In this document: positions 1 through 64,000 of the stretch, in pieces
How positions within the stretch are numbered: the first letter of the stretch is position 1
Layout: the number at the start of each line of letters is the position of its first letter
Notes under the pieces: model-generated
What the model was told of the DNA's origin: nothing
What the model saw: only the letters and a program-made list of their open reading frames with translations
The model's database searches: none
DNA from: Arminella tubonensis
Lineage (GTDB): Bacteria; Pseudomonadota; Alphaproteobacteria; Rhizobiales; Rhizobiaceae
DNA length: 64,000 bases
Assembly (NCBI RefSeq): GCF_003240585.1
Contig: NZ_PCDP01000035.1
Span: forward strand, 434,001-498,000
Reading direction: 5' to 3'
Position numbers and translations under genes: made by a program

Positions 1-667
1 TCGGCTCGACATCGATGCCATGGCTCTCGTTGACCTTCCGGTGCCGCCAGGCGACGACCAGGAGCACGATCGGAATGATGATCGACAGGATCAGCGACGT
101 GGAATGTATTCCCTCGATGCCGACAAAATCAGGAATGAAGCCGGTGCTGATGACCTGGAACGCCGGAGGAAACGGGCCGATACTCGTTCCGCTGCCTGCC
201 GCCGTCATGATGGACAGGGTCAGACCGCGAAAAATCAGCATGCCGGCGAGCGTCACGATGAACGACGGAATACGGTGATAGGCGATGAAATAACCCTGCG
301 CCGCGCCGACGAGAGCGCCGGTGAGCAGACAAATCGCCGTCGCCAGCACGTAGTTCATATGCCACTGGACGGTCAGGATAGCCGCCAGCGCGCCGATGAA
401 GCCGACGACGGAACCGACCGACAGGTCGATGTGCCCCGCGACGATCACGAGCAGCATGCCGAGCGCCATGATCACGATGAAGGAGTTCTGCAGGATCAGG
501 TTGGTCAGGTTCAAGGGCCTGAAGAGCACGCCACCGGTCGAGATCTGGAAGAACACCATGATGACGACGAGGGCGATGAGCATGCCGTATTCGCGGATGT
601 TGTTGCGAATGTACTCGCCCACGGAAATAACGTTGCTCTCTTCGGTGGCTGGGTTGGCCGTAGTCAT
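1..667 (-). CDS. gguB: Sugar ABC transporter permease GguB (partial, runs off left edge)
   Basis: Inner-membrane permease of the ChvE-GguAB multiple-sugar importer (BPD_transp_2/RbsC-MmsB family). Only the first 222 codons lie in the window; the ATG is at 665-667 and the C-terminus is beyond base 1. The visible protein begins MTTANPATEESNVISVGEYI and has several hydrophobic helices, including the family motif GHIDLSVGSVVGF near residue 80 and IPSFIVTLAGMLIFRG near residue 145. It follows gguA after 4 nt on the same strand. In Agrobacterium the same order chvE-gguA-gguB is known, which supports the symbol. Confident for the family, good for the symbol. Confidence 0.9.
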   Translation of the reverse strand, partial: MTTANPATEESNVISVGEYIRNNIREYGMLIALVVIMVFFQISTGGVLFRPLNLTNLILQNSFIVIMALGMLLVIVAGHIDLSVGSVVGFIGALAAILTVQWHMNYVLATAICLLTGALVGAAQGYFIAYHRIPSFIVTLAGMLIFRGLTLSIMTAAGSGTSIGPFPPAFQVISTGFIPDFVGIEGIHSTSLILSIIIPIVLLVVAWRHRKVNESHGIDVEP

Positions 668-671
668 TTTA

Positions 672-2204
672 TTACTTCTCCCCTGAACGCATGATAGCGC
701 GCATGATCGTTTCCTGGCTCGCTTCGCCCTTCGGCAATTCCGCGACTATGCGCCCTTCGTTCATGACGTAAATGCGATCGCAAATGCCGAGCAGTTCAGG
801 CATCTCCGATGAGATCATCAGGACGCCTTTGCCGTCGGCGGCAAGCTGGTTGATAATTGTGTAGATTTCATACTTGGCACCCACGTCGATACCGCGGGTA
901 GGCTCGTCGAGGATGAGGACTTCTGGATTCGAGAAGAGCCACTTCGACAAAACCACCTTCTGCTGGTTTCCGCCGGAAAGGTTGACCGTTTCCTGGAAGA
1001 TGCTGGAGCTGCGGATACGCAGCTTCGACCGATAGTCTACGGCAACCTGCGTTTCCTTGATGTCGTCGATCACCATCGAATTCGACACCCCGTTTAGGTT
1101 GGCGAGGGTCGTATTATGCATGATGTTGTCGCTGAGCACGAGGCCAAGCTGCTTGCGGTCCTCGGTGACATAGGCAAGGCCGGAGTCGATGGCCTTGCGC
1201 ACCGTGCTGACATCCACCGCCTTGCCGTCGACGAAGACCTCGCCGGAGATCCTGTGGCCATAGGACTTGCCGAACACGCTCATCGCGAATTCGGTTCGTC
1301 CTGCGCCCATCAGGCCTGCAATGCCGACCACCTCGCCCTTGCGGACGTTGATGTTGATGTCGTGCAGCATCTGCCGGTCGCGATGGTGCTGGTTATAGGC
1401 GTTCCAGTTCTTGACTTCGAAGATCGTTTCGCCGATCGGCACGGAGCGCGGCGGATAACGGTCCGCAAGCTCACGGCCCACCATGTTCTTGATGATGATG
1501 TCTTCGCTGATCTCGTCCGCATGACAGTCGAGCGTCTTGACGGTCATCCCGTCGCGCAGGACCGTGATGTGGTCGGCGACTTTGCGGACTTCGTTCAGCT
1601 TGTGCGAAATGATGATCGAGGTGATGCCCTGATTGCGGAACTCGATCAGAAGATTGAGGAGCGCATCGGAATCGCTTTCGTTGAGCGAAGCCGTCGGCTC
1701 GTCGAGAATGAGGAGCTTGACGCTTTTCGAGAGTGCCTTGGCAATTTCGACGAGCTGCTGCTTGCCGACGCCGATGTCGGTGATCAGCGTCTCAGGCGAC
1801 TCCTTGAGGCCCACCTTGCGCAAAAGCTTCTTGGTCCGGCTGAAGGTTTCCTGCCAGCTGATAACGCCGTTGGTGGCAACTTCATTTCCGAGGAAGATGT
1901 TCTCGGCGATCGACAGGAGCGGCACGAGCGCCAGTTCCTGATGGATGATGATGATCCCGATATCTTCGCTGTCATTGATGACTTTGAAGTTGCGGGCTTC
2001 ACCCTCGTAGTGGATTTCGCCGTCGTAGGATCCGGTCGGATAGACGCCGGAGAGAACCTTCATCAGCGTCGATTTACCGGCGCCGTTTTCGCCTACCAAT
2101 GCATGTATCTCACCTTGGCGAACCTTGAGGTTCACGTTCTCGAGCGCCTTCACGCCCGGGAACGTCTTGGTGATGTTCCGCATTTCAAGAATTGTATCGT
2201 TCAT
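672..2204 (-). CDS. gguA: Sugar ABC transporter ATP-binding protein GguA
   Basis: 510-residue ATPase that powers the ChvE-dependent sugar importer; it should sit on the cytoplasmic face with GguB. It has two ABC modules, the usual length for the RbsA/MmsA class. The first carries Walker [10 protein letters not shown] at about 38-46, a variant signature IGVGKQQ and Walker [12 protein letters not shown]. The second has a degenerate P-loop (GLMGAGRTE), a canonical signature LSGGNQQ and Walker [15 protein letters not shown]. The gene lies 93 bp after chvE and 4 nt before gguB, so the three are almost certainly one operon. A related name is mmsA. Confidence 0.93.
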
Positions 2205-2261
2205 ACTAAAATTTCCAACGCCAGCAGCCGAAAGACAGCGCGGCGATCATAAAAGTGAAGA

Positions 2262-2287
2262 CCGGAACCCGCAAGTACGGGCTCCGG
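2262..2287 (-). promoter_or_regulatory. Hairpin between chvE and gguA
   Basis: Inverted repeat 10 bases after the chvE stop. Read on the minus strand, CCGGAGCCCG and CGGGTTCCGG pair over 10 positions (one G-U) around the 6-nt loop TACTTG. There is no T-run, so it looks like a processing, stability or attenuation hairpin that would let the binding protein be made in excess over the ATPase and permease, rather than a full terminator. That role is inferred. Confidence 0.55.
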
Positions 2288-2297
2288 CCATCCTATA

Positions 2298-3362
2298 TTA
2301 CTTCAGTTTGTCGGCCGTGTAATAGCCGCTGTCTACAAGAACCTTCTGGTAGTTGGTCTTGTCGACTGCTACCGGGGTCAGCAGGTAGGACGGAACGACC
2401 TTGACGCCGTTATCGTAGGTCTTGGTGTCGTTGACTTCAGGCGTCTTGCCTTCCATCAGAGCGTTGACCATGCCGACGGTAACCTTGGCGAGATCGCGGG
2501 TGTCCTTGAAGATCGTCGAATGCTGTTCGCCAGCAATGATCGACTTCACGGAAGGAACTTCCGAATCCTGGCCGGTGACGACTGGCAGCGGCTGAGCAGC
2601 CGTACCGTAGCCGACGCCCTTCAGCGACGAAAGGATACCGATCGACAGGCCGTCATAAGGAGACAGGACTGCATCGACCTTGGCGTCGGTGTAGTTGGCA
2701 GAGAGAAGGTTGTCCATGCGAGCCTGGGCCGTTGCCGGATCCCAACGCAGCGTGCCGACCTTGTCCATGCCGGTCTGGCCGGACTTTACGACGAGCTTCT
2801 TGCTGTCGATGTAAGGCTGCAGAACGGACATTGCGCCATCGTAGAAGAAGAAGGCGTTGTTGTCGTCAGGCGAGCCACCGAAGAGCTCGATGTTGAACGG
2901 GCCTTTGCCATCCTTGAGGCCGAGAGCGTCGACGATCGAGCCTGCCTGAAGAACGCCGACCTTGAAGTTATCGAATGTCGCATAGTAGTCGACATTGGCC
3001 GAATCGCGGATCAGACGGTCGTAAGCGATGACCTTGATGCCAGCATCGTGAGCCTTCTGAAGAACGTCGGAAAGCGTCGTCCCGTCGATTGCTGCGATAA
3101 CGAGAACCTTGGAGCCCTTCGTGACCATGTTTTCGATCTGCGAAAGCTGGTTCGGAATATCGTCATCTGCATACTGCAGGTCGGTTCCGTAACCGGCAGC
3201 CTGGAGCTGCTTGACGATGTTGTTACCGTCGTCGATCCAGCGAGCCGAAGCCTTCGTCGGCATTGCGATGCCAACAGTGCCCTTGTCCGCAGCCATTGCA
3301 GGCATCACGAATGAAGCGACGCCGAAGGCAGCCGCAGCCATCAATGAGATAATGGATTTCAT
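2298..3362 (-). CDS. chvE: Periplasmic sugar-binding protein ChvE
   Basis: 354-residue periplasmic binding protein (Peripla_BP_4 family) for monosaccharides. In Agrobacterium ChvE feeds GguAB and also presents sugars to the VirA sensor. I chose the ATG at 3360-3362 because GGGAGAGA lies just upstream and it gives a clear signal peptide, cleaved near AMA-ADKG (about residue 25). The mature start [17 protein letters not shown] is typical of ChvE/MmsE proteins. First gene of the operon, followed by a hairpin and gguA. The divergent LysR gene gbpR begins 278 bp away and is expected to activate it in response to sugar. Confidence 0.93.
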
Positions 3363-3640
3363 TTCTCTCTCCCTTGTTAATAAATCGGCGGACGACGATG
3401 CGCCCACCCCGAAACTGTGGCAGGTTCCGTAGATTGGATAGTTACTTCAGATTGTGAGAAACGAAGTACGTCTCCTCCACGATCTCACACGTGTTTGTTG
3501 AGCCACATCCAGCGCAACGGCGGCAAACTGGAATCAATTCGTATAACTGTCAAATAGAATAAACGGTAGATAATATATCATATTTGGTATAACGTGAAAA
3601 AATAGTACTTTTTCGCCAACAAGGAGGAATAATTACAACT
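3363..3640. promoter_or_regulatory. chvE / gbpR divergent promoter region
   Basis: 278-bp intergenic stretch between divergent chvE and gbpR. The half nearer gbpR (about 3530-3660) is much more AT-rich than its surroundings and contains imperfect dyads such as TATCATATTTGGTATA, as expected for a LysR-type target. I cannot define the operator or the promoter boxes precisely. Confidence 0.5.
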
Positions 3641-4648
3641 ATGGAGAAAATATATAACGATTATTCTCGCGATGGTATAGAAATACACACAGATAATTTT
3701 CGCGACGACAGTCTTTTGCGCGCGGGTTTGAAGCTCAATCACCTGCGGATGATTGTCACGATCGAGGATCACGGACAGATTTCAGCGGCTGCGGAAGCGC
3801 TGAATATATCCCAGCCGGCGGCATCACGAATGTTATCCGAGATGGAATCGATTGCGAAAACGGCACTTTACGAGCGAATCGCCAGGGGTGTCGTGCTGAC
3901 CCCCTTCGGCTCGGCCCTGGCCAAGCGGGCAAGGAAGATCCTTCTGGAGCTACGCGAAGCGAGTCGCGAAATCGCAGAGCTTCGCACCGGCAAGGGCGGC
4001 TCCGTCTACCTCGGCGCTGTTACCGCGCCTGCAATCAGCCTCGTAGTGCCCGCCATCCGGCAGGTCACGCAGACCTACCCCGGCATCGAGATCAACATAC
4101 AGGTCGAGACGAGCAATATTCTGGCCCGCGAACTCCTCGCCGCACGCCACGATTTCATCATCTGCCGAATCCCGGACGAGCTTAACCCCCGCCTCTTCAC
4201 CGCCCATGAGATCGGCGTGGAGAAAGCCTGCCTCATCGTGCGAAACGGCCACCCCTTGCTCGAAAAAGGCGTCGTCGGCCTGCACGATCTCATAGGCCGC
4301 GACTGGGTCTTCCAGCCGCCGGGCACCCTGCTTCGACGAAAGGTCGAGGACATATTCATCTCGGCTGGCGTGCCGCTGCCGGAAAATATCGTCAATACCT
4401 CCTCGCTGCTGCTGACGGTGGCTGTGGTCTGCAAGACCGATGCGATCGCCCCGATCGCGCTCGACATGGCCGAGTTCGTGTGTGGCCAGAGCTCGAATGC
4501 CGGCGAGGCCTGCATTCTGCCTATCGACTTCGAGATCTCGGTAAAGCCCTACAGCCTTATTACCGCCCGCGAGCGCGCCATGCCGCCGAGCGCGAGCCTG
4601 CTCTACGACATGATCCTGGAGCAGAGCCGAAGCCTGGCCGCGACCTGA
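3641..4648 (+). CDS. gbpR: LysR-family regulator GbpR (sugar-responsive activator of chvE)
   Basis: 335-residue LysR-type transcription factor. The winged helix lies at about residues 30-90 (ISAAAEALNISQPAASRMLSE is the helix-turn-helix region), followed by a LysR substrate domain. Known biology: GbpR regulates chvE in Agrobacterium in response to arabinose, fucose and galactose. The gene is divergent from chvE, the expected position. The first ~25 residues precede the usual LysR start; the ATG at 3641 has AAGGAGG with a long 13-nt spacer, so the true start is not certain. High confidence in family, good in symbol by synteny. Confidence 0.88.
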   Translation: MEKIYNDYSRDGIEIHTDNFRDDSLLRAGLKLNHLRMIVTIEDHGQISAAAEALNISQPAASRMLSEMESIAKTALYERIARGVVLTPFGSALAKRARKILLELREASREIAELRTGKGGSVYLGAVTAPAISLVVPAIRQVTQTYPGIEINIQVETSNILARELLAARHDFIICRIPDELNPRLFTAHEIGVEKACLIVRNGHPLLEKGVVGLHDLIGRDWVFQPPGTLLRRKVEDIFISAGVPLPENIVNTSSLLLTVAVVCKTDAIAPIALDMAEFVCGQSSNAGEACILPIDFEISVKPYSLITARERAMPPSASLLYDMILEQSRSLAAT

Positions 4649-4699
4649 TCAGCCCTGCGCCACCTTCGCTTCCTAATGTTCGTTCCTCTGGAGGAACGC

Positions 4700-5197
4700 A
4701 TGCGGTTCGGGCAATCGGTATTTCAATCAGTTCTGGAACGTCTCGACGCTGAGGATGCTGAAGATGGCGAAAGCCCTGCCAGTGCCTACCATCGTATCCA
4801 CGGCCTGAACTCGAGCTTCGTCGCCGACGTGCGCGAGGGCGTCTCCGCAGCTTCGATCCGGCCGGGCCAGGCCTATATCGATAATCTCGAATTCGAGGAG
4901 CCTTCCCCTGTCGACGCCGCACGGCCTGAAGAGCCGCCGCAACCGGCAGCTCCGGAACCGCCTCCCCTCGTCATGCCGGCACACCTGACGCGAACAGCGC
5001 CGCAGGATGTGGCCGCCGAGCTGGCGATCTCGTCCGGGGACACCCAGCACAGTCTTAACGACAAGCGCCGCGCGTTCGCCAAGGCCAATCATCCAGACGG
5101 TGTCGCGCCGCCGTTCCGCGAGAATGCGACCGCCCGCATGATGATCGCCAATCTCCTGATCGACGAAGCCCTTCGCCGTATCAGCCGGCAAAGGTAG
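4700..5197 (+). CDS. J-domain-like hypothetical protein
   Basis: 165 residues from the ATG at 4700, chosen because GGAGG sits 5 nt upstream; an ATG at 4676 lacks a ribosome site. The N-terminal half is acidic, the centre is proline- and alanine-rich (about 80-100), and the C-terminal ~65 residues read like a short DnaJ domain: helix LNDKRRAFAKAN followed directly by the HPD tripeptide (NHPDGV) and a closing helix. HPD is the Hsp70-stimulating motif. No membrane segment or signal peptide is seen. A co-chaperone-like role is inferred. It stands 51 bp after gbpR on the same strand. Confidence 0.7.
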   Translation: MRFGQSVFQSVLERLDAEDAEDGESPASAYHRIHGLNSSFVADVREGVSAASIRPGQAYIDNLEFEEPSPVDAARPEEPPQPAAPEPPPLVMPAHLTRTAPQDVAAELAISSGDTQHSLNDKRRAFAKANHPDGVAPPFRENATARMMIANLLIDEALRRISRQR

Positions 5198-5207
5198 CGC
5201 AGCCAGG

Positions 5208-5462
5208 CTATTCCGGATCTTTTTCCTGGTCGCCGGGTTCGCCAGCCGCGACCGTGGTCTCCGTTTCCTCTTTCAAGGGCGGCGGAGTGTATGTCAGCAG
5301 CAGCTTGTAGGCGGAATAGATGCCGAGCGCCCCGACGATGATCGCCCAGAACGGTTCAGAGGTCGACGCTTCGATGATAGCCCATCCCAGGCAGACGGCG
5401 ACGATCGCGATCCGGATCCACAGGGGTCGGTAGAACGAATGGTCCGGATCGATCAGTTGCAT
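5208..5462 (-). CDS. Small two-helix membrane protein, unknown function
   Basis: 84 residues. Two hydrophobic stretches (about 15-34, IRIAIVAVCLGWAIIEA, and 38-58, FWAIIVGALGIYSAYKLLLTY) are followed by an acidic, proline-rich cytoplasmic-looking tail ending EPGDQEKDPE. It resembles small conserved rhizobial membrane proteins but I do not recognise a named family. Convergent with the J-domain-like gene and divergent from idhA. The codon pattern is consistent with a real gene, though no strong ribosome site is visible. Confidence 0.6.
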   Translation of the reverse strand: MQLIDPDHSFYRPLWIRIAIVAVCLGWAIIEASTSEPFWAIIVGALGIYSAYKLLLTYTPPPLKEETETTVAAGEPGDQEKDPE

Positions 5463-5618
5463 GACTGTATTGCTCGCTCTCTATTGTTCGCTTGTCTTTA
5501 GGCTGAATTTCAGAATTGTGAAACCCTGGCGCCTTGACGTCGCCTTCGGAAAATGGAATGAAAATTCCACAAAATTCATAATTCGGTTTATTTGTTCTGA
5601 AATTGGGAGGAATGAAAG

Positions 5619-6611
5619 ATGACAGTAAGATTTGCTCTGCTCGGCGCCGGCCGCATAGGCAAGGTGCATGCAAAAGCAGTCAGTGGCAACGCCAGTGCCA
5701 AGCTCATCGCGGTCGCCGACGCGTTTCCGGCCGCGGCCGAAGCCATTGCATCAGCCTATGGCTGCGAAGTCCGCACGATCGAGGCGATCGAGGCGGCCAA
5801 GGACATCGACGCGGTCGTCATCTGCACGCCGACCGATACCCATGCCGACCTGATCGAGCGCTTTGCCCGCGCCGGCAAGGCGATCTTCTGCGAAAAACCG
5901 ATCGATCTCGACGTTGCCCGTGTCAAGGCCTGCATCAAGGTGGTCGCCGATACCAAGGGCAAGCTGATGGTCGGCTTCAACAGGCGCTTCGATCCGCATT
6001 TCATGGCGGTTCGTCAGGCCATCGACGACGGCAAGATCGGCGCTGTCGAAATGGTGACCATCACCTCGCGCGACCCGGGCGCTCCGCCGGTCGACTACAT
6101 CAAGCGCTCCGGCGGCATCTTCCGCGACATGACCATCCACGATTTCGACATGGCCCGCTTCCTGCTCGGCGAGGAGCCGGTCACGGTCAGCGCGACCGCC
6201 GCCGTCCTGGTCGACAAGGCGATCGGCGATGCCGGTGACTATGACAGCGTCTCGGTCCTGCTGCAGACCGCGTCCGGTAAGCAGGCGATGATCTCCAACT
6301 CCCGCCGCGCCACCTACGGCTACGACCAGCGCATCGAGATCCACGGATCGAAGGGCATGGTCGCGGCCGAGAACCAGCGCCCGTTCTCGATCGAAGTGGC
6401 AAATGGCGACGGCTATACCCGCCCGCCACTGCATGATTTCTTCATGACCCGCTACACCGAGGCCTACGCCAACGAAATCGCCGCCTTCATCACGGCAATC
6501 GAGCAAGGCACCGCGATTACGCCCTCCGGCGCCGATGGCCTTGCTGCCCTCAGACTTGCCGATGCAGCCATGCAGTCCGTCAAGGAAGGCAAGCAGATCA
6601 AGGTCGGATAA
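5619..6611 (+). CDS. idhA: Inositol 2-dehydrogenase (Gfo/Idh/MocA family)
   Basis: 330-residue NAD-dependent enzyme oxidising myo-inositol to scyllo-inosose, the first step of inositol catabolism in the cytoplasm. The Rossmann motif GAGRIGKVHAKAV is at residues 9-21. The Gfo/Idh signature FCEKPIDLD near residue 92 supplies the conserved lysine, and GGIFRDMTIHDFDMARFLLG holds the catalytic Asp/His pair near 172-176. Length and sequence closely match rhizobial IdhA/IolG as I remember it. GGGAGG precedes the ATG. It stands alone here with a hairpin terminator after it; the other iol genes are not in the window. Confidence 0.92.
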   Translation: MTVRFALLGAGRIGKVHAKAVSGNASAKLIAVADAFPAAAEAIASAYGCEVRTIEAIEAAKDIDAVVICTPTDTHADLIERFARAGKAIFCEKPIDLDVARVKACIKVVADTKGKLMVGFNRRFDPHFMAVRQAIDDGKIGAVEMVTITSRDPGAPPVDYIKRSGGIFRDMTIHDFDMARFLLGEEPVTVSATAAVLVDKAIGDAGDYDSVSVLLQTASGKQAMISNSRRATYGYDQRIEIHGSKGMVAAENQRPFSIEVANGDGYTRPPLHDFFMTRYTEAYANEIAAFITAIEQGTAITPSGADGLAALRLADAAMQSVKEGKQIKVG

Positions 6612-6641
6612 GTCTCGTCTACTTCAGTCGTTGAACACATG

Positions 6642-6668
6642 TGGCCGGGTTTTTCGCCCGGCCATTTT
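6642..6668 (+). terminator. Terminator after idhA (possibly bidirectional)
   Basis: Perfect 8-bp stem TGGCCGGG / CCCGGCCA (6642-6649 and 6657-6664) with a 7-nt loop, followed by TTTTC. It lies between convergent idhA and the ROK regulator and could serve both. Confidence 0.75.
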
Positions 6669-6671
6669 CAT

Positions 6672-7919
6672 TCAGCTGGCCCGATCGTTCAATTCCATGC
6701 TGGCAGCTGCCGCGCGCGCCATGACGATATCGTTGTCCATGATCGACAGCGCGCGATTGAGATGTCCCTCGAAAACCAGCGCCTGTTCGTCCGGCACGAC
6801 CCGCATCTCCGGCATGCCCTCCATCCGCACGATCAGCGACTGCGCCAACCCCTCCTCGATACCCTCACGAAGCAGGTCGTAGTACCGCGTACCCGGTCCG
6901 GTCAGCGCGATCGGCATGCGTTCGGTCAGGCTGAGGACCCGCGACAGCCCGTTTCCGAGCGCCAACCCCGCCTGGCGAAAGGCGAAGCCGTTGCGCCGAT
7001 GGCCCTGGCGCGCGCTTGCAGCGATCTTGTCAAGTTCCGAGACCGGAACGAATTTCGCCGGGATGGTATCGAGCGGAACGGCGAAGGCATTGCGCAGGAT
7101 GGCGTAGAAGCCGGCATAGGCCTCGATGCAGCCAGACGACCCGCAACGACAAAGCGCGCCCTCCGGCGCATGGAGCATATGTCCGAAATTCGGTGCAGAA
7201 ACCTCGGGCTCGCCGCCGTCCCGCCGCCGAACGATCCCCAGCCCGATGCTATGCCCGAGCGATAGCGCCGCCAGCGCCCGGAAGTCGCTGCCCTTGTCGT
7301 TTTCCTCGCGCTGTCCGACGGCAGCAGCAACCAGCAGCGTCTCGTTGCCAAGGATGATTTTCGCCGACCATTCGGCGCCAAGCACATCGGCGAAATCGAT
7401 CTGCTCGCGCCCGAAAATCGGCGACCAGCGCAAGATTGGCTCGATCGCATCGACGAGCCCCTTGCTGCTGATCGAAATGATCAGCACGTCGTCACGATCG
7501 ATCCGTGACCGCGAAACGAGCCGCAACAACCCCTCCTGCATGGCGGCTACGAACTTCTGCACCCCGCCCGCATCCTGGGACCGCGCCTCGGAAAAGCGGT
7601 CGAGCAGCGTACCGGCGTAGTCGACGAGAGAATATTGGACAGCGTCGGACGAGATGATGACGGTAATCAGATAACCGCAATCGCGCCGCTGCGAAAATGC
7701 CACCCGCGGACGTCCTCGACCCGACGCGGCCTGCTGTTCGGTTTTCGCAATGATCTGGGCGCGCTCGAGATCGGCGGTTATCGCCGAGATCGTCGCCGAC
7801 GACAGGCTGGTGAAATCAGAAAGCTCGGTATGGGCCAGGGGGCCATGTGTTCGCAGCGCCTTCAGCACCAACGCGCTATTGCGCTGGCGGACCAATTCCG
7901 TGCTCGATTTGATCTGCAT
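6672..7919 (-). CDS. ROK-family transcriptional repressor, probably of the xylose operon
   Basis: 415 residues with an N-terminal winged helix-turn-helix (about 10-65, SSATISAITADLERAQII is the recognition region) and a C-terminal ROK domain. The zinc signature reads CRCGSSGCIEAY near residue 257. ROK regulators of this layout (XylR/NagC type) bind operators as dimers and release on binding sugar. It is divergent from xylFHG with a perfect inverted repeat between them, so it probably controls that operon. The start ATG at 7917-7919 has GGGGAGACGG upstream. Family secure; target inferred. Confidence 0.88.
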   Translation of the reverse strand: MQIKSSTELVRQRNSALVLKALRTHGPLAHTELSDFTSLSSATISAITADLERAQIIAKTEQQAASGRGRPRVAFSQRRDCGYLITVIISSDAVQYSLVDYAGTLLDRFSEARSQDAGGVQKFVAAMQEGLLRLVSRSRIDRDDVLIISISSKGLVDAIEPILRWSPIFGREQIDFADVLGAEWSAKIILGNETLLVAAAVGQREENDKGSDFRALAALSLGHSIGLGIVRRRDGGEPEVSAPNFGHMLHAPEGALCRCGSSGCIEAYAGFYAILRNAFAVPLDTIPAKFVPVSELDKIAASARQGHRRNGFAFRQAGLALGNGLSRVLSLTERMPIALTGPGTRYYDLLREGIEEGLAQSLIVRMEGMPEMRVVPDEQALVFEGHLNRALSIMDNDIVMARAAAASMELNDRAS

Positions 7920-8036
7920 CCAGCCGTCTCCCCATCGCTTCCCTCCCCTGCGCGCATCTTCATATCAGCTCTTTAGAAACGGCTGACTAAACCTTTGGAT
8001 GCGCTGTTGACAGCTCGAAAAATCTCTGACACTAAA

Positions 8037-8055
8037 TTTCTCGACTGTCGAGAAA
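8037..8055. promoter_or_regulatory. Inverted repeat, likely operator of the ROK repressor
   Basis: Perfect 9-bp arms TTTCTCGAC and GTCGAGAAA separated by one T, in the 222-bp gap between the ROK gene and xylF. Size, symmetry and position fit a dimeric repressor site. Confidence 0.65.
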
Positions 8056-8141
8056 AAACACAAAATCTTTCTCGTCAGCGTAATCGCGGCGGCCGGCGGG
8101 AGCTTAGGGTACGTGCGGTCGCATTCACTCGGGAGGATAAT

Positions 8142-9182
8142 ATGAGAGCTTTTATCAAGCTGGCCGCCGGCGCGGCTTTAGTCTTGACCATGCAGACCGC
8201 GGCCTTCGCCAAGGATCTGGTGGTTGGTGTTTCCTGGTCGAATTTCCAGGAAGAACGTTGGAAGACTGACGAAGCCGCCATCAAGAAGGCACTTGCTGCC
8301 GCTGGCGCGAAGTACATTTCCGCTGACGCCCAGTCCTCCGCTTCCAAGCAGTTGACGGACGTGGAATCGCTGATTTCCCAGGGCGCCAACGCGCTGATCA
8401 TTCTCGCCCAGGATAGCGACGCTATCGGCCCCGCCATCGAAAAGGCTGCTGACGAAGGCATCCCGGTCGTCGGTTACGACCGCCTGATCGAAAACCCGGC
8501 TGCCTTCTACATCACCTTCGACAACAAGGAAGTCGGCCGCATGCAGGCGCGCGGCGTTTTGGCTGCCAAGCCCGAAGGCAATTACGTATTCATCAAGGGC
8601 TCGTCTTCCGATCCGAACGCCGACTTCCTGTTCGCAGGCCAGTTGGAAGTGCTGAAGTCCGCCATGGACGCCGGCAAGATCAAGAAGGTCGGCGAAGCCT
8701 ACACCGACGGCTGGCTGCCCCAGAACGCACAGCGCAACATGGAACAGATCCTGACCGCCAACAACAACAAGGTTGACGCCGTCGTCGCCTCCAACGACGG
8801 CACTGCCGGCGGCGCAATCGCCGCTCTGGACGCGCAGGGCCTCGCCGGCACTGTTCCTGTCTCCGGCCAGGACGCCGACAAGGCTGCCCTCAACCGTATC
8901 GCGCTCGGCACCCAGACAGTTTCCGTCTGGAAGGACTCCCGCGAACTCGGCAAGCGCGCCGCAGAAATCGCTCTCAGCCTTGCCGGCGGCAAGAAGCTGA
9001 ACGAGATCGAAGGCGTCAAGGTCTTCAAGGACGGCCCGAAGAAGGTCGAGATGCAGTCTGTCTTCCTGACACCGCTTCCGATCACGAAGGACAACCTCAA
9101 CGTCGTCATCGACGCCGGTTGGATCTCCAAGGCTGAAGCATGCCAGGGCGTCAAGGCCGGCACCGTTGCTGCCTGCAAGTAA
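8142..9182 (+). CDS. xylF: D-xylose-binding periplasmic protein XylF
   Basis: 346-residue periplasmic binding protein for xylose. The ATG at 8142 follows GGGAGGATAAT and starts a clear signal peptide ([20 protein letters not shown], cleaved after AFA, about residue 23). Mature sequence [21 protein letters not shown] and the later [18 protein letters not shown] and [20 protein letters not shown] are characteristic of XylF. A longer in-frame reading from 7995 lacks a signal peptide and crosses the presumed operator, so it was rejected. First gene of xylF-xylH-xylG. Confidence 0.93.
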
Positions 9183-9208
9183 GCGTCATCTGACCAGCTA
9201 AGTCATAG

Positions 9209-9240
9209 CGACGCCGCAACGGCCTTCCGTTGCGGCGTCG
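9209..9240 (+). promoter_or_regulatory. Strong hairpin between xylF and xylH
   Basis: Perfect 14-bp stem CGACGCCGCAACGG / CCGTTGCGGCGTCG with a CCTT loop, 27 nt after the xylF stop. No T-run follows, so it is better read as an mRNA-stabilising or partial-termination element that raises the ratio of binding protein to membrane components. Function inferred from position. Confidence 0.65.
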
Positions 9241-9464
9241 AATGCGGCTCAGGCGATGACCCTGCGAAAGCGGAGCCCCCTGAACGCCGTATTGGTATTG
9301 CGCCATCAGCAAGACCGATGCACGCCCGGAAAACGCAAGGCCTAGGCAACAGGCGGACCTCCGGATGCATCTGACGTGGCGTATCTTGATATCTGCGCGA
9401 AGACTGCCAGCGATTGCCGACAAGCATCGCCAGTGCGCGCTTAACAGTGGAGAACGGCAAAGCG

Positions 9465-10778
9465 ATGGCCGACATGACGCAGTCCACAACATCGAACAGC
9501 GCGCGTAATGCCGATGCCGGTGCGATCACGCGCTTCCTGCGCGCGACAGAGATCGATACCCGCCTCCTTGGCATGCTCGGCGCGCTGCTGATCATCTGGA
9601 TCGGCTTCCATATCTATACCGGCGGGCTGTTCCTGACGCCCCGAAATCTCTGGAACCTCTCGGTCCAAACCACCGAAATCGCCGTTCTGGCCTCCGGCAT
9701 GGTGCTGATCATCGTGACGCGCAACATCGACCTGTCGGTCGGTTCCTTGCTCGGCTTGGTCGCCATGATCATGGGCGTCGTGCAGGCAAAGTTCCTGCCA
9801 CAGTATCTCGGCTTCGACAGTTCCTTCACATGGATCATAACGCTGCTCTGCGGATTGGCGGTCGGCACCGCCATCGGCACGTTCCAGGGCGTCATCATCG
9901 CCTTCCTGAACGTACCCTCGTTCATCGTGACGCTCGGCGGATTTCTCGCCTGGCGCGGCCTTGCCTGGTATGTCACATCAGGCCAGACGGTAGCACCGCT
10001 GGATGTCACCTTCCGTATCATGGGCGGCGGCGCCGAAGGTTCGATCGGGGCGACCTGGAGCTGGGTTCTCGGCATCGTCGCCTGCCTGCTGGTCATCGTC
10101 AGCATCATCGGTTCGCGCCGCCAGAGAAAGCGCTTCGGTTTTCCAAGGCGGCCACTCTGGGCCGAATATCTCCTTTCCGCCCTTAGCTGCGTTGTGATTC
10201 TCGGCACGATCTGGGTGTTCAACAGCTACTATTGGCCGGTTGGCATCGCCAAGAAATATGCCGAGACCAACAATATCCCCTGGCCCGAGACCGGGCTCGA
10301 TATCTCCTACGGCATCTCGGTGCCTGTGCTGATCGCCATCTTCGTCGGCATCATCGTCACCTTCGTCGCCACCCGTCTGCGGTTCGGCCGCTATGTCTTC
10401 GCCATCGGCGGAAATCCGGAAGCGGCAGAACTCGCCGGCATCAAGACCCGCTGGGTCACGGTCAAGATCTTCGCCCTGATGGGCCTGCTCGCCGCAATCG
10501 CCGCTGCAATCTCCACTGCCCGCCTCAACGCGGCGGCCAACTCGCAGGGCACCACCTATGAACTTTATACCATCGCGGCAGCTGTCATCGGCGGCACGTC
10601 GCTTGCCGGCGGTACGGGAACGGTAGCCGGCGCCATGATCGGCGCCCTGGTCATGCAGTCGCTGCAATCAGGCATGGGGCTCGCGAACGTCGACACGCCA
10701 ATACAGAACGTCGTTGTCGGCTTCGTGCTGGTCGTCGCCGTATGGCTCGATACCGTCTACCGCTCGCGCGCCAAGTAA
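9465..10778 (+). CDS. xylH: D-xylose ABC transporter permease XylH
   Basis: 437 residues from the ATG at 9465 (GTGGAGA upstream). Polytopic permease of the RbsC/XylH class with roughly ten hydrophobic helices. The family motif RNIDLSVGSLLGLVAMIMG is near residue 85, VPSFIVTLGGFLAWRG near 150, and the EAA-like region ELAGIKTRWVTVKIFALMG near 325. The length (longer than RbsC, ~320) is normal for XylH, which carries an extra central loop. It follows xylF after 282 bp containing a hairpin, and xylG begins 14 bp downstream. Confidence 0.92.
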   Translation: MADMTQSTTSNSARNADAGAITRFLRATEIDTRLLGMLGALLIIWIGFHIYTGGLFLTPRNLWNLSVQTTEIAVLASGMVLIIVTRNIDLSVGSLLGLVAMIMGVVQAKFLPQYLGFDSSFTWIITLLCGLAVGTAIGTFQGVIIAFLNVPSFIVTLGGFLAWRGLAWYVTSGQTVAPLDVTFRIMGGGAEGSIGATWSWVLGIVACLLVIVSIIGSRRQRKRFGFPRRPLWAEYLLSALSCVVILGTIWVFNSYYWPVGIAKKYAETNNIPWPETGLDISYGISVPVLIAIFVGIIVTFVATRLRFGRYVFAIGGNPEAAELAGIKTRWVTVKIFALMGLLAAIAAAISTARLNAAANSQGTTYELYTIAAAVIGGTSLAGGTGTVAGAMIGALVMQSLQSGMGLANVDTPIQNVVVGFVLVVAVWLDTVYRSRAK

Positions 10779-10792
10779 GAGGAATCTGAACA

Positions 10793-11578
10793 ATGACGGA
10801 TCAAACAACTCCGCTCGTGGAAATGAAGAACATTTCCATTTCCTTCGGCGGCATCCACGCAGTCGACAACGCATCGGTGGACCTCTACCCCGGTGAAGTC
10901 GTCGCCCTCCTCGGCCATAACGGTGCCGGCAAGTCGACGCTGATCAAGATTCTTTCCGGCGCCTACAAGCGCGATAGCGGCGAAATCCTGATCAACGGCG
11001 ACCCCGTCGACATACGCACGCCGCGCGACGCCAAGAAATATGGCATCGAGACGATCTACCAGACGCTCGCCGTCGCCGATAACGTCGACGCCGCCGCCAA
11101 CCTCTATCTCGGCCGCGAGCTGCAGACCCGCTGGGGCACGCTCGACGACGTGGCGATGGAAGCCTCGGCCCGCGAGGTCATGGGCCGGCTGAACCCCAAC
11201 TTCAAGCGCTTCAAGGAGCCGGTAAAGGCACTCTCCGGCGGCCAGCGCCAGTCGGTGGCCATCGCCCGCGCCATCCTCTTCAACGCACGCATCCTGATCA
11301 TGGACGAGCCGACGGCAGCGCTCGGCCCCCAGGAGACCGCACAGGTCGGCGAGTTGATCAAGCAGTTGAAGAAGGAAGGTATCGGCATCTTCCTCATCAG
11401 CCACGATATCCACGACGTCTTCGATCTCGCAGACCGCGTTTCTGTCATGAAAAACGGTCAGGTCGTCGGCCACGCCCGCACCGAGGACGTCACCAAGGAC
11501 GAAGTCCTCGGCATGATCATCCTCGGCAAGGTCCCCCCGAAGGCCATCCCTGGCCCCGGCGCCATGAAGATGGCGTAG
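10793..11578 (+). CDS. xylG: Xylose ABC transporter ATP-binding protein, single-domain XylG
   Basis: 261-residue ABC ATPase. Walker [10 protein letters not shown] at 41-49, Q-loop near IYQTLAV, signature LSGGQRQS near 147 and Walker [12 protein letters not shown] near 168, with the switch His in LISHDIHDV. Enteric XylG is ~510 residues with two ABC modules; this protein has one intact module and must act as a homodimer, a form common in rhizobia. It follows xylH by 14 bp and ends the operon before a clear terminator. Confidence 0.9.
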
Positions 11579-11601
11579 GACGCGCAATAGAAGAGCCCGG
11601 C

Positions 11602-11638
11602 AAAAAGGCCGCGAACCACCTGAGTTCGCGGCCTTTTC
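11602..11638 (+). terminator. Rho-independent terminator of the xyl operon
   Basis: Perfect 14-bp stem AAAAGGCCGCGAAC / GTTCGCGGCCTTTT (11603-11616 and 11624-11637), 7-nt loop, ending in TTTTCC, 24 nt after the xylG stop. Confidence 0.85.
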
Positions 11639-11757
11639 CATTTCAAGTCGAGACTTATTCCCCGGAGCGCCATTTCCCGCATTTTCCGCATTGAAGCCAG
11701 ACGCTTCCTAGGCTAAGAACCTCCCATCGGACGGGCGACCAAGACTCGCCAAGGCAT

Positions 11758-11834
11758 GCACCCGTAGCTCAGCTGGATAGAGTGTTGGATTCCGATTCCA
11801 AAGGTCACAGGTTCGAATCCTGTCGGGTGCGCCA
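11758..11834 (+). tRNA. tRNA-Arg (anticodon CCG)
   Basis: 77-nt cloverleaf with encoded CCA. The acceptor stem GCACCCG pairs with CGGGTGC. The anticodon stem TTGGA/TCCAA encloses the loop TTCCGAT, giving anticodon CCG. The T arm is ACAGG-TTCGAAT-CCTGT. The discriminator base is G. A small mixed-content region follows, but no integrase or duplicated tRNA 3' end was seen in the window. Confidence 0.95.
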
Positions 11835-11936
11835 TTTTTCTCCGCCTCCTCATAAGACCGGACTGTCGTACGAGAAACCGGACTGAACCTCCCACAAGAG
11901 CGGACTCATCTCATTTCTCCATAGACGCCGTAGTCT

Positions 11937-12248
11937 TTACGTTTTCAGTCCCGGAACCATTGGGATCGATTCCCAGCTCTGGCCGGCAAAGACCACGCAA
12001 CTGCTACCATTGGCGTTGGTCACGAGCATGGTCCAGCTACCGCTCTCGGAGACGTAGACCTCCAGAATTGCGGCCTGGTTGATGAAGCCGACCGCCTGAA
12101 GGGTCTCGGAATAGTGCGAGCCAAGGAAGTCGACGACTTGGGAATGTTCGGCGCAATTGAGCACCGGCTCTGCCGCTGCTGGATGTACCATCGCCGCAAG
12201 CGTCACTATGGCGGTTCCGATGAGCCTGCGGGCTATATTGCGTACCAT
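11937..12248 (-). CDS. Small secreted protein, unknown function
   Basis: 103 residues with a signal peptide (MVRNIARRLIGTAIVTLAAM, cleaved around PAAAEP, residue 26). The mature part has two cysteines (NCAEH and SSCVVF), which could form a disulfide, and the motif GSWTMLVTNANGSSCVVFAGQSW near the C-terminus. That ending is familiar from small conserved alphaproteobacterial periplasmic proteins of no known function. GGAGG lies 7-8 nt before the ATG. Convergent with tRNA-Arg. Confidence 0.75.
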   Translation of the reverse strand: MVRNIARRLIGTAIVTLAAMVHPAAAEPVLNCAEHSQVVDFLGSHYSETLQAVGFINQAAILEVYVSESGSWTMLVTNANGSSCVVFAGQSWESIPMVPGLKT

Positions 12249-12421
12249 GACGCACCTCCTTCGCCGGTAACCTGGCCGAAGAGGAGATTGCGTTGACCTG
12301 TCCTGCCGGGGTCGGCATTTCTATGGTCGGAACCTGACGCGACACGCGTAAATGGTGCCGCCACGTCTACATTATGACAGAAAATTCTTTATTTTTCAAA
12401 ATATTAATTGGAGGCGCGTGA

Positions 12422-12444
12422 CGCGACAGGGACTACCTGTCGCG
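12422..12444. repeat. Perfect hairpin in intergenic DNA
   Basis: CGCGACAGG and CCTGTCGCG form a 9-bp perfect stem around GACTA. It follows an AT-rich stretch but has no T-run on either side. Role unknown. Confidence 0.5.
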
Positions 12445-13006
12445 AGGCAAATGAGGACACCGCGACCACGGGTAGCGAGGGCCAATCGCTACTCCGGTGC
12501 TGCATTTGGCGATATCGGATGATACGGATGAGCCTTCGCAAATGAAGGGGCTGCCCGCATCTTTCCCCGATCACATTGGGTCGCAAGCAGGCGGAAGGAT
12601 CGATATTCCATCGGTTCGGGTGGCAAATCTGCGGCACGGGGCAGAACCGAGCCAACGAAGAAACGTGACGGAGCAGGATATCGGAAACGCCTCGCCTCAT
12701 GCTGAGAACTTCGCCTGCTCCGACAGACCCTGTCCAATAATCCAAGCCTCATCTTGCCAGTTCAATGAATAGGAAGACAAATAGTTTAGCATCGGGCCTA
12801 CAGATGAGTTGGTGTAATGGATGCCATCGAGCCGCCTTCTCGCCTGTGCTGTTCTCGTCTATGCGACATCGCTGAATTAAATCGTAGGCGCAGCCGAAAT
12901 TGTTCGTTTGAACGCGGAATATAAAGCCGCTGTATTAGTAAATTTCAAGACTAGGCACCCGCAATCCCTTGAAAGACTGTTAATTCGAAATTACTTATAT
13001 ACTTAA

Positions 13007-13020
13007 GCGTGCGCGCACGC
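13007..13020. promoter_or_regulatory. Palindrome upstream of the SPW-repeat gene
   Basis: GCGTGCGCGCACGC is a perfect 14-bp palindrome 40 bp before the start codon, directly after an AT-rich stretch that could hold a promoter. It may be a regulator site; no factor can be named. Confidence 0.4.
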
Positions 13021-13060
13021 GAGGCAATGCCTTAGTTAAGCTCCAACCTGGGAGGTTGTC

Positions 13061-13420
13061 ATGGCAAAAGCTTTAATGGAAGGAAGGAAGGGGCAGGATT
13101 TGGCTAATCTTGTCCTGGCAGTATGCTTGTTCATCTCGCCGTGGATCGTCGGCTTTGCGGCCGAAACTATGCCGAGTTGGAACGCGTGGATCGTCGGCGT
13201 CATGCTTTGTGGGTTGGCGGTTGCAGCGCTTTCGGCTTTCGCCGAATGGGAGGAATGGGTCAACCTGGTCCTCGGCCTCTGGTTGATTGCATCTCCCTGG
13301 CTGCTCAGTTTTGCAACCAATGTCAACGCGATGTGGACCAGCCTGGTTCTGGGGCTACTCGTTGTCGCGGTATCGCTCTGGGCAGTCTGGGACTACCGCC
13401 ATCCCCACGCTCACGCCTAA
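13061..13420 (+). CDS. SPW-repeat membrane protein
   Basis: 119-residue integral membrane protein of the SPW repeat family. The two diagnostic repeats are visible: LFISPWIVGFA near residue 24 and LIASPWLLSFA near residue 80, each opening a pair of hydrophobic helices (four in total). The function of the family is unknown. GGGAGG precedes the ATG by 6 nt. Monocistronic, with a hairpin after the stop and a palindrome before the start. Confidence 0.85.
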   Translation: MAKALMEGRKGQDLANLVLAVCLFISPWIVGFAAETMPSWNAWIVGVMLCGLAVAALSAFAEWEEWVNLVLGLWLIASPWLLSFATNVNAMWTSLVLGLLVVAVSLWAVWDYRHPHAHA

Positions 13421-13758
13421 GCCGGAGGCAGTTACTACAAAGGCCCCGCCGCGTAGTGCGGCGGGGCTTCCTGTGATTTTTCTCGTTCTCAAGGCCATAT
13501 TCCTAAAGCCATGACCGACAAGCTTTCGATTGCCTAACACGTTTGCCGCTACCGCCACGTTCCGACCGGGCGAAAAATTCAAGACGATCTCGACCAGATC
13601 TAAAGAGGCTTTGAAGACACGGATGGGCGCGCGGAATCTGCATCACCTTGTCGCGATTTCCATGGTGTTGGTGCTATAAGTTTCTCGCTGGATGGTCGAC
13701 GCCGACGGAGCCCTGGCGCCTGTATGGCGCGAAGGTTTGGAAAATGCCGAGGTAGAGG
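13421..13758. other. Intergenic region with one hairpin
   Basis: 338 bp between the SPW gene and the TIR-like gene. Apart from the terminator-like stem at 13443-13467 I see no coding or RNA feature; the base composition is average. Confidence 0.5.
13443..13467 (+). terminator. Terminator-like hairpin after the SPW gene
   Basis: Perfect 10-bp stem GCCCCGCCGC / GCGGCGGGGC with a GTAGT loop, followed by TTCCTGTGATTTTT; the T-run is displaced by about 10 nt, so termination may be partial. Confidence 0.6.
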
Positions 13759-15099
13759 ATGAAGATTTTCTGGTCGTGGCAGAGCGACACCCACCAGCCA
13801 AGTGGACGCTATTTCGTACGCGAGGTGCTTCAGAGGCTTTGCGACAAGCTGGCTGATGCCCTCGACCTTGAACAGGCAGAGCGTCCGCAGGTGGATCACG
13901 ATACCTTTGAAGTGGCGGGTTCACCTCCGATCGCCGAGACCATCCTGCAGAAGATTGCCGACGCAGCGGTCTTTGTCGCGGATGTCACGCCGGTGACAAA
14001 GACGAATGGCGGAAAACACGTCGCAAATCCGAACGTCATGATCGAGCTCGGCTACGCCCTTGCAAAGCTCCGACATGCCCGCATCGTTCTCGTCATGAAC
14101 ACAGCGGACGGCGCATCCGTGAAGCATTTGCCATTCGACCTTCGTCACTGGCGTCAGCCCATCAGTTATTCCCTGAAGAGGGACGCAACGGACGAGCAGC
14201 GCGCGGAAGTGGCCAATGAATTGACCGAGGCATTTCGCCAGGCGATCGTACCCTCTCTGAAGGTCGCCGCGTCCGAGGAAGATGCAAAGCGGCGTTCGGT
14301 GCAAAGGATGCCGGAGCTCGACGTCGAGATCGACCCTGACTCTGCTCTGTTGCCGTACCTGAAAATCACGCAGCTTCCCGCTACGCGCGAGATCAAATCG
14401 ATAGAAGCCATTCGGGATGACTATCAGCCACTTCGTTTTTCGGGGCAGACCGAAAACTGGATGCTGGGTCTATCGCTCGCGGAGTTTGGCCAGCCGACCT
14501 ATTCGCCATTGCCGTCGCAATGGACGAAGGAGGAGATCGACGGCTATAACCGCGCGCTCAATCGCTTCTACGAGCGATGGGATCACTACGTCGCCGAAAT
14601 GGAGGAATGGTCGCTCGCGTTGCAGCGGACCTTCGAATTCCGGCTTGTCCTGGCGAACAAGGGGTCCGCCCCCGCGACAAACATCGATGTCGATCTGACC
14701 TTGCCTGCCGGCCTCGTCCTACACTCGGCAACAGATGAAATTCTACCCGAGCCAGAAGCGCCCGAACCACCGCCATTCGCTCCCTATGGGCATGGAGGGA
14801 CATCGATCCTCGCCGCCGGGAATAACTTGCCAAATGTGCTTGCGCCCTTCCCTCGATCAACGACCATTGAACCTGAAAAGAACCTGGTACGCTTTCGCAT
14901 TTCCAACCTTAAGCATGGACGCCGGGTGGATATCGCTGCGTTCAAAGCGACTTTTCGAAGCGGTTGGGACATAAAACCGTTCGCCGTTAAATATGTCATC
15001 ACGGCGAACGAACCGCTCAAGCCGACAACGGGCCAACTACATATCGACGTCAAGCTGAATGGCGAGGCTCTTGCAACGGATTCCGACGATCCCCAATAA
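13759..15099 (+). CDS. TIR/deoxyribosyltransferase-like protein with C-terminal beta domain
   Basis: 446 residues, no signal peptide. The first ~150 residues look like the TIR / nucleoside 2-deoxyribosyltransferase superfamily: opening strand MKIFWSWQSD, a second strand AVFVADVTPV near 75, then NPNVMIELGYALAKL near 92, where the Glu in the N-x-N-V-x-x-E-x-G-Y motif is at the catalytic position of NAD-cleaving and deoxyribosyltransferase relatives, and a strand RIVLVMN. The rest (about 180-446) is beta-rich with an Ig/CARDB-like segment (FRLVLANKGSAPATNIDVDLTLP near 293). Proteins with such heads occur in anti-phage and nucleotide-signalling settings; that role here is inference. Single gene with no obvious operon partner. 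Confidence 0.7.
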   Translation: MKIFWSWQSDTHQPSGRYFVREVLQRLCDKLADALDLEQAERPQVDHDTFEVAGSPPIAETILQKIADAAVFVADVTPVTKTNGGKHVANPNVMIELGYALAKLRHARIVLVMNTADGASVKHLPFDLRHWRQPISYSLKRDATDEQRAEVANELTEAFRQAIVPSLKVAASEEDAKRRSVQRMPELDVEIDPDSALLPYLKITQLPATREIKSIEAIRDDYQPLRFSGQTENWMLGLSLAEFGQPTYSPLPSQWTKEEIDGYNRALNRFYERWDHYVAEMEEWSLALQRTFEFRLVLANKGSAPATNIDVDLTLPAGLVLHSATDEILPEPEAPEPPPFAPYGHGGTSILAAGNNLPNVLAPFPRSTTIEPEKNLVRFRISNLKHGRRVDIAAFKATFRSGWDIKPFAVKYVITANEPLKPTTGQLHIDVKLNGEALATDSDDPQ

Positions 15100-15409
15100 G
15101 AGGTCCAAGTAACCGGTGCACCGCAACCGCATCCGGATTTCGATTCTGATGGAAATATTAGGCACTGAGTAGCAAGCGACGCTATGGCAGGACATGTCCC
15201 AAAGCACCACGCGATCCAAGCCAAGTGCGAGAGAGCAAATACAAGAGATGCGGTTGCCCTAACCATTGGACGTGCGGACATGACCTTCCCCTGAAGACGC
15301 CCGCAAGCATTGCTGCCTTTCCAGATATGCCGGCAGGCGGTCCAGGTCGCCTTCCATTGGAGTTTCGGCAGTCGCATGCTACTGTTTTCTTGGACCAAGG
15401 GGCGGGCGC
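15100..15409. other. Intergenic region, nothing recognised
   Basis: 310 bp between the TIR-like gene and the cyclase gene. No open frame with family features, no strong hairpin and no RNA gene were found; the cyclase promoter must lie here. Confidence 0.5.
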
Positions 15410-17179
15410 ATGACGCGGCGACTGGCGGCAATCCTTGATGCAGATGTTGTCGGGTTCTCACGGTTGATGAGTCTCGATGAAGCAGCGACCTACGCATCGC
15501 TGAAGGCCCATAACAACGAAATATTCGCCCCGGCAATTACTCGGCATCACGGAGACATCGTTAAATTTCTTGGCGACGAAACGCTTGCGGCCTTTGCCAG
15601 CGTTGTCGATGCAACGAGTTGCGCGATGGAGATTCAAAGGGCGTTGGCGGCGCGCAACGAAAACATCGAGCCGGAGCGGCGAATGCTCTGGCGTATCGGC
15701 GTCCACGTCGACGAAGTCCTTGTTGAAGACGACGAGATTTTTGGCGATGGCGTAAACGTCGCTACGCGCCTGCAACAGCTCGCGCCACCTGGCGGCATAT
15801 GTGTGTCACACCAGGTTCGCGATCAGCTTCGCTCGAAGCTGGATTTCCCCGCAACGGATTTTGGCGATCGCAGAGTTTATCACATTGAACGACCGATTCG
15901 AATCTGGTGCTGGTCCCCCACCGCGGAAAGTGCGACATCGTGCGAATTGCCAAGGCCTCCCGTTGCTGTCCAGGACAGGCCCTCGATGGCGGTGCTCCCG
16001 TTTCTGAACATGTCGAGCGTGGAGGGACAGGATCATTTTTCGGATGGCTTCACCGAAGAATTGATCATGACATTGGCTCGTTGCCGCTGGCTTCTGGTCG
16101 CGGCGCGAAACTCGTCGTTCAGCTACAAGGGCAAGGCGATGGACGCACGAAGGGTCGCCGAGGAACTTGGTGTCAGGTATATCCTGGAAGGCAGTGTCAG
16201 ACGATCGGACAGCAGGATCAGGATCACCGCCCAGTTGTTGAAGGGGAGTGATGGCACACTTCTCTGGGCGGAGCGCTACGATCGTGTGATCGCCGACATT
16301 TTCGACATTCAGGATGAGATCGCTTCCGAGATCACGGGAACTATTGAGCCGGAGCTCGGCGTGATCGAGTTCACAGCTCTCCGGGATCGGCTGCCAGTCG
16401 ACATGACAGCCTGGGAAACATACCTGAAGGGGCTCTGGCATCTCTACCGTTTCACGAGCGAAGAGCTGGAAACAGCCAAGGGGCTTTTTGAAGAGGCGAT
16501 ACGCATTGATGCTTCTTTCGCGCAGGCCCACGCCCGGCTCGCCTATGTCCATATTCAGCTCGGCTGGTATGGCCCTTTGCATGAGCGGATCAGCCACATA
16601 TGCGATGCGATCGAGCGCGCCGAGCGTGCCATCGCGATAGATTCGAAAGAGCCGGCAGCGCACCTGGCGCTAGGCCGTGCACTTGCTCTTGATGGTGCGA
16701 AGGAGGCCGCGATCGCTCACCTTCGGAATGCAATAAAGTTGGACCACAGCTTTGCTCAGGCGCATTTCGCGCTGGGTCAGGCGCTTTGCTATGCCAATCG
16801 TCCCGAAGAGGGAATACTGGAAATAAAAAGCGCGTTCAGGCTAAGCCCTCGTGACCCGCATATGTGGACTTTTCACAACATGCTCGCGATCGCTTACTAC
16901 CAACTGAACCGGATGGAAGAAGCGGGCGAGGCGGCGCGAGAATCGCTCCGTTCGCCAAACGCCACTTTCTGGCCAGCAATGTTCCTTGTTGCCATACTTG
17001 GCAGGCAAGGAAAAATCGCAGCGGCACAAGACGCCATCGCGCAGCTTCATCGTTTCCGTCCGGGAATGACGCTCGAGCAGACGCGTGGTGAGTTTTTCTT
17101 CGGCGAGACGCCGGTCATGTCCGAAGCCTTCATCGATCAATTCATGGACGATCTGACGAACGCTGGCCTGCCGCCGTGA
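15410..17179 (+). CDS. Class III adenylate/guanylate cyclase with TolB-like and TPR regions
   Basis: 589-residue soluble protein. The N-terminal cyclase domain (about 1-170) has the metal-binding opening AAILDADVVGFSRLM, the second Asp in VKFLGDETLAAF and the transition-state region GDGVNVATRLQ. The usual GDG after the lysine is GDE here, and the usual INLGDV is VHVDEV, so activity should be tested. A TolB-N-like region (MAVLPFLNMSS, FSDGFTEELIMTLAR, VRYILEGSVRR) covers about 185-330, followed by TPR-type helices to the end (AHLALGRALA, AHFALGQALCYANRPEEG). This layout is frequent in rhizobia, which have many such cyclases. AAGGGG precedes the ATG. Confidence 0.88.
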   Translation: MTRRLAAILDADVVGFSRLMSLDEAATYASLKAHNNEIFAPAITRHHGDIVKFLGDETLAAFASVVDATSCAMEIQRALAARNENIEPERRMLWRIGVHVDEVLVEDDEIFGDGVNVATRLQQLAPPGGICVSHQVRDQLRSKLDFPATDFGDRRVYHIERPIRIWCWSPTAESATSCELPRPPVAVQDRPSMAVLPFLNMSSVEGQDHFSDGFTEELIMTLARCRWLLVAARNSSFSYKGKAMDARRVAEELGVRYILEGSVRRSDSRIRITAQLLKGSDGTLLWAERYDRVIADIFDIQDEIASEITGTIEPELGVIEFTALRDRLPVDMTAWETYLKGLWHLYRFTSEELETAKGLFEEAIRIDASFAQAHARLAYVHIQLGWYGPLHERISHICDAIERAERAIAIDSKEPAAHLALGRALALDGAKEAAIAHLRNAIKLDHSFAQAHFALGQALCYANRPEEGILEIKSAFRLSPRDPHMWTFHNMLAIAYYQLNRMEEAGEAARESLRSPNATFWPAMFLVAILGRQGKIAAAQDAIAQLHRFRPGMTLEQTRGEFFFGETPVMSEAFIDQFMDDLTNAGLPP

Positions 17180-17398
17180 GGAGATGAGCCTTTTTCCGTC
17201 GCTCATGCGAAATGCGCGCACCGATGCTGGAAGCTGGGGTGAAGCGGTCTCTGGACAAGCTGGTGCCCTTCAGGCGTATTGGAAGACGGAAAAAGTAGCA
17301 CCGCTCGTTGCCTTCCCGGCATCGAGTGATGCTGGAATTCACGAGCGGTTCCCTCGTCGAGATCATGGGGCCGCAAGCCGTCGCATGGAGGGGTGGCA

Positions 17399-18205
17399 AT
17401 GGAGATCGATCCGAAGCGGATGACAATCGGGTTCGTCGGGACGGGAACGATAACGGAGGCGGTCGTCACCGGGCTGGGCAAGACGGAGTTTCGCGACACC
17501 CCGATCGTAGTGTCACCTCGTGGCGAAAGCGTCGCTGCCCGCCTCGCAGCGGCGAACCAGAACGTGTCGATTGCTTCGAGCAACCAGGATGTCCTCGATC
17601 GATCCGATCTGGTATTCTTGGCGATGCGGCCGCAGATTGCCGAGGAGGTCGTCCGCGCGCTTCGATTTCGGCCGAGCCACCATGTCATCACCTTTGTCGC
17701 GGCCACACCACTCGATCGACTGCTGGCGTGGATCGATCTGCCTGTTCGGCTGAGCCAGGCAATTCCGCTTCCATTCGTCGCCGATCTCCAGGGCGCGACC
17801 GCGATCCACCCGCCCGACGAGGTTTCAAATGCCGTCTTTTCGGCGCTCGGAATGGCGGTCCAAGTTGAAAGCAAACGGGAGTTCGATCTTCTCGCGGTGG
17901 CGAGCTGTATGATGGGCACCTATTTCGGCATCCTGGACGCTACGTCGACATGGCTGGAGAGCCAGGGCCTCCCGAGGGCTGCCGGCGACGCCTACCTCCG
18001 TCAGCTGTTTTCTGGCCTCGACCATGCCGCCCGCTCGAGACCCGTCGCGCGCTTTGACGAACTCGTCGGCGAGCATTCGACCAAGGGCGGTTTGAACGAA
18101 CAGGTGCTCGAGGACTTCCGCGGTTTCGGTGGGACCGAGGCGCTGCAAAAGGCCCTTGGTCGAGTTTTCACTCGCATTCGTCCTGTGGAAAGCAAGCTCT
18201 CTTGA
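17399..18205 (+). CDS. Pyrroline-5-carboxylate reductase-like protein
   Basis: 268 residues, the normal ProC length. The Rossmann motif IGFVGTGTITEAVVTGL is at about 10-26, and the C-terminal dimerisation region has HSTKGGLNEQVLEDF, matching the ProC signature (P-G-G-T-x-x-x-L) only loosely. It would reduce pyrroline-5-carboxylate to proline with NAD(P)H, but in rhizobia such divergent copies are often of unknown substrate. The ATG at 17399 has GGAGGGG 6-7 nt upstream; a GTG at 17393 is possible. It lies 219 bp after the cyclase gene and converges on a second cyclase. Confidence 0.75.
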   Translation: MEIDPKRMTIGFVGTGTITEAVVTGLGKTEFRDTPIVVSPRGESVAARLAAANQNVSIASSNQDVLDRSDLVFLAMRPQIAEEVVRALRFRPSHHVITFVAATPLDRLLAWIDLPVRLSQAIPLPFVADLQGATAIHPPDEVSNAVFSALGMAVQVESKREFDLLAVASCMMGTYFGILDATSTWLESQGLPRAAGDAYLRQLFSGLDHAARSRPVARFDELVGEHSTKGGLNEQVLEDFRGFGGTEALQKALGRVFTRIRPVESKLS

Positions 18206-18326
18206 AGTCCGCTGTTGGTAGTCCGTGAGTTCGATGGAATGGCCGGGAAGACCGAAGATCACCAACAGGTCGAATGGGCGGCCAATTTCCGGATGCGGAA
18301 TCGCTGACACTTTCGCCAGAGTTGCG

Positions 18327-20240
18327 CTAGTCGCAGCTCTCTCCGACAAGTTCCCACACATCGACCTTCTCGGCGCGCCCCTTTATCTCGGTGAGGCCCA
18401 GCGGGCGAAGGTTGAAGCGATCGGCAACGGCGTCATGTATGGCGGCGCTCGCCAGGATCGACGTATCGAATTGCTTGTTCAATCCTTCCAGCCGTGACGC
18501 GACATTGATCGTATCGCCCATCGCTGTGTACTGCTGCCGCGAAATTGCTCCAAAGCTACCTACGACCGCTGGGCCGGTGTGCAATCCAAATCGCGTGACC
18601 AGCTCAGGACGGCCACTTTTTCGATAATCCTCGTTTAAGCCATCAACCGCCGCTTTCATGGCAAGCGCACATCGACAGCCGTTTTCAACATGTCTGACAT
18701 CTTCAACAGGGGCGTTCCACATCACGAAAATGGAGTCGCCGAGATACTGGACGACCGTCCCGCCGTTCCGCTCGGCGATGGTGTTCAGCACTTCAAAATA
18801 GGCGGACAGCGTATCGACCACGTCCTCGGGAGCATGTTGCTCGGATATGGTCGTGAAGTCGCGGATGTCGGTAAACAGCACGGTCACATCCTGCCGCCGC
18901 GCCTTGACGAGCGTTCTTCCTTCAGGGTTGACGATCTGCCGAACCACCTCGCGCGGGACATAGAGGGCAAACTGGCGGATGGCGTGACGGCTTGCAGCCA
19001 GCGCCTTCGCCAGCGTGTTTATCTCCGTTATCAAGGAGTGCGACGCGGCTTTCTCGCTAACATCCAGATCGCCGATCCTGCGCGCCTCGTCCGCCAGCCG
19101 ATAGAGAGAGCGGCTGACCATGCGAGACAGGATCACAGACGCAGCGACACCCGCGATCACGAAGGCCGCGGCAATCAAGAGATTGTGCACGAGCAGCCGG
19201 TTGGCCTCAGCCACCAGATCCTCCATCGGCACGACAATTGCGGCCGTGCTTTCTTTGAACAGCCCGGACACGCTGATGGGGGCAATCTGCACGAGATAGT
19301 TTTCGCCATCGAGTTCGATGCGCGCCAGGCCACCGTTTGCATAGGCGGGATCCCGCCGCAGCCTGGCCACGGTGTCGAGGCTCGCGTCGAAACTGTTTGC
19401 GGTCGTTTCAGAGGCAACCGCACCTCTCGACCATACCGCGGTGATCTTGCTCATTATATCAGGGTCAGAATGGGCTACGAGATCATTGCCAGCATCGACA
19501 ATGTAGGCTCGAGCACGCGGCGAGATCCCTTGCGCGTCCAGAAGGCGGCTGACGGTCTGCAGGTGAATGTTGATGCCAACGACCACATGGCCATTGTCCC
19601 TTATTGGCGCGGCTATCGTGAGTGTCGGAATCTGGAGCGTTCCAGCGACATAGGGTCCGACAGAAACCGGCACACCGTCTTGAACGGCGGTTTGATACCA
19701 GGGGCGCTGCCGCGGATCGAATGATGCATACTCGACTGGCCGCTCCCCTATCGATTTTGCTTTGCCGTCGAGAAACCGAAGCGTCGATATGACATCAGCG
19801 CCTTGTCGCCGTGCGATCGTTCTGATTGCGAAGGCCGTACCATCCGGTGCCGAAAGGGTCTGGCGAACATCGTCCCTCGCGGTGTTGATCACCTGCAGGT
19901 ACGAGCCATCAGGGTACCCCGTGTAGATGCTGGTTGCGTTGGGGACGTTTCGCAAAGCCTCCAGAAAGAATTCCTGTTTTGCTTCCAGATCTTGAGGCGG
20001 CGGAGAAACGAGCTGCGGCAGTGTCGATGCCAGCGCTACCGTCTCGGTGCCTGCCTGGAGCGAATTCCGGTATCCCTCGATCAGCCGCAAGCTCATCTCG
20101 CGCATCTGCTGCACGCCCGCTTGTACCGCGGCATCGCTTCCGCGCTTGAATGCCATCCAAACGATTGGCATCGAAGTACAAAGCAGCGATGCAACGACCA
20201 GAACGCCGAGATGCACTCTTAGGGGTTTAGACCAGCGCAC
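18327..20240 (-). CDS. Membrane adenylate/guanylate cyclase with Cache sensor and HAMP
   Basis: 637 residues. An N-terminal membrane helix (about 8-30, VHLGVLVVASLLCTSMPIVWMAF) precedes a periplasmic Cache-type sensor of ~310 residues (SIYTGYPDGSYLQV, RQRPWYQTAVQ and VGINIHLQTVSRLLD are typical). A second helix lies near 350-372, then a HAMP linker and the class III cyclase domain with VLFTDIRDFTTISE, YLGDSIFVMWNAP and GDTINVASRLEGLNK. Metal and base contacts look intact. It should make cAMP (or cGMP) in response to an external ligand. Convergent with the proC-like gene. Confidence 0.9.
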   Translation of the reverse strand: MRWSKPLRVHLGVLVVASLLCTSMPIVWMAFKRGSDAAVQAGVQQMREMSLRLIEGYRNSLQAGTETVALASTLPQLVSPPPQDLEAKQEFFLEALRNVPNATSIYTGYPDGSYLQVINTARDDVRQTLSAPDGTAFAIRTIARRQGADVISTLRFLDGKAKSIGERPVEYASFDPRQRPWYQTAVQDGVPVSVGPYVAGTLQIPTLTIAAPIRDNGHVVVGINIHLQTVSRLLDAQGISPRARAYIVDAGNDLVAHSDPDIMSKITAVWSRGAVASETTANSFDASLDTVARLRRDPAYANGGLARIELDGENYLVQIAPISVSGLFKESTAAIVVPMEDLVAEANRLLVHNLLIAAAFVIAGVAASVILSRMVSRSLYRLADEARRIGDLDVSEKAASHSLITEINTLAKALAASRHAIRQFALYVPREVVRQIVNPEGRTLVKARRQDVTVLFTDIRDFTTISEQHAPEDVVDTLSAYFEVLNTIAERNGGTVVQYLGDSIFVMWNAPVEDVRHVENGCRCALAMKAAVDGLNEDYRKSGRPELVTRFGLHTGPAVVGSFGAISRQQYTAMGDTINVASRLEGLNKQFDTSILASAAIHDAVADRFNLRPLGLTEIKGRAEKVDVWELVGESCD

Positions 20241-20391
20241 GAGATTTCCCTCGAAATTCGGACACGTATCATCTCAATGCTTGCCTGGCCGTGCAGGAAT
20301 GAGCCGACCCAACGATGGCAGCTAACCGTTTTTTGTGGATTTGTCCAAGAGGTCCGGTTTCCGGCGATGCTCGGCGTTTGCCGCAGGTAGA

Positions 20392-20820
20392 TCAGCCAAT
20401 GCGCTTGCCCTTCTCGTCGAGAACCTTCTCGCCGTCCTCCTTCACGAACGGCCCCTTCTGGGTGTTCGGGAGGATGTCGAGGACAACCTCTGACGGGCGG
20501 CTGAGGCGCGTTCCGAGCGGCGTCACCACGAACGGTCGGTTGATGAGAATCGGATCCTTCAGCATGGCGTCGAGAAGCTGGCCCTCGGTCAGCACCGGGT
20601 CGTCGAGACCAAGCTCGGCATAGGGCGTGCCCTTTTCGCGGATGGCCTGGCGCACGGTCAGCCCGGCATCGGCGATCATCTTGACGAGCTGTTCGCGCGT
20701 CGGCGGATGTTTGAGGTATTCGATGACGGTCGGTTCGATCCCGGCGTTCCGGATCATCGCCAGCGTGTTGCGCGAGGTTCCGCAGTCGGGATTGTGGTAA
20801 ATGGTGACGTCCATGGTCAT
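20392..20820 (-). CDS. arsC: Arsenate reductase, glutaredoxin-coupled type
   Basis: 142-residue thioredoxin-fold enzyme reducing arsenate to arsenite with glutathione/glutaredoxin. The catalytic motif YHNPDCGTSRNTLAM is at about 8-22, and NRPFVVTPLGTRLSRP holds the conserved arginines that bind arsenate. Length matches plasmid R773-type ArsC. The start overlaps the aqpS stop by 4 nt (ATGA), so it is translationally coupled as the last gene of arsR-arsC-aqpS-arsC. Confidence 0.93.
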   Translation of the reverse strand: MTMDVTIYHNPDCGTSRNTLAMIRNAGIEPTVIEYLKHPPTREQLVKMIADAGLTVRQAIREKGTPYAELGLDDPVLTEGQLLDAMLKDPILINRPFVVTPLGTRLSRPSEVVLDILPNTQKGPFVKEDGEKVLDEKGKRIG

Positions 20821-21524
20821 TCAGCGCCTTTCAGCCTGTTCAGCACGTGTTCGACGGGCTCCTGTTCTGTCAGCATCCAGCCGACAAGCACTGCGGCGAG
20901 CAACGCACCCAGCAATTCCGCTACGATGAATTCCGGCAGGTCGATCGGCCGGATGCCTGCGAAGGTATTTGAGAACGCCCGCGCGATGGCGACCGCCGGA
21001 TTGGCGAACGAGGTCGAGGCGGTGAACCAGTAGGCGGCCGTAATGTAGAGCCCGACCAGCCATGGAACGGCTTTTGGTCGCGCGCGAAGACCAGCAAGGA
21101 TGGTGAGCACCAAGCCGAAGGCGGCAATGGCCTCGGCAAGCCACTGACCCGACCCGGTACGGACGGTTGTCGAAAACTGGATGATCGGAAGCTCGAACAT
21201 GGCGTGGGCCAGGAACGAGCCGGCGATGCCTCCGCCGACCTGAGCAACGACGTAGAGAAGCGCCGCCTGCGCACTGATCTCCCGCCGTAGCGCGAAGACC
21301 ATCGTAACCGCCGGGTTGAAATGCGCACCGCTGATCGGCCCTAGAATGGTGATCAGCACGACGAGTATCGCGCCGGTCGCGATCGTGTTGGCGAGCAGGG
21401 CAAGAGCGACGTCGTGCGTAAGCTTCGCCGCCATGATCCCGGAACCGACGACAGTGGCGACTAGGATGGCGGTACCGAGCACCTCCGCTGCAAGTCGGCG
21501 CGGCAGGTTGAATGCCATTGCCAT
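20817..21524 (-). CDS. aqpS: Aquaglyceroporin AqpS (arsenite exit channel)
   Basis: 235-residue MIP-family channel with six hydrophobic helices and both half-helix motifs as canonical NPA: HFNPAVTMVFAL near 69 and FANPAVAIARAF near 174. In Sinorhizobium meliloti the equivalent gene sits in an ars operon and lets arsenite leave the cell down its gradient, replacing ArsB/Acr3. The gene lies between two arsenate reductase genes and is coupled to both, which supports the same role. No arsB/acr3 is in the operon. Confidence 0.9.
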   Translation of the reverse strand: MAMAFNLPRRLAAEVLGTAILVATVVGSGIMAAKLTHDVALALLANTIATGAILVVLITILGPISGAHFNPAVTMVFALRREISAQAALLYVVAQVGGGIAGSFLAHAMFELPIIQFSTTVRTGSGQWLAEAIAAFGLVLTILAGLRARPKAVPWLVGLYITAAYWFTASTSFANPAVAIARAFSNTFAGIRPIDLPEFIVAELLGALLAAVLVGWMLTEQEPVEHVLNRLKGAE

Positions 21525-22033
21525 TAGCCGCCACCCGGCGAAGTGCGGCCGATCTCCTCGAGCTGCTCCTGAAGGGAGAGTTTGTCGATGGTCGCGAGCG
21601 GCAGATTGACGAATAGCGATATCCGGTTCCTGAGGTAGCGGGCGGCCTGCGCGAACGCGCGACCCTTCTCAACCTCCGAGCCTTCGACGGCGCCGGGGTC
21701 TTCTATTCCCCAATGGGCGGTCGCAGGATGTCCCAGCCACACCGGGCAAGCCTCCCCGGCCGCGTCGTCGCAGACCGTGAAGATGAAATCCATGTGCGGA
21801 GCGCCCGGTTCTGCGAACACGTCCCAGCCCTTGGAGCTGAAACCGGAGGAAGGATAGCCGAGCGCATCAAGCGTTCTTATGGCCCAGGGGTGAACCGCGC
21901 CCTTGGGATGGCTGCCCGCTGAAAAGGCGCGGAAACGGCCCTTGCCTTCGGCATTGAGGATGGATTCAGCCATGATCGACCGGGCCGAATTGCCTGTGCA
22001 GAGAAATAGGACGTTGAATACCTTGTCGCTCAT
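21524..22033 (-). CDS. arsC: Arsenate reductase, low-molecular-weight phosphatase type
   Basis: 169 residues with the LMW-PTP fold. The P-loop reads FLCTGNSARSIMAE (Cys-X5-Arg with TGNSAR, the arsenate-reductase version) near residue 10. The C-terminal RNRISLFVNLPLATIDKL is typical of the larger Synechocystis/Agrobacterium-like ArsC proteins. Reduces arsenate via thiol relay. The last base of its stop codon is the first base of aqpS, and its start overlaps the arsR stop by 4 nt. A second reductase of a different fold ends the operon. Confidence 0.9.
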   Translation of the reverse strand: MSDKVFNVLFLCTGNSARSIMAESILNAEGKGRFRAFSAGSHPKGAVHPWAIRTLDALGYPSSGFSSKGWDVFAEPGAPHMDFIFTVCDDAAGEACPVWLGHPATAHWGIEDPGAVEGSEVEKGRAFAQAARYLRNRISLFVNLPLATIDKLSLQEQLEEIGRTSPGGG

Positions 22034-22377
22034 GTTTGCCCCCTTTCAACGACTGCGGTGATGCTCTCAATCACTGGACGGCAAAGCTCCGGCGAGCCGT
22101 TGCAGCAATCCTCCATAAGATAGGCGAGAAGGCCCTGAAAGCCGGCCATGTCGGCGACGTAGCGCACGACCCGTCCATCGCGCTCCGCAAGCACCAGTCC
22201 GGCCTGATCGAGGATCTTCAAATGCGCCGACATGGTGTTCTGCACGGTGCTCAGCCGCGAGGCGATCTCGCCGGCCGGCACACCTTGAGGACCAGCACGG
22301 ACCAGCAGGCGGAAGACATCCAGCCGCGTGTCCTGACCAAGAGCCGCCATCGCAGCCAGCACGGATTTCTTGTCCAT
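22030..22377 (-). CDS. arsR: ArsR-family arsenical repressor
   Basis: 115-residue winged-helix repressor, first gene of the ars operon. HTH region GEIASRLSTVQNTMSAHLKILDQAGLV is at about 37-63. The C-terminal helix carries DCCNGSPELC, three cysteines that could bind As(III), the arrangement of rhizobial ArsR proteins rather than the CVC of R773. Arsenite binding should release DNA and induce the operon. Two tandem 8-bp repeats overlap its start codon. The ribosome site is weak. Confidence 0.9.
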   Translation of the reverse strand: MDKKSVLAAMAALGQDTRLDVFRLLVRAGPQGVPAGEIASRLSTVQNTMSAHLKILDQAGLVLAERDGRVVRYVADMAGFQGLLAYLMEDCCNGSPELCRPVIESITAVVERGQT

Positions 22378-22389
22378 ATATCCATATAT
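22374..22389. promoter_or_regulatory. Tandem CCATATAT repeats at the arsR start
   Basis: CCATATAT occurs twice head-to-tail (22374-22381 and 22382-22389), followed by CCAGATTT. The first copy overlaps the arsR start codon. ATAT-rich repeats of this kind are frequent ArsR targets, so autoregulation is likely. Confidence 0.45.
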
Positions 22390-22399
22390 CCAGATTTAT

Positions 22400-22612
22400 T
22401 TACCTAGTAGCCTCCGTTCGTGACGGCTTGATGAAGGCGACGCAATTCGGCGGAGCAGGCGTCGGATGACAATCATCGTCGTGCTCGCACAGAACCCAGT
22501 ACGGGCACTCTTCTTCTTGCTCGCAGCCGGTGTGCCGCTGTTGTTCCGAGGTCGCGCCCTCGCTAGAATCCTTCCCACAGCAATATCGCCGGGGCTTGCT
22601 GTCTTCGGCCAT
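22400..22612 (-). CDS. Possible small Cys-rich protein
   Basis: 70 residues from an ATG at 22612 (the frame stays open to 22690). Seven cysteines are spread as YCCGK, TGCEQ, EECPYW, VLCEHD, DDCHP and PNCVAF, with several His/Asp/Glu around them, a pattern that could bind metal. GC at third positions is fairly high, which supports coding, but there is no good ribosome site and I recognise no family. It follows mntR and the one-helix membrane ORF and ends 23 nt before arsR on the same strand. It may be real or chance. Confidence 0.35.
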   Translation of the reverse strand: MAEDSKPRRYCCGKDSSEGATSEQQRHTGCEQEEECPYWVLCEHDDDCHPTPAPPNCVAFIKPSRTEATR

Positions 22613-22646
22613 GATGGCCGCGAACTCACATTCCGATCCAGCAGTC

Positions 22647-22883
22647 TCATCGATAGAAGATGTATTTGATAAGCGCGATGAGCACCGCAACGATCAACAA
22701 CATTACGACGACGAGCAACAGGGCTGTAGCGCCCATGCCCCACGTCATCTCGTTTTCCATTGTGAGTTGATGAGCGTTGACCCGCTCTGGCGCATCAGCC
22801 GCGCCGAAAGCCGCAAGCACTGACGTCGAACCGTGTTCTTGCCCATTCCGCATCGGAGATGAATCTTCATTTTCGTTTTGCAC
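22647..22883 (-). CDS. Small single-helix membrane protein downstream of mntR
   Basis: 78 residues if started at 22883, inside the mntR 3' end (17-nt overlap). The only recognisable part is the C-terminal helix [20 protein letters not shown] continuing to IKYIFYR, so a shorter start at 22760 or 22748 is possible. Short proteins of this kind are often found beside metal-resistance genes. Same strand as mntR, so probably co-transcribed. Function unknown. Confidence 0.5.
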
Positions 22884-23325
22884 TCATCGCTGCTTTGAAC
22901 GCATTCAAGGTTTCGTCGCTGACGTAGTGTTCGATGCCCTCGGCGTCGATCCGCGCGATTTCGATACTGACGCCGATGGAAATGAGGAACGCTTCCACGA
23001 TCTGGTGTCGTTCGCGGCTCTCTTGCGCCACTTTCTGGCCCGTCTCGGTTAGAAACACCCCCCGATAAGGCTTGCGATACACCAGTCCTTCCGACGACAG
23101 CCGCATCAGCATCTTGGCGACAGTCGGCTGAGAGACGCCCAACCGTGCCGCGATGTCGACCTGTCGGGCTTCCTGTCCATCTTCAATCAGGTCCGCAATC
23201 AGCTCGACGTAATCCTCGACCAAGGCACTTTGGCGGGCGCGACGCGTCTGTCGGAAGCCCTCCGAGTGGACATCCGCATCCGGCAACGCATCCCGCCTAG
23301 AAATCAAACTGCGAACGGCTGACAA
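22867..23325 (-). CDS. mntR: Manganese-responsive regulator MntR (DtxR family)
   Basis: 152 residues. The HTH region [23 protein letters not shown] is at about 53-75, followed by the winged segment [18 protein letters not shown] and the metal-binding/dimerisation domain with [11 protein letters not shown] and [17 protein letters not shown], whose His/Glu residues are the usual DtxR/MntR ligands. With Mn(II) it would bind DNA and repress uptake. It is divergent from mntH (207 bp apart), the expected target. Confidence 0.9.
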
Positions 23326-23461
23326 ATCGATACCCCCTCAAATCGTCCCACGCGACGCACTCATATCATATGCTTCGCGCGTTCATACATCCAGCGCCCT
23401 TCAGGAGGCCGCACCGGCGCTTGTTAATTTCCAAGTCACAAAAAAAGCAACGTCAATACAA

Positions 23462-23482
23462 TATAGCATATTGCATATTCTT
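23462..23482. promoter_or_regulatory. AT-rich imperfect dyad upstream of mntH
   Basis: The segment TATAGCATATTGCATATTC is an imperfect inverted repeat about 50 bp before the mntH ATG, in the divergent mntR/mntH gap. Position suits an MntR operator, but the symmetry is poor. Confidence 0.3.
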
Positions 23483-23532
23483 GGAGCTTGGCGCATTTTG
23501 CCTTTCTCGATGGGCGTGATCGCAGGGATGCA

Positions 23533-24894
23533 ATGGATTCGATAACAAAAGACAGCAGGTCGACCTTAAAGAATTGGGCCTTTTCCAAGCCGGAGGACGA
23601 CCACAGGCCGAGCCTGCCCGAAGTCCATGCTTCAATCCCCGTGCCGCAGGGTGGCATCTGGATAAGGCGGCTACTGGCCTTTATGGGGCCAGGCTACATG
23701 GTCTCGGTCGGCTATATGGACCCCGGCAACTGGGCGACCGATCTCGCTGGGGGCGCTCAGTTCGGCTATACGCTATTGGCCGTCATCCTTCTGTCAAACG
23801 TCATGGCGATCCTTCTCCAGGCTCTCGCGGCCCGCTTGGGAATTGCGACTGGGCGCGATTTGGCTCAGTCCTGTCGCGACAGTTTTTCAAAACCGGTTAA
23901 CCTCACACTGTGGCTCGCGTGCGAGCTTGCGATTATCGCCTGCGACCTCGCAGAGGTGATCGGCACCGCGATCGCGCTACAGCTCTTGTTCGGTATTCCG
24001 CTGATCGGTGGCGCGCTGATAACCGCGCTCGACGCGTTCCTGCTTCTGCTCCTCATGAACCGGGGGTTTCGCTATCTTGAAGCATTCGTTGTCGCACTGC
24101 TGGCTGTTATCGCGGTTTGCTTCACGATTCAGATTGTGGCTGCAGCGCCGCCTGTCGCTGCGGTCTTGAACGGTTTCCTGCCGTCACCGGAAATAGTGAC
24201 GAACCCCGCCATGCTCTATATTGCCATCGGGATCATCGGTGCGACGGTGATGCCACATAATCTGTATCTGCATTCCTCCATCGTGCAGACCCGAGCATTC
24301 AAGCGGACGGAAGCAGGTCGGCGCGACGCGATAAAGTGGGCAACGACAGACAGTACCATTGCGCTGATGCTCGCCTTGTTTATCAATGCCGCCATCCTGA
24401 TCGTCGCTGCGGCCGCATTCCATGACACCGGCCACCAGGATGTCGCGGAGATCGGACAGGCATTCGAGCTGCTATCCCCTCTATTGGGGCTTGGTATCGC
24501 TTCGATCCTATTCGCGATTGCGCTTCTTGCTTCGGGATTGAACTCGACTGTCACGGCGACACTCGCCGGCCAGATTGTCATGGAAGGGTTTCTTCGACTG
24601 CGGATTCCGAACTGGGCTCGTCGACTGCTGACGCGTGGCATCGCAATTGTTCCTGTCGTGGTCGTCACCGCATTCTATGGCGAGAGCGGGACTGCGAAGC
24701 TACTCGTGCTCAGCCAGGTCGTGCTCTCGATGCAGCTTCCGTTCGCAGTCATTCCGTTGGTGCGGTTTGTGTCCGACCGGAAGAAGATGGGTGTCTTCGT
24801 CATCCCGCTCTGGCTGTCCACGCTGGCATGGGCGGTAGCGGCAATTATCCTCGCGCTGAATGCCAAGCTGCTGTTTGACACCATATGGGGATGA
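23533..24894 (+). CDS. mntH: Nramp-family Mn(II)/divalent metal transporter MntH
   Basis: 453 residues, about eleven membrane helices, proton-coupled Mn(II) (and Fe(II)) importer of the inner membrane. The metal-site motif [10 protein letters not shown] is near residue 62 and the second motif [14 protein letters not shown] near 237. I prefer the ATG at 23533 (AGGGA upstream) to an in-frame TTG at 23488. Regulated most likely by the divergent MntR. The stop abuts a degraded RND-pump fragment on the opposite strand. Confidence 0.93.
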
Positions 24895-24899
24895 CGATG

Positions 24900-25140
24900 G
24901 CTGGCATCTTGCCGCTCGTGGCGACCGCCAACTGGGCTTCCACGACATAGTCGCCAAGATCGCGATTGGCGGCGTCGACAAAGAGACCGCGAGCTGCCCG
25001 TTCTCGGTGCGGATGGTGAGTGGCTCCCCGCGTGAGCTTGACGTCCGCGACCGCGCCCAGAGGAACGGTGCCGCCGCCCGGAAGGGAGACCTGTACGTCC
25101 CCGGCGATGGCCTGCGTAACGCTTCCCGACGTCCGAGAGT
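24900..25140 (-). pseudogene. Relic of a CusA/CzcA-type heavy-metal RND efflux pump
   Basis: Translated on the minus strand, 25120-25015 gives VTQAIAGDVQVSLPGGGTVP and then LGAVADVKLTRGAT; a +1 shift gives IRTENGQLAV, and a second shift gives VDAANRDLGDYVVEAQLAVAT. Together these match a continuous ~75-residue stretch of the periplasmic domain of CusA/CzcA inner-membrane pumps (VADVKLTRGATTIRTENG is a family hallmark). The other ~950 residues are absent. It is a short, twice-frameshifted remnant between mntH and the GFA gene. Confidence 0.75.
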
Positions 25141-25260
25141 ATCCGCTCATCGACGAAGGAGGCGACGACTAGGCAAAAAAGGACGCATCGGAAGCCAAAT
25201 GGCCAGTCCGTTCTTATGATACATTCGGAACTCGAGTCCGCACTTATGAGGAGACGCAGC

Positions 25261-25653
25261 ATGGACCGATTTACCGGCGGCTGCCTCTGCGGCGACGTCC
25301 GAATCGTGGCGACGGGCGCCCCATACCGGGTCGGTCTCTGTCACTGTCTCGACTGCCGCAAGCATCATGGGGCCCTTTTTCACGCTTCCGCGATATTCCC
25401 TCAGGATGCGGTGACGATCGATGGCGAAACACGCGACTATGCCGGGCGGTTTTTCTGTCCTCGCTGCGGCTCGTCCGTTTTTGCACGCACCGCAGACGAA
25501 ATCGAAGTGAACCTGGGGTCCCTGGATGCCCCTGATCAGCTGATGCCAACCTACGAAAGCTGGATCGTCCGTCGCGAGTCCTGGTTGCCGCCGTTTCCGC
25601 TCACGCGACGATACGAGCGCGATCGTGACGCCACGGGTCGCTTTGAGGAGTAA
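25261..25653 (+). CDS. GFA/CENP-V domain protein
   Basis: 130 residues from the ATG at 25261 (GAGGAG 8 nt upstream). Zinc-binding cysteines are in place for the GFA fold: GGCLCGDVR at 6-14, LCHCLDCRKHHGA near 27-39 and FFCPRCGSSVFAR near 65-77. The family includes glutathione-dependent formaldehyde-activating enzyme-like proteins, but most members have no proven reaction. Single gene, convergent with the DMT transporter gene. Confidence 0.85.
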   Translation: MDRFTGGCLCGDVRIVATGAPYRVGLCHCLDCRKHHGALFHASAIFPQDAVTIDGETRDYAGRFFCPRCGSSVFARTADEIEVNLGSLDAPDQLMPTYESWIVRRESWLPPFPLTRRYERDRDATGRFEE

Positions 25654-25667
25654 GTCTGCTCCTCTTT

Positions 25668-26531
25668 CTACCGGGCAAACCGGCGGGCACCAGCCACGCA
25701 CATGATGACGGCAACCGTTACGGCAAGCATGATCCAGGTGACGGACTCATGCAGGAGGGTAGCGGCCAGTGCCAACCCGAAGAACGGTTGCAGGAGCTGC
25801 AGTTGCCCGACGGCGGCAATGCCGCCCTGCGACAGGCCACGATACCAAAACACAAATCCGATAAGCATGCTGAACAGCGAGACATAGCCTAGGCCGATCA
25901 GTGCCGGAGTTCCGATGCCGGAGAATGTCGCCGGCCTATAGCAAATCGCGACGACGCTCATCAGCGGCAACGACAACACAAGCGCCCAGGAAATGACCTG
26001 CCATCCGCCAAGCGTCCGCGAAAGCTTGCCACCCTCTGCATAGCCAAGCCCACAGACGACGATCGCAGCCAACATCAGCAGGTCGCCGACGGGCGAAGCC
26101 GTAATGCCTTGCGTCAAGGCAAACCCCGCGACCAGTGCGCTGCCGAGAATGGAAAACAGCCAAAACGCCGGCTTCGGCCGTTCTCCGCCGCGGATCACAC
26201 CGAAGGTCGCAGTCGCCACTGGCAGCAGGCCTATGAAGACGACGGAATGAGCCGAAGTGATGTGTTGGAGCGCTAGAGCGGTCAGCAATGGGAAGCCGGC
26301 GACAACGCCGAGCGCGACGACAACCAGGGAAATGAGCTCGCTCCGCGTTGGACACTTCTCCTTGAAGAAGATGAGAAGGCCAAGAGCGAGAACGCCGGCG
26401 ATCGCGGCTCGCGCGACGGTGAGGAAGACCGGATCGAACTGCGCCACGGCCACCCGCGTGGCAGGAAGCGATCCGCTGAAGATCACCATGCCGATAAAGC
26501 CGTTGATCCATCCGGCTGTTGTACGGTCCAT
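25668..26531 (-). CDS. EamA/DMT-family transporter
   Basis: 287 residues from the ATG at 26531 (GGAGTGG upstream; ATGs at 26543 and 26546 are alternatives). Ten hydrophobic helices in two EamA repeats; each repeat carries the usual AHSVVFIGLLPV and FSMLIGFVFWYRGL type segments. Inner-membrane exporter of unknown small metabolite. Divergent from a MocR-type regulator with an inverted repeat between them, a common pairing in which the PLP-binding regulator controls the exporter. Confidence 0.85.
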   Translation of the reverse strand: MDRTTAGWINGFIGMVIFSGSLPATRVAVAQFDPVFLTVARAAIAGVLALGLLIFFKEKCPTRSELISLVVVALGVVAGFPLLTALALQHITSAHSVVFIGLLPVATATFGVIRGGERPKPAFWLFSILGSALVAGFALTQGITASPVGDLLMLAAIVVCGLGYAEGGKLSRTLGGWQVISWALVLSLPLMSVVAICYRPATFSGIGTPALIGLGYVSLFSMLIGFVFWYRGLSQGGIAAVGQLQLLQPFFGLALAATLLHESVTWIMLAVTVAVIMCVAGARRFAR

Positions 26532-26602
26532 CGTCCACTCCATCATCGTTACATGCGCCGCTTATCCAGCAAGAGCATTGCCATTGCCAGATACGGTCTG
26601 GT

Positions 26603-26620
26603 ACAGTTTATGGAAACTGT
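26603..26620. promoter_or_regulatory. Inverted repeat between DMT transporter and MocR genes
   Basis: ACAGTTT-ATGG-AAACTGT, perfect 7-bp arms, in the 111-bp divergent gap. Likely operator for the MocR-type regulator. Confidence 0.55.
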
Positions 26621-26642
26621 TATGGTCGCGGTAGCAATACAG

Positions 26643-28043
26643 ATGAATGAAAACGCAGCAGGACACACCCGCGTGGCGATGGTCATGGACACCATCAGGC
26701 AGCGCGTCGCCGGCCGGAGCTTGACGCCGGGTGCAAAGCTTCCGTCTGTCAGGGCACTAGCCGGGACCTTGAAGGTGTCGATCTCGACTGTCGTCGATGC
26801 CTATGAGCGTCTGGTTGCCGAAGGGGCGATCCTGTCGAGACCTGGTTCCGGATTTTATGTCGCCAACCAGGCCGCCCCCTTCGCGCTGGCCGAAGTCGGA
26901 CCCAAGCTGGATCGCGCAATCGATCCGTTCTGGGTGTCGCGTCAGTCCCTGGAGGCAGGCGATGCCGACCTCAAGCCGGGTTGCGGTTGGCTGCCGCCGT
27001 CATGGTTGCCCGAGGAAGGTGTTCGTCGTGCCCTGCGAACACTCTCCCGTGCAGGTGGGTCGGCGCTGACCGACTACGGTTCGCCGCTCGGATTGCCGCT
27101 ACTCCGGCAACTCATTGCCCGACGCATGGCCGAACGAGGCATCGAGGCCTCTCCGGATCAGGTCATGCTGACTGAATCAGGCACGCAGGCCATCGATCTG
27201 CTATGTCGCTTTCTCCTTGAACCCGGCGACACCGTGCTGGTCGATGATCCCTGCTATTTCAACTTCCACGCGCTGCTGCGAGCCCATCGCGCAAAGATCA
27301 TCGGCGTGCCCTACACCCCGTCAGGCCCGGATATCGAGGCCTTTGCCCGGACAGTCGCCGAGCATCGGCCTCGTCTCTACATCACCAATTCCGGCATTCA
27401 CAACCCGACAGGGGCAACACTTTCTCCGGTCGTGGCCCACAGGATTCTGAAGCTTGCCGATCAGTTCGACCTGACGATCATCGAGGATGATATCTTCGCC
27501 GATCTCGAGCACACGGCAGCGCCGCGCCTTGCAGCCTTCGACGGGTTGGACCGCGTCATTCATATCGGCAGCTTCTCGAAGACCTTGTCGGCGTCAGCGC
27601 GCTGTGGATTTGTCGCAGCCAAACCGCAGTGGATCGATGGCCTGACCGATCTCAAGATCGCCACGTCATTTGGCGGCGGTCGGATGACGGCGGAACTCGT
27701 CCTGAATGTGTTGGGCGACGGCGGCTATCGAAAACACCTGGAGGTCGTACGGCACCGTCTCTCCGTCGCGATGCGCGAAGTTTCCGCCAAGCTGAAAAAC
27801 CTGGGAGTAACGCCCTGGCTGGAGCCCCAGGCCGGAATGTTCCTCTGGTGCCAACTGCCTGATGGTGTCGACGCCGCGAACGTCGCGCGTGCAGCGCTGG
27901 AAAAAAGGATAGTAATGGCGCCCGGAAACGCATTCAGCCTGTCGCAATCGGCCACCAGCTTCATGCGCTTCAACGTGTCCCAGACGCTTGACCCCCGCAT
28001 CTTTGAAGTGCTCCGTGAAGTGCTGGCTGGGCGGGCAAATTAG
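26643..28043 (+). CDS. MocR/PdxR-family regulator (GntR HTH fused to aminotransferase domain)
   Basis: 466 residues from the ATG at 26643; upstream in-frame starts would run through the presumed operator. The N-terminal GntR winged helix (about 20-80, LPSVRALAGTLKVSISTVVDAYERL) is joined to a fold-type I aminotransferase domain with TESGTQAIDLL, the Asn-Pro motif SGIHNPTGATLS, EDDIFADL and the PLP-lysine segment GSFSKTLSASARCGF. Such proteins sense PLP or amino-acid adducts and act as transcription factors. It probably controls the divergent EamA transporter. Confidence 0.88.
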   Translation: MNENAAGHTRVAMVMDTIRQRVAGRSLTPGAKLPSVRALAGTLKVSISTVVDAYERLVAEGAILSRPGSGFYVANQAAPFALAEVGPKLDRAIDPFWVSRQSLEAGDADLKPGCGWLPPSWLPEEGVRRALRTLSRAGGSALTDYGSPLGLPLLRQLIARRMAERGIEASPDQVMLTESGTQAIDLLCRFLLEPGDTVLVDDPCYFNFHALLRAHRAKIIGVPYTPSGPDIEAFARTVAEHRPRLYITNSGIHNPTGATLSPVVAHRILKLADQFDLTIIEDDIFADLEHTAAPRLAAFDGLDRVIHIGSFSKTLSASARCGFVAAKPQWIDGLTDLKIATSFGGGRMTAELVLNVLGDGGYRKHLEVVRHRLSVAMREVSAKLKNLGVTPWLEPQAGMFLWCQLPDGVDAANVARAALEKRIVMAPGNAFSLSQSATSFMRFNVSQTLDPRIFEVLREVLAGRAN

Positions 28044-28073
28044 TCTCAGGGATCAGCATCGCGAGGGCCGCCG

Positions 28074-28457
28074 CTAACCTCCCACTCGCTCGACTAGATG
28101 CGCGCGCGAGGGCGCAGGGTCAAACCGATCGGCGAAATATTGCGTCTCGTTGACCACGAGCCCTTCGCGGAATTCCATGATGCTCACCGCGTAAGATGGG
28201 ATGTCGTCATAGGTCAGTACGAATTCAGTAACCCAGAGGTCGCCGCTGCCGAGAATTCGCCGGACCGCAAAACGCTTCTTGTTTGGCTGGACGAATCGGC
28301 TCTCCTGAATGTTGCGGCGGCCGTGGATGCGCTCGCCCGACTGAGGATAATCAAGCACGGCATCCTCGTGGTAGATCTCGTGTTCGACCTTGAAATCGCT
28401 CGCGTCCGAAGCTTCCCAATGGCGCTCCAGCGCTATTCGCACGGCTCGATCATCCAT
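28074..28457 (-). CDS. SnoaL/NTF2-like protein
   Basis: 127 residues from the ATG at 28457 (GGAG 6 nt upstream). NTF2-like alpha+beta barrel typical of SnoaL-like polyketide-cyclase or ketosteroid-isomerase relatives: RHWEASDASDFKVEHEIYHEDAVLDYPQ is spread over helix 1 and strand 1, then WVTEFVLTYDD and a closing NETQYFADRFDPAP. No specific substrate can be named. Convergent with the MocR gene. Confidence 0.75.
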   Translation of the reverse strand: MDDRAVRIALERHWEASDASDFKVEHEIYHEDAVLDYPQSGERIHGRRNIQESRFVQPNKKRFAVRRILGSGDLWVTEFVLTYDDIPSYAVSIMEFREGLVVNETQYFADRFDPAPSRAHLVERVGG

Positions 28458-28678
28458 CTCAATCTCCTGCCAACGCTTGCCACTATCCCACGACGCGGCG
28501 ATTGCGGTCTGGATTGAGGATAGGCCGGTAGGGAGCCCACGACAACGCGCAGAATTCGTCGGCCAACGGCGATCGAGCAAGACATGTTACCCAATTGCTT
28601 TTACCGCTAGATTAGCGAATTCAATATCTCGATCCTCGCCGGCTTGACGCTCGTCGAGAGAGAACCAATGGTGTTGCT

Positions 28679-29701
28679 ATGAAAAAAATCGGATTTCTTT
28701 CCTTTGGGCATTGGACGCCTTCATCTCAATCACAGACCAGATCGGCAGCCGACGCACTGCTGCAGTCGATCGAGCTGGCGGTCGCGGCAGAGCAGTTGGG
28801 AGCCGACGGAGCGTACTTTCGGGTACATCATTTCGCACGCCAATTGGCAGCCCCCTTTCCGCTGCTCGCCGCCATCGGCGCCCGAACAAGCCGTATCGAG
28901 ATCGGCACGGGTGTTATCGACATGCGATACGAAAACCCGCTTTACATGGTTGAGGACGCAAGTGCCGCCGATCTCATTTCGAAAGGACGTCTGCAGCTGG
29001 GGATAAGTCGGGGCTCGCCGGAGCAGGTGATCGACGGCTGGCGGCACTTCGGCTACGCGCCGGCTGAAGGCGAGACCGAACAGGACATGGCGCGCCGCAA
29101 TGCCGAAGTTTTTCTCGATATGTTGCGCGGCCAGGGTTTTGCACAACCCAATCCCAGGCCAATGTTTCCAAACCCTCCTGGGCTATTGCGTGTCGAGCCG
29201 CATTCCGAAGGCTTGCGCGAGCGGATCTGGTGGGGTGCCAGCTCGAACGCGACTGCCGTATGGGCCGCGAAGGCCGGCATGAACTTGCAGAGTTCCACGC
29301 TGAAGGACGATGAGACCGGTCAACCCTTCCACGTCCAGCAGGCCGACCAGATCAGGGCATTTCGCGAAGCGTGGAAGGCTGCCGGTCATCGACGCGAGCC
29401 AAGGGTCTCAGTTAGCAGAAGCATATTTGCCCTCGTCGACGACCGTGATCGCTCCTACTTCGGGCGTGGAGACCAGAGCGAGGATAAGATTGGCTTCATC
29501 GATGACAGGACCCGCGCGATTTTTGGCCGAAGCTATGCTGCCGAACCAGATGTCCTGATTGATCAACTGGCAAAGGATGAGGCAATCGCCGAGGCTGACA
29601 CACTTCTTTTGACGGTCCCAAACCAGCTCGGGGTGGATTACAATGCTCACGTTTTGGAAGCATTCCTGACGCATGTCGCACCGGCTCTCGGCTGGCATTG
29701 A
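28679..29701 (+). CDS. LLM-class flavin-dependent oxidoreductase (luciferase-like)
   Basis: 340 residues, bacterial-luciferase TIM-barrel family using F420 or FMN. Visible family segments are the opening KKIGFLSFGHW, AEQLGADGAYFRVHHFA near 38-54, IEIGTGVIDMRYENPLYMVEDAS near 73-95 and RLQLGISRGSPEQVIDGW near 103. Substrate unknown. Monocistronic; divergent from the NTF2-like gene. Confidence 0.85.
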   Translation: MKKIGFLSFGHWTPSSQSQTRSAADALLQSIELAVAAEQLGADGAYFRVHHFARQLAAPFPLLAAIGARTSRIEIGTGVIDMRYENPLYMVEDASAADLISKGRLQLGISRGSPEQVIDGWRHFGYAPAEGETEQDMARRNAEVFLDMLRGQGFAQPNPRPMFPNPPGLLRVEPHSEGLRERIWWGASSNATAVWAAKAGMNLQSSTLKDDETGQPFHVQQADQIRAFREAWKAAGHRREPRVSVSRSIFALVDDRDRSYFGRGDQSEDKIGFIDDRTRAIFGRSYAAEPDVLIDQLAKDEAIAEADTLLLTVPNQLGVDYNAHVLEAFLTHVAPALGWH

Positions 29702-29966
29702 ACTAGCTGCGGCCCAAGCCAGGTGTTATTCAAGCCAGACTGCACAGGCCAATCGCCTCGTCGTTCTGGCTTCCCTGCCCTCCGGAGGCATTTGGTCTTC
29801 CATCGTTCACAATACGCGCGCGACTGCGTACGACTAAAAGTTGAAATTGCAGTCGATCTCTCTATTTATGATTGAACGCGAATTTACCGCGATCTTAACA
29901 ACGTCCAATCGCAACCGCGATCGTTAGGCAGCGAACACTCCCCGCAGCAATCATACGAGGAATTGG

Positions 29967-32273
29967 ATGCAAGACACCCACTCGCGTCGCCGCCTGCCAG
30001 AGGTGCCGCCTGAACAATCGCAGATTGCCGTACTGCAGGCGACGGTGGAACGGCTTCAGGCCGGGTTCGACGACAGTACCAAAGCGAAGAAGGAGTGGAG
30101 CGCCGAGCGCACGCTGCTACGCGCGATGGTCGATCACGTTCCGGACGCCCTCTTCGTGAAGGATCTGCAGAGCAGATTTATCATCATCAATAGAACCGTA
30201 GCCCGGTTTCACGGGCTTATCGACCCCGATGAGGTGATCGGCAAGACCGACTTTGATCTTCACACGTTCGAGACTGCATCGAAGTTCTTCGAGATCGAGC
30301 AACGTATCATGCAAACCGGCAGTCCGATGATCGATATGGAGGAGGTTGTAATCGACCGCCCGACTGGCGACACCAAGTGGCTTTCGACATCCAAGGTCGC
30401 CATGCGCAACGATCAGGGCGAAATAGTCGGCCTCGTCGGCATATCGCGCGATGTCACTGTCCGCAAGCGCGATGAGATCTTGCGCGAGGAACAGGCCCAT
30501 GTCCTTGAGATGATCGCGATGAACTTGCCCCTGGAAAAGGTCCTCGAGCGCATCGTGCTGTTGATGGAAACGCAGCTGCAGGGCGTTTTCGGCTCGATCC
30601 TGCTGCTTGACCCGGACGGAACTCATCTGAAGCATGGCGCAGCTCCGAGCCTGCCTGCCGCATACAATCAAGCCATAGACGGCACTGCAATCGGTCCCGG
30701 TGTTGGCTCGTGCGGAACGGCCGCCTATCGGAGGGAAAGTGTCATCGTTACGGATATCGCCAACGATCCATTGTGGGTCGACTTCCGCGAGCTGGCAGAA
30801 CGCTATGAGCTCCGCTCTTGCTGGTCGACACCGATCATATCACACCTCGGCGCCGTTCTTGGCACCTTTGCAATGTACTCTCGCGACATTCGTGCTCCCG
30901 ACGTTTGGGAAACAAATCTCACCGGGCTGGTCACCCGGATCGCGGCCATCGCCATCGAGCGCAAACTTGCCGAAGATCAAATAATCTTCGTGGCCCACCA
31001 TGATAGTCTGACGGGCCTCGCCAACCGCACCCTTTTGAAGGATCGCCTTGTCCAGGCGATGTTGCAGACCGAGCGCTATAACCCTTGTGTGTCCGTCGTT
31101 TTTGTCGACCTCGATGATTTCAAGTCGGTCAATGACAGCCTCGGTCACGCGGCTGGAGACCAGCTGCTCAAGATCGTCGCGGGGCGCATGGTCGACTGCG
31201 TCAGGCCTATCGACGCCGTTGTGCGGCTGGGTGGGGACGAATTCGTAATCCTGCTTGTTGACCAGCCCGAAGGTACGGACGCTATCTCGGCGACGCTCGA
31301 CAAGATGCGGATGGCGATAGCAGAACCCATCTCCATCGAAGGACGGCCGTTCCATATCGCCTGTAGCATGGGTGTCGCGACCTACCCGAACGATGGCCCT
31401 GACGCCGAGGCGCTTCTCACCAACGCCGATGCTGCAATGTACAAGGCCAAGGAAGCCGGAGGCGACGGCTTCCAGTTCTTCACGGCGGAAATGAACGTGA
31501 AGGTTCACGAGCGCCTCGCCCTGCAGGATGCGATGCGCGACGGCATCGGCAGATCCGAATTCTATCTGGTCTATCAGCCGCAGGTCGACATTCAATCGGG
31601 TCGGATCTTCGCAGTCGAAGCCCTGGTGCGATGGAAGCATCCGGTCCGCGGAGTAATTTCGCCAAATGAGTTCATAACGTTGGCCGAGGAGACAGGTTTG
31701 ATAGTCCCTCTTGGCGACTGGGTGTTGAACGAAGCCTGTCGGCAAAACAAGGCCTGGCAAGATGCCGGGCTACCACCCGTCAGCGTTTGCGTGAATGTTT
31801 CCGCCCGCCAGTTCCAGGACAAGAAATGGACAAGCCACGTGACCAGTGCGCTGGAGGAGAGCGGGCTCGACGCCAGATATCTGGAGCTGGAACTTACGGA
31901 AAGCCTGGTGATGCGGGACGTCGACCAGGCGATTGTCACGATGAAGGAACTTCAGGCACTCGGCGTCCATTTCGCCATCGACGACTTTGGTACGGGCTAT
32001 TCGAGCCTCAGCGCTTTGAAAAGCTTGCCCGTGTCCCGGCTCAAGATCGACCAATCGTTCGTGCTCAATCTCGCAACTGACGAGGACGACAGGACCATCG
32101 CAGCCGTGGTCATCTCGCTGGGGCAACGGCTTAACCTGAAGGTCATAGCGGAAGGAGTGGAGACCAATGAACAGCTTGGCTTCCTGCGCGACAGCCATTG
32201 CGACGAGTTTCAGGGATATCTGTTCAGCAGGCCAGTCGAAGCCGCAGCGATCGCTGCTCTGCTTCAGGCTTGA
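29967..32273 (+). CDS. PAS-GAF-GGDEF-EAL cyclic-di-GMP protein
   Basis: 768-residue cytoplasmic sensor for cyclic-di-GMP. An N-terminal coiled coil precedes a PAS domain (about 50-165; ALFVKDLQSRFIIINRTVARF), a GAF domain (about 180-335), a GGDEF domain (about 345-505) with intact RLGGDEFVILL, and an EAL domain (about 520-765) with FAVEALVRWKHP, NVSARQFQD and DDFGTGYSSLSALKSLPVSR. Both catalytic motifs look intact, so it could make or break cyclic-di-GMP according to PAS/GAF signals. GAGGA lies 5 nt before the ATG. Confidence 0.92.
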   Translation: MQDTHSRRRLPEVPPEQSQIAVLQATVERLQAGFDDSTKAKKEWSAERTLLRAMVDHVPDALFVKDLQSRFIIINRTVARFHGLIDPDEVIGKTDFDLHTFETASKFFEIEQRIMQTGSPMIDMEEVVIDRPTGDTKWLSTSKVAMRNDQGEIVGLVGISRDVTVRKRDEILREEQAHVLEMIAMNLPLEKVLERIVLLMETQLQGVFGSILLLDPDGTHLKHGAAPSLPAAYNQAIDGTAIGPGVGSCGTAAYRRESVIVTDIANDPLWVDFRELAERYELRSCWSTPIISHLGAVLGTFAMYSRDIRAPDVWETNLTGLVTRIAAIAIERKLAEDQIIFVAHHDSLTGLANRTLLKDRLVQAMLQTERYNPCVSVVFVDLDDFKSVNDSLGHAAGDQLLKIVAGRMVDCVRPIDAVVRLGGDEFVILLVDQPEGTDAISATLDKMRMAIAEPISIEGRPFHIACSMGVATYPNDGPDAEALLTNADAAMYKAKEAGGDGFQFFTAEMNVKVHERLALQDAMRDGIGRSEFYLVYQPQVDIQSGRIFAVEALVRWKHPVRGVISPNEFITLAEETGLIVPLGDWVLNEACRQNKAWQDAGLPPVSVCVNVSARQFQDKKWTSHVTSALEESGLDARYLELELTESLVMRDVDQAIVTMKELQALGVHFAIDDFGTGYSSLSALKSLPVSRLKIDQSFVLNLATDEDDRTIAAVVISLGQRLNLKVIAEGVETNEQLGFLRDSHCDEFQGYLFSRPVEAAAIAALLQA

Positions 32274-32587
32274 TCTTTGAGCATTTCACCCGCGGTTTGC
32301 GGCTGTTGATGGATGAGACAAAGCTCACGTTAACGCTACCGTTCGGCACCATCGTGACTGCTTTACAAAGCGGGTAGTGGGATGGCACCACGGCCATAAG
32401 GTTGTCACTGAGCACCGCGTCTGCCGCTAGCAGTTTTTGCAAAAGCCCGGTCACTTTCCGGGCCTTTGAACATTTCGCGTTGGCGCGGCAAGCTTCGACT
32501 TGCTTTGGTGCCGTATACGCGGTTGGATGGCTAACTCACGACGCTCGGCATTCACGGGGTGTTGTCAGTTGATCATTGGAGGGTGCC
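32274..32587. other. Intergenic region with a terminator-like hairpin
   Basis: 314 bp between the GGDEF-EAL gene and the small charged-protein gene. A stem GCCCGG/CCGGGC at 32445-32450 and 32458-32463, flanked by AAAA and CTTT, may terminate the upstream gene late. A 76-codon minus-strand frame here has no family features. Confidence 0.5.
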
Positions 32588-32803
32588 ATGGACTTGGCGA
32601 AGCTTCGAGAAAGCTACGAGCAGAAGCTAAGAGAGCACGAGGAAACACTTCTGGCTTTGGACGACAAGGGCGTTCGTCACTTCCGGCAAGAGGGCGACGG
32701 ACCGCTGGCCGATATCTCCGAGGAGATCAAAGCTGAGTATCATCGGCACATTGCGAGCTACGCTGCCCTGATTGCCGAGATCAACGCAATACTGGGCACA
32801 TAG
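32588..32803 (+). CDS. Small charged helical protein, unknown function
   Basis: 71 residues from the ATG at 32588, preceded by TTGGAGGGTGCC. Almost entirely charged helix: LRESYEQKLREHEETLLALDDKG, then a short turn GDGPLADISEEI and a final helix. No family recognised; it could be a regulatory partner of a nearby kinase, but nothing in the sequence proves this. It converges on the HWE kinase gene, 35 bp away. Confidence 0.65.
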   Translation: MDLAKLRESYEQKLREHEETLLALDDKGVRHFRQEGDGPLADISEEIKAEYHRHIASYAALIAEINAILGT

Positions 32804-32838
32804 CGCAGGCTTTCCAGCATGAAGCGCTGTCGCGGCAA

Positions 32839-34299
32839 TTATTGACCACCCAATCGATCCCGCGCCACGGAAAGGCGTATCGACAGCCCCTCGGGCTTCC
32901 AATCACGGACGATCTCGCCGCCCAACTGGCTTCGCACGGTCGCCTTGCCCAGTACCGTGCCAAATCCCTCTCCATCCGTTTGACGAGCAACAAGTGGGCC
33001 GTTGCGCTCGGTCCATGTCAGGACAAAACGGTCTCCTTCGTCATCGCAGTTGATGTCGACCACACCTTCGGACACGGACAACGCCCCATATTTGGCGGCG
33101 TTGGTCGCAAATTCGTGCAGGAGCAATGCAAAGCTCGTAACGGCAGCACCGCTGATCGGGGTATCCGGACCAACGATGTTGGCACGCGGCTGTTGATTGT
33201 CCGGACAATTGTCGTAGGGCGCGAGGATTGTTCCGATCAACCGATGCAGCGTGGTTGCCTGCTCGGTTCTGCCGGTCGCCTCGGAGGTCGATGGAACAGT
33301 CAATGCATGCGCTTGCGCCAACGCGCTCAACCGGGCTCGAACTGCGCTGGCAAGCTCGGCCGGTGTGCTAGCGGATCGGGCGCTGAGCGAGACAACGCTG
33401 CTTGCCAGTGTGAACAGGTTCTTGACGCGGTGGTCCATCTCTCGGATGAGAAGATGCTGTTGCTCCTCGGCGCGCCTGCGCTCGGTGATATCGCGAGCGA
33501 TCTTCGAAGCGCCGATGACCCTGCCCTCGCGATTTCTGATCGGCGACACCGACAGGGAAATCTCGATAAGGCTGCCGTCCTTGCGCCGCCGGATCGTCTC
33601 GTAGTGATCGATACGTTCGCCGCGGCGAATGCGGCTCAATATGTCAGTTTCCTCGTTGTGCCGATCGAGCGGGATCAACATCACCACGTGCCTGCCGATC
33701 GCTTCCTCAGCTGTATAGCCGAACAGCCGCTCCGCACCGCGGTTCCAGCTAATGATCGTACCGTTCAAGTCTTTGGCGAGGATCGCATCGTCAGAGGATT
33801 CGACGATGGCCGCAAAACGCTGCGCCGCTTCGTCAACGCTTGCCCGTTCCGAAAGGTCGACCAGCATATTGACGGCACCGATCAGATTGCCATCGGCATC
33901 AAAGAGCGGTGTTGGGAATGCCAGGAAGGGAACGCGCGTGCCATCCGGGCGCTCGGCGACCGCCTCCATTCCTCTATTGGCGCACCTGTCCTTCAGCGCT
34001 GTGGCCATTGGACACTTGTCATGCGGCAGAGGGCTGCCATCGGGCCAATACAGCTTCCACGATCCACAAAATTCGCTTTTGCCGATCTCTGGTCGGATGC
34101 CCCACATTTCAACAGCAGCGCTGTTGTAGAACGTAATGCGACCGCCCGCATCCGTCATGTAGATCGGCTCGGGAAGGGCTTCGAGAATGTGTTGAACGTT
34201 GACATCCACAGCCGGCGGCCGCGTGCGTTCACCACTATTGGTCTGCTTTGCCTTGATGCCGTTAGTGACATCATCTCGTGCGTCTACCGAAAGGGACAT
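32839..34299 (-). CDS. HWE-family sensor histidine kinase with two PAS domains
   Basis: 486 residues, soluble. PAS 1 at about 38-150 (ALPEPIYMTDAGGRITFYNS, with a PAC-like RVPFLAFPTPLF) and PAS 2 at about 160-285 (DDAILAKDLNGTIISWNRGAERLFGY). The kinase core has the phospho-acceptor segment REMDHRVKNLFTLASSVVSL and the W-x-E signature WTERNGP that define the HWE/HisKA_2 group, common in rhizobia and often part of the general stress response or light sensing. No receiver or partner regulator is adjacent. Same strand as the hybrid kinase but 114 bp away. Confidence 0.9.
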   Translation of the reverse strand: MSLSVDARDDVTNGIKAKQTNSGERTRPPAVDVNVQHILEALPEPIYMTDAGGRITFYNSAAVEMWGIRPEIGKSEFCGSWKLYWPDGSPLPHDKCPMATALKDRCANRGMEAVAERPDGTRVPFLAFPTPLFDADGNLIGAVNMLVDLSERASVDEAAQRFAAIVESSDDAILAKDLNGTIISWNRGAERLFGYTAEEAIGRHVVMLIPLDRHNEETDILSRIRRGERIDHYETIRRRKDGSLIEISLSVSPIRNREGRVIGASKIARDITERRRAEEQQHLLIREMDHRVKNLFTLASSVVSLSARSASTPAELASAVRARLSALAQAHALTVPSTSEATGRTEQATTLHRLIGTILAPYDNCPDNQQPRANIVGPDTPISGAAVTSFALLLHEFATNAAKYGALSVSEGVVDINCDDEGDRFVLTWTERNGPLVARQTDGEGFGTVLGKATVRSQLGGEIVRDWKPEGLSIRLSVARDRLGGQ

Positions 34300-34413
34300 T
34301 CGTCTCTCCGCAAGTGCCGTTGGATCGGCTTTCTACGGCCGGGAATTCATTAGCGGAAGGGATAGAACGATAACCCTCCGGGAGGCTGAAGTATAGCGGC
34401 CGTCTTCGCTGGT

Positions 34414-36465
34414 TCATTGTGGTTCCGCCCGCAGTACTTTTCCAATCTCGGACGCGAGCTGCGCCTGAGTATAAGGCTTTCCAAGACGCGGGAGCTCGAT
34501 CCCGGCGTCGGGCGGCAAGTCTGCATATCCCGTCGCCAGCAGGATGGGCATATCGGGAGCGAAAGGGCGGGATGCCTTGGCTAATTCGGCACCCGTCATG
34601 CCAGGCATGGAATAATCGGTGATCATAAGATCGAATCTTTCCCCGCTCCTCAGGATATCGAGCGCATCCTGGCCTGAATTCGCCTCTACGACCTCGTGCC
34701 CCAGGTCTTCGAGCATGTCTACCGAGCTCATGGCGATCAACGCGTCGTCGTCCACCACAAGAATCCGAATAGCCCTTTGTTCGGCGACTTCCAGAGCTTT
34801 GGCTGCGCGCTCGCGCAGCGGCGCCGTAGCGGCTTCAGGAACCCAAAGTTCGGCCGTCGTTCCCTTTCCGACAGCACTTGTCAGACGGAGCGCGCCCTTG
34901 AGCTGCAACGCCAGTCCGTGAACCATCGACAGACCAAGTCCTGTTCCCTTGCCGAGTTCCTTGGTGGAGAAAAACGGCTCGGTCGCCCTCTGGAGGGTCG
35001 CCTCGTCCATCCCTTGTCCTGTGTCTTCGACCGAAAGGACGACATATCGCCCCGGTGCGAGCCCGCTCTCGGCTGAATCTATTCTATGCGAACGCAGTCC
35101 GATCTTGACCTTTCCGCCATCAGGCATTGCGTCGCGCGCATTCACCGCAAGATTGAGCAAGGCAAGTTCGACCTGGTTGGCATCGACGAGAGCGGGCGGG
35201 ATGGAATCGCCGAGGTCGGTCTCGATGGCCACCATGGAGCCAACCGAACGTCTGAGGAGATCCTCCATTTCAGAAACCAGGAGGCTGAGACAGGTCGCTT
35301 CCACGACCAGATCCTGACGTCTCGCGAATGCAAGAAGGCGTTGCGTCAGAGCAGCGCCGCGCTTGGCACCCTGGAACGCGCCGTCGATCAGCCGGGTTGC
35401 TCTTGCATCGCCATCCGCATGCTTTCGCAGCATCTCAAGATTTCCAAGAACAGCCATGAGAAGATTGTTGAAGTCGTGAGCTATGCCACCTGTTAGCTGG
35501 CCGATCGCTTCCATCTTCTGCGCTTGGCGCAGGTTTTCTTCGGCCCTCTCACGCTGCGCAACTTCTTCAATAAGCTTCGCGTGTGCCGCTTTCAGTTCAG
35601 CCGTTCTTTCGGCAACCCTGTCCTCCAGTGTATCGTTCATACTCCGCAAGGTATTCTCGGCCGTCTTCCGGTCTGTGATATCGGAGGACACGCCGACCAG
35701 CTTCTGGGCCTTGCCGTTTCTATCGCGGTAAACCTGCGCCCTGCCCTCAATCCAATGGATCGACCCATCCGGCCAGATGCAGCGGTACTCGATGGCATAG
35801 TCATTGCCGGTTTCGATCGTCTCTCGCACTTCCCTTCGTATCCGCGCGACATCGTCGGGATGAATGCTGCCAATCAGATCGTCATAGCTGACGCTTTCGT
35901 CGACCCCTCTCCCGAAGATGCCCCGGCAGATCTCCGAGGTCGCCAGAGCCATCGATGGTAGGTCAAGCTCCCAGGAACCGAGATGCCCGGCTTCAAGGGC
36001 AGTCTGCAGCCGCCGTTCGCTCTTTGCCAGCTCATCGATCCGGGCGCGAGCTTCGTATTGTCTCCTTCGGCCCTTGAGAGCTGTGCGCGCCACGCTGATG
36101 AAGGTGGTGGCATGGAATGGCCGCTCCAGAAAGGTGACGTTTCCGAGCACTTCCGAAAGCCGGGCCGCAGCCGGGTTTTTCTCGGGGCCCCCGCCTCGGT
36201 GTGTCAGCACCACGAACGGCAGGTCCGACCAACTCGGCTGGTCGGCAATCCAGGCTGCAATCTGCCGCAGGTCGCTTGCTCGGAGGGCCTCCTCAGTCAG
36301 GATGCCAAAGGCGATGTCGTCGCCAAGCAGGCTTACAAATGAAACAAGGTCGTCCGCATTCCTGCACGGAATCGCCGCCTCCTTGAGAAGCGACGCTGCC
36401 ACCTCGGAATCACGGCCCATGGGCGTATATATGAGAGCGGCGGCGCGTTCAGGAATTGTCTTCAC
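34414..36465 (-). CDS. Hybrid histidine kinase (pseudo-receiver, PAS, HisKA, HATPase, receiver)
   Basis: About 683 residues from a GTG at 36465 (a GTG at 36471 and a farther ATG at 36531 are alternatives). The N-terminal ~130 residues resemble a receiver in which the acceptor Asp is replaced (GILTEEAL) but the late Lys/Pro turn remains as LERPFH. Then come PAS/PAC (about 150-265), a coiled coil, HisKA with IAHDFNNLLMAVLGNLEML, HATPase (NAVNARDAMPDGG-like LAVNARDAMPDGG and GTGLGLSMV) and a C-terminal receiver (ILVVDDDALIAM, MITDYSMPGMTG, LGKPY). Its start overlaps the 3' end of the KaiC-like gene, so the two are translationally linked. Confidence 0.9.
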   Translation of the reverse strand: MKTIPERAAALIYTPMGRDSEVAASLLKEAAIPCRNADDLVSFVSLLGDDIAFGILTEEALRASDLRQIAAWIADQPSWSDLPFVVLTHRGGGPEKNPAAARLSEVLGNVTFLERPFHATTFISVARTALKGRRRQYEARARIDELAKSERRLQTALEAGHLGSWELDLPSMALATSEICRGIFGRGVDESVSYDDLIGSIHPDDVARIRREVRETIETGNDYAIEYRCIWPDGSIHWIEGRAQVYRDRNGKAQKLVGVSSDITDRKTAENTLRSMNDTLEDRVAERTAELKAAHAKLIEEVAQRERAEENLRQAQKMEAIGQLTGGIAHDFNNLLMAVLGNLEMLRKHADGDARATRLIDGAFQGAKRGAALTQRLLAFARRQDLVVEATCLSLLVSEMEDLLRRSVGSMVAIETDLGDSIPPALVDANQVELALLNLAVNARDAMPDGGKVKIGLRSHRIDSAESGLAPGRYVVLSVEDTGQGMDEATLQRATEPFFSTKELGKGTGLGLSMVHGLALQLKGALRLTSAVGKGTTAELWVPEAATAPLRERAAKALEVAEQRAIRILVVDDDALIAMSSVDMLEDLGHEVVEANSGQDALDILRSGERFDLMITDYSMPGMTGAELAKASRPFAPDMPILLATGYADLPPDAGIELPRLGKPYTQAQLASEIGKVLRAEPQ

Positions 36466-37957
36466 CCTCACCGCTCGAAGAAAGAAGCGATCCTTGGCCG
36501 CCGATAAGCGCCGGCACCCCTCGCAGCACACCCTGGAAGCCGGTCAGCGGCTCACCCAGGCTAAGTCCCTGCGCACTGATACGGTATTCCCGAATGGTGT
36601 CTTCATGTCCGCCTGTCCGCTTCTTGATGACGGAGACCGCGCGCCTCACACGGCCGAAGGCTTCGAAATAACGGAGCAGGATGACGGTATCGGCAAGATA
36701 GGTGACATCCACAGGCGATTTCATGTCGCCGACCAGGCCATGCTGAGCGACGGTCAGGAAGGTGTTGGCACCCTGCCTGTTCAGGTACTGCAACAGCTCA
36801 TGCATGTGCAGTATCAGAGCCGTTTCCTCCGGCATCGACGACTGGTAGCCATTGACGCTGTCGATGACGACGGTCTTGGCGTTTGCATCGTTGACGCGCT
36901 GCCTGACCCGCTGAGCGAACTCGCCTGGCGACAGTTCGGCTGCATCGAGCTGCTCGATATGGATTGATCCCTCGTCGCGCAACTTTTCCAAATCCAGCCC
37001 AAGCGTCCTCATCCGCGAGAACAGCAACCCCAGCTCTTCGTCGAATATGAAGATGGCTGCCTTCTCACCACGTGCGACGGCAGCACGTACGAATTCAAGG
37101 GCGAAGGTACTTTTCCCGGTGCCCGCCGGGCCGATGAGAAGCGTGCTCGAGCCACGCTCGACCCCACCGCCGAGCAGGCCATCGAACGCCTTTATTCCAC
37201 TGGGAAGTATGTCGCGCCTGAACTCCGTCCGGTGCTCGGCAGCCCGCAGGCGTGGAAATACTTCAACGCCACCTGTCTTGATCGCGAAGTCATGGTATCC
37301 GCCCCGGAATGCCTGGCCCCGATATTTGATCACCCGCAGTCGCCTGCGCTCCGACCCGTAGTCGGGCGCAAGCTCCTCAAGGTGAATGACGCCGTGAACC
37401 ACGCTGTGAACTGTCTTGTCGAGCATCTCTGTCGTCATGTCGTCGAGAAGAAGGACCGTCGCGCCTTTCCGGGCGAAGTAGTGCTTCAGAGCCAGTATCT
37501 GCCTGCGGTATCGAAGCGAACTCTGTGCCAGCAGCCGGATCTCCGAAAGGCTGTCGAGGACAACCCGGCTCGGCTGGATTCGTTCGAATGCTTCGAAGAT
37601 GAGCTTCGTCGTCTCTCCGAGCTCTAGGTCGGATGAGTAAAGAAGGCTCTGCTGCTGATCGGAGTCGAGCAGGCTCTCTGGCGGAGTGAGTTCGAAAATC
37701 TCGATGTTCTTGTCGATCACCATGCCGTGCGAGGCCGCGCTTTCCCGCAATTCGGTATCGGTCTCGGAAAGCGTGACATAGAGGCATCTCTCGCCAAGCT
37801 TCGCGCCTTCCAGAAGAAACTGAAGGGCGATTGTTGTCTTGCCCGTCCCCGGATTTCCCTCAAGGAGGAAGACATGACGGCGCGACAGGCCGCCCGCAAG
37901 GACGTCGTCTAATCCAGTCACGCCGGTCAGAGCTTTGGTCTCGTGCCCAGCGGCCAT
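36449..37957 (-). CDS. KaiC-like double-domain ATPase
   Basis: 502 residues from the ATG at 37957 (GGAG 6 nt upstream). Two RecA/RAD55-like KaiC domains: the first with Walker A GNPGTGKTT near 35 and Walker B RVVLDSLSE; the second with GPAGTGKST near 270 and TVVIDSVNGY. KaiC-type acidic residues occur after each P-loop (TLSETDTEL and FIFDEELGL). No KaiA or KaiB gene is present. The downstream, overlapping hybrid kinase suggests that this protein and the kinase form one signalling unit, as reported for stress and circadian-like systems in other alphaproteobacteria; this link is inference. Confidence 0.9.
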   Translation of the reverse strand: MAAGHETKALTGVTGLDDVLAGGLSRRHVFLLEGNPGTGKTTIALQFLLEGAKLGERCLYVTLSETDTELRESAASHGMVIDKNIEIFELTPPESLLDSDQQQSLLYSSDLELGETTKLIFEAFERIQPSRVVLDSLSEIRLLAQSSLRYRRQILALKHYFARKGATVLLLDDMTTEMLDKTVHSVVHGVIHLEELAPDYGSERRRLRVIKYRGQAFRGGYHDFAIKTGGVEVFPRLRAAEHRTEFRRDILPSGIKAFDGLLGGGVERGSSTLLIGPAGTGKSTFALEFVRAAVARGEKAAIFIFDEELGLLFSRMRTLGLDLEKLRDEGSIHIEQLDAAELSPGEFAQRVRQRVNDANAKTVVIDSVNGYQSSMPEETALILHMHELLQYLNRQGANTFLTVAQHGLVGDMKSPVDVTYLADTVILLRYFEAFGRVRRAVSVIKKRTGGHEDTIREYRISAQGLSLGEPLTGFQGVLRGVPALIGGQGSLLSSSGEGEDNS

Positions 37958-38219
37958 GAAAACTCCTTCAATATGGACGGGTTGAACTATGGCGCGCGCC
38001 AAGAAAATCAAGGCACGACATGACGATCGCCTTCAGCGCTCGATCCGATGGATAGCCATTGCCGTCCAATCGCGCCGCGGCGGTGCGACCTGGAGTTAGT
38101 CGCAGCTGGCACCCTCCCGGTGAAACCGCGTGCGGCTTCACCGCCAACAATGAGCGGCGCGGCGAAAGTGAGCGGGAACTTTGGACGCTGGCACGGTCTC
38201 CTATGCGCCACGAGCTCGC

Positions 38220-39248
38220 TTACTCGGCAGGCGTCGGCTCCGGGAACTTCCACGTACCGTTCAGAATCTCGGCGTGGGGGCGATAGAGTCTCGCAGTGTA
38301 GTTCCAGCCAGGCATGATCGGCAGGCAGTTGACAATCTTGCCGTCGCATCCGCCGAATTGGATGTCGACGGAACCGTCAGCGCCCTTCTTCGACGTTATG
38401 TCGTTGAGCGAATACGCGTTTTCATCGTTCTTCTGGAAGTAGCCGTCGGCGTTGTAGAGACTGATGGACCAGAATCCGTCAACGGGGACGTCGCCAATGT
38501 GTAGCTTGTAGACGGTTTTGCCATCGTTCTTGGGCGGCGTGAAGTTGAGGTAGATTGCGTCCCTGGGGGGATTGCCGCCCCAGGTCGTAGCAGCGGAGAT
38601 CAGCCGCTGTATCGGGTCGACCTGCTGTCGTGTTCCGAAGGCCTTGCTTGTATCGGTTAGGGTGGTGCCTAAAGTGATCAGAGCGCTGCGGACCTTCGAC
38701 TGGCTGGTCGCGTCCCATTTGGGCACCTCGAATATTCCGGGTGACTTCTGTTCGATCTCTATCGCATCCTGCAGGGCATGGGCCTTTTCCATGTCATTCG
38801 GGTTGGATGGATCGACCAATGTACGAACCGCGGCCAGCACGTAGCGAGTGCCGAGCTCCTTCCTGCTGAAGGTGTGCGGTCCGGGCTTGTAGATGGCGGG
38901 CGGGGAGTACATGTCCTCGCTGATCACCTGCAACGACATGAACCGCTTGCCCGCATCCGGAAGAGTGATCGTCACCGGCCCGGCTTCGAGGTCGAAGACC
39001 GCCGCCGAGTAGAGCGTGTCGCGGTTCTGGCGGATGACGGTCTGGGTCTCGACGGGCGACAACTCACGATGATGTTCGAATTTCCCAAACCCGCCTTCCT
39101 TCAGAGCTACGGTGCTGAAATAGAGGTCGGTCTCCGCGCGTATGAAGTTCTCGACGGTTACGGGCACAGCGTCTGCTGCCGCGAGCACCGTCGCGCAGCT
39201 TATCGCAAGGAAGACGCCACTTGCTCCAACTTTGAATAGACGTTGCAT
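38220..39248 (-). CDS. Secreted DUF1254/DUF1214 protein
   Basis: 342 residues from the ATG at 39248 (GGAGG 7 nt upstream). Signal peptide MQRLFKVGASGVFLAISCAT, cleaved near AAADA (about 26). The DUF1254-type N-terminal part has VIRQNRDTLYSAAVFDLEAGPVTI (in two segments) and the DUF1214 C-terminal part has VPVDGFWSISLYNADGYF, the usual W-S-x-x-x-Y core. Periplasmic, function unknown. It follows a second DUF1254 gene by 43 bp and is likely in one operon with it. Confidence 0.85.
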   Translation of the reverse strand: MQRLFKVGASGVFLAISCATVLAAADAVPVTVENFIRAETDLYFSTVALKEGGFGKFEHHRELSPVETQTVIRQNRDTLYSAAVFDLEAGPVTITLPDAGKRFMSLQVISEDMYSPPAIYKPGPHTFSRKELGTRYVLAAVRTLVDPSNPNDMEKAHALQDAIEIEQKSPGIFEVPKWDATSQSKVRSALITLGTTLTDTSKAFGTRQQVDPIQRLISAATTWGGNPPRDAIYLNFTPPKNDGKTVYKLHIGDVPVDGFWSISLYNADGYFQKNDENAYSLNDITSKKGADGSVDIQFGGCDGKIVNCLPIMPGWNYTARLYRPHAEILNGTWKFPEPTPAE

Positions 39249-39291
39249 GTTGCAACCTCCTATTGCGTCAAAGAACGCGTTCGTTTCTTTC

Positions 39292-40696
39292 TCACCTCGC
39301 CTGCTCGATATCCGGCAGCACCCACGTCTTGTCGAACAGGTCTTTCGTCGGCGCGTAGAGCCGGAACATGACCTCGAAATCGCGCTTGGGGTCGGTCGGT
39401 ATCCAGTTTGCATCCCCTCCCTTTGGCGCTTTAGGCCCCAGGAAGAGATCGATCGAGCCATCGGCGTTCTTCTGCAGATCGGCGATCTGAGACGACCGGC
39501 TGGCGCGGGGCATGTTGCGGATCAGTGCGTGGGTCTCGCGGTCATAGGCGGTCAGCGACCAATATTGTTGAACGGGGACGTTAGCGGGCACGTTCAGCCG
39601 ATAGGTCTTCGCACCATCGAAGGCGTGCCCGTCCTTGTCCTTGATCGCGATCAGATAGAATTGCCCCGCTCCGAGGCGCTTGATACCGACGTAGCCATAA
39701 CTGTAGGTCAGGCCTCGGACGTCGACCGGATAGGCGTCCGGCTCGTCGAATGAGGCAGCTGCCGCCTTGACCAGCTCGGGATCGGCGGGAAAGTTCCAGC
39801 ACCCGTTTTGATAGAACGGCTTCAGTCCCGTATCGTATCTCGCTTCAAGCCATTCTCGGGCTTCATGGATTCCGGCTTCGAGCTGCCTGTTTGTCATCAC
39901 GTCGGGCTTGAAGTCCTTGCCCTTCTCGATGCCGAGCGACTTCAGCTGGTCGATCATCGCCCGGTCGCGCGGCAGCCACGGTTCATCCTGGATGATCCGG
40001 TCGAGGGATTTATAAAAGGTGACATCATATCGGATCGTGCTGTCGAACAGGACGTCCTTCGCATCGGTGAAGACCGTCTCCGGAGGATTGGCAGCCTGCG
40101 ACAGCGGGTAGACCTTCAACCTCTTGGCATAGGCAACCGATTTTTCGATTTCCGCGTCGCTATGGCTGGCGAGGTTGGAGCGCAGAAGTGCGTAGCCCCC
40201 ATATGTGTCCGACTTGAGCGGGATGTAGCCGTCGGGGATCTTCTCTGTATAGCCCGGCGGCAGGATGAGATATTTTCCGCCTTTGCCTTGATCAGCTCCG
40301 GATGGTCCTGCATCTTCGAGCGGCATCTGCCATATGTTTACGATATTGCCGTTGATCGATCCGCCCTCGGCAGGCGGCACATCTATGACGACAGGCCCGA
40401 CGTCCCTCGTGTTCGTGAACGTCATAAGATAGATCGCGTCCGGATTGGGCGTCAGTGTTTGATTGTGCCAGTCGACAGGGCGCGACCAGTAGACGATCTG
40501 GTTGACCTTGCCCTTCGTCTTGGCAAGCATTTCCTGCAGCATAAGGTCATAGTTGACGGCGGGGATACCCCATATCGCAGCCTCGACGGCCCGCCGCTCG
40601 ATCGTGCGCTCCGCCAGTTCACGGGGGGGAGAATGCCGCAGCCGTCGACGAGATTGTCGCCATGGCCAACGTCGTCGCGAGTAACAGTTTTCGCAT
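39292..40696 (-). pseudogene. DUF1254/DUF1214 gene, frameshifted after the signal peptide
   Basis: The ATG at 40696 starts a good signal peptide (MRKLLLATTLAMATISSTAA), then a tract of seven G on the plus strand (40623-40629) shifts the frame and gives a stop within two codons. One base fewer would continue into RELAERTIERRAVEAAIWGI, the normal start of mature DUF1254 proteins, and the rest is open to 39292 with VPVQQYWSLTAYDRETHAL and other DUF1214 features. An internal ATG at 40542 would give a protein without signal peptide or N-terminus. Could be a real mutation, a phase-variable tract or a sequencing error. Confidence 0.8.
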
Positions 40697-40818
40697 GTCC
40701 TGCTCCTGTCAGCGCTATGGCGTCAGGATGCTCGGAGGTGCAGCGAAGCGAAAGTACGTTACAGTAAACGCGACCGTAACAGCCACTGCATGGCTACGCC
40801 TCCAGCAAGGCGCGAAGA

Positions 40819-41466
40819 TCAGTGTGCAGCGTTCGCGGTGATGATACCCAGCTTGCCAAGTCCGCTGACGAACAGCTGGACGGCAACGGCGGTCAGGAGA
40901 ATGCCGAATACGACTTCAGAGATGACAAGACTGGCTGGCTTCATTCGCTTCGCCAAGGCATCGATATTCGTGAACACCAGATAATCGAATGCGGCAACGA
41001 TGAGGATCAGCCCGACAACGAGCGCTGCGCCAGCGATGGAGACGACTTCGTCAGATGCCAGGATAAGGACCGTGATGCCCACCGGATTGAGCAGATACGG
41101 GACGGCAAGCGGAAACACGGCGATTTTTGCCGGGTCTACCTCTACTCCAAGATCTTCGTTGTGCTTCTCAATTGGGCCGGCCGCCATTTTGAGTGCGAGT
41201 ATCGCGAGGACAATACCGCCAGCGACTGCGACGGCACCGCCGGTGATATGCAGCAGTCGCATCAGTAAAGAACCCGCGGCAAAAATGATCAAGGCCGTCA
41301 CAAGCGCGATCAGAACCATCTGCCGGCCGATCGCGACCTTCGTCTTCGCGTCGAACTTGTGGGTCATTTCCAGGAATGGAACCAGCGCGATCTTCGGCCC
41401 AATGCCAATGAGGAGGAGCAGGAGAAGCTTTGCGACAGTACCCGTGTCAATGACCGATAAATCCAT
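40819..41466 (-). CDS. MarC-family integral membrane protein
   Basis: 215 residues from the ATG at 41466 (GGGGGGAAG upstream). Six hydrophobic helices; the opening LLLLLLIGIGPKIALVPFLEMT and later FPLAVPYLLNPVGITVLI are the two family repeats of MarC (UPF0056, NAAT). Inner-membrane protein of unknown transport function; not proven to confer drug resistance. Monocistronic, divergent from the glucanase-like gene. Confidence 0.87.
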   Translation of the reverse strand: MDLSVIDTGTVAKLLLLLLIGIGPKIALVPFLEMTHKFDAKTKVAIGRQMVLIALVTALIIFAAGSLLMRLLHITGGAVAVAGGIVLAILALKMAAGPIEKHNEDLGVEVDPAKIAVFPLAVPYLLNPVGITVLILASDEVVSIAGAALVVGLILIVAAFDYLVFTNIDALAKRMKPASLVISEVVFGILLTAVAVQLFVSGLGKLGIITANAAH

Positions 41467-41780
41467 CGAAAGCTTCCCCCCAGGAACTCTGATCACATGA
41501 GACTATCATTGATGATCGATGAATTGTCTAGCAGCGGGGCGCGGTCGCTTTTCTGGGACAATCAGGTCGATAGTATATTAGCAGATTATTATGGATCGAA
41601 CTTGGAAGTCGTTTGGATAGGTGTTAGCCTTCCCTGCCGATGATCTCGAAGGGCGCGAGCACGTGAACGCGGAAACGCCACGCTTGCGGGGAGGTCCGCG
41701 AGGCAAAAACCGGGTGACAAAGACCAACGGGTGTCGCGAACTGCTGCGTCAGCGTGATACTCGGCGAACGGAGCATTATC

Positions 41781-43100
41781 ATGCCCGAGATGTTGTCTAC
41801 CGACCCAGATCTCAACCGCCTGCCGACCGATGAGGACCTGAGCAGGCTCCAGTTCACGACGTTGTTGTATTATCTGCAGGTCACGAACCCTGACAACGGT
41901 TTGGTTCGCGACAAAACAGAGCCGACTGCGCCCGCCAGTATCGCGGCAATCGGCATGGCCCTCGCGACGATACCCGTCATCGTCGAGCGCGGGGTCATCA
42001 TTCGCGAATTTGCCGCGAAGATCACCCGCAGGCGGTTGCGATACCTGATGGATTGTGCCCAGGGGCCTGAGCCGGACTCGTCTGGATACAAGGGATTCTT
42101 CTACCATTTCCTGGACATCGAGACGGGTCGACGCGTCTGGCAATGCGAGCTGTCCACTATTGATTCTGCGTTCCTGTTCGCGGGCGCACTGACGGTTGCC
42201 GCCTATTTCGATGGCGACACCGCCGCGGAGGCGGAAATTCGCCAGCTAGCCAACGCGCTCTATGAACGTGCCGATTGGAATTGGGCTTGCGACGGGGGCC
42301 CATCGCTGACCCACGGCTGGCATCCGGAAACCGGATTTATCCCTCATCGCTGGCAGGGATATGACGAAGGCCTGTTGCTCTACATTCTGGGTTTGGGTTC
42401 CCCGACACACCCTTTGGAACCGGCGAGTTATGCCGCCTACACCGCGACTTACGATTGGAAGAACATCTACGGCCGCGATCTCCTGCATTCAGGACCGCTC
42501 TTCACCCATCAGCTTTCCCACATGTGGGTGGACTTTCGGGGCATCCGCGACGAATTCATGCGACAGCACGACAGCGACTACTTCGAGAACAGCCGCCGAG
42601 CAACTTTCGTCCAGCAGGAATATGCCGTTCGCAACCCAATGAATTTCGTTGGCTACGGCCAGTATTGCTGGGGATTCACTGCGAGCGACGGGCCTGGTTG
42701 GGTCACGCGAGAGGTTGGCGGCGTCGAGTGCCAGTTCTTCGACTACATCGCCCGTGGCGCTCCGTTCGGGCCTGACGACGGGACGGTGTCGCCGTGGGTC
42801 GTCATAGCTTCACTGCCATTCGCTCCTGAGATCGTCATCCCGACGGTTCGCAACTTTGCCCGGATGAACCTTGGAATGACACGCCTCTACGGGTTCAAGC
42901 CGTCGTTCAATCAGACATTTGGGGTCGAAGGCAGCCCAACCGGGTCGTGGGTATCCCCCTATCACTTTGGCATCGATCAAGGACCAGTCGTGCTGATGAT
43001 CGAAAATTACCGGACCGGCCTGCTTTGGAACATCATGCGCCGCAGTCCGCCGATCAGGGCCGGTTTGCAGCGCGCTGGCTTTTCCGGCGGATGGCTCTAG
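41781..43100 (+). CDS. Glucoamylase-like / GH144 family protein (probable beta-1,2-glucanase)
   Basis: 439 residues from the ATG at 41781 (CGGAG 8 nt upstream); no signal peptide seen. It belongs to the (alpha/alpha)6-barrel glycoamylase family now linked to GH144 endo-beta-1,2-glucanases. Characteristic segments are GLVRDKTEPTAPASIAAIGMAL near 42-63, CELSTIDSAFLFAGAL near 122-137, GWHPETGFIPHRWQGYDEGLLLYILG in two parts near 180-205, and LSHMWVDFRGIRD near 245. Rhizobia make cyclic beta-1,2-glucan, so a cytoplasmic glucan-processing enzyme is plausible. Substrate is inferred from family. Confidence 0.82.
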   Translation: MPEMLSTDPDLNRLPTDEDLSRLQFTTLLYYLQVTNPDNGLVRDKTEPTAPASIAAIGMALATIPVIVERGVIIREFAAKITRRRLRYLMDCAQGPEPDSSGYKGFFYHFLDIETGRRVWQCELSTIDSAFLFAGALTVAAYFDGDTAAEAEIRQLANALYERADWNWACDGGPSLTHGWHPETGFIPHRWQGYDEGLLLYILGLGSPTHPLEPASYAAYTATYDWKNIYGRDLLHSGPLFTHQLSHMWVDFRGIRDEFMRQHDSDYFENSRRATFVQQEYAVRNPMNFVGYGQYCWGFTASDGPGWVTREVGGVECQFFDYIARGAPFGPDDGTVSPWVVIASLPFAPEIVIPTVRNFARMNLGMTRLYGFKPSFNQTFGVEGSPTGSWVSPYHFGIDQGPVVLMIENYRTGLLWNIMRRSPPIRAGLQRAGFSGGWL

Positions 43101-43169
43101 CCGTCCCGTCAGCGCTGCATATCATACCATCCTGGTCTTCGGGCAACGACCTGTGCGACCATGACTGCG

Positions 43170-44216
43170 TCATTCGGAAAGCCTCCTGACTTGCACCTGC
43201 CGTCGCGGCCACAGCAGAGCCGCCGCGATCAACGCGTAGATCAAGGCCGCCGCGACATAGAGTATCCGTGTCGAAAACGATTCAGCGGCGCTACCCGGCA
43301 ACGGCGACACGCCAAGCCCGAACAGGATCAGGAATATCGTCAGAGCCCCGGCGAACATCCCGGCGTCTTTCGACCGGGCAGCAGCCCGTCCGCCCAGCAA
43401 CAAGGTGACGACGAGGACTATGAGAAACATGAAAAACAGGTTGGGGCGCAGCGTGAGGATGGCATAGGCGACAGAAGCCAGGGCGCCGCCAAGCAGGTTG
43501 ACGATCACCAGCCCAACAGCCGCCCGGCCGCTCGCGGCGACGTCGAGTTGACCGAGCAGCGAAGCCACGGTGATCGGAATGACGAGTGCCGCGGCCAGTT
43601 GATCGCTCGTCAGGCAGATTGCGACGGCCGCAAGCAATATGACGGTGTTCGCCAGAGCGCGCAGATAGGAGGGCACCCGCATTGTGGGCAGTTCGACGGC
43701 AGGGCTCATCCCTGGCGGTTCCGGAATGATGGCATAGGCCAGCCACATGAGGAGCGTCCCGCTCAAGACGCCAGTCACCAAAATCGACAGGATGGAGTTC
43801 GCCAGATCACGGTTCAGGATGCCAAGCAGCGGCACGATGATGGCGACGACCAGCACGAGGAATGTCGCAGGGCCGCCCCTGCCACTCGACTGGGCGACGA
43901 AACAGGAAAAATAGATCAGCGCCAACAGCATGAGGAAGGTTGCGGGTCTGTCGCCGAAAGCGCTCGTCAGCACCATCAGGAACAGCCCGGCAACCAGGAT
44001 CAACGCGGCCATGCCCAACGTCTTGCCCAGCGGCATCGGCATCGAACTTCCAAGCAGGAACTGCGCGGCAAAGAGCGGTCCGAGAAACGGGACGATGGCC
44101 CCCGAATACACCGCGAAGATGAAACCGATGGAGACGGCGAATGCCACCCGCAGCCCCTTTCGTCGTTGCTCTGCAGCAGCGGCGCTGAACGGGGCTTGGG
44201 CGATTTCAGCCGACAT
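43170..44216 (-). CDS. DUF2955/FUSC-like membrane protein
   Basis: 348 residues with about ten hydrophobic helices and short loops; RRKGLRVAFAVSIGFIFA at the start and IVPFLGPLFAAQFLL follow the DUF2955 pattern (FUSC superfamily). Such proteins pair with HlyD-type periplasmic adaptors as aromatic-acid or drug efflux pumps. Its start overlaps the stop of the HlyD-like gene by 11 nt, which supports one export unit. Substrate unknown. Confidence 0.82.
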   Translation of the reverse strand: MSAEIAQAPFSAAAAEQRRKGLRVAFAVSIGFIFAVYSGAIVPFLGPLFAAQFLLGSSMPMPLGKTLGMAALILVAGLFLMVLTSAFGDRPATFLMLLALIYFSCFVAQSSGRGGPATFLVLVVAIIVPLLGILNRDLANSILSILVTGVLSGTLLMWLAYAIIPEPPGMSPAVELPTMRVPSYLRALANTVILLAAVAICLTSDQLAAALVIPITVASLLGQLDVAASGRAAVGLVIVNLLGGALASVAYAILTLRPNLFFMFLIVLVVTLLLGGRAAARSKDAGMFAGALTIFLILFGLGVSPLPGSAAESFSTRILYVAAALIYALIAAALLWPRRQVQVRRLSE

Positions 44217-45309
44217 AGGTCAGCACCGACATGATGCGTATCCACAGGGAACCCCAGGCATTCGTGATGGGGTGTTCTCCTGTGTAGATGACAACGGTCG
44301 CCTGCGAGCCATATCTGACTCCCTTGGGTCGGTCTCTATCCAGAACCAGCCGAACGGGAAAACGTTGTGCTTCCTGGACCCAGCCGCTGTCGTTGCGGAT
44401 GGTCGGTAGGCCGGTACTCGGGTCCGTCGCGCCCCCGGACACGCCGAGGCCGACACTTTCGACCTTTGCCGAGAACAGTTTGCCAGGCAGCGCATCAAAC
44501 AGAATATCGGCTCGGTTGCCGACCGCAACATTCTCGAGACTGTTCTCCTTGAAGGCGGCGGAGATCCAGATCGTACCCACGTCGATGAATGTCATGGCCG
44601 ACTGGCCGGCGGTGATGACCTTGCCGATCGAAAGCTGGAGATTGGTGACGACACCGGTGGACGGCGCGCGAACGGTCGTCCGCAACAGGTCAAGTTGAGC
44701 TCGCTCCAGCGCAGCGAGCGCCGCCCGGAGTTGTGGATTGTCGTTGCCTGCCGGTCCGAGTTGCTCCTTGGCCTTTGCAAGATCCGCCTCTGCCCCGGTC
44801 ACCGATGCTTCCGATTGCTCGAACGCCGACTTGGCCGCGTCGTACCGCGCCTTGGAGAAGACGCCCCGCTTTACGAGGTCGGATGCACGCGCATACTGCT
44901 CATTCAGATTGTCCCGCTTGGCCTGTATCTCCACGAGCTTGGCCTGGGCAGCGTCCACCGTCGCAGTGGACGCGCCGATGGACTGGCCCACGCTCGCGAG
45001 GCTGGCTTCCGCTTCGGCAACAGCGATCTGGTATCGGTCGGGATCGATGCGGAAAAGCACCTGGTCGGCCTCGACCAGCGAGTTGTCGTCGACATTGACC
45101 TCTACGACCCGGCCCGTGATCTCGGGCGCGATCCCGACGACGTAGGCCTGTACCTGCGCCTGCGATGTCGAAGGCGTACGCCGCTCCATGAAGATGGAGA
45201 GCACGAAGAGGATCAACGCCAGGAGCACAATGATGAGCGCCAGCCTGCGCAGGGGATTGCGGTCGGCGACGACGACTGGGGGCTGACTTGGAGGCGCGTC
45301 TGAATCCAT
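44206..45309 (-). CDS. HlyD/EmrA-type membrane fusion protein
   Basis: 367 residues from the ATG at 45309 (GGGGA upstream). One N-terminal membrane anchor (RLALIIVLLALILFVLSIFM, about 21-40), biotinyl-lipoyl half motifs (APEITGRVVEVNVDDNSLVEADQVLFRID and APSTGVVTNLQLSIGKVI), a long coiled-coil hairpin (about 85-190) and a beta-barrel (GTIWISAAFKEN). Periplasmic adaptor of the efflux unit with the DUF2955 protein. No outer-membrane TolC-type gene is next to it. Confidence 0.88.
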   Translation of the reverse strand: MDSDAPPSQPPVVVADRNPLRRLALIIVLLALILFVLSIFMERRTPSTSQAQVQAYVVGIAPEITGRVVEVNVDDNSLVEADQVLFRIDPDRYQIAVAEAEASLASVGQSIGASTATVDAAQAKLVEIQAKRDNLNEQYARASDLVKRGVFSKARYDAAKSAFEQSEASVTGAEADLAKAKEQLGPAGNDNPQLRAALAALERAQLDLLRTTVRAPSTGVVTNLQLSIGKVITAGQSAMTFIDVGTIWISAAFKENSLENVAVGNRADILFDALPGKLFSAKVESVGLGVSGGATDPSTGLPTIRNDSGWVQEAQRFPVRLVLDRDRPKGVRYGSQATVVIYTGEHPITNAWGSLWIRIMSVLTYVG

Positions 45310-45667
45310 GGCTATGTCCCCTTGAATCACATCAATCACGGACCTTGCGCGACGACGGCTTGGCTCCAAGTGAAGCCGCTCGAAACCGTGGAAGGACGAG
45401 TGTTAAGCGTGCCAGCCAAATTGTCGGCTGGATAGACGACGTCTGCTCACCGCGTGTCGCGAACCTGTAGTGTCAGCGGGCTCCCGTTGTTCAACGTTTT
45501 ATTTAGATACATATTACAAAGCGCAGTATGTTTCCATTGTTATACTTCTTCGGGGGCGTGAGTGTCCTTTCGTTTAGCGATGTCGTCCGAAATTGAATTT
45601 CGAGCGCTCTTCGAGAAGTGCCCGAGGTTGCAGTATGGACGGAGCGCCGGCCGCCTGTCGGGGCGTT
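45310..45667. other. Intergenic region upstream of the HlyD/DUF2955 operon
   Basis: 358 bp between the HlyD-like start and the 3' end of a LysR gene. An AT-rich patch at 45485-45555 is the only notable feature and may hold a promoter. A short plus-strand frame at 45562-45774 runs into the LysR gene and is not believed. Confidence 0.5.
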
Positions 45668-46606
45668 TTAATCAGCATGGCCTTCGCCTGGAGGGTTCGG
45701 CGAAAGCGATGATCGCCCATCTTTCAGAGCTTCCGCAAACTCCGCGACAATGGCTTTTATCAAGCGCCCGGTGATCCTGTCCTTCTGCCAAAGCGCCGTC
45801 ATTTCGACAGGCGAAGGTTCCCATTCCGGCAGGACGCGGACAAGTTCACCGGACCTCAGGGCAGGTTCGATCATGAACGTCGGTAAATTGGCGATGCCGA
45901 GGCCTGCGATCGCTGCCTGAATGAGTATCGTTTGTCGGTTCGCCGCGAAACTGATCCTTGGGCTGACCGTCGTTGTGACACCGTGACGGTTTCGCAAATC
46001 CCATTCGACCAGATCGCGACGGATCGCAAGCGCAGGAATATCCTTCAGATCCTGCGGTTCCTTGAGATCGGAATGTGCCGCCAGATAATTGGAACTGGCG
46101 ACCAGCGTTCGCGGCAGGGTCGCGATCCTCTTGAAAACCAGCCCGGAGTCGGCGACCGGTCCCATTCGGACAACGAGGTCGTAGCCTTCCTCGATCAGCG
46201 AAACCCTCCGGTCGGCAAGCGTCATCTCGATCGTAACATCCGGATACCTGGTCTTGAAACGGATCAACGCGGGGGCAAGGACTTCCGTTGCCATGTCTGG
46301 CGGCAGCGAGAGACGAACCGCTCCCGACAAAGCCACACGTTCATCCTGTACCTCGGCAATGGCCTCTTCGGCCAGCATGAAGGCATTCCGGCTTCGGTCG
46401 TAGAGCTGCTGGCCATGCTCCGTCAGGACGACACCCTTCTTCGTCCGGCGAACCAGCCGGACGTTCAGGGTCTCTTCCAGTGCCGATAGTCGGCGAGAGA
46501 GCGTGGCCTTCGATATACCCGTGGCCCGTTCAGCCGCCCCAAGCCCGCCAGCTTGAACGACGCGAACGAACAGCGCGAGACCGTCGAAATCGCCGAATGT
46601 TTTCAT
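45668..46606 (-). CDS. LysR-family regulator, probably of the isochorismatase-pirin operon
   Basis: 312 residues from the ATG at 46606. HTH region at about 15-70 (GGLGAAERATGISKATLSRRLSALEETL) and a LysR substrate domain with the usual IQAAIAGLGIANLPTFM. The CrgA/YhaJ-like subgroup often responds to quinones, aldehydes or oxidative signals. Divergent by 111 bp from the hydrolase-pirin operon, with an 8-bp inverted repeat in the gap. Family secure, target inferred. Confidence 0.88.
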   Translation of the reverse strand: MKTFGDFDGLALFVRVVQAGGLGAAERATGISKATLSRRLSALEETLNVRLVRRTKKGVVLTEHGQQLYDRSRNAFMLAEEAIAEVQDERVALSGAVRLSLPPDMATEVLAPALIRFKTRYPDVTIEMTLADRRVSLIEEGYDLVVRMGPVADSGLVFKRIATLPRTLVASSNYLAAHSDLKEPQDLKDIPALAIRRDLVEWDLRNRHGVTTTVSPRISFAANRQTILIQAAIAGLGIANLPTFMIEPALRSGELVRVLPEWEPSPVEMTALWQKDRITGRLIKAIVAEFAEALKDGRSSLSPNPPGEGHAD

Positions 46607-46615
46607 GTTCCAATT

Positions 46616-46665
46616 ATGAAACGTAACGTCAGCATTTTTCAAGTCTCCCCCATCTATCGTTTCAT
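46616..46665. promoter_or_regulatory. Widely spaced inverted repeat in LysR/isochorismatase promoter
   Basis: ATGAAACG at 46616-46623 and its complement CGTTTCAT at 46658-46665, with near-matching AT-rich outer flanks, 34 nt apart. Fits binding of a LysR tetramer to two half-operators. Confidence 0.45.
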
Positions 46666-46717
46666 TAATACATTTGTCGGCGAGCAAATACGCTCTTTAA
46701 GCCAAGGAGATCACATC

Positions 46718-47311
46718 ATGTCCAAGCTGTTCACGCCTGAGAATTCTGCGCTGCTGCTGATCGATCATCAGGTCGGCACGATGCAACTGATCAAGAACAT
46801 CGACGTGGCTCGGGCCAAGCGCATGTCGCTGGCGCTGGCGAAGGCCGCCAGCATCCTGGGCATCCCGACCGTGCTGACATCCAGCCAGGAGGATCGTCTG
46901 CAGGGGCCGCTGCTGCCAGAGTTGAAGGACATTCTGCCGGATGCCTTCGAGAAGCGCGTCAAGCGCGAAGGCATCGTAAACGCTTGGACCGACGTGAATT
47001 TCAAGGCGGCCGTCGAGGCGACGGGGCGGAAGAACCTGATCATGACCGGCGTAACGACCGACGTCTGCCTCGTCTTTCCGGCGATCGACGCAGTTGCCGA
47101 GGGCTACAACGTGCAGGCGGTGATGGACGCTTCGGGTTCGCCCTACGAACTTTCCGAGGACATGTCACGCCGCCGCATGCAGGACGCCGGCGTCGTTCTG
47201 ACCGCAACCAACACCATGATCGCGGAACTCGCCCAGAACTGGGGCACCCCGGACGGGCAGAAGCTCATCCAGCTGCTGTTCACCGACGTTTTGCCGCCGA
47301 TCCAGTCGTGA
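46718..47311 (+). CDS. Isochorismatase-family cysteine hydrolase
   Basis: 197 residues from the ATG at 46718 (AAGGAGA 7 nt upstream). The Asp-Lys-Cys triad positions are visible: LLLIDHQVG near 16, FEKRVKREG near 76 and GVTTDVCLVFPAIDA near 119. Cytoplasmic hydrolase of the nicotinamidase/isochorismatase superfamily, often acting on amides or unknown substrates; the YcaC-like group is the closest I can suggest. Followed 35 bp later by a pirin gene, probably one operon. Confidence 0.87.
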   Translation: MSKLFTPENSALLLIDHQVGTMQLIKNIDVARAKRMSLALAKAASILGIPTVLTSSQEDRLQGPLLPELKDILPDAFEKRVKREGIVNAWTDVNFKAAVEATGRKNLIMTGVTTDVCLVFPAIDAVAEGYNVQAVMDASGSPYELSEDMSRRRMQDAGVVLTATNTMIAELAQNWGTPDGQKLIQLLFTDVLPPIQS

Positions 47312-47346
47312 CCGGCACCAGCCCGCCCGAAGCCGAGGGGTAGAAT

Positions 47347-48111
47347 ATGACCGTACAAGCAACGTCCGCCAAGGAGATTGGCATCGTACCGCCAGAGACA
47401 CACCTGGTGAGGGAGCACGGTCCGTTCCAACTCCGCCGGATCCGTCCCGGAATCACATTGGGACGGCCGAATGACGCAGGCTTCGGCGGGCTCGGAACAA
47501 TCGACCACGCAAAATTGCAGCCCGGCCTTGTCGTCAAGATGCATGAGCATCGCAATGACGAGATCATCAGCTATATGCGCGCTGGTCGCATGCAGCACAC
47601 CGACTCCGCCGGACACAGCGAAATCATATCTTCTGATCGCCTGATGGTGATGAATGCCGGCCACAGCTTCTCTCACGAAGAGGAAGTGGTCGGCGACGAT
47701 CAGATTGAAATGCTGCAGATTTTCGTCCGGCCAGAAGTCGCGAATATGGAACCGGGCGTTCAGTTCGCCGATCTGGACGAGACAGAGCGCTATGGTCAAT
47801 GGCGGCTCCTGACAGGGCCGGCCGGATCGGCAGCACCAACCTTCGTTCGCCAGGCCATCTACCTCTACGACACCCAACTAGCCGCAGGTGCAACCATCGA
47901 CGTGCCGTCGATGGAAGGTTTCGATCGCTGGCTCTATGTCTTCCGTGGCGAGGTCACGGCAGGCCCGCAGAAGGTCGGGTGGCGCACGGCGCTCATGATC
48001 GGTGCGGACGAACCGCAGTTCAAAGTGACGGCCACCCTGGATTCAGACCTTGTGGTCTTCCTCGTAAACCGCGGCGCGAAGTACTCGCGTGAAGGAACCA
48101 TGAGCGGCTGA
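47347..48111 (+). CDS. Pirin-family protein
   Basis: 254 residues, bicupin. The N-terminal metal site is intact (VVKMHEHRNDEIISYMRAGRM and MVMNAGHSFSHEE give the three His and one Glu of pirins), and the C-terminal cupin has VPSMEGFDRWLYVFRGEV. Some pirins are quercetin dioxygenases or redox-linked regulators; the role here is unknown. Second gene of the operon with the hydrolase. Confidence 0.87.
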   Translation: MTVQATSAKEIGIVPPETHLVREHGPFQLRRIRPGITLGRPNDAGFGGLGTIDHAKLQPGLVVKMHEHRNDEIISYMRAGRMQHTDSAGHSEIISSDRLMVMNAGHSFSHEEEVVGDDQIEMLQIFVRPEVANMEPGVQFADLDETERYGQWRLLTGPAGSAAPTFVRQAIYLYDTQLAAGATIDVPSMEGFDRWLYVFRGEVTAGPQKVGWRTALMIGADEPQFKVTATLDSDLVVFLVNRGAKYSREGTMSG

Positions 48112-48206
48112 GGGCGATCATTGCAAGTTGCGCCAAACGGCTGGCCGCTTCTCCTTGAAGGATTCGGATTCCCTTTTCCAATGCTCGAAGTGGCTGCGAT
48201 CGTACC

Positions 48207-48680
48207 TCAGCCGCGCCGAGCCGCCTTGATCGCCTCGACGTCGATCTTTCTCATGGTCATCATCGCATCAAAAGCACGCTTTGCTTCGCCGCCGCCAGCC
48301 GCCATTGCGTCAGTCAGCACGCGCGGAGTGATTTGCCAGGAAATCCCCCACTTGTCTTTGCACCAGCCGCATTGGCTCTCCTGGCCGCCATTGCCGACTA
48401 TGGCATTCCAGTAGCGGTCGGTCTCCTCCTGATCGTCGGTGGCGATCTGGAACGAGAAGGCTTCGCTATGCTTGAGCGCAGGCCCCCCGTTCAGGCCGAT
48501 ACAGGGGATACCCGCAACAGTGAATTCGACAACCAATACATCTCCCTGCTTGCCCGCTGGATAGTCTCCAGGTGCACGAATGACGGCGCCCACTGCGCTG
48601 TCGGGAAAGGTCTCCGCATAAAAGCGGGCGGCGGCCTCGGCGTCTTTGTCGTACCATACGCAGATCGTGTTCTTTGCCAT
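48207..48680 (-). CDS. VOC-family (PhnB/glyoxalase-like) protein
   Basis: 157 residues from the ATG at 48680 (GAGAGG upstream). MAKNTICVWYDKDAEAAARF and YAETFPDSAVGAV followed by CGWCKDKWGISWQITP are standard for the PhnB-like 3-demethylubiquinone-methyltransferase-like VOC group. No reaction can be assigned. Convergent with the pirin gene. Confidence 0.85.
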   Translation of the reverse strand: MAKNTICVWYDKDAEAAARFYAETFPDSAVGAVIRAPGDYPAGKQGDVLVVEFTVAGIPCIGLNGGPALKHSEAFSFQIATDDQEETDRYWNAIVGNGGQESQCGWCKDKWGISWQITPRVLTDAMAAGGGEAKRAFDAMMTMRKIDVEAIKAARRG

Positions 48681-48899
48681 TACGTGGTCCTCTCGCTGTT
48701 CGTTTCCCATTACCTTTCTGAACTAGGAGACAAACCGTTTTTCTCCAGTCCATGTAGACACATGCCCGCGAACAGTCCCGGAGCCTGGCTTGACAGTTCC
48801 AGGAGATCGTTTCAAAACAATACCCATGGGGTCGCGATCACCCCACGAGGCGACAGCCGAAGTATCGCGTCCGACAACCGATCAACGGAAGGACGCGTC

Positions 48900-49721
48900 A
48901 TGTCTTCATTCCTGGAAATATCCCCTGACAAACTTATACGCCTGATCGGCACTCCCAACTGCCCGGCGCTCATCGACGTTCGCACAGACGAGGATTTCGA
49001 GGCCGATCCACGCCTGGTTCCCGGGTCTGTCCGACGCGACTACAGGACCCTCGACAGGTGGGCCGGGTCGCTCGCGGGACTGACGGCGATCGTCATCTGC
49101 CAGCGCGGCCAGAAGCTCAGCCATGGCGTGGCTGCCTGGCTTCGACAAGCAGGAATTCCGGCCGACAGCCTGGAAGGCGGTTTTGAGGCGTGGACCGCGC
49201 AGAACCTCCCGGCCGTCCCCGTCATGCTGCTGCCTCCACGAAACGGCTCGGGACAGACAGTGTGGGTCACGAGGGCGCGTCCCAAGATCGATCGCATAGC
49301 CTGCCCGTGGCTCATTCGCCGTTTTGTCGATCCAAACGCAATGTTCCTGTTCGTGCCGCCGTCCGAAGTCGAGATGGTCGCGGATCGTTTCGGCGCGGCA
49401 CCCTTCGATATCGATGCAGACGTCAGGTGGAGCCACCGCGGCGAGCTTTGCACATTCGACGTCATGGTCGAGGAGTTCGGGCTCTCCTCCCCGGCACTAC
49501 TCCGATTGGCAACCATAGTCCGGGCCGCGGACACCGCCCGTCTCGACCTTGCCCCCGAAGCACCCGGTCTGCTGGCAGCGTCGCTCGGACTGTCCCGGAT
49601 GTATGCCGACGACCAGGAACAACTCGAAGCGGGCCTCCTGCTATACGACGCATTCTACCGATGGTGCAGGGACGCGACTGACGAGACGCACAACTGGCCA
49701 GCCGGAAAGAAAGGAGCCTGA
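48900..49721 (+). CDS. Rhodanese-ChrB fusion, chromate resistance protein
   Basis: 273 residues from the ATG at 48900 (GGAAGGA upstream). An N-terminal rhodanese-like domain (about 5-110) with the active-site loop VICQRGQKLSHGVA is followed by the ChrB C-terminal domain (about 120-270; WVTRARPKIDRIACPWLIRRF and FDVMVEEFGL). ChrB proteins are chromate-linked sensors/regulators; here the usual N-terminal half is replaced by rhodanese. The stop lies 1 nt before the GTG of chrA, so the genes are coupled. Role in chromate sensing or reduction is inferred. Confidence 0.85.
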   Translation: MSSFLEISPDKLIRLIGTPNCPALIDVRTDEDFEADPRLVPGSVRRDYRTLDRWAGSLAGLTAIVICQRGQKLSHGVAAWLRQAGIPADSLEGGFEAWTAQNLPAVPVMLLPPRNGSGQTVWVTRARPKIDRIACPWLIRRFVDPNAMFLFVPPSEVEMVADRFGAAPFDIDADVRWSHRGELCTFDVMVEEFGLSSPALLRLATIVRAADTARLDLAPEAPGLLAASLGLSRMYADDQEQLEAGLLLYDAFYRWCRDATDETHNWPAGKKGA

Positions 49722-49722
49722 T

Positions 49723-51135
49723 GTGACCGATGCCATCGACAGGATCGTCCCGAATTCCGCGCCCAAAGCCTATGACCATGGCATCTCGTTCGGCGAGGCC
49801 TTCAGGGTGTGGCTCCGGATCGCGGCGTTGAGTTTCGGGGGGCCGGCGGGACAGATCGCGATCATGCATCGCATCCTTGTCGAGGAGAAACGCTGGATAG
49901 GCGAGCATCGCTTTCTCCATGCTCTCAACTACTGCATGCTCTTGCCGGGGCCAGAGGCGCAGCAGCTCGCCATCTATATCGGTTGGCTCCTCCACCGGAC
50001 GGCAGGCGGCCTTGTCGCAGGCATTCTGTTCGTTCTGCCGGGCTTTCTCGCCATTCTCGGCCTCAGCTATGTCTATGCGGCCTTCGGCAATGTCACCATC
50101 GTCGAAGGGTTGTTCTTTGGCCTGAAGGCTGCAGTGCTCACAGTCGTTGTGCAGGCGGTATTTAGAATCGGCGGTCGGGCGCTGAAGAACAGGCTGATGA
50201 TCGGGATTGCAGCCGCGGCCTTCATTGCAATCTTCGTGTTCAGAGTGCCGTTTCCACTGATCATCCTGACCGCCGGCATCGTCGGCTACATCGGTGGTCG
50301 CTCGGGCTCGCCGCTGTTCCGGGTCGGCGGCGGCCACAAGGGTGGATCGGGGCCGATGTTGGCGGACAGGGATTCGGCGCTCGGAGAAGAGATGCCACCA
50401 CATGCCCGTCCGAACCTGGTGTGGTCTCTGAAGATCTCGGCCGTCTTACTGGCGCTCTGGCTGGCGCCCATTGCGCTGCTATACGCCTATCTCGGCCCGC
50501 AGGACGTATTCACCCAGATCAGCGTCTTCTTCAGCAAGATGGCAGTCGTGACGTTCGGCGGAGCCTATGCGGTTCTAGCCTACGTGGCTCAGCAGGCAGT
50601 CCAGAACTTCGGATGGTTGAAGCCCGGCGAGATGCTCGACGGTCTCGGAATGGCGGAAACCACGCCGGGGCCGCTGATCATGGTGGTCCAGTTCGTGGGC
50701 TTCATGGGGGCCTACCGTGATCCGGGATCGCTCAACCCGATGATGGCGGCGACGCTTGCCGCTGTCCTGACGACTTGGGTAACCTTCATCCCTTGCTTCC
50801 TCTGGATTTTTCTCGGAGCGCCCTTCATCGAACAACTGCGTGGCAACGTCGCGCTGACGGGCGCCATGTCCGCCATTACCGCAGCCGTGGTTGGCGTCAT
50901 CCTCAACCTGGCCGTTTGGTTCGCTCTTCATACGCTGTTCGCTGACAATGCGGTCTGGAAGGCCGGCCCCGTCTCGATCGACGTTCCGGTTCTCAGCTCG
51001 ATCGTGCTGCCGTCGCTTATCCTCTCGATAGCGGCAGCCCTTGCCATCTTCCGCTTCAAGGCATCGGTGATCGTCACGCTACTGGCTTGCGCCTTCGCGG
51101 GAATGGCCTGGACCTTGATGACCGGGGGAGCCTAG
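49723..51135 (+). CDS. chrA: Chromate efflux transporter ChrA
   Basis: 470 residues starting with GTG at 49723 (AAAGGAGC 7 nt upstream; an ATG at 49721 is followed at once by TGA). Long-chain CHR-family transporter with two homologous halves: FGEAFRVWLRIAALSFGGPAG and MHRILVEEKRWIGEHRFL in the first, KMAVVTFGGAYAVLAYVAQQA and LGMAETTPGPLIM in the second. Exports chromate across the inner membrane. In one operon with the rhodanese-ChrB gene. Confidence 0.92.
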   Translation: MTDAIDRIVPNSAPKAYDHGISFGEAFRVWLRIAALSFGGPAGQIAIMHRILVEEKRWIGEHRFLHALNYCMLLPGPEAQQLAIYIGWLLHRTAGGLVAGILFVLPGFLAILGLSYVYAAFGNVTIVEGLFFGLKAAVLTVVVQAVFRIGGRALKNRLMIGIAAAAFIAIFVFRVPFPLIILTAGIVGYIGGRSGSPLFRVGGGHKGGSGPMLADRDSALGEEMPPHARPNLVWSLKISAVLLALWLAPIALLYAYLGPQDVFTQISVFFSKMAVVTFGGAYAVLAYVAQQAVQNFGWLKPGEMLDGLGMAETTPGPLIMVVQFVGFMGAYRDPGSLNPMMAATLAAVLTTWVTFIPCFLWIFLGAPFIEQLRGNVALTGAMSAITAAVVGVILNLAVWFALHTLFADNAVWKAGPVSIDVPVLSSIVLPSLILSIAAALAIFRFKASVIVTLLACAFAGMAWTLMTGGA

Positions 51136-51250
51136 TTTCGACAGACCAAGCAACGGCAGCGTTGTGCATGCAAATCACCCGCCCGATAAATTGCAAGCCG
51201 ACTGCCGCGAGCATCTCCGATCGGCTCAAAGCTGGCATCGGCCATCAAGT

Positions 51251-51290
51251 CAGGCCCTCCGCCACGAGTGAGAGCGTGGCGAAGGGCCTG
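51251..51290. terminator. Long hairpin between convergent chrA and aldo/keto reductase genes
   Basis: CAGGCCCTCCGCCACG and CGTGGCGAAGGGCCTG form a 16-bp stem with one mismatch and an 8-nt loop. No clear T-run. It sits between the two convergent stops and could end transcription from both sides. Confidence 0.6.
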
Positions 51291-51306
51291 GGACTTTCGC
51301 ATATCA

Positions 51307-52182
51307 TCAGGCGGCGCTGGTCGCTATCAGGTCCAATTCCTTGACCGCGTCATCCGGCAGGACGAGGCCGGCGGCGGCGAGATTTTCCCTGAGATGACCG
51401 ACAGACGAGGTACCGGGGATCAGCAGGATGTTCGGCGAGCGACGCAGCAGCCAGGCGAGCGCGACCTGCATGGGTGTGGCACCGAGGCGTGCGGCGACGT
51501 CAGACAGGGTGGACGACTGCAGCGGGGTGAACCCGCCGAGCGGGAAGAACGGCACATAGGCGATGCCGTCCCGCGCAAGATCGTCGATCAGGGCATCGTC
51601 GCCCCGATGTGCCAGATTGTACTGGTTTTGCACGCAAACGATCTCGGTAATCCCGCGACCTTCCGCGAGCTGCTTCGCCGTGACGTTGCTGAGCCCGACG
51701 TGACGGACCAGACCTTGCCGCTGGAGGTCGGCGAGGATTGTAAGAGGCGCCTCTATCGACCCTTCGGCAGGTCCATGCACGTCGAACATGATCCGAAGGT
51801 TGACCACCTCAAGCACATCCAGGCCCAGATTGCGGAGATTGTCGTGTACCGCCTCCGTCAACTCTTCCCGCGAGAAGGCCGGGATCCAGGATTTATCCGT
51901 GCCGCGCCGAGCGCCGAGCTTCGTGACTATGACCAGATCGTCGCGATAAGGGTGGAGCGCTTCGCGGATGATCTGGTTGGTAACGTGCGGGCCGTAGAAG
52001 TCGCTGGTGTCGATGTGGTCGACCCCCGAGGCAACGGCTTCGCGCAACACAGCCAAGGCCGCACCATGATCCCTGGGTGGACCGAACACGCCGGGGCCTG
52101 CGAGTTGCATGGCGCCGTAGCCGAGCCGTTTGACGCGGCGATCGCCGAGAGTGAACATGCCGGACTGATCGATAATGGACAT
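51307..52182 (-). CDS. Aldo/keto reductase
   Basis: 291 residues, (beta/alpha)8 NADPH-dependent reductase. Visible are the catalytic Asp and Tyr in HIDTSDFYGPH near 56-66 and the Lys in VIVTKLGARRG near 86; the usual catalytic His is replaced by Asn in EVVNLRIM, as in a subgroup of this family. Cofactor loop: LLIPGTSSVGHLREN near 255. GGAG precedes the ATG. Divergent from a LysR gene 96 bp away, which probably controls it. Substrate unknown. Confidence 0.88.
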   Translation of the reverse strand: MSIIDQSGMFTLGDRRVKRLGYGAMQLAGPGVFGPPRDHGAALAVLREAVASGVDHIDTSDFYGPHVTNQIIREALHPYRDDLVIVTKLGARRGTDKSWIPAFSREELTEAVHDNLRNLGLDVLEVVNLRIMFDVHGPAEGSIEAPLTILADLQRQGLVRHVGLSNVTAKQLAEGRGITEIVCVQNQYNLAHRGDDALIDDLARDGIAYVPFFPLGGFTPLQSSTLSDVAARLGATPMQVALAWLLRRSPNILLIPGTSSVGHLRENLAAAGLVLPDDAVKELDLIATSAA

Positions 52183-52278
52183 GAGCTAGCTCCTTTCAAG
52201 AGATGGCACCAAGATAGGCGTTGGAGGTGCGTATGAAAATGGGGTACAATCTGCACAGGCTGTGCGGAGTGGCGAACA

Positions 52279-53190
52279 ATGAAAATCGATCTTGGTGATC
52301 TTGACGCCTTCGTAGCCGTGGCGCGTGCCGGCGGTTTTCGCGAGGGCGCACGCGCAAATGGCGGCAGCGCCTCCTTCCTCAGCGAAGCGGTGCGTCGCCT
52401 GGAAGCCCAACTCGGCGTCAGGCTGCTCAACCGGACGACGCGCAGCGTTGCCCCGACCGAAGCAGGCAAAGGCTTGCTGGAGCGGCTCGGCCCGGCCTTG
52501 ACCGAGGTGGAGCAAGCCCTCGACGTGGTCAACGGTTTTCGAGACAGGCCGGCGGGTGCGTTGCGCCTCAATGTGCCGGTCAGCGCGGCGCGGCTGGTGC
52601 TGCCCAGCATCGTTCCGCGGTTCCTCGCAGCCTATCCCGACATCCGGCTGGAGGTGGTCACCGACGAGAGCTTCGTGGACGTGCTCGCGGCCGGATGCGA
52701 CGCCGGCATCCGCTATGACGAGCGGCTGGAGCAGGACATGATTGCCGTACCGATCGGGCCACGCACCCAGCGCTTTGCCACCGCAGCGTCGCCGGCCTAC
52801 CTTGATCGCAGTGGCCGGCCGCAACACCCGAGCGAATTGCTCGACCATGCCTGTCTGCGCGGCCGTTTTGCGAGCGGCGCGATGACGACACCGTGGGAAT
52901 TCGAACGCGACGGCGAGGTGGTGCGAGTCGACCCGACGGGTCCGTTGATCGTCCGGGTCGGCGGCGCGATGGATCTAGCCGTTGACGCAGCGATTGCCGG
53001 TACCGGTGTCGTCAGCCTCTTCGAGGACTGGCTGCGCCCCTATTTTGACAGCGGCGTCCTCGAGCCCATCCTCGAACCATGGTGGCAACGCTTCTCCGGG
53101 CCGTTCCTCTACTATCCCGGGCGCCGCCTGGTGCCAGCGCCTCTCAGGGCATTCATCGACTTCGTCAAGGCAGAGCCGAACCAGGCTTGA
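52279..53190 (+). CDS. LysR-family regulator, divergent from aldo/keto reductase
   Basis: 303 residues. HTH in the first 60 residues (AFVAVARAGGFREGARANGG, then SFLSEAVRRLEAQLG), then a LysR substrate domain (RLNVPVSAARLVLPSIVPRF and GIRYDERLEQDMIAVPIG). The AafR/PA0477-like group commonly sits opposite the gene it controls. Convergent with the virB operon, which ends 55 bp further on. Confidence 0.88.
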   Translation: MKIDLGDLDAFVAVARAGGFREGARANGGSASFLSEAVRRLEAQLGVRLLNRTTRSVAPTEAGKGLLERLGPALTEVEQALDVVNGFRDRPAGALRLNVPVSAARLVLPSIVPRFLAAYPDIRLEVVTDESFVDVLAAGCDAGIRYDERLEQDMIAVPIGPRTQRFATAASPAYLDRSGRPQHPSELLDHACLRGRFASGAMTTPWEFERDGEVVRVDPTGPLIVRVGGAMDLAVDAAIAGTGVVSLFEDWLRPYFDSGVLEPILEPWWQRFSGPFLYYPGRRLVPAPLRAFIDFVKAEPNQA

Positions 53191-53245
53191 TGGCACTGCA
53201 GCGGCTTGGAAAATAAGTCGCCAAATTCTCTCCCTGCCGGCGAGC

Positions 53246-54412
53246 CTAACGATTGCGCCCTTGCCGGTTGATGGCGAGATTGCGATCCTGAATATCCCGT
53301 ATCAGCGTGTCGCTTACCTCTGATGCAGATTGCTGTCCGCCGAAAGACGAGGCTGGCATGCCGCCTGCGCCCTGTTGCCGTGATTTTGAATTTGCCCAGC
53401 GTGCGCTGCCTCTTCCCATGGCGGCTGGAAAGGCGTCAAAGGCACGGCTTGCGCCTGTCTGGATGGCATCGTCGATCCATTTCTGCGCGCCGCCCGCAAT
53501 GCGTGCACTTAAGGGAACGATCTGTATCAGGAGAAACAACCCCGAGAAACATACTAGAACAAAGGGCGCGATTTCTTTCATGCCTGGCACGCCGCCGCGT
53601 TCCATCGATACGTTCAAGGCGATGACGATGTCCTTGATGACAATCAGAAAGAAACCCAGGAATGCGTAGAAGAAAATCGGGACGACCATGGTCTGGACTG
53701 CGGTTGTCAGCCACCCGGAGAAGAACCGTGAAACGCCTTGGAAGAGAAGCAGCACGATGAAGACCGGCGCCATGGCAAGCACAACCCACAGAGCCACCTT
53801 GCAGAATAGCATCAGAAACACCGCGTATCCCACGAACAGGGCGGCAACGATCCAGACGATGGCCGAATAGATCGACGACCCCAGGGCCTCGGGAGGCTGT
53901 GCCGCGCCAGCTGCCGGCACCGGTGATGCCGGTTCGCCGGCAGGCGGTGCGGGTTTCTCTGCCGCGGGCTGCTTGGCCAGAACCGGGCGTTGGCCGGATA
54001 TCTTTGTCGATGCCTGCACCGCAATTCGGTAAAAATCATAAAGATCCCGCTCAACGGTCATTTGCGACATCGAGCCGCGGCCTACATTGACGATATTGTT
54101 CATCATGACGGCACTGATGGAGGAGGGAATATCGGTGATGACCCGGTAGACCACCGTTTGAATAGGTCCCCATCCCGTGGCGATCGAGAAGATGACGGCG
54201 ATGCGGAAGAAGCGAAAGGCAATTTCAATGACGCTGCCTTCGCCCTTGCCCTGCCAGAACCTGACACCCCAAAACACCAGGTACAGCACGAGCAAGCCCG
54301 ACAGTACCGGCGCGATCTGGCTTGCAAAGGCCCCATAGGTCGACGCCGTAAAGCTCTTGCCGAGACGATCTATGCTGTCCGACATGAGAGCGATGTAATT
54401 GGGCGTTTCCAT
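53246..54412 (-). CDS. virB6: Type IV secretion inner-membrane protein VirB6
   Basis: 388 residues, polytopic (five or six helices), VirB6/TrbL family. The N-terminus METPNYIALMSDSIDRLGKS and the first helix PVLSGLLVLYLVFWGVRFWQG are typical, as is the central Trp-containing helix FCKVALWVVLAMAPVFIVLL. A Pro/Ala-rich loop at about 125-155 (KPAPPAGEPASPVP) is likely periplasmic. Forms part of the inner-membrane channel. Last gene of the permuted virB operon. The upstream lipoprotein frame overlaps its first 188 bp. Confidence 0.88.
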   Translation of the reverse strand: METPNYIALMSDSIDRLGKSFTASTYGAFASQIAPVLSGLLVLYLVFWGVRFWQGKGEGSVIEIAFRFFRIAVIFSIATGWGPIQTVVYRVITDIPSSISAVMMNNIVNVGRGSMSQMTVERDLYDFYRIAVQASTKISGQRPVLAKQPAAEKPAPPAGEPASPVPAAGAAQPPEALGSSIYSAIVWIVAALFVGYAVFLMLFCKVALWVVLAMAPVFIVLLLFQGVSRFFSGWLTTAVQTMVVPIFFYAFLGFFLIVIKDIVIALNVSMERGGVPGMKEIAPFVLVCFSGLFLLIQIVPLSARIAGGAQKWIDDAIQTGASRAFDAFPAAMGRGSARWANSKSRQQGAGGMPASSFGGQQSASEVSDTLIRDIQDRNLAINRQGRNR

Positions 54413-54611
54413 GGGGTCTCTGCTCCGAACGCCAGGGATTGAAGAGATAGATTATTGCCTCGTTCACCCGTCTGAGTGGTCCGCAATCGTCCGCCCCGAG
54501 CGAAGAGGAAAGGCCGGAGAGGGAGCAGGGCATCTTGAGTTTTTGATTGCCGGCGCAGGCGGTGCAAACCACCGATATGCAGGCCAGCAGGCAAAGGGTC
54601 GAAATCTTCAT
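54225..54611 (-). CDS. Small lipoprotein in the T4SS operon (VirB7-like or exclusion-type)
   Basis: The ATG overlaps the virB4 stop by 4 nt, so it is probably translated. The start is a lipoprotein signal with lipobox VCTAC (Cys near residue 19), followed by a short Cys-containing mature part (KMPCSLSG, DDCGPLRRVNEAIIYLF). After about residue 65 the frame runs 188 bp into virB6 in another frame and becomes low-complexity and basic, so the native stop has perhaps been lost; only the first ~65 residues look genuine. It stands where virB5 would be expected and may supply the VirB7 function. Confidence 0.6.
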   Translation of the reverse strand: MKISTLCLLACISVVCTACAGNQKLKMPCSLSGLSSSLGADDCGPLRRVNEAIIYLFNPWRSEQRPHGNAQLHRSHVGQHRSSRQELYGVDLWGLCKPDRAGTVGLARAVPGVLGCQVLAGQGRRQRH

Positions 54612-57028
54612 GTGTTGCTTCCGGAATTACAAAATATAGGCAGCCACGCCTGCGGATCGTCCCCCAGACGGGCGCGCAGAACGGTCAACTCCTCCACCGT
54701 CTCTGCGCGAGCGGACAGGACCTTTATGAGGTCATTCATGCCGCTGAGCCGCAGCCGCGCAATAACCGACTCCTGCCCGTGCTTGATCAAAAACGATCTG
54801 TTTTGCGGATCGGCGGTCTTGATCCATTGAATTTCCCGTGCCGAAAGGCCGAATCCAGTGCTGTGGCTCTCAAAATCCGCGCGGGGATTGGGGAAGAAGA
54901 TATGCGTCGCACTCTGCTCGATCAGCGTGCTGGCAAGCCTTGAGGAGGCAATGTCAGATGCGCTCTGGGTTCCGAATCCCACGACGCCGTTGAATTTTCG
55001 GATGGTCTTCATCTTGTCCTTGATGAAGGCCGCGAACACATCATCATCCAGCAGTCTCCACCCCTCATCCAGAAAGATCAGCAGCGGGCGACCGTCCAGC
55101 AATTCGTCCAGCCGGTGGAAAATGTACATCAACGCCGCACTGCGGGTCAGCGGATCGTCGAGGATCTTGGTCATGTCGAAACCGGCGACATCGGACCAGG
55201 TAAAGCGGTCTTCGGGATTGTTGAACAGCCAGCCGAGCTGGTCCGGGCGCAGCCATTTGTCGAAACGCGCCAGAAGATCATCGTCGCCGGCCCGGATTCG
55301 TCCGCGCAACAGCGATCCGAACACGTTGAGTGACCGTGCCTCGGGACCAGAGGCATAGACCTGGCCGATCGCAGCCCTGATGACGCTTTCCTCGCTTGCC
55401 GGAAGCAGATTGCCATCGGGCCGGCGCAGCATCAGGGAAAATAGCTGGAACAGGAATTCGCGGTTGGCACCACTGTCGGGCAGGCAAAACGGATTGAATC
55501 CGGAAGCAATACCGGGCTGAAGAACCTCGTAATTGCCACCGAGCGCCCGAATGAAGATTTCAGCGCCCCGGTCCTTGTCGAAGAAAACACAGCGCGGCGT
55601 CGGCTTGATGCGCTGCGATTGTGCCATGAGAAAGGAGAGCGCCACGGTCTTTCCGGAGCCCGACGGCCCGATCATGGTGAAATTGCCGAGGTCCCGCACA
55701 TGGAAATTGAAGAAGTAGGCGGTCTGGCTGGTGGTTTCGAGCAGCGAGATGGCGCTGCCCCAATGATTGCCGCTCGCCTTGCCGCTCGGGAAATTGTGCA
55801 ACGACAGGAATCCGGCAAAGTTCTTCGACGAGATCATCGCCGAGCGAGCAATATAGGAAAAATTGCCCGGCAATTGTGCCCAGAAGGCCGGTTCGCAGTT
55901 GAGATCCTCACGCAGCCAGATGATCGCCTGCTCCGTCAACGTGGCGCCGACCGAGCGGATGGATTGATCAAGCTCCTGCTTGTTGTCACCGAGGCACATG
56001 ATCGAAAGGTGATGATGTCCGTAGATGGACCGCGAGCTTAGCAATTCGTCGCGGGCGCTGTTGAGCTGGCTGCCGACGACGGAGCCGGCCTCATCCGCCA
56101 TGGCGATCTGGCGCGCGACGCGCTCGATCTGCCCCTGCGCCACCGGTCGGTCGACAATGGCAAAGCTCTGGCTGACGATAAACTCATGCGGTGCCTTCAG
56201 CAGCCCGTCGAGGAGCAACGGACCGGTATAGGGCGGATATTCCCGGACCGAAAGCATCGCTCCCATGCGGCTGTTCGACGGCGGCGTCGACCCGACAAAC
56301 TCGACGGCGTTCCGCCCGAAATGCAAGCGCTTCATGGCCAGCGCGCCATCGAGCGGCATGCGCGGCAATCGCATCTTGACGGGTTCGAGGCCGTTGACGA
56401 TCTGGACCAGAAACTCGAGCGGCTCTGAAAAATACACACCGGGCTCAGGTTCGCGGACCCCGAGAATTCGTGCTCCATAGTCTTGCAGCACATCGCGAAT
56501 ATTGAGAACCGCGTCGTTCAGCTCGCGCAGATCCTGGTCTTCGCCGACGACTTCGCCCTTGTTCGCGCGCCTCGAAAACATGCTCCGGGTAATCTTGTCG
56601 ATCACCCCGACCTGACCGCGCAACGGACGGCGGACGATCGTGACATACATGTCGTTGACGAACATGCGCTGCTGTTCGAGTTGCGCCATATAGCGCCGGT
56701 TCAGTTCGTCCGCGAAAGGGCTTTCGAACTCGCCTTCGAGGCCCGGCTTGATGCGGCGGCGGATCATGTGCCCATAAACGGCGTAACGACTGCTGCCGAG
56801 GGATCGCAATATCGTGTTGCGACCTTCGAGCTTGCCGTTCAGCTGCGCCATATCGGCGGTTTCGAAGCAAAAGCCGTCAAGCTTCAGAACGCTGACCAGC
56901 AAACCCTCCTTCGTCCGCAACACCGTATCGTCGACGTGACGGGTATAGGGAATGTGGGCGGAGACCGGGAATTCGCGCTTCGCCGCAGCGCCAAATCGCA
57001 TTTCCCTGCGTATCGGGCGCGTCGTCAT
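54608..57028 (-). CDS. virB4: Type IV secretion ATPase VirB4
   Basis: 806 residues, the full length of the CagE/VirB4 family. N-terminal domain with the signature FCFETADMAQLNGKL and a C-terminal RecA-like ATPase with Walker A MIGPSGSGKTVALSFLMAQ near 450, Walker B PLLIFLDEGWRLLDD near 650 and FGTQSASDIASS. Energises pilus assembly and substrate transfer at the inner membrane. Overlaps virB3 and the lipoprotein gene by 4 nt each. Confidence 0.94.
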   Translation of the reverse strand: MTTRPIRREMRFGAAAKREFPVSAHIPYTRHVDDTVLRTKEGLLVSVLKLDGFCFETADMAQLNGKLEGRNTILRSLGSSRYAVYGHMIRRRIKPGLEGEFESPFADELNRRYMAQLEQQRMFVNDMYVTIVRRPLRGQVGVIDKITRSMFSRRANKGEVVGEDQDLRELNDAVLNIRDVLQDYGARILGVREPEPGVYFSEPLEFLVQIVNGLEPVKMRLPRMPLDGALAMKRLHFGRNAVEFVGSTPPSNSRMGAMLSVREYPPYTGPLLLDGLLKAPHEFIVSQSFAIVDRPVAQGQIERVARQIAMADEAGSVVGSQLNSARDELLSSRSIYGHHHLSIMCLGDNKQELDQSIRSVGATLTEQAIIWLREDLNCEPAFWAQLPGNFSYIARSAMISSKNFAGFLSLHNFPSGKASGNHWGSAISLLETTSQTAYFFNFHVRDLGNFTMIGPSGSGKTVALSFLMAQSQRIKPTPRCVFFDKDRGAEIFIRALGGNYEVLQPGIASGFNPFCLPDSGANREFLFQLFSLMLRRPDGNLLPASEESVIRAAIGQVYASGPEARSLNVFGSLLRGRIRAGDDDLLARFDKWLRPDQLGWLFNNPEDRFTWSDVAGFDMTKILDDPLTRSAALMYIFHRLDELLDGRPLLIFLDEGWRLLDDDVFAAFIKDKMKTIRKFNGVVGFGTQSASDIASSRLASTLIEQSATHIFFPNPRADFESHSTGFGLSAREIQWIKTADPQNRSFLIKHGQESVIARLRLSGMNDLIKVLSARAETVEELTVLRARLGDDPQAWLPIFCNSGSNT

Positions 57029-57327
57029 GCGCTATCACCCGGCGCATAGCTTTTGACATGCCAGACGGCTTTTGACCGCGGAGGGGTCTTTGCCGCTTTC
57101 ACCCGCAGGACCATGAACATCTGATCATCCAGTAGTGACAGGAAATAACCGAAGCTGTGAATGGGCAGCACCAGCAGCAGGGTCAGCAGGTTTTTCGTGG
57201 CGAGGAAGATCACCGCGGTGACCACGATATTGAACATGGCAAACATGTAGGGAACGCCGAACAATGTCGGCGCCCGCGTCAGCGCCTTGACCAGGGGAAC
57301 CAAATCCGGAGCATCGTCAGCGATCAC
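57025..57327 (-). CDS. virB3: Type IV secretion protein VirB3
   Basis: 100 residues starting with GTG at 57327. Short VirB3 family protein: KALTRAPTLFGVPYMFAMFN at the start, one or two helices (IVVTAVIFLATKNLLTLLLV) and a C-terminal tail. Works with VirB4 in pilus biogenesis. One nucleotide separates it from the virB2 stop and it overlaps virB4 by 4 nt. Confidence 0.9.
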   Translation of the reverse strand: MIADDAPDLVPLVKALTRAPTLFGVPYMFAMFNIVVTAVIFLATKNLLTLLLVLPIHSFGYFLSLLDDQMFMVLRVKAAKTPPRSKAVWHVKSYAPGDSA

Positions 57328-57328
57328 G

Positions 57329-57670
57329 TCAGTGTCCCAATGCGTTCTGGAAGAAGGCCACGATCTGCGTCGATCCGAAGACCAGGACTATGCCCATGAT
57401 CACCGAGCCAGCGATGCCCCAGGTGAAGCGACCGGTCCAGGCAAGAAAGCCGCAACTGATGACGGCCAGAATGGCGATCATCGAGGCGATCGGACCTGTG
57501 AGAATGGTAATCAGGGTCTGCAAGACCGACTGCACGGGTTGCAGGCCGGTCTGTGCAAAAGCGCTGCCTGTCGACGCCGAAAAGGTCATCGTCAGGACCG
57601 CCCCTTGAACGAGCGCCAACTTGGATCGACCCGAGCGAACAACTCTCATAATAGATGACTGAAAATTCAT
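57329..57670 (-). CDS. virB2: Major pilin VirB2
   Basis: 113 residues from the ATG at 57670 (GGAG 8 nt upstream). Long signal peptide (about 1-40, cleavage after SAFA), then two hydrophobic helices (LQTLITILTGPIASMIAILAVISCGFLAW in two parts and WGIAGSVIMGIVLVFGSTQIV) joined by a short polar turn, the standard VirB2 layout. Polymerises into the T-pilus-like fibre. Five nucleotides after virB1. Confidence 0.9.
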   Translation of the reverse strand: MNFQSSIMRVVRSGRSKLALVQGAVLTMTFSASTGSAFAQTGLQPVQSVLQTLITILTGPIASMIAILAVISCGFLAWTGRFTWGIAGSVIMGIVLVFGSTQIVAFFQNALGH

Positions 57671-57675
57671 TTTAT

Positions 57676-58452
57676 CTACTCCACGTGAAGAACAAATCCC
57701 TGAGACCATGCACCGGGGCTGTCCGCGTCCGGTTTTTCCGAAGCAGCGGCCTTGGGTTGGCGACCGACGCTCCCGGCCGCGATCGAGCTGTCCCTGAATG
57801 ACTGCCAGCCATAGAGGTCGGTCATGATCGCCGCGACATAGTTGACGGTCTCAGGGTAGAGCGGAATACCGCGATTTTCATCCACGGCACCCTCCCCGGC
57901 ATTGTAGGCCGCCAGCATGTAAAGCGGGTTGGCGTATCTCTTCTCAAGCAGCTTGAGGTATCGGACACCGCCCCGGACATTGTCCTCGGGATCGCAGATG
58001 TCCACCTCGAAGCGGCGAGCAGTTGCGGGCATCAGTTGCATGAGGCCAATCGCACCTGCGCTGGAAACGGCGTCCATGCGAAAACCGCTCTCCCGCCGCG
58101 CGATCGCAACGGTGAGGTTGATGTCGAAGTGCTCTTCCTTCGCTATGCGTCGAACCGTCGCCTCGCCTTCCGCAGCCGTAGGCAACTGGTCAAAATGGCA
58201 CGTGGCTGCGCTTGGCGTAGGCACCGGCGACTGTACGACTAATGATTGGTCTTCAATCTTCGTTATCTTCACAGGTCCGGTCGGGTCGCCGCCCTTCTCG
58301 GCAGCAAAACTCCCATCAGGAAGAACGATCAGGGCTACGAGGAAAAACAGGTAAGCCGGCACCAACCTTTGCCCCGGGCCGCTGTCGCCGCCTATTCCAT
58401 TGGTTGCCTGGCGACACCACAACATTTTTGCTCGGCGGTCATTCCCGTTCAC
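57676..58452 (-). CDS. virB1: Lytic transglycosylase VirB1
   Basis: 258 residues with an N-terminal hydrophobic segment (LVPAYLFFLVALIVLPDGS, about 30-48) for export and an SLT domain at about 95-205. Catalytic Glu in VAIARRESGFRMDAVSSAGA near 115, followed by IGLMQLMPATARRF and MLAAYNAGEGAV. Cuts peptidoglycan for assembly of the secretion channel. Its start overlaps virB11 by 4 nt. Confidence 0.92.
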   Translation of the reverse strand: MNGNDRRAKMLWCRQATNGIGGDSGPGQRLVPAYLFFLVALIVLPDGSFAAEKGGDPTGPVKITKIEDQSLVVQSPVPTPSAATCHFDQLPTAAEGEATVRRIAKEEHFDINLTVAIARRESGFRMDAVSSAGAIGLMQLMPATARRFEVDICDPEDNVRGGVRYLKLLEKRYANPLYMLAAYNAGEGAVDENRGIPLYPETVNYVAAIMTDLYGWQSFRDSSIAAGSVGRQPKAAASEKPDADSPGAWSQGFVLHVE

Positions 58453-59552
58453 TGGACTTCCTTCGCAGAACGCCTGGGGAAATCGGGCAAGCCTTTGCCA
58501 TGGGCAGCATCGCTTCGGCTTCTTTTCCTGACATAGGGATCGTAAAATATCTCGGATACGGCACCTGGTGCGCCATTCTTGCGACCGAGCTGGATGACGA
58601 TCGGCAGCGTCACACGTAAATGGTCGATTATCTCGGCCTTGGAGAGGCTCGCACCGCCGCCAATTCCGCTCTGCATCACAAGCATTGCAAGCCGTTCATA
58701 GGCAGCACGCGGCGAATTGGCATGAACTGTCGACAGCGATCCGGGATGGCCGGTATTGATTGCCTGCAGGAAGTCCAGCGCCTCGCCGCCACGCACCTCG
58801 CCAAGAAGCAAGCGGTCCGGACGCAACCGGAGCGACGCTTCCACCAGACGCCTTGTGTCGACCCGTGCAATGTTCTGGTTGCCGCGCGACGCGACAAGCC
58901 GGACATGGTTGCCGTGCGGCGGTGTCAGTTCCGGCGTATCCTCGATCGTGATAATGCGCTCGTGGCTGGGAATTTCCTGCAGCACGGCATTGAGAAGCGT
59001 CGTCTTTCCCGATCCCGTGCCACCCGAGATGATCATTGAAATGCGCTGGCGAACCGCGGCATGCAGAAATTCATCGAGAGCGCCGTCTTCCAGGTACCGG
59101 CACAGATCATGTTCATCATCGGTCAGCTCGTCGGCTCCGGCGGTAACCCGTGCGGACAGCAGGGACCCCGCCTTCACATAGTGCGATAGCGAAAGTGCCT
59201 GGACCACCTTTTTGCGAATGGAAATGGCGCCTCCATCCGGGGCGGCCGGCGGCAATACGACCTGCACACGTGATCCGTCCGGCAATGAAGCCGACAGCAG
59301 CGGTTCCTCCTCGTTGACAAATTGATGGCTGGCAGCGGCCACCCGCTCCGCCATGAAACGGATGCGTTCGCGCGTCAGCTCCGGCAAGAAGAGAGCAACC
59401 ATACCCGGTTGCCCATTGCCCGAGATGTATTCGACGAAGACCCGTTCCGGTTCATTGATGCAAATCTCGATGACATCAGTCGCCGCCAGCAGGGACCGTA
59501 GCGGCGCGAACGCCATGTCGATCAGGTCGCTGCTCCGGGAGACGAGTGTCAT
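58449..59552 (-). CDS. virB11: Type IV secretion ATPase VirB11
   Basis: 367 residues. Hexameric traffic ATPase: Walker A ISGGTGSGKTTLLNAVL near 173, Asp box TIEDTPEL, Walker B LRPDRLLLGEVRGGEAL and His box INTGHPGSLSTVHANS. N-terminal domain with the VirB11-type PDGSRVQVVLPPAA. Drives substrate and pilin handling with VirB4. It lies 69 nt after virB10, the longest gap in the operon, and overlaps virB1 by 4 nt. Confidence 0.94.
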   Translation of the reverse strand: MTLVSRSSDLIDMAFAPLRSLLAATDVIEICINEPERVFVEYISGNGQPGMVALFLPELTRERIRFMAERVAAASHQFVNEEEPLLSASLPDGSRVQVVLPPAAPDGGAISIRKKVVQALSLSHYVKAGSLLSARVTAGADELTDDEHDLCRYLEDGALDEFLHAAVRQRISMIISGGTGSGKTTLLNAVLQEIPSHERIITIEDTPELTPPHGNHVRLVASRGNQNIARVDTRRLVEASLRLRPDRLLLGEVRGGEALDFLQAINTGHPGSLSTVHANSPRAAYERLAMLVMQSGIGGGASLSKAEIIDHLRVTLPIVIQLGRKNGAPGAVSEIFYDPYVRKRSRSDAAHGKGLPDFPRRSAKEVQ

Positions 59553-59621
59553 GCCGCGACCCCGCTAAAGAATGGCGGCTTGCCGCAAGCCGGGAAACGA
59601 ACGGACAAAGGCGCAAAATGG

Positions 59622-60929
59622 CTATTTTCCATAGCGGTAGCCCCCTCGTTTCAGCTCCTTGAGTTTTTCGCGAACGGGGTCGGGATATAGATCGGAAAAG
59701 TCGAGATCGCGCCGAACGAAGATTGCGACGGCGGCCCCCTGATTGATCGATATGGTCGGCGGAATGGCAAGCGAGGTCTTCAATGCTTCCCCGGCGAGCT
59801 GGGTGAAGCTTTGCGCTGCAGCAGCCGCACCTTTGGCGACCATGTCAGACCCGACCTGATTGCGGGGATAGCTCGTCGTTGACGTGGTGGCGTGCGATAC
59901 CGGGTCGTAGGTGCTTGTGGTGATCGGACCTTGATTGATGTTCTGCGACACATCGGAAGCAGCAAGGATCTGGCCGCCGGCGCTGATGGCGCTGAGCAAA
60001 ACTGCCGGCCCAAAACGCTTCAGGTAGTGATTGTTGACGTCGCCGCCTATTCCCGAGCGTCCGAGTTCGTCGGTGCCGATCGAGCCGAGGCTGAGCGAAA
60101 CGCCGTCGGCCCGCAACAGCCGGGTCCAGGCGATGAAAGCCCGCGTCTGGCCTTCGGTAACCCCCGCATTGTACTCCCCGATCAATCGCGATCCGGCCGG
60201 TATGAGAATACGCCGCCCGTCGAACGACCAGACATCTTCGGTGGTCACGGCCCGCACCATGCCGGGTAGATCGGTCTGCACCGCAGTCTCGAGAACGCCG
60301 CGCAGGATCGTGCCCTGCGGCACAAGCGCGTCGATGCGCAGGTTCTTCTCGGCTTTCGCTACGTCGGTGGCGCCTGCTGATCTGGAGGCGAGGAACTGGT
60401 CGTTTGGATTGGTGGCTTGAAATGTGGCAGGGCTCTTTGCCGGATCCTCTGGCTTCTTCTCCCCAAGGCCGGGCACCGGTTCGGCGGCACCGACTCCCGA
60501 AACGATCATGGGAGATCGATACCTGTCCTGCAGCTTTGCATAATTGGCAGCTTCTTCCGCCTCTGCGCGCCGCCGGGCCTCTTCCTCCTCGCGGCGACGC
60601 TGGGCGTCGGGGTCCTCCATTGCAGGTGCCACCCTCACCTCTGCCACGGGTGCGGGTGGCGGGGTGACGGCAGCCTCTTTTTTCGGTGGAGGCGGCGTAA
60701 GGTTGAGCTGATCGGAGCGCGACGGCAGGAATTGGCCGTCGGGAACAGATTGAGAATCGGATACAGATCCGGAGCGATTGAGCAGCAGCGGCATTGCCAA
60801 TAGCGCCACGGAGCCGACGACGAGAAAGATAACGATGGCACCGGTAGCAAGGCCTCGCTTCGGCTCAACAAGACGGGAACTGGCGGCTTCATCCGCATCC
60901 ATTTCACTGTGATAGTCGTGATCCGGCAT
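59622..60929 (-). CDS. virB10: Type IV secretion core-channel protein VirB10
   Basis: 435 residues. One N-terminal membrane helix (GAIVIFLVVGSVALLAMPLLL, about 30-50), a Pro-rich periplasmic region (TPPPPKKEAAVTPPPAP) and coiled-coil (RRREEEEARRRAEAEEA near 110), then the TrbI/VirB10 beta-barrel domain with LVPQGTILRGVLETAV, IPAGSRLIGEYNAG and INQGAAVAIFVRRDLDF. Spans both membranes and forms the outer pore with VirB9. Two nucleotides after virB9. Confidence 0.93.
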   Translation of the reverse strand: MPDHDYHSEMDADEAASSRLVEPKRGLATGAIVIFLVVGSVALLAMPLLLNRSGSVSDSQSVPDGQFLPSRSDQLNLTPPPPKKEAAVTPPPAPVAEVRVAPAMEDPDAQRRREEEEARRRAEAEEAANYAKLQDRYRSPMIVSGVGAAEPVPGLGEKKPEDPAKSPATFQATNPNDQFLASRSAGATDVAKAEKNLRIDALVPQGTILRGVLETAVQTDLPGMVRAVTTEDVWSFDGRRILIPAGSRLIGEYNAGVTEGQTRAFIAWTRLLRADGVSLSLGSIGTDELGRSGIGGDVNNHYLKRFGPAVLLSAISAGGQILAASDVSQNINQGPITTSTYDPVSHATTSTTSYPRNQVGSDMVAKGAAAAAQSFTQLAGEALKTSLAIPPTISINQGAAVAIFVRRDLDFSDLYPDPVREKLKELKRGGYRYGK

Positions 60930-60931
60930 CG

Positions 60932-61744
60932 CTATTTCCCCCTCTTAACGATGGGTCGATCAGCGATCATGGTGGGCTGGTCCGCGTTCGGAGCGGACCT
61001 CCGGTTCAGGTTGAAGAGGCAGGTTGCGTAGTTGCCACGCCGAAGCATCCATTGCTTGGCGATCTTGTCGACGACGATGTAATCGCCTTCGCGGCGATAG
61101 TTGGCGAGTATCTCCCGCGTCCCATCCTCGACAATGAAGATTGCCGGAAGGTCGCTCTTGAACCGGAACCAGGTCTTGACGCCATCATCGAACGCATTGA
61201 CCGGCTTAAGCTCCATATCGCCACGAAAGCTGTAGTCCGTATTGGCACTTTCGTATTTGAACCCGGCACGATTGGGCTGAGAGACCAGCCGCTGCGCTTC
61301 TGCCAGAAGGCGCGCGTCTGCTTCCTCGTCGGGATAGCGGAATTTGACCAGATAGGTCTGGTCCCCCATGGCCTCCGGATGAGCGCGCAGGATAAAGGTA
61401 TAGACGTGCTTGTCGCTGACGATGTTCATATTGGTGGTGGTCTTCGGCTCCACCGGTTTCAGAAAGATGATGTTGCCTCTCTTGTTCGGCTCGATCTTCC
61501 AGGAAAGGCTGTCACCGACCGCAACCGTTTCGATCTTTTCCGTGTCGCCGATGGCTATCATCGTTGATACGCCATAGGTGGCATCGACGGCGACCACATC
61601 ACTTGCGCTATAAACCACTGTTCGCACCCGCGCGTCGGCAACTCCCCGCTTGGGTGCTATTTCCGCGCGCGCAGAAGTAGCGCCGGTCAATGCGAGAACC
61701 GCCGCGACGAAGACAGTGAAAAATACAGAACCGCACTTGATCAT
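60932..61744 (-). CDS. virB9: Type IV secretion protein VirB9
   Basis: 270 residues with a signal peptide (cleaved near ARAE, about 28). VirB9/TrbG/CagX family: DARVRTVVYSASDVVAVDA, WKIEPNKRGNIIFLKP, YTFILRAHP and the C-terminal TWFRFKSDLPAIFIVEDG with LRRGNYATCLFNLNRR. The Cys in ATCLF could pair with a VirB7-type lipoprotein. Part of the outer-membrane core. Overlaps virB8 by 4 nt. Confidence 0.93.
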   Translation of the reverse strand: MIKCGSVFFTVFVAAVLALTGATSARAEIAPKRGVADARVRTVVYSASDVVAVDATYGVSTMIAIGDTEKIETVAVGDSLSWKIEPNKRGNIIFLKPVEPKTTTNMNIVSDKHVYTFILRAHPEAMGDQTYLVKFRYPDEEADARLLAEAQRLVSQPNRAGFKYESANTDYSFRGDMELKPVNAFDDGVKTWFRFKSDLPAIFIVEDGTREILANYRREGDYIVVDKIAKQWMLRRGNYATCLFNLNRRSAPNADQPTMIADRPIVKRGK

Positions 61745-62502
61745 GGCTGCCGACCATCAGCGCTGGAGCCCCCTTGACCGGGCGCCGTTTCCTGGTCGCG
61801 CCGATAATCCAGCACCTGGAAACCCAGCGGGTTTTCAAACCGCCACTCGTTCGGCATAGGCGCCTTCGAGTAGTGAAAATGCAGGAGCGATACCCAATGC
61901 TCTTCCGGGCCGGTATCCTGCCCGATACGGCGGGTCGAAAAGCGGATAATTGCGGTGCTGGAGTTGGGAATCTGCATCGATTTTATCTTGAGAGCGATCT
62001 TGGTATCACTGCCAAAACGAGTGACGGGATTCTCGGGGTTCGAAGGACTGTAGAGATTGAGAAGATCGCTCGCCGCCTGCCCAGTCGACAGGAGCTGGGC
62101 GAGATCAAAATTCTCTTTCACCGAGGTCGGATCATAGATCTCCCGCGCCTTCAGAAAGCGAACGACGTTCATGCGCGTTATGGCTTCGTTCTGGGTGAGA
62201 TCGCCCTCCGCAAGCGGCTGTTTTATCTCAAGAAACCCGGTCGTCTTGTCGACTTCGATGACATAGGGCTCGAAGCTCTTGAGCGGCAGGAGCAGCACGA
62301 GACAGGCCATCGCCATACCGGCCAGGGCCGCGTTGATGACTGCTATAATCCATGCGATTGTCCGGGAGCGCTTGACGAGACGTATGACGTCGTTTTCCCA
62401 TCGGACTGCCTCGCTGAAATAACGCCGATCCGGCCCTGACTCGGAGCCGCTGTCGTCGCTTCTGACGGTTGAATCTGTCACTTTCATCACAATTGATGAC
62501 AC
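61741..62502 (-). CDS. virB8: Type IV secretion assembly factor VirB8
   Basis: 253 residues from a GTG at 62502; the ATG at 62487 is also possible, and neither has a good ribosome site. Short cytoplasmic tail, one helix (TIAWIIAVINAALAGMAMAC, about 48-67) and the NTF2-like periplasmic domain with FEPYVIEVDKTTGFLEI, NVVRFLKAREIYDPTSVKEN in two parts and HWVSLLHFHY. Bridges inner-membrane parts and the core. First gene of the operon as seen here, where VirB1 would normally be. Confidence 0.93.
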   Translation of the reverse strand: MSSIVMKVTDSTVRSDDSGSESGPDRRYFSEAVRWENDVIRLVKRSRTIAWIIAVINAALAGMAMACLVLLLPLKSFEPYVIEVDKTTGFLEIKQPLAEGDLTQNEAITRMNVVRFLKAREIYDPTSVKENFDLAQLLSTGQAASDLLNLYSPSNPENPVTRFGSDTKIALKIKSMQIPNSSTAIIRFSTRRIGQDTGPEEHWVSLLHFHYSKAPMPNEWRFENPLGFQVLDYRRDQETAPGQGGSSADGRQP

Positions 62503-62933
62503 TCACGAAATGAATTGGTTACAAAAACTGCAATTAAAAAAAATCAGAGAATATCTTGGAATCGATCCTTACAGGAACTATCGGGGACGTTGCAATGGCA
62601 AAATTGAGCTGCGCAGGGCTGATCTCCGGAACAACTATCCCGCTATGATAGCAAACTATCCGAGCGCACGGGCACTTCAGGCAAACGGCAGCTTTGGCGT
62701 GCGTGGTTGATTTTGATCCTTTCGATCGCTTTGTTCGGCATAAGGCCCAAAGATCTTCGGCTCTGGTATCTACATTCACTTTCCATAATACAACTTAAGA
62801 GTTCCGATATTGGACTTTCTCGGTTTAGGTATATTTCAAGTGAAAATATTCGTGCCGACCTCGCGACCTGTTGTGAATATCGTAAGAACTGTGGATGCTT
62901 CCCTTGTCGAAGTCTCGGACCCGGTCGGGGCAC
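62503..62933. other. Intergenic region upstream of the virB operon
   Basis: 431 bp between virB8 and the receptor-like gene, AT-rich for this window (notably 62515-62560 and 62760-62880), so it probably holds the virB promoter. Short frames on both strands show no family features. No tra box, oriT-like repeat or virD4 fragment was recognised. Confidence 0.5.
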
Positions 62934-64000
62934 TCAGCGCTTCTCGCCAAGATAGCGAAACAGAGTCTGCTTCCATTTCTCGTCATGGATGGCTTCGAGT
63001 ATGGCGACGTCGATAGCCTTGCGATATCGGCTGCCGGTCGGCATGGCCATGCCATAGCTCTGCGGTTCGAAGACCGCGTCGAGCACCTGCACGCTTCCGG
63101 AAAACTGCTGCTCCACGGTCCAGGAGAGCAACGGCTTGTCATAGACGAAGGCGTCGATCCTGCCGGCCTCCAACGCCTTCAGGCCGTCCTGAACCTTTTC
63201 GAAGTTGCGATGCTTGATGCGCTCGCCGTCCAGGAAGCCGATGGTCGCCGAACCCGTCACCGCACCGACGCGCACCGTCGGCAAGTCTTCGACCCCGTTG
63301 ACCAGTCCCCGTATCTGGCGCGTTGTCAGGGCCGAGGTGACGCTGGCGGTAAAGACGGCGATGGTGATGATCGAGACGACCATCCAGACGATGGCAAGGA
63401 TCCGTCCCCCAAGCGTCTTCGGCCCGCGATGGCCGGTGCTTGCCTGCGTCATCGCCTCGGCCGACCACCAGATGCTGGCACCAAGGCCCTTGACCGCGCC
63501 GCCGCCAAAATCCTCGTTGTGCCGATGTTCGAACAGCCAGATCAAGGCGCCCACCGCAAGCGAGATGCCGATAAGGGCGCCCGCTGCCTGAAGGAAGCCG
63601 AAGGAGGTCATCGTCCGAACGATTTCGCGCCAGATCGAGGCGCTCTTGACCGAGACCGCGATGCCAAGGCCGGTATCGTAGAACGGCTGCGAGAAATCGA
63701 CAATACGTTCCCGCTCGGCCGTGATGGTGATCGCCGCAACCGAAAGATCGTAGCTGCCTTTCGACGTCGCTTCGACCAGGCTCTGCGCTGAGGGTTCTTC
63801 GACCCAGTGAAACTTCAGGCCAAGCGTCTGCGCGATCTGCGTCCAGAGATCGATCGAGATTCCGGTCCAGTTGCCATCCGGCCCCTTCATCGCGAAGGGC
63901 GGCGCCTCCTTCGTACCGACCACAAGTTCGCGATCCGGGAATACGGCACGGCTCGCCTGATCCCCGGCATCCGCCGAACTTGGCCCCGAAGCGGAAGGGT
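62934..64000 (-). CDS. Ligand-binding/ion-channel protein, prokaryotic glutamate-receptor-like (partial)
   Basis: The frame is open to the right edge, so the N-terminus (signal peptide) is missing; the visible part begins within PSASGPSSADAGDQASRAVF. The segment LVVGTKEAPPFAMKGPDGNW to DFSQPFYDTGLGI is the first lobe of an SBP_bac_3 domain; a two-helix pore insertion follows (GFLQAAGALIGISLAVGALIW and ILAIVWMVVSIITIAVFTAS), then the second lobe (RVGAVTGSATIGFL, GRIDAFVYDKPLL) to the stop. This is the GluR0-type layout. The re-entrant pore segment reads MTQASTGHRGPKT where K+-selective relatives have TVGYGD. Ligand and ion unknown. Confidence 0.8.
   Translation of the reverse strand, partial: PSASGPSSADAGDQASRAVFPDRELVVGTKEAPPFAMKGPDGNWTGISIDLWTQIAQTLGLKFHWVEEPSAQSLVEATSKGSYDLSVAAITITAERERIVDFSQPFYDTGLGIAVSVKSASIWREIVRTMTSFGFLQAAGALIGISLAVGALIWLFEHRHNEDFGGGAVKGLGASIWWSAEAMTQASTGHRGPKTLGGRILAIVWMVVSIITIAVFTASVTSALTTRQIRGLVNGVEDLPTVRVGAVTGSATIGFLDGERIKHRNFEKVQDGLKALEAGRIDAFVYDKPLLSWTVEQQFSGSVQVLDAVFEPQSYGMAMPTGSRYRKAIDVAILEAIHDEKWKQTLFRYLGEKR

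Follow-up and report, generated by a model that had tools for sequence, protein, structure and literature searches.

In a 64,000-nucleotide stretch of Arminella tubonensis DNA (contig NZ_PCDP01000035.1, positions 434,001 to 498,000; hereinafter referred to as the window), a gene encoding a protein with an enzyme-like head and a beta-rich tail raises the question of what such a protein does, and whether it takes part in anti-phage defence. The gene lay exactly where a preliminary description, made from the letters alone, had placed it, and the ORF reading ran from ATG to stop without internal stop or frameshift (Table 1; the product is hereinafter referred to as P0001). All motifs named in that description were found, namely MKIFWSWQSD (residues 1-10), DVTPV (75-79), and NPNVMIELGYA.

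Table 1. Features of the gene encoding P0001 and of its surroundings, in window coordinates; residues are those of P0001.
Feature	Position	Strand	Basis
tRNA-Arg(CCG), left border of the variable stretch	11758..11834	+	ARAGORN; flank conservation in relatives stops here
SPW-repeat protein, neighbour before the TIR gene	13061-13420		PF03779, 95.8 bits
Whole gene, TIR head and Ig-like tail	13759..15099	+	Open frame, 446 aa plus stop
TIR head, residues 1-170	13759..14268	+	PF10137 above cut-off; AlphaFold2 pLDDT mostly 80-97; SfSTING 7un8_C Z 13.2
FWSWQS motif, residues 4-9	13768..13785	+	F4, W7, Q8 in 34/34 heads; S6 in 33/34
NPNVMIELGYA motif, residues 90-100	14026..14058	+	N90, N92, V93, E96, G98 in 34/34 heads
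E96, candidate catalytic Glu	codon 14044-14046	+	Present in 34/34 aligned heads
LPFD motif, residues 124-127	14128..14139	+	P125, F126, D127 in 34/34 heads; L124 in 32/34
Head-tail linking helix, residues 145-181	14191..14301	+	Predicted helix in model
Tail start, residues 184-208	14308..14382	+	Aligned in A4; pLDDT <50 in P0001 model
Long aromatic tail helix, residues 257-289 (YN..L..FY.....Y)	14527..14625	+	Model helix 257-289; conserved residues
Ig-like beta-sandwich, residues 291-429, with NKGSAPATNIDV motif at 300-311	14629..15045	+	Predicted strands; PIN-tail profile
Class III cyclase-TPR protein, neighbour after the TIR gene	15410..17179	+	PF00211, 38.6 bits; PADLOC PycC, 31.3 bits

From profile matches and the predicted structure, the head was confidently assigned to the TIR-fold domains of the PF10137 (CAP12/Pycsar TIR) family. 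PF10137 matched the whole protein with 25.1 bits and the head with 27.6 bits (cut-off 24.7), and the best PADLOC matches of P0001 were models named "Effector, TIR". Structure prediction, which had been suggested as a check, returned a TIR fold for the head at the confidence given in Table 1. The AlphaFold2 head model matched SfSTING (7un8_C; Z 13.2, rmsd 2.3, 129 aligned residues), the SPARTA TIR (Z 12.6), DNPH1 (8rpt_B; 12.1), the SARM1 TIR (11.1), and NDTs (near 11). The structure-comparison rows (VIA-align) for the P0001 model cover the head, and the tail was assessed through the model of a relative (L033). Neither P0001 alone nor the tail alignment A4 had a meaningful match when searched against PDB sequences.

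A total of 42 heads were collected: P0001, four from genomes, 13 from plasmids (of 70 records), and 24 from viral contigs. Of these, 34 were aligned; duplicates (L046, L054), two loci with a layout like that of L006 (L012, L014), interrupted or split genes (L002, L004, L018), and, without any particular ground, L005 were left out. The residues invariant in the 34 heads were G54 and D75 together with those given as 34/34 in Table 1. The 34-head profile weakly matched PycTIR (E 0.038), a 2-deoxyribosyltransferase (E 0.12), and SfSTING (E 1.2), and the motif Glu of PycTIR and SfSTING (both NV..E.G) and of the 2-deoxyribosyltransferase (ELGYA) aligned opposite E96. We take this motif Glu of SfSTING to be its catalytic residue. 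Such a role agrees with the catalytic Glu ascribed to the SfSTING TIR domain in an excerpt of PMC13142454.

The preliminary description had called the head TIR/deoxyribosyltransferase-like. That the head is a nucleoside 2-deoxyribosyltransferase or a DNPH1-like hydrolase, acting on nucleotide pools rather than on NAD+, appears improbable. The Z scores of DNPH1 and the NDTs lay near the TIR rows, so that the fold alone chooses neither NAD+ nor a nucleotide substrate, and the profile match to 2-deoxyribosyltransferase was centred around ELGYA; however, PF05014 (nucleoside 2-deoxyribosyltransferase) scored 14.8 bits against a cut-off of 28.8, whereas PF10137 was above its cut-off. Further, 21 of the 34 heads matched PF10137 at E ≤ 0.001 and none matched PF05014 at that level. 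The TIR part of the earlier label was retained, and the deoxyribosyltransferase part was the weaker one by profile, although not separated from TIR by the fold comparison.

For the tail, the model gave a 33-residue helix followed by a beta-sandwich (Table 1), mostly with pLDDT of ~84-94, in line with the beta-rich tail expected earlier; a loop (343-365) and the stretch 183-248 were of low confidence. The model of L033, a PIN-headed relative, had the same order of elements plus an early pair of strands (183-187 and 193-199), which was of low confidence in P0001. Alignment A7 was the folding input, and a MAFFT alignment of tails plus heads (A6) was misaligned and was not used. The nearest solved folds to the L033 tail were generic Ig-like ones (YcnI, integrin, and AP2-mu; Z ~9-10), a likeness that may perhaps reflect just a common arrangement. 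Ig-like Pfam families remained below their cut-offs in P0001 (DUF11, 20.8 of 24.6 bits; NPCBM_assoc, 19.2 of 24.4 bits), and CARDB was absent from the matches at E ≤ 1. The tail had been described as Ig/CARDB-like; the Ig-like part agrees with these sub-cut-off matches and the predicted sandwich.

Relatives of the tail were found in proteins with another kind of head. A tail-only search of plasmids yielded one match, a Novosphingobium protein with a PIN-like head (L020, WP_013831363.1). Searching with a DNA pattern of the tail brought up L022, a viral-contig protein with a PIN head; a modified pattern, run against one genome each for 84,980 species, gave PIN-headed proteins of Sphingobium (L033), a Bacteroidetes MAG (L036), and Rhodohalobacter (L037), as well as a partial one (L035). 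DNA patterns detect close matches only, so the count of tail relatives is a lower bound. A PIN-tail profile built from L022, L033, L036, L037, and the partial L035, with P0001 excluded, matched P0001 with 92.4 bits (E 4e-27), aligning to residues 254-432 (89 bits); the best of 2,000 shuffles reached 9.7 bits, and no other TIR protein exceeded 6.9 bits. Among 377 genomes of the order, profile A4 found P0001 and two distant relatives with PIN-like heads (L107, 26 bits; L108, 24 bits), and among 385 genomes of the class P0001 was its sole match. The tail alone matched nothing other than P0001 itself in 398 genomes of the phylum. Tail alignment A2 gave no match in viral and genome contigs, A5 none in viral contigs, and a search of phage records with the L020 tail none either.

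PF13638 (cut-off 21.9 bits) was above its cut-off in L036 (38.9 bits), L037 (71.5 bits), and L108 (38.1 bits), and below it in L022 (19.4 bits), L020 (16.4 bits), and L107 (17.3 bits); L033 had no Pfam match but was 54% identical to L022. Overall, a PIN-type head was present in all seven tail relatives with a readable N-terminus (L020, L022, L033, L036, L037, L107, L108), whereas P0001 itself had the TIR head instead, by Pfam and by the model. The structures listed for the L033 head included no PIN domain; this head was modelled at low to moderate confidence, and the absence is no evidence against a PIN assignment. Y263, N264, L267, Y271, and Y277 of P0001 (Y86, N87, L90, Y94, and Y100 of P0002) were invariant in seven tails. 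Judged by these sequence comparisons, the tail of P0001 is homologous to the tails of PIN-type proteins, and the family is spread over Alphaproteobacteria, Bacteroidota, and Rhodohalobacter. No other TIR protein with a tail of the P0001 type was found in the sequence sets searched, the combination being a single example, and a literature search of open-licence PMC papers found no title or abstract describing this tail.

Several further candidates for tail relatives were rejected. Relaxing the tail pattern brought up 11 viral loci, ten of which (L023-L032) were short or unrelated frames, with L022 as the only real one. L034 was a false match in a 38-aa frame, and L021 (E 1.4e-4) corresponded to a frame that contains a stop and overlaps other long frames. 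Plasmid matches H43-H57 to the L020 tail covered only its last ~50 residues, and 14 of the 15 fell at places without an annotated gene; these residues are probably a repeated mobile-element end and not a sign of tail kinship. By this end (L020 6415-6570), the Novosphingobium protein seems to be truncated.

The head had a different distribution. Head relatives were detected in 70 plasmid records, with 32-49% identity among the 40 listed, and on 24 viral contigs, and most of the plasmid matches listed were annotated as 'nucleotide-binding' or 'hypothetical'. Searches with the whole of P0001 gave no match in viral contigs and none in phage records; counting P0001 itself, matches within the E limits applied were obtained in two of 61 close relatives and in four of 297 family genomes, and those beyond P0001 spanned the head only. 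No second copy of P0001 was found by protein search in its own 6.53-Mb genome, which contained one other PF10137 protein elsewhere. The gene can hence be called an orphan, as it had been, with respect to the locus, but not with respect to its domains. The other PF10137 protein (L095; contig 76, ~177317-177688) gave a much stronger match (95.8 bits), and a PRTase-CE domain match (65.5 bits) adjoining it possibly marks another conflict system.

Tails were grouped by BLASTP (E ≤ 1e-4, single linkage) for 39 TIR-head proteins, two of which (L011, L050) had no usable tail. The remaining 37 tails, including the identical pairs L045/L046 and L053/L054, fell into 13 groups, between which remote kinship is possible; the largest, with 13 members, was the usual tail of the plasmid family. 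When the 37 TIR tails were compared together with five PIN-family tails, the tail of P0001 joined none of the other TIR tails and grouped only with those of the PIN family. On this grouping, the TIR head appears modular, one head being combined with many groups of tails. Elsewhere in the collection, a TIR-head protein at L058 7992-9245 had a tail that looked Ig-like by eye, was unrelated to the P0001 tail by BLAST, and had no Pfam match there. In a genome of the same genus (G008), a TIR-head gene was seemingly separated from a tail remnant by transposase genes (L106 522-8794), and a large protein near it had weak, sub-cut-off AAA/STAND matches.

The best explanation for this pattern is that the P0001 tail derives from a family with a PIN-type nuclease effector, which would have been exchanged for a TIR domain here, and it points to one kind of sensing tail being able to drive several kinds of killing head. 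The PIN version on the viral contig (L022) was located between tail-completion and baseplate-J genes. PADLOC gave no match for L022 at E ≤ 1e-5, and no defensive role is known for PIN-headed members of this tail family.

The locus was also in accordance with a variable stretch downstream of a tRNA, as had been proposed. When window positions 11000-13758 were aligned to 40 relatives, the left flank was conserved as far as the tRNA in 23 of 24 genomes of the same genus (as a single piece in 13 and as two in 10), the exception being G003, an assembly of 1,320 contigs. Among the flank matches listed, none ran beyond window position ~11865, and later parts of the query matched other places. Matches to the right flank were dispersed over various places in the relatives, and ORF content in the 10-kb stretches right of the tRNA differed across nine relatives as judged by eye. 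The TIR gene sits 1.9 kb right of the tRNA, and its position between an SPW protein and a TPR-cyclase was borne out (Table 1). Its G+C content was 57.0% (third-position G+C, 66%), in contrast to 61-62% (79-85%) in three conserved genes left of the tRNA, and the base composition of the two neighbours was similar to that of the TIR gene. A repeat of the tRNA end, as a mark of an integrated island, was looked for within the window and not found. Apart from the cyclase with its PycC match, the window neighbours scanned contained no defence gene recognised by Pfam or PADLOC. At window positions 53246-62502, on the minus strand, a series of type IV secretion genes of the VirB type was recognised by eye from the ORF translations.

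Neighbourhood statistics of homologues had been proposed as a check on a role in defence, and these were obtained for a small sample. For 12 of the 13 plasmid loci read, a control window apiece was taken at a distance of half a record; L011 was left out of this control, its record being just 34 kb. The names counted as defence were AbiE, restriction endonuclease, Shedu, ABC-three-component, and Dnd, a list made after the loci were seen. By product name, defence genes were present in six of 12 TIR loci (L006, L009, L010, L012, L016, L018) and in one of 12 controls (L091). With L014 added by PADLOC, which was run on the TIR loci only, the counts were 7/12 and 1/12 (Fisher p = 0.014). Merging three similar Roseobacteraceae loci gave 5/10 and 1/10 (p = 0.07), and looser names (HEPN, reverse transcriptase), which added L015 and controls L090 and L092, gave 8/12 and 3/12. 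Since names were picked post hoc and PADLOC was applied to TIR loci only, the enrichment of the head family near defence genes is suggestive only. Among others, plasmid loci L007, L008, L013, and L017 contained no defence gene by the names counted.

Individual loci were more specific. AbiEi-AbiEii-TIR trios were found on Roseobacteraceae plasmids (L006, L012, L014; each at 4240-7254), with the start of the TIR gene overlapping the end of AbiEii by 4 bases in L006 and L014 and the same layout in L012; PADLOC confirmed AbiEi and AbiEii in L006 and AbiEii in L014. On a viral contig (L038 2405-9254), the TIR gene followed HsdR with a 4-base overlap, HsdS lying farther upstream. In addition, a Gabija pair (GajA-GajB) was encoded upstream of the TIR gene in L016, and Shedu SduA downstream of it in L010. 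In three viral contigs (L045, L047, L049), the portal gene of a P2-like prophage had the TIR gene, or what remained of it, as its neighbour, with a gpP-like terminase beyond in L045. The P2 defence hotspot lies between gpA and gpQ according to an excerpt of PMC9122126; the place next to the portal gene is the border of that hotspot, as compared on the gpQ side.

These contexts bear on whether the protein acts against phages, or is instead directed at plasmids or used by mobile elements as a toxin for addiction or stress. The plasmid records carrying a head relative were mostly typed conjugative (57 of 70, with 6 mobilizable and 7 non-mobilizable), and AbiE is annotated also as a toxin-antitoxin pair, as such a role would have it. 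However, viral contigs carry the head by the portal gene, a known slot for antiphage cargo (PMC9122126), restriction, Gabija, and Shedu genes were co-located in single loci, and the scan of window neighbours showed nothing resembling an antitoxin partner; we regard the anti-plasmid or toxin role as unlikely. The earlier proposal of a defence role thus gained support from the plasmid and viral contexts of head relatives, and for P0001 itself defence is a candidate role.

TIR enzyme domains often serve to kill phage-infected cells. Given the predicted TIR fold, the conserved Glu, the tail homology, and the mobile or defence-related company of part of the head family, we consider it somewhat probable that P0001 is a single-gene defence protein of the abortive-infection type, in which the tail serves for sensing or clustering and the TIR head for the cleavage of NAD+ or a related nucleotide. 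The C-terminal tail, with its aromatic helix and Ig-like sandwich, would have a regulatory part, either recognising an infection cue as the trigger or oligomerising in response to it. The clustered TIR head would then use E96 on NAD+ or a close nucleotide substrate, and the resulting cleavage would halt the cell before phage maturation. As far as excerpts of PMC13142454 and PMC11224242 describe them, PF10137-type TIR domains become NADases via oligomerisation, and PycTIR is activated in this way by its own sensor domain (PMC11224242). In P0001, a tail-driven activation of the TIR head is the most likely one.

Alternatively, the protein might resemble ThsB of Thoeris, converting NAD+ into a cyclic ADP-ribose messenger that is read by a separate effector elsewhere in the genome. 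It has the same fold class, and TIR domains can do either in the account excerpted from PMC13142454; further, as an orphan, the gene could have its partner elsewhere. This has a low probability in our view, as the match was to PF10137 rather than to PF08937 (the ThsB family), those PF10137 members that excerpts of PMC13142454 and PMC11224242 describe deplete NAD+, and no ThsA-like protein was found by Pfam among the four neighbours scanned.

The cyclase-TPR gene lies 310 bases downstream of the TIR gene on the same strand, and its PADLOC PycC match had an E value of 2.7e-8. In its own genome, the cyclase gave matches at E ≤ 1e-10 at 20 places including itself, representing ~16 loci, as some places are two pieces of one gene; ten of the other loci cover the cyclase domain. 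Long matches with 70-72% identity were obtained in G001, G008, G015, and G022, three of which lacked a P0001 relative, and in G008 the relative was on another contig. P0001 had no Pfam match to a cyclic-nucleotide-binding domain at E ≤ 1. With ~15 other related loci, a cyclase found elsewhere without a P0001 relative, and no cyclic-nucleotide-binding domain, the adjacent cyclase is, from these comparisons, probably no partner of the TIR protein. A Pycsar-like pair, in which a cyclic nucleotide made by the cyclase-TPR protein turns the TIR protein on, is very unlikely despite this proximity and the membership of PycTIR in the same TIR family, the tail being homologous to those of PIN proteins.

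For P0001 as a single-gene defence protein with a sensing tail, a wider reading can be put forward tentatively: the tail may represent a family of sensors, so far undescribed, in single-gene antiviral proteins whose effectors are interchangeable, usually a PIN nuclease and here a TIR domain, through which one cue would lead to RNA cleavage or to NAD+ depletion. What is new is the combination of a TIR effector with a tail common to PIN proteins, of which one example is known to date. Effector heads are exchanged on a common sensor in CBASS. They are likewise exchanged in STAND/NLR-like systems, as reported in an excerpt of PMC9122126, and here the swap appears on a small Ig-like tail without an NTPase. 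If true, the tail would mark a new sensor family, and two chemically different killing heads on one tail should answer one phage cue. Moreover, plasmids and viral contigs carry a large TIR family that is for the most part unnamed; with its 13 tail groups by BLAST, this family merits systematic screening.

Compared with known systems, P0001 has the family, the TIR fold, and the Glu motif in common with the CAP12/Pycsar TIR effectors (PF10137; SfSTING TIR-STING and PycTIR), but it has an Ig-like tail in place of a STING or cyclic-nucleotide-binding domain, and at its locus no CD-NTase was seen and no pyrimidine cyclase partner was confirmed. Pfam scans at E ≤ 1 detected no STING domain in P0001 and no CD-NTase in its four neighbours, which are the features of CBASS TIR-STING (Cap12), and the ThsA partner of Thoeris was not found by Pfam among the four neighbours either. 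By the features tested in sequence and model, P0001 is a PF10137 TIR protein that belongs to neither CBASS nor Thoeris and probably not to Pycsar. The plasmid-encoded 'nucleotide-binding proteins' WP_223118684.1 and WP_166071636.1 have heads 41.5% and 46.8% identical to that of P0001 with the invariant motifs in common, but their tails belong to the 13-protein TIR group and are unrelated to the P0001 tail by BLAST. Conversely, the PIN-headed proteins L022, L033, L036, L037, L107, L108, and WP_013831363.1 share the helix (YN..L..YY), the NxGxAxA..D motif, and the Ig-like sandwich with P0001, more distantly in L107 and L108, but their effector head is PIN-type and not TIR. The TIR-NLR system of P4 hotspots, as far as an excerpt of PMC9122126 describes it, combines TIR and a putative sensor in one gene, as in P0001, and TIR, SIR2, and nuclease heads are swapped there on one type of sensor (PMC9122126). 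In contrast to TIR-NLR, no STAND NTPase was seen in P0001, in which the tail is a small Ig-like module.
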